A stretch of DNA of 20,642 nucleotides from a virus, in the IMG/VR virus record IMGVR_UViG_3300030101_003504, positions 1-20,642 of that record; one strand, written 5' to 3'. A program made the translations under genes and the position numbers. Shown one piece after another: positions 1 to 20,642 of this stretch. The stretch's first letter is position 1; each line of letters begins with the position of its first letter. The notes under the pieces were generated by a model. It searched no databases. It was not told where the DNA came from and saw only the letters and a program-made list of their open reading frames with translations.

Positions 1-1
1 T

Positions 2-817
2 AGGACCAGGATATTTATTCCTAGTAAAATACATGACAACCCTACCCTAATGGAAGAAGACCCAGGATATATGGAAATGTTAAAGGGGTTACCAGATGAA
101 TTAAGAAGGGCCTGGTTAGATGGTGATTGGGATGTCTATTACGGTCAGTACTTTAGTTCCTGGAGGTACGATGTTCATGTATGCGAACCATTTAAAATAC
201 CAAGTACCTGGTATCGTTACAGGGGTATTGACTATGGATATAAAGCACCATTTGCTGTATCCTGGTTAGCCGTAAGTCCGCAAAAGGACGTGTACCTATA
301 CCGTGACTACTATGTATCAGAATTAGAATTATCTGGACACATAGATGCTATTAATGCTTTATCTGAGGGCGAAAATTACCAGGCTACTCTTGGGGACCCT
401 AGTATGTGGATACGAAATCCGCAAAATATGAATCGGTCTGATGGGGTTGCAGGTTCTCACATGGCTATAGCTGACATTCTCAGAAAACATGGAATAAATG
501 CAATAAAAGCCAATAATAACAGGTTATCGGGTTGGAACCTTTTGCGAGAGTATTTAAAGTGGGATGATGAAAATCCACCAAAATTTCATGTATTTAAAAC
601 GTGCCAGAAGTTTATTGAAACAATTCCGATGCTTGTTCACGATGTTAGAAGGCCAGAAGATTTGGATACAAAAGGTCCTGACCACCTTGCTGACTCGACA
701 AGGTATGCACTGTTTCATATTGGCAATCCCCAGGAAGAGGAGGCTAAACCTTGGATAATGAAGCTGATGCAAAGGTTCGAGGCAAACAGGGCAGACGTTC
801 CGGGACTAAGAGGATAA
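2..817 (+). CDS. terL: Terminase large subunit, C-terminal part (5' end cut by window)
   Basis: DNA-packaging motor subunit with ATPase and headful or end-cutting nuclease roles. The reading frame is open from base 2, so the ATG at 50 is internal and the ATPase half lies upstream of the window. The first visible residues (FIPSKIHDNPTLMEEDPGY, then LPDELRRAWLDGDWDV) match the linker typical of phage large terminases. The RNase-H-like nuclease domain follows. Counting from base 2, its acidic residues are Asp77 in RGIDYGYKAPFA, Asp132 in GDPSMW, and Asp227/Asp231 in the PDHLADSTRYALF motif near the C-terminus. All three expected catalytic positions are kept, so the nuclease looks active. It lies directly upstream of the portal gene, as usual. 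The 3' end overlaps a small TTG-start gene. Whether packaging is headful (P22-like) or end-specific cannot be told from this piece. Confidence 0.93.
   Translation, partial: RTRIFIPSKIHDNPTLMEEDPGYMEMLKGLPDELRRAWLDGDWDVYYGQYFSSWRYDVHVCEPFKIPSTWYRYRGIDYGYKAPFAVSWLAVSPQKDVYLYRDYYVSELELSGHIDAINALSEGENYQATLGDPSMWIRNPQNMNRSDGVAGSHMAIADILRKHGINAIKANNNRLSGWNLLREYLKWDDENPPKFHVFKTCQKFIETIPMLVHDVRRPEDLDTKGPDHLADSTRYALFHIGNPQEEEAKPWIMKLMQRFEANRADVPGLRG
737..743 (+). promoter_or_regulatory. Strong ribosome binding site inside the terminase gene, for the TTG-start gene at 751
   Basis: GAGGAGG lies 7 nt upstream of the TTG at 751. It is one of the best Shine-Dalgarno matches in the window, and it lies within terminase codons. 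It decides the unusual start of the following small gene. Confidence 0.6.
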
Positions 818-993
818 TAGAAAAGTTTAGCTTGGAAGAAGGTTGTTGGAAATTGATAGAAGTTAGTGAAGATGAATTTGTTTTTGGTGGATGGAAAGAA
901 ATTAATGGTCAATTGAAACGAGCCTATCTAAATGTAATTATAACACAAAATGAAATCCAACATACAGGATACAACCCAAGGACATTGAATTAA
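751..993 (+). CDS. Small hypothetical protein (80 aa), TTG start, overlapping terminase
   Basis: Not recognised. The frame opens inside the last 67 nt of the terminase gene. The TTG start is chosen because of the strong GAGGAGG 7 nt upstream and because no ATG occurs in frame. It ends in TAATG, sharing one base with the portal start, so translation is probably coupled to the portal. The first ~20 residues are basic (KVRGKQGRRSGTKR). The rest is short and mixed, with an EEGCWKLIEVSEDEFVFGGW segment that looks beta-rich. There is no signal peptide, membrane segment or known motif. A small terminase or connector accessory role is only a guess from position. A later start is possible, but the 151-nt stretch between terminase and portal would then be mostly empty, which is unusual in so tight a genome. 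Confidence 0.65.
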   Translation: MDNEADAKVRGKQGRRSGTKRIIEKFSLEEGCWKLIEVSEDEFVFGGWKEINGQLKRAYLNVIITQNEIQHTGYNPRTLN

Positions 994-2759
994 TGGCAAA
1001 ACCATATCAAGCAGTAGGCAAAGAATTAGAACTTGTAAAAAGAATTAAGGCAATGGTGGATATGTCAAAAAAGGCTCGTAGAAAAACTACAGAAGTTTGG
1101 AGAGAGTCTGAAAAATTATATATGGGTGAACACTGGTCAGGAATGAATATGCCAGAATACAAAAATCAATTGACATTAGACATGATTGCTAATGTCATTG
1201 ACACCCAGATACCTATTATGTCTAGTAAGCCACCTAAGATTGATGTGATTTCTGTAGGGTCCGATGATGAGTCTAGGTTTATGGCAAATACACTACAGGC
1301 ACAATTAGATGACTTATGGTATATGCGAGATATGGCAACACTGGTCCCGGAATGGCTTACTGATTATTTAGTGTATGGATGTGGTATTATAAAAGTAAAC
1401 TGGAATATGCACGATGATTTGCCAGATTGTGACATCGTAGACCCCTTCTCATTTCATGTAAATCCTAGTGCAACTAAGTTAGAAAATGCACAATATGTGG
1501 TACATATGGCCCCCCGACCTATCTACGAGATACAAAAGCTATTTCCTGAGAAGGGTAAATTTGTGGAGCCAATGGGAAAATTAGGAGAATATGAAGCGTT
1601 AAAAGTAACTGATGTTAAACAAGGGGACAGAGGACTGGTTCAAGTAACTGATACTCAAGGGCAAGAAACTAATTATTACGAAGGTGAATCTGAGGCTATG
1701 CAAAACTTGGAAGACCGTGCCCTCCTGGTAGAAGTCTGGATGAGAGATGGTAGCGTAGAGTATACCAACGAACAGGACGATGTTGGCAAACCGAAATATC
1801 CAGGAGGGTTACGAAAGGTCTGTATGGCAAACGACATTATACTTTACGATGGGCCTAGTAAGTATCAGTTTTTGGACCAAATGAATCGCTGTCCGTATCC
1901 ATTTCCCTTTGTCGTGATGAAAAATGGTGGTTCAGCACATTCATTTTGGGGTAAACCAGAGCCTAAACGCCTAAAAAGTATTAATCTAGCCTTGGACCGC
2001 ATTGCCAGTCAGGTAATGGATAATATACACCTTATGGCTAATCCTATGTGGTTAGTAGATGAAACTGCTGATGTACAGGACCAAATTAACAATAAACCAG
2101 GTAGTATTATACGAAAAAGAGGTCCTGGCTCTGTAAGTATGCAACAACCATCTAGTATGCCTGGATACGTTTTTAACTTTTATCAATTATTGGTAGATAT
2201 GTTTGAAACGGTGTCGGGAGTTACCAAGGCTACAATGGGTAAACAAGAACCAAACGTAACATCTGGTGTACAGGCCCAGGTGTATAGAAGTGCAGCAACT
2301 AATAAAATAGATTTTAAAGCACGTCAGCTTGATGCAGCAATGCAAATCCTTGGTTCCATGTGGATTGCAATGATAAAAAACATGGGAGAAAAAATGCACA
2401 CCTTAGAAACCAAAACCCCTACAGGTGAAACAGCCGAATTAAAATACATTGGAATGGAATTCAACCAAGTAGATACTATGGTTCGTGCCAGGGTTGGGTC
2501 TATGTTGCCAGATAACAGGGCCTATGTCGAAGAAAAAATCCTATCTCTGGTCCAGGCAGGGTTAATACAGGACCCGGAATATATCCTGGAAAATATGCAG
2601 CTACCTGGGGTAGAAAGATTAATTAATCAAATGCGACAAGCAAAGGAACAACAGCAAGTTGGTCCAGAACAATTTGAAGGAATGTCCGAAGATGAGATAT
2701 TTCAACAATTACAACAGAATCCGCAATTAATGCAACAGATGCAGGGAGTTGAAGAATAA
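993..2759 (+). CDS. Portal protein
   Basis: 588-aa protein forming the dodecameric ring at the packaging vertex, through which DNA enters and leaves. Support comes from position directly after terminase, from length, and from sequence style. A basic helical N-terminus (KELELVKRIKAMVDMSKKAR, WRESEKLYMGEHW) leads into NQLTLDMIANVIDTQIPIM and the segment CDIVDPFSFHVNPSATKLENAQYVVH. A long central helical stem-like region follows (RLKSINLALDRIASQVMDNI), then a segment GVTKATMGKQEPNVTSGVQAQ. The C-terminal ~60 residues are Gln- and Met-rich and probably helical, like the barrel of P22-type portals. The style suggests the P22-like portal family of podoviruses rather than T7 gp8, but I could not align it. 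The start overlaps the previous stop (TAATG), and the stop overlaps the next start in the same way. Confidence 0.88.
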   Translation: MAKPYQAVGKELELVKRIKAMVDMSKKARRKTTEVWRESEKLYMGEHWSGMNMPEYKNQLTLDMIANVIDTQIPIMSSKPPKIDVISVGSDDESRFMANTLQAQLDDLWYMRDMATLVPEWLTDYLVYGCGIIKVNWNMHDDLPDCDIVDPFSFHVNPSATKLENAQYVVHMAPRPIYEIQKLFPEKGKFVEPMGKLGEYEALKVTDVKQGDRGLVQVTDTQGQETNYYEGESEAMQNLEDRALLVEVWMRDGSVEYTNEQDDVGKPKYPGGLRKVCMANDIILYDGPSKYQFLDQMNRCPYPFPFVVMKNGGSAHSFWGKPEPKRLKSINLALDRIASQVMDNIHLMANPMWLVDETADVQDQINNKPGSIIRKRGPGSVSMQQPSSMPGYVFNFYQLLVDMFETVSGVTKATMGKQEPNVTSGVQAQVYRSAATNKIDFKARQLDAAMQILGSMWIAMIKNMGEKMHTLETKTPTGETAELKYIGMEFNQVDTMVRARVGSMLPDNRAYVEEKILSLVQAGLIQDPEYILENMQLPGVERLINQMRQAKEQQQVGPEQFEGMSEDEIFQQLQQNPQLMQQMQGVEE

Positions 2760-3016
2760 TGCCTGGACAATACACAAAATCATTAAAGAAAAAATTATTA
2801 AAGAAACCTGATTCTATTAAACCGAAATTAATAAAAGTTATCAAACATATTGAAATTGAGCCTGACACCAACCGATTTAAGATAGACATACCAAAAAAAA
2901 GGGAGCCAATAGAGTATATAAAATTAAAAAAGAAGAAAAAGAAAAAAGGTAAAGAGGCTGCAGTTATATCGAATAGATTAAAAAGGATGAAAGAAGGAAG
3001 CTTGTATACCAAATGA
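2759..3016 (+). CDS. Small lysine-rich protein (85 aa)
   Basis: No recognised family. The protein is strongly basic: almost a third of residues are Lys, with clusters near residues 9-15 and a run of seven lysines in KLKKKKKKKGKEA near residue 60. A less basic middle (IEIEPDTNRFKIDIP) could form strands. The start shares one base with the portal stop, and the end overlaps the next gene by ATGA. It has no cysteines, signal or membrane segment. Its charge would suit binding to DNA, RNA or acidic capsid/scaffold surfaces, but that is inference. It is the first of five consecutive tiny basic genes. Confidence 0.75.
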   Translation: MPGQYTKSLKKKLLKKPDSIKPKLIKVIKHIEIEPDTNRFKIDIPKKREPIEYIKLKKKKKKKGKEAAVISNRLKRMKEGSLYTK

Positions 3017-3282
3017 GTCAAGCTTGGACCAGGAAAGAAGGCCAGTCTAAAAGTGGTGGCCTAAATGCAAAGGGTAGAGCCAGTTACAATAGAGCTACAG
3101 GAGGAAACCTAAAAGCACCTGTAACAAAGAAAAATCCTAAAGGTAAGGCAAAGGCTAGAAGAAAAAGTTTTTGTGCTCGTATGTGCGGAATGAAAAAGCG
3201 TTTAACTGGTGCAAAAACCGCCAGGGACCCAAACAGTAGAATCAATAAGGCATTAAGAAAGTGGAGGTGTAAGTGTGGCTAA
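3013..3282 (+). CDS. Small basic DUF6321-like protein (89 aa)
   Basis: The sequence follows a pattern I associate with the DUF6321 family of phage and environmental proteins. An N-terminal WTRKEGQSKSGGLNAKGRAS is followed by LKAPV, then RRKSFCARMCGMKKRLTGAK, then ARDPNSRINKALRKWRC. The function of that family is not established. It is Lys/Arg-rich. Four cysteines (Cys54, Cys58, Cys86, Cys88) are spaced CxxxC and CxC, which could bind a metal, although the conserved family pattern as I know it needs only some of them. It overlaps the preceding gene by four bases (ATGA), and its end overlaps the next GTG start. Genes of this kind are often found near terminase and portal genes in marine phages. 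Confidence 0.78.
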   Translation: MSQAWTRKEGQSKSGGLNAKGRASYNRATGGNLKAPVTKKNPKGKAKARRKSFCARMCGMKKRLTGAKTARDPNSRINKALRKWRCKCG

Positions 3283-3451
3283 GAAAAAAGGCTTGTACTA
3301 CTACATAAATAAACGAAAAAAAGCAGGAACAAGCAGACCAAAATCTAAAAGCACAATTAGTGATGAAGCATATGCCAATATGAAAGCAGGTTTTCCGAAA
3401 TCAAAAAAAGCTTATAAGAAAGCTTTAAAAAACAAAAAGAAAAAGAAGTAG
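3275..3451 (+). CDS. Tiny lysine-rich phage protein (58 aa), GTG start
   Basis: The start is GTG at 3275, preceded by GGAGG (3263-3267) with a good 7-nt spacer, and it overlaps the end of the preceding gene. The product begins MAKKKGLYYYINKRKKAGTS, continues through SKSTISDEAYANMKAGFP, and ends in SKKAYKKALKNKKKKK. The MAKKKGLY...NKRKKAG...S...AYANMKAGFPK layout is one I recognise from small conserved genes of marine phages without known function. It is too short for many ORF callers. The Lys-rich C-terminal 16 codons are repeated, slightly changed, in the 29-aa gene downstream. Confidence 0.72.
   Translation: MAKKKGLYYYINKRKKAGTSRPKSKSTISDEAYANMKAGFPKSKKAYKKALKNKKKKK
3401..3448 (+). repeat. 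48-nt coding repeat, copy 1 (C-terminus of the 58-aa gene)
   Basis: These 16 codons (SKKAYKKALKNKKKKK) align without gaps to 3620-3667 (AKKAYSKALKKKKKKK). I count about 39 of 48 identical bases. A local duplication is likely, although part of the similarity comes from Lys codons. Confidence 0.5.
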
Positions 3452-3455
3452 AGTT

Positions 3456-3605
3456 ATGCATAACAAAGAAAAATACATGGCATCCTTAAAAAAGCATTCT
3501 AAGCATCATACCAAAAAACATATGAAGCTTATGAAAATTTTAATTAGTAGAGGAATGACATTTGACAAAGCACATAAGACTGCAATGAAACAGGTAGGTA
3601 AATAA
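3456..3605 (+). CDS. Tiny basic protein (49 aa)
   Basis: ATG at 3456, four bases after the previous stop. It ends in TAA at 3603-3605. The product is MHNKEKYMASLKKHSKHHTK, then KHMKLMKILISRGMTFDKAHKTAMKQVGK. It is rich in Lys and His with an amphipathic helical core (KHMKLMKILISRGMTFDKAHKTAMK). The pattern HMKxMxxLxxxGxxFxxAHxxAMKxVGK is one I recognise from short conserved marine-phage proteins of unknown function. The Shine-Dalgarno match is weak (purine-rich AAGAAGTAGAG across the previous stop), so expression may depend on coupling with the upstream gene. Confidence 0.68.
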   Translation: MHNKEKYMASLKKHSKHHTKKHMKLMKILISRGMTFDKAHKTAMKQVGK

Positions 3606-3607
3606 AT

Positions 3608-3697
3608 ATGTACGGTAGTGCAAAAAAAGCCTATAGCAAAGCTCTGAAGAAAAAGAAGAAAAAGAAGGGCAAAAAGAAAAAGGTAAAAAAATACTAA
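3608..3697 (+). CDS. Polylysine micro-protein (29 aa)
   Basis: ATG at 3608, two bases after the previous stop; TAA at 3695-3697. The product is MYGSAKKAYSKALKKKKKKK followed by GKKKKVKKY: 16 of 29 residues are lysine. Its middle repeats the C-terminal tail of the 58-aa gene, so it may be a duplicated fragment that keeps its own start. No strong ribosome binding site is visible. Whether it is translated is uncertain. Its support is the tight tandem spacing, intact frame, and similarity to the upstream gene. Confidence 0.5.
   Translation: MYGSAKKAYSKALKKKKKKKGKKKKVKKY
3620..3667 (+). repeat. 48-nt coding repeat, copy 2 (inside the 29-aa gene)
   Basis: Partner of 3401-3448. It is in the same reading frame relative to the coding sequence and has about 39 of 48 identical bases by hand alignment. 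Confidence 0.5.
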
Positions 3698-3712
3698 AAT
3701 ATCATTTTATGT

Positions 3713-3740
3713 GGTTTGATACTATTAGCAACTATCAAAA
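3713..3740 (+). promoter_or_regulatory. Candidate phage promoter or operator, copy 1 (before scaffold-capsid block)
   Basis: This lies in the 71-nt gap between the tiny basic genes and scaffold. It is a 28-nt element matching 18274-18301 at 23 of 28 positions without gaps: GGTTTG-R-TACTATT, three variable bases, AACTAT-Y-AAAA. Inside it, ACTATT and ACTATC form a direct repeat with a 10-bp period. The 17 bases TACTATTAGCAACTATC agree with the T7 promoter core TAATACGACTCACTATA at 10 positions, including the ACTAT just before the start. A single-subunit RNA polymerase promoter is therefore plausible. An operator for a late activator is the alternative. Confidence 0.45.
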
Positions 3741-3768
3741 TATTTAAATAACACAGGAGACTATATAA

Positions 3769-4668
3769 ATGTCAGATGAAGTACTCACCAGTTATTCTGG
3801 TGTCACGCTTTCTCAAGATGAAGCAAACTCCCTTATGGGGGTTGAGCCTAGTCAACCTGTAGAGCAAAATAACGAGGGTACAGAAGTTCAACCCCAGGAT
3901 AGCGAAGTCTCAGAGAAGGACCAATCACTTTCTGAAAATGAACCTACAACAGAAGCAACTGAAATAGAAGTTCTTGAGCTTGATGGTCAGCAGTATGACA
4001 TGGAACAACTTCAAGAAGCTATTGATGCCTATAATAATAAAAGCGAATGGCAGAAGACGAATACTGAAAAGTCACAAGCTATATCAGCAGAGCGTAAAGC
4101 GTTTGATGCTGAAATAAAAGTTTGGAACGACTTGCGAAATGACGAAGATGCTATGAGTGCATTAAGAGACGTATTGGATGCAGACCATCCAGTCTTTTCT
4201 AATGAAGTTGCTGTAGCGGAAGAAGAACCAACCCAGGACACGAAGGAGTCTAGTGATAGAATCCAGGAGTTGGAAGAAAGGTTAAACGAGATAGTTCAGG
4301 TAAAAGAACAGGAAACACTTGACATGGAAGCCGATAGACAAGTGAATTCCGACCTGGCGAGTCTCAAACAAGAACATCCCGAACTAGAGGACCAGGAATT
4401 GATGGATGAAGTGATTACCACTGCCATTGAAAAAGGCTTTACTGGCCGACAGGGTTTAGAGGATGCCTTTGTTTTAGCCTATCATTCAGCATCTGAGAAC
4501 AGTGCTTTTAAAACCGCAGTAAATCGAGCGAGAAGTGCAAAAGCTATGAAGAGTATACCTGAAACAGAAGGTAACGTAAAAGGCCAACATACTGAGCCAG
4601 TTACAAAAGCCGAGAGTTATAAGGAAGCTAGGCAAGATGCACTTAAAAACTACAACTTCTACGAATAG
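3769..4668 (+). CDS. Scaffolding protein
   Basis: 299-aa acidic protein directly before the major capsid gene, the standard place for an internal scaffold that shapes the procapsid and then leaves it. The first ~70 residues are low-complexity and Glu/Gln/Ser/Thr-rich (disordered). A short ordered segment follows (EVLELDGQQYDMEQLQEAIDAYNN), close to the YDMEQLQEAxxxY motif often seen in podovirus scaffolds. Helices with coiled-coil character come next (residues ~85-200; SSDRIQELEERLNEIVQVKE), and then a C-terminal helical region ending in a mixed-charge tail (KAESYKEARQDALKNYNFYE) that may contact the coat. There is a good ribosome site, AGGAGA at 3755-3760, 8 nt from the ATG. It is first in the block after the promoter-like element. 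No protease motif was seen. Confidence 0.85.
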   Translation: MSDEVLTSYSGVTLSQDEANSLMGVEPSQPVEQNNEGTEVQPQDSEVSEKDQSLSENEPTTEATEIEVLELDGQQYDMEQLQEAIDAYNNKSEWQKTNTEKSQAISAERKAFDAEIKVWNDLRNDEDAMSALRDVLDADHPVFSNEVAVAEEEPTQDTKESSDRIQELEERLNEIVQVKEQETLDMEADRQVNSDLASLKQEHPELEDQELMDEVITTAIEKGFTGRQGLEDAFVLAYHSASENSAFKTAVNRARSAKAMKSIPETEGNVKGQHTEPVTKAESYKEARQDALKNYNFYE

Positions 4669-4697
4669 TAGATAAGGAAGTAAAAAAGGAATAAAAG

Positions 4698-5693
4698 ATG
4701 GCACTATCTTATGACAGCTTAACGGCTGTAACCCGTGACAAGTTCATTCCTGTTCTCGTAGACAACATATTTAACAGTAACATACTTACTTTTAAGATGT
4801 TACAAAACTCTGAACCATCAGCTTCTGGTAACAAAGTTCTTCAGCCTCTAGAGTATGCTAAGAGCGGTTCCAAAGGCTTTTACAGTGGTTATGATGTATT
4901 AGATACAACTCCACAAGAGTTATTTACTGATGCTTCATTCGATTGGGTTCAGTGTCACGCTTCTATTACATATAGTGGTCGTGAAGAGTCGTTAAATAGT
5001 GGTGCTGAGAGAGTTATTGATTTGATTTCTGCAAAAGTAAAAAATGCTGAGAAATCATTGAAAGACCTTTTCGGTAGCCAGTTGTACTCCGACAACGATG
5101 GAAGTTCTGTGTCAACCCCTGCAGATGCACAAGCAAATGGATTTGTAGGACTTCAACACATCATTGCAGCAGACCGCACATTGGGTGGTATTAATTCAAC
5201 TGACTACCCTTGGTGGGATGGCAATGTGGCAACGTTTGGTTCAAATTCATATGGAACAGTTGCAGCTTCTTCTGGGGCTAATTCAATTGGCCGTGAAATC
5301 AGAGAGATGTATGGAAAATGTTCTATTGACAATGACAAACCCGACCTCATCGTGACCAGCCAGATATTATTTGACTCCTATGAAGAATCATTAGCTGCAC
5401 AAAAGCGTTTTGGTGCATCAAGTGAATCTTTAGCAGACGCCGGGTTTAACAATTTGCTATATAGGGGTACGCCTATCGTAGTGGATGACCATTGCCCTGC
5501 AGGACATATGTATTTCTTGAATACAAAATATCTGAGATTCAGACATCATGCTTCAAGAAACTTTGCCTTCCAGGGATTCAATAAACCTGTTAACCAAGAT
5601 GCATCCGTAGCACATATCCTTTGGTTAGGTGCTTTAACCTGCTCAAATCCAAGAATGCTTGGCAAGTTGACAGGCGGACCAACTGCATATTAA
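4698..5693 (+). CDS. Major capsid protein (HK97-fold type expected)
   Basis: 331-aa coat protein following scaffold. The N-terminus (ALSYDSLTAVTRDKFIPVLV, DNIFNSNILTFKML) and the pattern PLEYAKSGSKGFYSGYDVLD then FDWVQCHASITYSGREESLNSG are characteristic of a capsid family common in podo- and myoviruses. The helix VIDLISAKVKNAEKSLKDLF corresponds to the spine-helix region. The C-terminal section carries the strand-turn KYLRFRHHASRNFAFQ and ends LGALTCSNPRMLGKLTGG. The length is normal for an HK97-fold coat. No N-terminal prohead cleavage signal stands out. The ribosome site is AAAGGA about 7 nt before the ATG. The gene shares a block with scaffold and the small downstream protein and is probably highly expressed from the 3713-3740 element. 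Confidence 0.9.
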   Translation: MALSYDSLTAVTRDKFIPVLVDNIFNSNILTFKMLQNSEPSASGNKVLQPLEYAKSGSKGFYSGYDVLDTTPQELFTDASFDWVQCHASITYSGREESLNSGAERVIDLISAKVKNAEKSLKDLFGSQLYSDNDGSSVSTPADAQANGFVGLQHIIAADRTLGGINSTDYPWWDGNVATFGSNSYGTVAASSGANSIGREIREMYGKCSIDNDKPDLIVTSQILFDSYEESLAAQKRFGASSESLADAGFNNLLYRGTPIVVDDHCPAGHMYFLNTKYLRFRHHASRNFAFQGFNKPVNQDASVAHILWLGALTCSNPRMLGKLTGGPTAY

Positions 5694-5707
5694 TAGGGAG
5701 GTCGTAG

Positions 5708-5968
5708 ATGGCAATTTCACAAGCAAAAAGTGACAAAAAGTCTGTTGGCATGGTTCAAAAAGATGTCGGTGGTATTTCTGTTTTCACACTCGGTGGCATT
5801 GATATGGCTACTGGTTCTGGAGCACCTACAGCAGGAGCTTCTGGAGATATGAAGGCGAGTCCGAAAGGCTCACTTTATGTTGATGTAGCTGCAGGAAAAC
5901 CTTACATCAAAACTAGTGCAGCCGGTGCGAATGTTGTATTCGCAATAGTTGGCAGCATTACAGAATAA
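5708..5968 (+). CDS. Small protein after capsid, possible decoration protein (86 aa)
   Basis: No family recognised. It has a very strong ribosome site, AGGGAGGT (5695-5702), 5 nt from the ATG, which suggests high expression like the capsid gene. The product is Gly/Ala/Ser-rich and mostly beta-like: KDVGGISVFTLGGIDMATG, a flexible GSGAPTAGASGDM loop, then GSLYVDVAAGKPYIKTSAAG and NVVFAIVGSITE. The composition, size and position immediately after the coat gene fit a capsid decoration or cement protein, but this is inference. A GC-rich hairpin directly follows. Confidence 0.75.
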   Translation: MAISQAKSDKKSVGMVQKDVGGISVFTLGGIDMATGSGAPTAGASGDMKASPKGSLYVDVAAGKPYIKTSAAGANVVFAIVGSITE

Positions 5969-5987
5969 AACATACCAATAATGAGAT

Positions 5988-6023
5988 AGAGTTAATCCCT
6001 GGTCCTTTGGGCCAGGGAACTCT
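5988..6023 (+). terminator. GC-rich hairpin after the capsid block (attenuator or processing site)
   Basis: A 9-bp stem CCCTGGTCC/GGGCCAGGG (one G-T pair) closes a TTT loop (6006-6008). A further 6-bp stem, AGAGTT/AACTCT, continues below a 3-nt bulge (5994-5996). It is by far the strongest hairpin I found in the window and lies in one of its few real gaps. No U-tract follows (TTGATAGTATATG), so it is not a classical intrinsic terminator. Partial termination, RNase III processing or mRNA protection after the highly expressed capsid genes are all possible, in the manner of the terminator after T7 gene 10. Confidence 0.5.
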
Positions 6024-6032
6024 TGATAGTAT

Positions 6033-6689
6033 ATGACATCAACAGAAATGACAACACTACTTGGTCTTCGATTAGAGGATACAGGAGAAGTAAATTTTTC
6101 ATCAGCAACAAAACTAAGTGCACTAAATGTTGCACAGAGGAAGGTTGCAAGTTTTTTAAATGAGCACTATCTAACTGAATTAGAGGTAACCGATTCGGTT
6201 ACAACTAACAACTCAGGTATAACCCAGGGATTTGTAGAGTTAGGTGGTGGAGGTACAAATAAAACAACAAATGTACCCATAAGAAATAGTATAAGAAATG
6301 TAGAGATAGCATACAGTAATGGTGCTGCAATATTCGCAATCTTAATTCCTTTCCAGGATGTTAAAAAATTAGAGAATTCGTATTTAAGTAGTGGCAGTGC
6401 AAACCCTGTTGCTTATGTGTGGAGTGGTAAGCTGTATATAAAACCAATGACAAACATGACGAGTCTTGTAGTGTATTACTTAAAGGAACCACCAGACATT
6501 GCAAGTGATGCTAATTGTAGCTTAAATGATTCCTTGCATGATATTGTAGTAGACCTGGCCGAGTCAGAATTATGGAGAATGGATAATAATGCGACCAGGA
6601 GTCAGGGTGCAAAAGAATCTGCTATGAATCAAATCCAGGCATTGAATGCTAGGTTTGAATTAGAAAAACCAACGGAGGTAGGTGCATGA
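6033..6689 (+). CDS. Head-tail adaptor (connector) protein, first copy
   Basis: 218-aa protein placed where podoviruses encode the ring that joins portal to tail. The N-terminal helix (TKLSALNVAQRKVASFLNEH) is followed by a beta domain (FVELGGGGTNKTTNVPIRNS, then IRNVEIAYSNGAAIFAILIP). Next is the signature YVWSGKLYIKP...LVVYYLKEPPDI (residues 128-156) and a long C-terminal helix (DSLHDIVVDLAESELWRMDN). The helix plus LYIKP...VYYxKEP pattern is that of phage adaptor proteins of the DUF6682/gp4-like kind, known to me by style only. The next gene has the same layout. No good ribosome site precedes the ATG: the nearest, AGGGA at 6014-6018, is 14 nt away and is locked in the hairpin stem. A stop codon at 6027-6029 rules out an earlier start. 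Confidence 0.7.
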   Translation: MTSTEMTTLLGLRLEDTGEVNFSSATKLSALNVAQRKVASFLNEHYLTELEVTDSVTTNNSGITQGFVELGGGGTNKTTNVPIRNSIRNVEIAYSNGAAIFAILIPFQDVKKLENSYLSSGSANPVAYVWSGKLYIKPMTNMTSLVVYYLKEPPDIASDANCSLNDSLHDIVVDLAESELWRMDNNATRSQGAKESAMNQIQALNARFELEKPTEVGA

Positions 6690-7651
6690 ATTGGGCAACC
6701 TTAATAGATAGGGCCTTAGTTCCTTTTGAGGGTAGAACAGGTCAATTAGATACAAGAGTTGGAAAGTATTTAGATGAAGCTCAAGAAGATTTTAGTTTAT
6801 ACACAAAATGCTATGTAAGAAAATTTAATATTTATATTAGTAGTAGTAAAACATATGTAGAACTTCCAGATGATTTTGTAGAGATGGTTGATTCTCCTAT
6901 TTACAGAGGTGAGTACTTATCGCAACGTACAAGCAACGCTTTTCTATATAATCAAGATACAGATACGAATCTGTATAATCAAGGCACACCCTGCGAGTAT
7001 TACCTAGAGGACCGGAGGTTGCATTTAATACCAAGGCCAACACAAGCCGGAGTATTAACGCTTACCTATGTTGCAGTGCCCACTAGCCTACGCTCTAAAA
7101 CAGGTATGAAAAAGTTAAGGTTTGACAGATTAGTATCTGAATTTTTTAGAGTTGGTAATATTATTAAATCAAGAGCTACTACCTATGGAATTGTATCTAC
7201 CAACTCAGTTGCCACAATTGAAAGAGCAGACCATTTTGAACCCAAGGGAGGAATGCTTGTTATTTCAAATCTTACCAATGGTTTTACGACTGACAATGAA
7301 GATTTTTTTAGTTCATCGGATGCCTCAAACTTTTACGAAAATTTATATAGCACAAGTTGGGATAATATATTAACTACCTGGAATAATTTAGGATTTGGTG
7401 GTATTGCTACTGTAAACGGTAGCCAATTTGATTTTACTGAAGTAAAGCCAATCATACCTGATGTATATCACTATTTTCTTGTAGACTATGCCAAGGCAAT
7501 GTTGCACCAGGATGTTGGCAATGGCAGCGAATATCAAAATCATTATACCGTTTATCTAGCCAATAGAGAAAAGGCTAGGACAACAGTTGCGAATGCTGAC
7601 GTTGGTGGTATGTCGTATGTTTCAGATAGAGTAGGTAGCGGTGTTTATTAA
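6686..7651 (+). CDS. Head-tail adaptor / tail tubular-A-like protein, second copy with insertion
   Basis: 321-aa virion protein in the collar or tail-tube position. It begins with a helix (QLDTRVGKYLDEAQEDFSLY), then TYVELPDDFVEMVDSPIYRG (residues 56-75), the classic LPDDFxE motif of phage adaptors. The segment EYYLEDRRLHLIPRP...LTLTYVAVPTSL follows (104-135) and corresponds to LYIKP...VYYLKEPPDI in the previous gene. The expected C-terminal helix appears only at ~256-300 (PIIPDVYHYFLVDYAKAMLH). About 110 residues (~140-252) are therefore inserted compared with the upstream copy. The ribosome site GGAGGT (6674-6679) is excellent. The start overlaps the previous stop (ATGA), and the stop overlaps the next start (TAATG). 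Confidence 0.75.
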   Translation: MNWATLIDRALVPFEGRTGQLDTRVGKYLDEAQEDFSLYTKCYVRKFNIYISSSKTYVELPDDFVEMVDSPIYRGEYLSQRTSNAFLYNQDTDTNLYNQGTPCEYYLEDRRLHLIPRPTQAGVLTLTYVAVPTSLRSKTGMKKLRFDRLVSEFFRVGNIIKSRATTYGIVSTNSVATIERADHFEPKGGMLVISNLTNGFTTDNEDFFSSSDASNFYENLYSTSWDNILTTWNNLGFGGIATVNGSQFDFTEVKPIIPDVYHYFLVDYAKAMLHQDVGNGSEYQNHYTVYLANREKARTTVANADVGGMSYVSDRVGSGVY

Positions 7652-10293
7652 TGAATATAGTAATCAATTCATTTAGTAATGGAATCGCAACAAATGTTGA
7701 CCCGAATGATTTAAATAATAAATTCGCTGTAACTACTCAAAACTTTCTACTGGACCAACCAGGTAGACTGGTAAAAAGACCAGGGCGAACTGCAACCGTA
7801 ACAATAAACTCATTATCATTTACAGATGTAAAGTACTGGTCCCCTAGCAATCTTAAAATTAATGGTACAGCCATTGATGATAAATGGATTGGCTACGATG
7901 GTGTAGTCAAAAAATTAGTTTTTACCCCTTCCAACATACTAGGTGGCGTTACCCCTACTGCATTAAGCAGCAGTGCCTATTCTTCTAATATACCAACTGA
8001 TTTCGACTTACAGGACCACGGCACTGAATTTAGAATGGCTCCTAATAATCTAAATCATGGACCAAAAATACTACAACATATTAGTAGAAACTTTTTTAGC
8101 GGTAGTTATAGTGTAGATGAGTTTGTGTTTCAGGATGCATTACTTCCTAAGTCTTCAGATATTAATTTTGTATCGCTATCAGAGTCTGCATCTGCATCTG
8201 GCTTTGAAATGACTAATGGTCAAACTAATACATATAAACTTAATGCAGTGTATGATGGGATTCAGGAGTTACCATTGAATACTTCAAGTAAGTCAATTAC
8301 AACTACTAATACCAATAGAATGAATCAGATTAAGTTTACGTTGTCTGCATCAACTTCTGGTACAGCACCTAATAAAACATATGGATTTAATCCCAGGATG
8401 ACTGCTGTAAAGATATATCGTGAGACTTCTAATAGTGGTACATATTTTCACATTGGGACCGTACCAATTAATACAAAAACTGGAAATGATAATGTATTAC
8501 CTAGTACAACAACTTATAAAAAAGGTATTGAAGCTGTTTATGCTGATTCTTTTATAGATGACTCAGCTAATTTAACCGCTAGTGGTGCAATATTTGCACC
8601 ATTTGATTGTGGTGCTACAGGAGACCCTAGCACTACGACTGTTAGTATATTTTATTATATTTGTAAAAAGTCAGATTCTCTCGTTAATGATGCGACTAAT
8701 TTTGGTGCTGTATTGACTAAAGGTCATCCGATTTTTGCAAAAATAAATCAAGGAACATCTTCAAATGTGACTAGTACGCCATCAACAGACAGTACATTTG
8801 TTTCTAATTTGCAAAACGGTATAATTAATACAGTTACGGTTGATAGTTTAGTATCTACAGGTCACACTCCTGTAGATTTTTTTAATGAAGAATGTGTAAT
8901 AGTAATAATCAAAGGGTTATCTACCGTTGACCCAGTATCAGGACAGACTAGTCATACATTTAGTGTTGTAGACTCATTTGATATTGCGATTGGTTCCTGT
9001 CATTCAAAACAAATAGTGTTTCACACTAAATCTAATAATGAATTATTTAGTACAGGTGAGTTTAATGGTGGTTTTTTAGTAAAAGGTAATAATCACAATT
9101 TAATACAGGATACTGTAGGCAAAGCAGTTTTAACAAATAACCCTACTTCTGGTTTTGGCAATGCAGCAGTACAAATATTTAAAAGTTATATAGAGCAATA
9201 TGCAACTAATACTGCAACATATTTCTTTTATGATATAGGATTTACATCAGGTGCACAGCAACCCTACGTTGATGATGCAAAGGTAAGAGTTCATTATAAG
9301 TTTAGCCAAATGTTAAATGACAGGTTGTTTGTTGGTAACGTAAAGCTTGACCCTGATGTTGATAATGAGGACCACCCAGACTGGCTAATATACAGTGAGC
9401 CTGGAATGCCAGATGTATTACCTATTGTAAACTACATTCAAATTAAGGACCAACAAGGTGGTAAGATGATGGCCCTTAATAAGTTATTGGATTCCCTGGT
9501 TGTATTTATGTCTAGAGGTACATTTAGATTAGATGTTAATTCTGTTGGTGACCCCTCTAGTTGGCAACTTATGGAATCAGAAAGACACATAGGGTGTGTT
9601 GCAACAAAGGGCGTAGTAAACATAAAGGACAATCTATTCTTTTGTAGTCAGGATGCTGTATATCAAATTACGCCAGATTTCAGATTTACCCCTATATCTG
9701 AACCAATAAAAGATGTATACCAGGCTAGTACTAACAAACAAAATAGTAGACTAATGTATGATGTTAAAAGGAATAGGCTGTTGTGCAGATTTGGTGATGT
9801 GATAGATACAATATATGCTTATGACCTTATATCGAATGGTTGGTCCACTATAAAGTTTAACTCTTCTGCATCTAGCTTTTATAGTATTGATGACACACTA
9901 GATGTCTTTGGTTTTTTTAATATAACCCCACAAGTAGGTGCACCAACAAATTGCGAGATACATCGCATTCATCAATCAGGTTCAAGCGAAAATATGGAAG
10001 TCGTATATGAAACTGGATTTACAAATGTCACCAAAATGGATATTAATACTATTGTTAGAAGAGTAAACCTTAATTATGAATCATCTTCAGCACTTACCTG
10101 TAAGGTGTATACAAATGGTGACAACACAACAGTGAGGGGTACGTTGACGTTCCCTGCTAACAATTCTTCTAAAAATTATTTAGTTAGTATTAGGCCAACT
10201 GGGATTAGAGCCAAGTCTATAGCATTAAAAATATCTGCAACAACCAGTGCAGAAGTAAAAATAAATAAAGTAGAGATAGAAACAGATGAGTAG
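7651..10293 (+). CDS. Tail hub / nozzle protein (T7 gp12- or P22 gp10-like, beta-propeller type)
   Basis: 880-aa structural protein. The N-terminus (FSNGIATNVDPNDLNNKFAV, then FLLDQPGRLVKRPGR at residues ~32-46) is the typical opening of podovirus nozzle or stabilisation proteins, which start with a 'QNxxxDxxGxLxKRPG' strand. The region ~608-695 (LLDSLVVFMSRGTFRLDVNS, DPSSWQLMESERHIGCVATK, DNLFFCSQDAVYQIT, FTPISEPIKDVYQ) matches the propeller blades I associate with T7 tail tubular protein B and P22 stabilisation proteins. The middle (~170-560) is Ser/Thr/Asn-rich and beta-like and makes the protein long. It sits between the adaptors and the internal proteins, as the tail nozzle gene does in T7-type phages. 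Translation is coupled by TAATG. Fold assignment is by motif recognition, not alignment. Confidence 0.75.
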   Translation: MNIVINSFSNGIATNVDPNDLNNKFAVTTQNFLLDQPGRLVKRPGRTATVTINSLSFTDVKYWSPSNLKINGTAIDDKWIGYDGVVKKLVFTPSNILGGVTPTALSSSAYSSNIPTDFDLQDHGTEFRMAPNNLNHGPKILQHISRNFFSGSYSVDEFVFQDALLPKSSDINFVSLSESASASGFEMTNGQTNTYKLNAVYDGIQELPLNTSSKSITTTNTNRMNQIKFTLSASTSGTAPNKTYGFNPRMTAVKIYRETSNSGTYFHIGTVPINTKTGNDNVLPSTTTYKKGIEAVYADSFIDDSANLTASGAIFAPFDCGATGDPSTTTVSIFYYICKKSDSLVNDATNFGAVLTKGHPIFAKINQGTSSNVTSTPSTDSTFVSNLQNGIINTVTVDSLVSTGHTPVDFFNEECVIVIIKGLSTVDPVSGQTSHTFSVVDSFDIAIGSCHSKQIVFHTKSNNELFSTGEFNGGFLVKGNNHNLIQDTVGKAVLTNNPTSGFGNAAVQIFKSYIEQYATNTATYFFYDIGFTSGAQQPYVDDAKVRVHYKFSQMLNDRLFVGNVKLDPDVDNEDHPDWLIYSEPGMPDVLPIVNYIQIKDQQGGKMMALNKLLDSLVVFMSRGTFRLDVNSVGDPSSWQLMESERHIGCVATKGVVNIKDNLFFCSQDAVYQITPDFRFTPISEPIKDVYQASTNKQNSRLMYDVKRNRLLCRFGDVIDTIYAYDLISNGWSTIKFNSSASSFYSIDDTLDVFGFFNITPQVGAPTNCEIHRIHQSGSSENMEVVYETGFTNVTKMDINTIVRRVNLNYESSSALTCKVYTNGDNTTVRGTLTFPANNSSKNYLVSIRPTGIRAKSIALKISATTSAEVKINKVEIETDE

Positions 10294-10546
10294 AATAAAA
10301 TTCGCAAAACTTGATGTTGACAAGAGTGCATCGCAGTTAGCAAATAATGTCAAGCGTAGAGGACTAAAAACAAGAATTACAAATGGCGTAGTAAATGCAT
10401 CAGATGTAAAGCCAGGAGAGTTTGTATTTACTTCATTAAAAAAAGGTCAAGAAGGTCCATCTAATCCAACAAGCGATGAGTCAAGAATCTATTTTAAAGA
10501 TAAAGATGGTAATTTTTTCAAATTTACAGGTACAAAGGTAGGGTAA
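10286..10546 (+). CDS. Small hypothetical structural-region protein (86 aa)
   Basis: No family recognised. It starts 8 nt inside the end of the nozzle gene, with only a weak purine stretch (AGAGATAGAAA) upstream. The N-terminal ~35 residues are basic and helical (MSRIKFAKLDVDKSASQLAN, VKRRGLKTRI). The C-terminal half is beta-like (KPGEFVFTSL) and ends in SRIYFKDKDGNFFKFTGTKV, a 'xIYFKDxxGNxxKFT' ending reminiscent of short motifs in marine-phage fibre or head-fibre proteins. A minor tail or virion role is an inference from location alone. Confidence 0.65.
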   Translation: MSRIKFAKLDVDKSASQLANNVKRRGLKTRITNGVVNASDVKPGEFVFTSLKKGQEGPSNPTSDESRIYFKDKDGNFFKFTGTKVG

Positions 10547-10550
10547 AAAA

Positions 10551-11096
10551 ATGAGTGCACTTTTAAAGGGATTGCAAATGGCAGCACCAACTGTAATTAA
10601 AGGTTTTGAAGCAGGTAGAAGGTTATTTGGTGATGTGCCACAAATGAAAACTAGTAATGACACAACCAGGTATCTTAACAGGCTAAGACAAGTGAGTAAA
10701 GAAGGCTTGTATGGACAGGATGTTAAAAATGAAATTGGTGCAGATATACAACAGTCTAGTCAAAATACTCGTAGTGCTATAAGAGGAAGTGCGGTCAGGC
10801 AAGGATTGGAAAACAGTGGTGTAGTAGCACAACAGCTATTAAAAGAAGGTGGGCAGACTACATTGCAAATAGCCAGGACTGCTAGAAAAATAGCAGAAAT
10901 GAATAAGGAAAGTCAACTAAGGGCATCTGCAAATGCAGCAGCAGTTGGTCAAGGAATTGAAGATAGAAGATATCAGAATGCTTTATCGAGAATGCAAAGA
11001 AGGGATGCAGGATTAAGTATGTTGTCAGGTGTATTTGATGATATTGGTGAAGTCCCCTTTGACCCAGAATCACTAGTAGACGATTTAATGAGCTAA
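10551..11096 (+). CDS. Putative internal virion / ejection protein A (181 aa)
   Basis: Alpha-helical protein, rich in Ala, Gln, Arg and Gly, with no recognised catalytic motif. Residues ~60-140 form long amphipathic helices with small residues (SSQNTRSAIRGSAVRQGLEN, then SGVVAQQLLKEGGQTTLQIA and IAEMNKESQLRASANAAA). This is the style of small podovirus proteins placed between the tail nozzle and the large internal proteins (T7 gp14, P22 gp7). It is the first and smallest of three consecutive genes of increasing size, as in the T7 gp14-gp15-gp16 series. The conclusion that it is packaged and ejected with DNA is inference from order and composition. It starts four bases after the previous stop, with no strong ribosome site. 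Confidence 0.6.
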   Translation: MSALLKGLQMAAPTVIKGFEAGRRLFGDVPQMKTSNDTTRYLNRLRQVSKEGLYGQDVKNEIGADIQQSSQNTRSAIRGSAVRQGLENSGVVAQQLLKEGGQTTLQIARTARKIAEMNKESQLRASANAAAVGQGIEDRRYQNALSRMQRRDAGLSMLSGVFDDIGEVPFDPESLVDDLMS

Positions 11097-11113
11097 TAAT
11101 AAAGGAAAGACAC

Positions 11114-11950
11114 ATGAGTTATTTAGATGCACTAAAACGTAATGCAAAAGGTAGAGAGTCTGAATTTATTGAATCTGATATTAGTCAACCTTCAGAAAGA
11201 AAAAAACGTGCCCAGGAAAAATACAATAGGTTAACGCCAAGTCAAAAAAGGCAAGTAGATAAAATAATAAAAGCTAGGAAGTCTAGAAATCCTCAAGATG
11301 CCTTAGTTAAAGAACAAGATGCTAGAAACGAATCACAGCAAAGAATGATGAGTCGTTTAGATAATCTAAATAGAAAAAGCGAACTTAAAAGACAAGAAGC
11401 CGAAACTCAAGCTATTGAAAAACAAAGAAGAAAAATAAGACTTGCAGAACAAAAAGTAGAGTTTGACAAAGCACAAGAAAGACAAAAAGTTGCAGATGCT
11501 AGGGCAAAGATTGACCCAGACCAAACTGCTGATGAATATTTTGATTCCGTTCAACAAGGTGAGATAGATATAGAACAAGCTGAATTTGACAGAGATGAAA
11601 CGATTAGGAAAGCTGAAGAGAAACTAAAAGGAGAAAAATTACTTTTCGGTAACCCAAGAATTAATAGAGAAAGTTTAGGTAAAGGAAGCCAGGAAGATTA
11701 CGATAAGGAAGAAAGAGAATTTAACGAAGCAATGGAACCTATAAGAAGAACTGCAAATATGCAGTACGATAGGAAGGTAAAAACTATAGAATTACAAAAT
11801 AATGCTTTAATAAGAAAATTGATTAAAGAAACTGTCAACAAGTTTGAGACCTTTGAAGAAGCTCAAGATTATTTTAGAAAAACTGGTTTAGAACGTGAAT
11901 TATCTAGAGTATTAAATGAAGATGCAAGAAGAAGAGGTTTTGCACCATAA
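11114..11950 (+). CDS. Putative internal virion / ejection protein B (278 aa, coiled coil)
   Basis: Highly charged helical protein dominated by Lys, Arg, Glu and Gln. There is a continuous heptad-like stretch at ~residues 70-135 (RMMSRLDNLNRKSELKRQEA, QAIEKQRRKIRLAEQKVEFD). A second helical region follows at ~150-250 (EFDRDETIRKAEEKLKGEKL; RRTANMQYDRKVKTIELQNN). No signal, membrane segment or enzyme motif is present. It lies between the 181-aa gene and the 2105-aa giant, so the natural reading is the middle member of an internal core or ejection complex. That is inference; a structural spacer is the alternative. A fair ribosome site (AAAGGAAAG) precedes the ATG. The stop is followed by only two bases before the giant gene. 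Confidence 0.58.
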   Translation: MSYLDALKRNAKGRESEFIESDISQPSERKKRAQEKYNRLTPSQKRQVDKIIKARKSRNPQDALVKEQDARNESQQRMMSRLDNLNRKSELKRQEAETQAIEKQRRKIRLAEQKVEFDKAQERQKVADARAKIDPDQTADEYFDSVQQGEIDIEQAEFDRDETIRKAEEKLKGEKLLFGNPRINRESLGKGSQEDYDKEEREFNEAMEPIRRTANMQYDRKVKTIELQNNALIRKLIKETVNKFETFEEAQDYFRKTGLERELSRVLNEDARRRGFAP

Positions 11951-11952
11951 CC

Positions 11953-14900
11953 ATGAGTTGGATAAAAAAAGCACAAGAGTTTTATCTTAACAATCCTGTA
12001 CATCTACAAGAAGAAGTAGAATCAGAAATACCTACAACTACTGTAGTTGGCGATACGTTAGTAGATACAATTATTAATAGTGGTGAGACTGGACCAGTAG
12101 AGCCAGAAGATAAGTTCGGAAACCCTAAACAATTATCTACTATTGCCAGGCTTAGAAAACAGGGTTATGACAATTCTAGAATTTTTGATGCTATGGAAAT
12201 AGAATCTTTTGAGGCTGAGTCCTTAAAAAATACTATGCCAGATATCAAAGGCCAGGGAAAAGAATTTATTGGTTCTCCAAAAAGAGATAGAGGCACATTT
12301 GCAAAATTTAGAGAACGATTTAGTCGTGCAAGGCGTAATTCAAAATTAGACCAGTTATATTATTTATCTGCAAACGAATTTCCAGGAGCACCGCCCCTGG
12401 ATGACGTTTTAGAAATTATAGAGGAATTTGAAGAAAGGTCTCAGTACGACCCAGTAGAGGCAGATAATTTTCTTGAAGATATATTATTAGCGACTGGTGA
12501 CGTTGCAGGTAGTCTTGCACTTGGATTTGAGGAAGGTGGTAAGGGAGCAGTAGCAGGTGCTACAGGAGCTGCAGCAGCAGGAATGACAGTAGCACCAATG
12601 TTTGCAGAAGAAGTATTTACTGTACCTGCAGCAGCCGGGTTAGGATTTATGACAGGCTCTACAATATTTTGGGCACAGCAAGGTTCAGGTATGGTTATGA
12701 GAAATCTTGTAGAAAGAGGGGTTGACCCTATGACTGCCGGTTTTGTTGGTACTCTTGCAGGTATACCATATGCTTTTTTAGAAAGATTGCAAGTAACAAA
12801 ACTCATACCAAAATCATTACAAAATAAATTTAACAATAAGGTAAGCAGTGAAGTCGCTAAATATATACCAAAATTAATAGCTAAATATGGCCCAGATTAT
12901 GGTTCTCAAATTGTCCAGGAAGATTTGCAGTTAATTACCACTACCATAGCTGAAGAGTTAACGGTTGCAATGCAAGATGCGGATATACCTCAAAAGACTA
13001 TTGACCAATTTTTAGAAGAATTAAAAGAAACCACTTTTCAAACAGCTAAAGGATTTTTACTGTTACAAGGTGGACGAGCTGCAGTAGATGTAGGCATTGA
13101 CAAGTTATCCAAGCCACAAGACTCCAAGCCACAAGACATTGTTGCAGGTTTAAAAGAATCACAAAAGCAAATAGAGACTCAGCCATTAATTACAAAAGAA
13201 GAAGCTATTACAGTAGAATCCCAGGCAAAGCAAATTACAGATGATGAGGCCAATGATTTCAATATTTCCTATGACCGAGATGTAACCGGAAGTCGGGAGT
13301 TATCTGAAGATGAAGTTTTAGAAAGTGGATACAATATAGATTTAAATGAAATACCAATATCAAGAGAGGATGAAAATGGAAACAAATTCTATGCAGTCAA
13401 AGTTAAAGGGGAGACAGATACTGAAGGCAATATACGACTCACCAGTGCAGCGGATAGAAGCACAATTCTCGAAGAAACAATCGAAGCCAGATTCAAAAAA
13501 CTCCAAAACTCAGAAAATGCCGAAGATAAAGCCTTAATTGACAAAATCAAAATTTGGATGCAATCTGTCAGAAAAAAAGCCTCAGAAATGGGCCTAGAAA
13601 TCCGTTTCTCTGATACAGGCGAGGGTAACATCGAGTTATTTTCTGATGCGATTCTATACACGATAGGCGGCTTTAAAGGACTAGACAAAAAATTTGAGGA
13701 TGCAATTTACGTTCCAGAGGACATTTCTAGTGAATTTGTAGAAAAATTTGGTGAAATGAGCGATGGGACCAGTGTTTTTGAATTATTAAAAGGTTTAGAT
13801 AAAGGAATCCAGGCTAATCAAGAATTTGCAACTGCAGTTGATGCAGAGATTGCAAGTCAAATGGAACTACAAGCAGAAAAAATAAGACCTCCACCTTCAA
13901 AGCCAACTACGAAATCTAAATTATCTACACAAACAGAATCTGGCAGTTTTCAACTTGTGCCAGATGTAATTAATAAAGCTGTTTCTATATATCCTGATGT
14001 TTTAAGTGACAAGAAAAAGTCAGACCGACTTAGGCTAACTGTCAATAGAAGAGAGACAAACCCAATGACTGGCAGTCAAAAAAATGACAGAAGGGTGTTC
14101 AATCTTAAAAATGGTGGTGTTATGGTCCTGGGTAAAGATAAAACTCCAGAAGATTGGATAATGCAGGTAGAGAGCGTGTTAGACCAAAGTGAAATACAAG
14201 ATGCAATGAATTGGTATGAAGATGCATACCCTGCATTTGTTGAAGAATTTGGAGAGGCTGAAGCTGTTAATTATATGGTTGCCTGGTTATTAGGTAATGT
14301 ACAAGCAAGTCCTCAACAGGCGTTGTCAAATACATTTCTTGGGATGGAACAATTAAAAGCAGAGTTACCATCCTTTAAGTCGGCAGGTACTAAGTCTGTA
14401 GCAAAAAATATAAAATCAGCATTGCAAGACCAACAAACAGAAAAAGGTGCAGGTGCTAAGTTGTATGACTTTTTAGATAGTGCACTAGGTAAACTTACTC
14501 GGACCATTATGCAAGATGATGAAAGGGGCCTTGCACCAGTTGCTATTGATAGACATACATTTAGAGATGCAGGTTTTGTAGATGCTACACTAATAAATAT
14601 CCTATTAGACCTAGCTGAAGATGTTGATGCTGTTAATGAATTAATTTTTGACCAAAAAGGTTCATCACCTTCAGATACTCAATACGAATATGCAGTCAAA
14701 TATATGAATGATTTAACTGATAACTTAAATAATATGGGATACATGGGTGGTAATCTTAGACCTCATCAAGTTCAAGCTATAGGATGGACCGCAATTGCAA
14801 GAATGTCTGAAACATCCGAAGGTCAATCAATACCTGATGCACTTGGATTGCAAAAACCAACACTAGCATTTGAATTAAAATTTGGAAAGTCTAGTCCTTA

Positions 14901-17900
14901 TGCTGCAAAGTACGGAGATGCATTTACCGATTTGTCTCGACAAGAACAAATTGATTTAACGTCCAAAGCTACAAAAAGTATAATACCAGAACTTGCAAAA
15001 GAATTAGGTTTAAAAGTAAATAATGTATCTGTAGGCGGTTATGGATTTTGGAAAGATGGTGCTGCACCAAATGGAGCAATTAGTGTTAGGGGTAGCAATC
15101 AGGCTATAAGAGCTTTAATGAATAGCATTGGTTATTTATTTCAACAAGAAGAAGTAGGACGTATAAACAGAGCACCTAATCTTAAAGGTTTAGGTGTAAC
15201 ATATTCTGATGATAAGCTATCTGACCCTGATATGCAACAAGCGGTATATAGAATATTAAGAGCGGAAACGGACAATGATTTTACACCTGGTGCAGTGTAT
15301 GAAATTGTTGACGGTAAACCATCTTTAGTTGTTAGTACGTTTATTGACCAAAAAGACTTAAATACTTATATACCGGGTTTGGAATCGGCAATAGAAAGAA
15401 TTAGGACAGAATTAGGAATAGATTTAGATTCCGATGGTTCTATAGATTTTATAGGAAGTAAATATGAAGCAACAAAAAACAACTGGAAGAAAAACAATAG
15501 TGGTGAACGGTATCGAAAGGCGATTCAAAAAACCCACAAGCTCAGTTTACAAAAACGCCTCGACAATTATTATGGGCCAAAACTCGATGGAATCATTGAA
15601 TCAGCTCTCGCCAAAAAGTCAGAACAGCAAAAACGAACCAGACAATTAATCCCCGACCCTGATTTCGCTGCAGAAGTCAGGTCCTACGAAATAAAATCAC
15701 AAACTGCCCTTACTGAAGAAGATTTTCAGGCTTCGGTAGCTAGGCTTTTGCATGACCGCCTTGGTCCTGTCATGCGATGGCAAAAAGACATATCGGAACA
15801 ACAACTTGGTGGTGCTAGAATAAGGAATTCCAGGGATGTTGTTCTAGCATCTGAATTATTTATTGGGCGTGTTTCAGAACGTCTAAAAGATTTTAATAAA
15901 AAAATGATTAACCACACTAACCCTGATAGCTTTGTATCCAGGTTAATCGCTGAAACAGGTATATCCTTAGAAGAATTTGGTTTATATCTCCACGCTTTAC
16001 ACGCTGACGAAAGAAATATAAAAACTGAAAAAGAGGATGGTAGTGGCCTCACAAAAAAACAAGCTGCTAAGATAAAAGCCGATTTAAATAAAAAGTATGG
16101 TTTATCAACATTAAAAAGGTTTGTCAAGGAATTCCAAACAGAAGTTATAGATGGTGATGTTAAGATTCGATATGAAGCAGGTCTAATTGATGAAGCAACA
16201 TTTAATAGATTTATGGACCGAAAAAGTGAAGGTAATTATAAAAACTATGTACCTTTATTTAGAGTATTTGATAACCAGGAATCTGTCATAGATGATGCTG
16301 CGAAAGGCGTAAATAAATTTAGTATTCGTGGTAAGGAATATTATAAAGCTGTTGGTTCCGCAAGAAAGGTTAGAAATCCATTTATTGGAGCCTTGGAACA
16401 GTATCACCAGGCTATAGTAAGGTCCGAAAAAAACCTTGTAAATAAAAGACTTGTAGACTTGATGGAGTCATACCCTAGTGATTCCTACTATATAGAAGGC
16501 GTACCGTATCAACCAAACTACAACAAGGATGGAGAAATAGATTATTATTCAGAAGTATCGGGACGTGACAAAGAAGGTAACCCATTAAATGAAAAAAATA
16601 CTATTACTGTAAAAGTTGATGGTAAAGTTAAACGATTGATTTTCATGGGTAAAGAAGGTGTTGCAATAGCATCAGCTTTAAATGGTTTAAATAATCACTC
16701 ACCTGGTTCAGGTCTTAAATTGCTAGGGAAATTAAATACATATTTAAGATATGTAAACACTATTGCCAATCCCGAATTTATCGTAACAAACTTTACCAGA
16801 GATATACAATCTGCAGGTATTAATATAGCTAGTGAGCAAGGTGATGCAGTTCTTGTCCAGGCATTAAGTCCAACCAATCTACAAAGGTCATGGAAGGCTG
16901 TATATGATTTGTTACAAAATGATGATTTAAATAATGAATGGGGTGACCTGTATAATAGATTAAGAAGGGCAGGGGGCACTACAGGATTTTTTGACTATAC
17001 AACCCTGGAAGAGAAGGTAGGTAATTTAGAAAAAGATTTAAATAGAGTAGAAAGTACTGGTAGGGGTATTATAGATACTGGTAAATCTATTTTTAATTTT
17101 ATAGAAAACTTAAATGAAGCTACAGAATCAGCTATACGTCTATCATTATTTAAAGCAATGCTTGACCAGGGTTATAGCGAACAGGAGGCTGCTAGTGGAG
17201 CAAAAAACGTCACTGTTAATTTCAATCGAAAGGGTGAATATGGTCAACTATTAAACACTTTATATCTTTTCGCAAATGCAGGTATTCAGGGTAGTGTAAG
17301 AGTGTTAGGTGTTGTTAAAAATTCTAAAAGGGCACAGAAGATTGTTGCAGGTTTAGCAGCAATGGGAGTTATGGAAGCTTTTTACAACCGCATGGCAAGT
17401 GACGATGACGAGTATGACAAACAATTAAATTATGAAAAAGATAATTATTTCATATTCAGATATGGCCGTGATAAAGAATATTTTAAAATGCGACTTCCAT
17501 ATGGATACAATGTTTTTAAAGTCATGGGAAATATTGCAGGTGATATTGCCTGGAAAACTATGAGTCAAGAAGCTGTCCAAATGGATAAAGAAATATTAAG
17601 ATTTTTAAATGCTTGTAATAATGCATTTAACCCAATTGGTAGCGGAGATTTACTACTTACACTTTCGCCTACTTTTGCTGACCCAATCATAGAGTTAAGC
17701 GAAAATAAAGATTTTCATGGTGGACCTAAAATGCCAACAAAACCATACGGTCCAGATATAGCTGATATACAAAAGTCCTGGGAAAAAACACCGAATGCTT
17801 ATAAAGATTTTGCATATTTTGTATATAAAGCTACAGGTGGTCAAATTAGATACAATCCAGATGGAACGATAAAAAGCACTAAAAAGGGTCCTGGAGTTTT

Positions 17901-18270
17901 AGGAATTGATGGTGACATTAGTCCCGAAACCTATCAATATATTGTTGAGTATATGGGAGGTGGTTTAGGCAAAAGCGTAGCTAGATTGTTGAATACGACC
18001 AGGGATGCTGTTAATTATAGTGCAGAATGGGACAAAGCACCATTTATTAGGCAATTGTATGGCGAATTTAAGAAAGACTCCGGTAAACAAATTTTGTACG
18101 AATTTGAAAGAAATATGGCTAAAGAGTTGTATAGTGATGCCGAAAGACTAAAGTATAGAAAATATTTACAAGATTTAAAGGATAATGGGCAAATAACACC
18201 AAATGAGTTTAAAGAAAGAATAAAGAAATTTAATCAAGCACAAAAAACTTTAATGACGGATTTCTACTAA
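11953..18270 (+). CDS. Giant virion protein with polyvalent-protein (LPD38-type) features (2105 aa)
   Basis: Largest gene in the window, about 31 % of it. N-terminal ~175 residues: charged. 179-275: Gly/Ala-rich hydrophobic segments (AVAGATGAAAAGMTVA) that could enter a membrane. ~735-1115: region beginning MNWYEDAYPAFVEEFG, with GAGAKLYDFLDSALGKLTRT, RDAGFVDATL and SPSDTQYEYA. I recognise it from other giant phage proteins (DUF7178-like). ~1268-1435: DRLGPVMRWQ, FGLYLHALHADERN and NYVPLF. ~1475-1800: the LPD38-type segment (NPFIGALEQYHQAIVRSEKN, NPEFIVTNFTRDIQSA). The C-terminal ~300 residues resemble the usual LPD38 ending. There is no obvious lytic transglycosylase, peptidase or polymerase motif. 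Its place after two internal-protein genes suggests the T7 gp16 position: packed in the head and ejected into the host. The ribosome site is weak (AGAGG, 15 nt away), so coupling is likely. Two internal patches have different codon use. Confidence 0.72.
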   Translation: MSWIKKAQEFYLNNPVHLQEEVESEIPTTTVVGDTLVDTIINSGETGPVEPEDKFGNPKQLSTIARLRKQGYDNSRIFDAMEIESFEAESLKNTMPDIKGQGKEFIGSPKRDRGTFAKFRERFSRARRNSKLDQLYYLSANEFPGAPPLDDVLEIIEEFEERSQYDPVEADNFLEDILLATGDVAGSLALGFEEGGKGAVAGATGAAAAGMTVAPMFAEEVFTVPAAAGLGFMTGSTIFWAQQGSGMVMRNLVERGVDPMTAGFVGTLAGIPYAFLERLQVTKLIPKSLQNKFNNKVSSEVAKYIPKLIAKYGPDYGSQIVQEDLQLITTTIAEELTVAMQDADIPQKTIDQFLEELKETTFQTAKGFLLLQGGRAAVDVGIDKLSKPQDSKPQDIVAGLKESQKQIETQPLITKEEAITVESQAKQITDDEANDFNISYDRDVTGSRELSEDEVLESGYNIDLNEIPISREDENGNKFYAVKVKGETDTEGNIRLTSAADRSTILEETIEARFKKLQNSENAEDKALIDKIKIWMQSVRKKASEMGLEIRFSDTGEGNIELFSDAILYTIGGFKGLDKKFEDAIYVPEDISSEFVEKFGEMSDGTSVFELLKGLDKGIQANQEFATAVDAEIASQMELQAEKIRPPPSKPTTKSKLSTQTESGSFQLVPDVINKAVSIYPDVLSDKKKSDRLRLTVNRRETNPMTGSQKNDRRVFNLKNGGVMVLGKDKTPEDWIMQVESVLDQSEIQDAMNWYEDAYPAFVEEFGEAEAVNYMVAWLLGNVQASPQQALSNTFLGMEQLKAELPSFKSAGTKSVAKNIKSALQDQQTEKGAGAKLYDFLDSALGKLTRTIMQDDERGLAPVAIDRHTFRDAGFVDATLINILLDLAEDVDAVNELIFDQKGSSPSDTQYEYAVKYMNDLTDNLNNMGYMGGNLRPHQVQAIGWTAIARMSETSEGQSIPDALGLQKPTLAFELKFGKSSPYAAKYGDAFTDLSRQEQIDLTSKATKSIIPELAKELGLKVNNVSVGGYGFWKDGAAPNGAISVRGSNQAIRALMNSIGYLFQQEEVGRINRAPNLKGLGVTYSDDKLSDPDMQQAVYRILRAETDNDFTPGAVYEIVDGKPSLVVSTFIDQKDLNTYIPGLESAIERIRTELGIDLDSDGSIDFIGSKYEATKNNWKKNNSGERYRKAIQKTHKLSLQKRLDNYYGPKLDGIIESALAKKSEQQKRTRQLIPDPDFAAEVRSYEIKSQTALTEEDFQASVARLLHDRLGPVMRWQKDISEQQLGGARIRNSRDVVLASELFIGRVSERLKDFNKKMINHTNPDSFVSRLIAETGISLEEFGLYLHALHADERNIKTEKEDGSGLTKKQAAKIKADLNKKYGLSTLKRFVKEFQTEVIDGDVKIRYEAGLIDEATFNRFMDRKSEGNYKNYVPLFRVFDNQESVIDDAAKGVNKFSIRGKEYYKAVGSARKVRNPFIGALEQYHQAIVRSEKNLVNKRLVDLMESYPSDSYYIEGVPYQPNYNKDGEIDYYSEVSGRDKEGNPLNEKNTITVKVDGKVKRLIFMGKEGVAIASALNGLNNHSPGSGLKLLGKLNTYLRYVNTIANPEFIVTNFTRDIQSAGINIASEQGDAVLVQALSPTNLQRSWKAVYDLLQNDDLNNEWGDLYNRLRRAGGTTGFFDYTTLEEKVGNLEKDLNRVESTGRGIIDTGKSIFNFIENLNEATESAIRLSLFKAMLDQGYSEQEAASGAKNVTVNFNRKGEYGQLLNTLYLFANAGIQGSVRVLGVVKNSKRAQKIVAGLAAMGVMEAFYNRMASDDDEYDKQLNYEKDNYFIFRYGRDKEYFKMRLPYGYNVFKVMGNIAGDIAWKTMSQEAVQMDKEILRFLNACNNAFNPIGSGDLLLTLSPTFADPIIELSENKDFHGGPKMPTKPYGPDIADIQKSWEKTPNAYKDFAYFVYKATGGQIRYNPDGTIKSTKKGPGVLGIDGDISPETYQYIVEYMGGGLGKSVARLLNTTRDAVNYSAEWDKAPFIRQLYGEFKKDSGKQILYEFERNMAKELYSDAERLKYRKYLQDLKDNGQITPNEFKERIKKFNQAQKTLMTDFY

Positions 18271-18273
18271 TTG

Positions 18274-18301
18274 GGTTTGGTACTATTGCAAACTATTAAA
18301 A
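18274..18301 (+). promoter_or_regulatory. Candidate phage promoter or operator, copy 2 (before tail-fibre block)
   Basis: This lies in the 44-nt gap after the giant gene and matches 3713-3740 at 23 of 28 positions. It carries a perfect ACTATT-GCAA-ACTATT direct repeat (10-bp period) followed by AAAAATTA. TACTATTGCAAACTATT agrees with the T7 core promoter at 10 of 17 bases, and the region AACTATTAAA resembles the SP6-type CACTATAGAA. It stands immediately upstream of the first fibre gene, so it probably drives a separate transcript. Confidence 0.45.
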
Positions 18302-18314
18302 ATTATAGGACGAT

Positions 18315-18887
18315 ATGGCAACATTATTTAACAACACACCTGCAGCAACATATAAAGATTTACTTACAGTTGCAGGTAGTACATTAAACGAAGGATTAGA
18401 ATCATCACTAAAAAGAATGTTTGACGGTGATGGTGTTGGCTCTCAATTGTATTTAAGTACGACAACTGTAGAAGTCGGAACCGCTCAAGAAACTTCTAAC
18501 TTTGAAGTGCATGGTATAGCAACAGTAAGGTCATTATCATTTAGACCTGCAGGTGGAAGTCCAACAAATTTATTACAGGCCAGTAGTACTGGTGTATTGA
18601 CAGTCCTTGGAGCCATAGAAACAAAAAGCAGTGTTACCTTTAAACAAGCAGGTGGTGAGGACCTGGTAATGGATGCCCAAAATGGTGCTATGAAAAGGGG
18701 AGACGGTACTAAGGGTAATATCAAGTTAGGTGATGATAATGTCAAGTTACAGAAAGGAAATACAGATTTATTAACTGCCCTGGAAGATGGCAGAATACAA
18801 CTAAGAAACATATCAAGTGGCAGTGAACCAACGCCTAGCGTAGGTGATTTAGCCATCATTGATGGCGAATTAAGAATAGGAGTTTAA
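18315..18887 (+). CDS. Tail-fibre-like structural protein (190 aa)
   Basis: Beta-rich, Gly/Ser/Thr-rich protein. It opens with an N-terminal module (MATLFNNTPAATYKDLLTVA, then LNEGLESSLKRMFDGDGVGS) that looks like an attachment domain seen in marine-phage fibre genes: 'ATYKDLL ... L... DGDG..S.LYLST'. Short repeating strands follow (QLYLSTTTVEVGTAQE, NFEVHGIATVRSLSF, SSVTFKQAGGEDLVM, GNIKLGDDNVKLQ), typical of trimeric fibre shafts. The C-terminus (SVGDLAIIDGELRIGV) resembles the closing strand of such proteins. The ribosome site AGGA (18307-18310) is only 4 nt from the ATG. It is first in the block behind the second promoter-like element. Receptor binding itself is inference, and it may be only a fibre base. 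Confidence 0.65.
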   Translation: MATLFNNTPAATYKDLLTVAGSTLNEGLESSLKRMFDGDGVGSQLYLSTTTVEVGTAQETSNFEVHGIATVRSLSFRPAGGSPTNLLQASSTGVLTVLGAIETKSSVTFKQAGGEDLVMDAQNGAMKRGDGTKGNIKLGDDNVKLQKGNTDLLTALEDGRIQLRNISSGSEPTPSVGDLAIIDGELRIGV

Positions 18888-18889
18888 TT

Positions 18890-19774
18890 ATGGCAACATG
18901 GAAGAAAGTGCTAACCGAGGCACAAATAGATACAGATACAGCGTTTGGAAGTGCTTCTGATGCATTAGTTCCATCGCAATTAGCAGTAAAAACATATGTA
19001 GATGCCCAAGTAGATACAGCAGATACTTTAGCAGAATTAGGAGATGTTAGTGCAAGTAGTCCTGCACAGGGTCATGTTCTTGTATTTGATAGTCCAGAAT
19101 TTACAAGCAGAGCAATTACTGGTGATGTTGCACTTAATGCAAGTGGTGCAGTAACAATTAATAGTGATGCAGTTACATATGATAAAATACAAGATATTGG
19201 AACGGCAAACAGAGTACTTGGTTCTACAGGCACAGGAACAGTTGGTGAAGTTCAAGTTCAAACTGCTATGATAGCAGATGATGCAGTTACTAGTGCTAAA
19301 TTATCTGATAATATAGATATAGCAGGTACATTAGATGTTACAAGCACAGCTACTTTTGATGCTGATGTTGCTATATTAGGTAAACTTACAATGACTGGCG
19401 ATATTGATACAGTGAGCGTAACAGACCTTGATGTTGCTGATAAAACTATAACTCTTGCTAGTTCTTCTTCAGCTTATTCTGACCAAGCTACTATGTTAAC
19501 TGCGACTAACGGTGCAGGTATAAGACTTCAAAATCAATATTCTAGCGGTAGTGCAACTACTTCTCAAGATGCTATGTCTGCATCACTTACTTGGGATAAA
19601 GATGCAGGATTATCTGGATGGAAAGCAAAAAACTATACTGGTACTGCAAATGCTGTTCCAGTTGCACTTATGGATTTTAAGGCAGATACTGGTGAACCTA
19701 CAGGAAATTCAGGTGGAGTAGGCTCTTTTACTTATAATACTTTTGATGACGAACTATATATAAGGACAGCTTAA
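18890..19774 (+). CDS. Tail fibre protein (294 aa)
   Basis: Begins MATWKKVLTEAQIDTD, an N-terminal start shared in part with the fibre gene at 20083 (MPSWKKVVLAKG), probably the part that docks to the tail. It continues SQLAVKTYVDAQVDTADTLA, a coiled or trimer-forming segment, then Ala/Thr/Ser/Asp/Gly repeats characteristic of marine phage fibres (GDVALNASGAVTINSDAVTY; SAKLSDNIDIAGTLDVTSTA; ADVAILGKLTMTGDIDTVSV). The C-terminal globular part includes MTLT-like strands and SFTYNTFDDELYIRT. There is no chaperone or lyase motif. The ribosome site AGGAG (18878-18882) is good, 7 nt from the ATG. The stop overlaps the next start (TAATG). Confidence 0.78.
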   Translation: MATWKKVLTEAQIDTDTAFGSASDALVPSQLAVKTYVDAQVDTADTLAELGDVSASSPAQGHVLVFDSPEFTSRAITGDVALNASGAVTINSDAVTYDKIQDIGTANRVLGSTGTGTVGEVQVQTAMIADDAVTSAKLSDNIDIAGTLDVTSTATFDADVAILGKLTMTGDIDTVSVTDLDVADKTITLASSSSAYSDQATMLTATNGAGIRLQNQYSSGSATTSQDAMSASLTWDKDAGLSGWKAKNYTGTANAVPVALMDFKADTGEPTGNSGGVGSFTYNTFDDELYIRTA

Positions 19775-19941
19775 TGTCAAAGTTGGTACCTGCAATTAAG
19801 AAAAAAGAGTTTACTATTAAAGAAACTGATTTTTTGCTAAAGCTAATGATGAAGTCATCATTTGATGGCGTTGAATTAGATGTGGCTCACAGTGTATTAA
19901 TGAAACTTACAGAAATACATAAGGCTAAACTTGAGAGTTGA
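19774..19941 (+). CDS. Tiny hypothetical protein between fibre genes (55 aa)
   Basis: ATG at 19774 shares one base with the fibre stop; TGA at 19939-19941. The product is MSKLVPAIKKKEFTIKETDF followed by LLKLMMKSSFDGVELDVAHS and VLMKLTEIHKAKLES. The 'EFTxKExxFLLxLxxxSxFxGxExxVxxxxxxKL' layout is one I recall from short conserved genes in marine phages, where it is found next to fibre genes. Its function is unknown. It is predicted to be helical, with no signal or membrane segment. It is too short for many gene callers. Confidence 0.65.
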   Translation: MSKLVPAIKKKEFTIKETDFLLKLMMKSSFDGVELDVAHSVLMKLTEIHKAKLES

Positions 19942-20083
19942 ACTATCAACAGATGATTTATCTGTAATAAAACAAGCTTTAGATAATTTAACAATCCAGG
20001 GCAAGGATGCTCACATTATTGCAAAGCTACTAGACAAGATAGGAAAAGCATTTTCAAAAGCAGTAGAAAAGGAATCTAAATAA
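19931..20083 (+). CDS. Tiny hypothetical protein between fibre genes (50 aa), TTG start
   Basis: The frame LRVELSTDDLSVIKQALDNL, then TIQGKDAHIIAKLLDKIGKA and FSKAVEKESK, is open up to the TAA at 20081-20083. I choose TTG at 19931: AAGG lies 6 nt upstream, no in-frame ATG exists, and the product then begins with the 'xVxLxxDDLxVIxxAL' pattern that I recall from short helical marine-phage proteins. It overlaps the previous gene by 11 nt and the next fibre start by one base (TAATG). Its function is unknown. An earlier non-ATG start cannot be excluded. Confidence 0.6.
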   Translation: MRVELSTDDLSVIKQALDNLTIQGKDAHIIAKLLDKIGKAFSKAVEKESK

Positions 20084-20642
20084 TGCCTAGTTGGAAAAAA
20101 GTAGTATTAGCTAAAGGAACTAGTTCTCAATACATCAAAGGTGATGGTACGTTTGCTACGTTTACAGACAGTTTACCTTTGACTGGTGGTACAGTTACTG
20201 GTGATGTGCTTACTACAGGAAAGTATCAGATTAGCAACTCTACTCCTGAATTGTTATTTTCAGTACCCGGTGGTGGTTTAGATAGTAGAATACATAATGA
20301 TGGTTCTGGTAATTTAATTTTTGGTAATGGTACAAATTCTAATACGCCTACAGAAGCAATTCGTATAGACTCCAGTCAAAATACTACTTTTTCTGGTACT
20401 ATAGCTCTTGCAAACAATAAATCAATAAATTTTGCAAATACAAGTGGAACCGAAAAAGCAATTCTTTCTGTAGACAATTCAAACATTACTAAACTTGGAG
20501 ACAATAGTAGTAGTGGGGTCTTAAAATTAAATGCAGGAACTGCTACCTTTTCTGGTGATGTTAATATTGCCACTGGAAAAACTCTAACCTTTACACCTCC
20601 TGTTTTTACAAGTGCAGTGCAAGGTATAAAATTTGATGATGG
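20083..20642 (+). CDS. Tail fibre protein, 3' end cut by window (186 codons visible)
   Basis: The start at 20083 overlaps the previous stop, and the frame stays open to the window end. The N-terminus MPSWKKVVLAKG, then QYIKGDGTFATF, resembles the start of the fibre at 18890 and typical marine phage fibres. Next come DSLPLTGGTVTGDVLTTGKY, TPELLFSVPGGGLDSRIHND and SGNLIFGNGTNSNTPTEAIR, a repeat style (LTGGTVTGDV; EAIRIDSSQNTTFSGTIALA; SGDVNIATGKTLTF) common to receptor-binding fibres and fibres with C-terminal autochaperone domains. The C-terminal part is missing, so a peptidase_S74 or other tip domain cannot be judged. Confidence 0.78.
   Translation, partial: MPSWKKVVLAKGTSSQYIKGDGTFATFTDSLPLTGGTVTGDVLTTGKYQISNSTPELLFSVPGGGLDSRIHNDGSGNLIFGNGTNSNTPTEAIRIDSSQNTTFSGTIALANNKSINFANTSGTEKAILSVDNSNITKLGDNSSSGVLKLNAGTATFSGDVNIATGKTLTFTPPVFTSAVQGIKFDD

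Follow-up and report, generated by a model that had tools for sequence, protein, structure and literature searches.

What does a protein of 2105 aa do in a podovirus when its gene adjoins the tail genes, and what takes up its length? The question is raised by the window analysed here (20,642 nucleotides, IMG/VR virus record IMGVR_UViG_3300030101_003504), in which the open reading frame at 11953-18270 starts with ATG and runs for 2105 aa with 0 internal stops. The original prediction, made from the sequence alone, had read its product, P0001, as an LPD38-type protein in the ejection-protein position, and overall that reading is partly supported. The protein and the parts into which we divide it are as follows.

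11953..18270, plus strand: giant LPD38 protein P0001, 2105 aa (open reading frame, Pfam, relatives L002 and L003)
11953..12399, plus strand: N1, residues 1-149 (HMM built from six relatives)
12400..13182, plus strand: GA module, residues 150-410, a membrane-prone part rich in Gly and Ala (profile matches, hydropathy)
13183..13899, plus strand: M1, residues 411-649, conserved N-side flank of the cargo slot (relatives' profiles)
13900..13944, plus strand: empty cargo slot, residues 650-664 (relatives' fillings, junction DNA in L002)
13945..15684, plus strand: M2/M3, residues 665-1244, conserved C-side flank of the slot (profiles, hhalign, model)
15685..18267, plus strand: C-terminal carrier module, residues 1245-2105, with LPD38 at 1818-2032 (Pfam, PHROGs, model)

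The LPD38 domain that had been claimed was readily confirmed by profile search, with PF18857 matching residues 1818-2032 (E 4.2e-25; 89.4 bits against a Pfam cut-off of 27) and the 215 matched residues spanning positions 1-189 of the profile in full. P0001 belongs with the LPD38 family both by this match, which lies above the curated cut-off across the whole profile, and as a large phage protein encoded downstream of portal, capsid, adaptor-like and nozzle-like genes. LPD38 is the sole Pfam domain above cut-off; no enzyme domain was recognised, and neither ART-PolyVal (PF18760) nor a T7-like RNA polymerase domain gave a Pfam match at E up to 1. The "polyvalent-type modules" of the original prediction are thus represented by LPD38 but by no second domain above cut-off, and P0001 falls outside the definition of a polyvalent protein, which asks for disparate biochemical activities from at least two domains of one chain. 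Its relatives include L002 (95% identical; dN/dS 0.15-0.27 depending on the part) and L003 (58% and 49% over two aligned pieces), and a more distant one, L015, carries both an ART-PolyVal and a GNAT match exceeding their cut-offs. It had also been remarked that no enzyme motif explains the size of the protein. No enzyme was recognised, but the length is that of a chassis (N-terminal Gly/Ala segment, M1, M2/M3 and LPD38 module) mostly common to the relatives, rather than that of an unrecognised enzyme motif.

This chassis ends in a conserved C-terminal module. The module, which the 3912-aa giant of the cultured environmental relative Ruegeria phage 45A6 also has, is the last element in 85 out of 85 open reading frames with a stop codon that were checked, its match ending 1-218 aa from the stop, and the conserved unit measures ~860 aa as against the 189 positions of the Pfam LPD38 profile; PHROGs 14770, 616 and 10691, whose functions are unknown, cover residues ~1220-2086. 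Domain-wise structure prediction, proposed as a check on the original reading, yielded a confident fold here (pLDDT 86, pTM 0.86). With E at 0.001 or better, the model resembles 81 predicted structures of viral proteins and nothing in the PDB (best 0.51), a second structural comparison reached Z scores of up to 6.3 confined to the terminal helical stretch, and the best profile match among PDB sequences had an E value of only 0.23. The absent PDB match is no demonstration of a new fold.

At the other end, N1 is present in each of the remaining 14 readable family members, and at E below 0.3 no giant scanned outside the family matched it. The membrane-prone Gly/Ala segment predicted near the N-terminus is real as a Gly/Ala-rich stretch (~residues 184-245), but it is only moderately hydrophobic, the best 19-residue Kyte-Doolittle means being 1.33 (at 200) and 1.41 (at 221); a third peak (1.28 at 1770) falls inside the C-terminal module. 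AlphaFold2 confidence is low over most of the GA module, and the GA profile found no notable match in the PDB. The GA module is fast-diverging, matching weakly in L098 and L112-L114 (E 2e-5 to 5e-4), and it recurs near the N-terminus of otherwise unlike giants (L030 at E 1e-37; L039 and L041 at E ~5e-4). An early Gly/Ala or hydrophobic peak was seen in 46 and 48, respectively, of 54 LPD38 giants as against 18 expected under uniform placement, the set comprising open reading frames, the window's included, with start and stop and at least 1000 aa ahead of the module, some of them near-identical. The Gly/Ala part is also matched weakly (E 1e-4) in the unannotated record of phage zth2-2.

M1, the N-side flank of the slot, matched no known family and contains a conserved LEE(T/A)(I/V)E stretch. 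An HExxH motif occurs no more than 700 aa ahead of the module in 32 of 72 giants, as against 0.94 expected by shuffling; this set, in which some proteins are near-identical, was drawn from beyond the near family and limited to giants with 300 aa or more before the module. The idea that M1 is a degenerate metallopeptidase was dropped, because profile comparison with 54 HExxH windows gave a probability of 4.1% at most, with 1.9% in 61 controls. For DUF7178 (PF23802), a profile search of which had been proposed, Pfam gave P0001 no direct hit at E up to 1, but M2/M3 (window residues ~689-1245) can be aligned by profile to a block of L054 that contains DUF7178 (hhalign 99.1%), most clearly in the M3 part beyond the DUF7178 match itself, and appears to be distantly related to that block. 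Neither the PDB (no notable match) nor GTDB contigs (55 stretches fitting a pattern, 0 confirmed as relatives) yielded further relatives to the M2/M3 profile. M3 (~residues 958-1168) is modelled as a double ferredoxin-like arrangement; Foldseek gave no match to this model at E up to 0.001, and its likeness to RND pump porter domains (Z ~10 over ~175 residues) was taken as that of the common arrangement and not as kinship with RND pumps.

Between these flanks the family members differ in kind. In most relatives an ADP-ribosyltransferase (ART) is inserted between window residues 649 and 665, a fixed slot that occurs with three kinds of filling and in an empty state. The 15 readable members, counted after entries repeating the same contig (L012, L090 and others) had been merged by contig name and without L108, which ends within the Gly/Ala part, include 3 with an empty slot (the window, L002 and L112), 10 with one ART, 1 with two unlike ARTs (L104) and 1 in which a GNAT-like stretch accompanies the ART (L113), the GNAT-like stretch lying below the Pfam cut-offs (17.5 of 20.7 bits and 16.9 of 27 bits). 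Many contigs of the family are fragments, and the ten one-ART members are not all independent because several are near-identical or close (L014/L095/L107 and L013/L096). The empty junction is in frame and nearly identical in DNA between the window and L002. Across the 11 ART copies compared, the H and D motifs are kept in every one and the closing KS motif, as searched, in 10. An anti-defence or takeover function carried by P0001 itself, as had been suggested, is not borne out, since no such enzyme is recognisable in it and the slot holds an ART only in relatives.

The fillings have a history of their own. L003 and L092 share 84.9% identity in the N-part and 95.9% in M2/M3 but only 37.1% in the ART, and conversely the L113 ART and the second ART of L104 are 70.0% identical between flanks that share just 41.0 and 49.9%. 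In control pairs the ARTs keep pace with their flanks (L013/L014/L096, ART 87.6-98.0% and flanks 90.6-98.2%; L011 and the second ART of L104, 70.6% with flanks of 72.0 and 70.7%), and therefore ARTs do not simply evolve faster. The trees are likewise discordant: by ART, L092 groups with L098/L114 (99/97) and L113 with L011 and the second ART of L104 (100/99), whereas by chassis L003 groups with L092 (100/100) and L112 with L113 (99/99), in an analysis in which long branches meet and the deep forks of the chassis trees stay open. Two other trees disagree on the position of the window clade, and L112 is also empty, so that ART gain and loss may have occurred in either order. Between the window and L002, dS reaches 0.63 at residues 665-960, while the part ahead of the slot gives 0.042 and the C-terminal module 0.041, which points to import beside the slot. 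Judged from these comparisons, cassettes have evidently been exchanged independently of the chassis. An exchangeable slot in LPD38 proteins was not found among the literature titles and abstracts searched, a scope that excludes most subscription journals and preprints.

The gene order around P0001 bears on how it might be used. Its gene comes after a co-directional series that begins with a nozzle-like gene (880 aa) and continues with genes for proteins of 86, 181 and 278 aa; fibre-like genes follow the giant.

7651..10293, plus strand: nozzle-like tail protein P0002, 880 aa (named by gene position)
10551..11096, plus strand: putative small ejection-series protein P0009, 181 aa (conserved series)
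11114..11950, plus strand: putative ejection-series protein P0010, 278 aa (gene position)

This series is kept in 7 of 7 near relatives, the nozzle-like gene being two adjacent genes in six. P0002 matched no family in Pfam or PHROGs. P0009 is 50-82% identical in all seven near relatives, and nothing matched it in 8 LPD38 loci of more distant relatives, in phage records or in the PDB. P0010 is fast-evolving, and its BLAST matches are limited to L002 (81%) and a weak one to L104 (25%, E 0.002), with a gene of 239-264 aa in its position in the other five. Neither protein has a Pfam family at E up to 1 or a PHROG match better than 0.07, and six homologues or same-place genes from relatives reached 0.015 at best. 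The gp14-gp15-gp16-like series of the original prediction therefore holds as gene order, but the likeness seen is one of position, the Pfam, PHROG and PDB searches given here having shown no relation in sequence to known ejection proteins; it is from this order that an ejection series may be read.

Evidence for packing comes from DarB-like giants of Bcep22-like podoviruses, which like P0001 are giant late proteins with a C-terminal LPD38. One of them, JC1 gp69, differs from P0001 in its 4515 aa (LPD38 at 4195-4401), and in its transglycosylase-like, methylase and helicase matches. It has been found in virions, with 51 unique peptides in CsCl-purified particles (PMC9144972). Giants of the JC1-related phages BcepIL02, DC1 and BcepMigl match the C-terminal module (E 2e-40, 1e-39 and 5e-36; ~26% identity, in that module), JC1 gp69 itself standing outside this alignment. 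By homology with this giant, whose place in virions has been published, P0001 is likely to be packed, and its ejection into the cell would follow the same reading.

Taking these lines together, we consider it probable that P0001 is a virion-carried, ejected delivery chassis with an exchangeable effector slot that is naturally empty in this phage. Late in infection the C-terminal LPD38 module would position the giant in the head, close to the portal; on infection it would exit with the DNA, its N-terminal Gly/Ala segment engaging or crossing the inner membrane, and in relatives the ART held between M1 and M2 would be exposed to the host cytoplasm. With its slot empty the giant may do structural work only, such as aiding DNA entry, or may represent an unarmed state of the locus.

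Another account, which we regard as unlikely, takes the giant for a purely structural ejection protein that does the work of T7 gp16 or P22 gp16; the ART would then be a passenger, present now and then in a loop that tolerates it, and would have no function on delivery. It agrees with the persistence of the empty form, frame intact, in three members, with the purifying selection between the window and L002, and with the conserved place adjoining the tail genes; however, an ART is present in 12 of 15 members with its motifs retained, and cassette exchange together with the addition of an unlike second ART suggests selection on cargo. Enzyme-like domains also occur beyond the family: 38 giants outside it (E up to 0.001) all carry LPD38, with ART-PolyVal in 9, RadC and LPD1 in 5 each, ddrB-ParB and GNAT-type domains in 3 each, and helicase, methylase, InPase and PBECR in one or two. 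A large scaffold-like morphogenesis protein, made late and not ejected, is quite improbable; it suits the late-gene position, and ejection is a prediction for this family, but JC1 gp69 stays in purified virions (PMC9144972) and a scaffold has no evident use for enzyme cargo. We give very little credence to an unpacked early effector whose gene merely lies among late genes, for although its cargo types are typical of host takeover, the conserved series and the virion location of JC1 gp69 (PMC9144972) speak against it. That the empty slot is a mis-joined contig is scarcely credible even for metagenome-derived fragments, given the same in-frame junction in near-identical DNA on the separate contig of L002 and the separate empty case of L112.

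Polymorphic toxins likewise join a constant delivery part to exchangeable toxin tips, but in the delivery chassis proposed here the part that changes lies inside the chain, and a phage protein serves as the vehicle. Whether LPD38 giants form a general protein-delivery system of short-tailed phages, in which a C-terminal carrier and a membrane-prone N-part bracket the slot and effectors are swapped by recombination in the M1 and M2 flanks, seems to us an evenly balanced proposition; if true, the window phage as a natural empty vehicle would show cargo and vehicle to be separable. Phage proteins that enter with the DNA act ahead of most defences, and one defined cargo position (empty, single, double or mixed) makes the idea of injected polyvalent proteins testable as carrier, cargo and cargo change, with the natural empty form as the control that experimenters want.

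P0001 resembles the described LPD38 polyvalent proteins in its full-profile LPD38 and late virion genes, and their ART-PolyVal combination recurs in its relatives, while P0001 has no enzyme (Iyer et al. 2017, PMC5512222). In the portions of that survey available, polyvalent proteins did not fit a scheme of constant parts with variable toxin ends, and a fixed slot with cassettes exchanged between near-identical chassis was not found (PMC5512222). The N4 virion RNA polymerase, with an N-terminal injection region, a middle enzyme and a C-terminal encapsidation region (PMC5512222, in part), is like the giant in layout only, P0001 having no RNA polymerase domain and no sequence relation to it that we found. 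Mx9 and Mx8 rank among the best phage matches to the window's major capsid protein. Unlike the window phage, the Mx8/PhiGT1-like short-tailed phages have no LPD38 giant in the available portions of their description, and the window's two adjacent SU10-adaptor-like genes recall the dual tubeA layout given there (PMC10386132).

Where the LPD38 giant of the window (2105 aa, encoded at 11953-18270 on the + strand) runs from residue 649 to residue 665 through a short linker, the related locus L003 carries an ADP-ribosyltransferase (ART) domain (ART-PolyVal, E = 3.5e-20). We could read this slot in 15 members of the near family, counted by contig and found by scanning with the M2/M3, Gly/Ala and M1 parts (L108, whose sequence ends before the slot, stands outside the count). 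It is empty in 3 (the window, L002 and L112), holds one ART in 10 (L003, L011, L013, L014, L092, L095, L096, L098, L107 and L114) and two ARTs in 1 (L104), and in the remaining member, L113, contains a GNAT-like stretch (residues 671-806, short of Pfam's cut-offs) in tandem with an ART. The ten one-ART members are not ten independent cases, since L013 is close to L096 and the trio L014, L095 and L107 is near-identical. The pairing in L113 has a parallel, as the more distant giant L015 has both an ART and a GNAT match exceeding cut-off.

Pairwise identities and trees show, at the level of sequence, that ART cassettes have been exchanged in this family's slot. Identity between L003 and L092 is 84.9% ahead of the slot and 95.9% beyond it, but only 37.1% in the ART. 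In the control pairs L013/L014, L013/L096 and L014/L096 the ARTs (87.6-98.0%) and flanks (90.6-98.2%) are comparable, as they are between L011 and L104 (ART 70.6%; flanks 72.0 and 70.7%). The reverse case is that of L113 and L104, whose flanks are 41.0% identical on the N-side of the slot and 49.9% on the C-side, while the L113 ART is 70.0% identical to the second ART of L104; the latter is not a recent duplicate, because the two L104 ARTs are only 30.9% identical to each other. In the ART tree L092 joins L098 and L114 (support 99/97) and L113 joins L011 and the second L104 ART (100/99), whereas in the chassis tree, which carries a long-branch warning and leaves deep forks open, L003 joins L092 (100/100) and L112 joins L113 (99/99). 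Other trees place the window clade among ART carriers, differently by protein part: with L011, L104 and the L013 group for the Gly/Ala-M1 region (92/91), and with L003 from M2 to the end (94/95).

The empty junction is common to the window and L002, and the DNA across it is nearly identical. Synonymous divergence (dS) between these two giants is 0.042 before the slot, 0.041 in the C-terminal module and 0.63 in residues 665-960; this tract (window 13945-14832), adjoining the slot, thereby stands at 15 times the outer parts. Across 60-residue windows from 661 to 960, L002 is nearer to L003 than to the window giant in 4 of 5 (at 661-720, 83% versus 65%), the exception being 781-840. Because of this jump in dS and the mostly greater nearness of L002 to L003, either the window or L002 probably imported the stretch next to the slot. 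The dN/dS ratio of 0.15-0.27 in all parts is consistent with a functional giant.

The C-terminal module of the protein covers residues 1245-2105. LPD38 was the only Pfam match to the giant exceeding its cut-off, and in a whole-giant search every match began at or after residue 1245 (among the 40 listed of 147 matched records); two plasmid records were also matched by the whole protein. A search with just residues 1-1246 drew three weak matches (E = 1e-4, 0.5 and 0.9), and one with just the module hit 150 phage records (E up to 0.001), including those of Vibrio (105), Bacillus (13), Escherichia (10) and Burkholderia (8) and Stx-converting phages (6). A profile built from eight such module-bearing proteins confirmed at least 568 stretches in IMG/VR, and the 80 best loci were retained. 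The module is the final element in all 85 stop-bearing ORFs, its match ending 1-218 aa short of the stop; ORFs with both start and stop (n = 69) span 1022-4180 aa, with 122-3276 residues preceding the module. Its AlphaFold2 model is confident (pLDDT 86, pTM 0.86; 55 sequences) and had 81 matches among viral predicted structures and none in the PDB at E up to 0.001. As the whole module recurs, ends ORFs and is confidently modelled, Pfam's LPD38 (189 positions) is one part of a larger C-terminal unit.

The N-terminal 1244 residues, scanned with HMMs from the six nearest relatives (E-values refer to small sequence sets), divide into parts with differing histories. The Gly/Ala part (150-410) is matched in L030 (E = 1e-37) and, weakly, in L039 and L041; M2/M3 (665-1244) recurs in L048 (M2, E = 1.6e-33) and partially in L054, where DUF7178 directly precedes the M3-like part and the DUF7178-containing block aligns with the M2/M3 profile at 99.1% probability. 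Matches to M1 (411-649) were confined to the near family among the scanned relatives. For residues 130-1245 the predicted structure has poor overall quality (pLDDT 57; 14 sequences), M1 and M3 reaching fair confidence.

Among 38 giants outside the near family (20 + 18; E up to 0.001, some matches short of Pfam's cut-offs) LPD38 was found in 38, ART-PolyVal in 9, RadC and LPD1 in 5 each, LPD5, LPD3, ddrB-ParB and GNAT-type (Acetyltransf_7) domains in 3 each, ResIII and DUF7178 in 2 each, and InPase, PBECR5, MuF-C, a zeta-toxin-like match and others in one each. In 46 of 54 giants the peak Gly+Ala stretch before the module fell within the first 600 residues, as did the most hydrophobic 25-mer in 48 of 54 (18 expected for each under uniform placement). 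These early peaks, the varied cargo and the constant LPD38 support, on sequence grounds, a common layout of membrane-prone start, variable middle and constant end. An HExxH motif lies up to 700 aa before the module in 32 of 72 LPD38 giants (0.94 expected); its sequence contexts differ, so more than one peptidase-like family is probably represented.

Iyer et al. 2017 (PMC5512222) proposed that polyvalent proteins are injected, named LPD38 as confined to phage-type ones, and had polyvalent proteins depart from the organisation of secreted toxins, in which constant parts are joined to variable toxin ends. The window's LPD38 family does resemble that scheme, with the slot being internal. Neither the slot nor its exchange in LPD38 proteins was described in the papers reached by our literature search, which covered few subscription journals.

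Layout, slot and exchange are shown in the window's family. In the proposed mechanism the C-terminal module would pack the giant into the virion, the Gly/Ala part would contact the membrane, and the ART would act in the newly infected host; in the window's phage the ART step would be without a visible agent. In PMC9144972 a related giant, gp69 of the Bcep22-like podovirus JC1, was detected in virions by 51 unique peptides, and the paper's tables place LPD38 at 4195-4401 of gp69 and give gp69 79% identity to the Bcep22 homologue. Sequence search with the C-terminal module matched the giants of BcepIL02, DC1 and BcepMigl, JC1 gp69 being tied in through the published tables.

The window is a 20,642-base fragment and makes up all the sequence of its virus record. 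Its genes, all on one strand, comprise a terminase fragment, a portal of SU10/P22 type, a major capsid protein whose best phage matches include Mx9 and Mx8, an adaptor-like pair, a nozzle-like gene, small proteins, the giant and fibre-like genes. Those leading to the giant are:

6033-7651, + strand, two adjoining adaptor-like genes with SU10 adaptor likeness
7651-10293, + strand, nozzle-like protein of 880 aa
between the nozzle-like gene and the giant, + strand, small proteins of 86, 181 and 278 aa

The SU10 adaptor matches of the adjoining pair (Pfam E = 9e-6, slightly short of cut-off, and 1e-12) recall the dual tubeA layout of PhiGT1. The single 880-aa nozzle-like gene corresponds to a pair of genes (751-769 and 120-137 aa) in L003, L011, L013, L014, L096 and L104. 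In L002 an open ORF spans residues 308-880 and crosses the joint of the relatives' two genes; apparently, the single gene is a fusion common to the window and L002, both with empty slots. Between the portal and capsid genes, positions 2759-3282 encode a pair of small and very basic proteins of 85 and 89 aa, and the two fibre-like genes at 18890-20640 both start with a similar WKKV stretch, perhaps a common attachment end.
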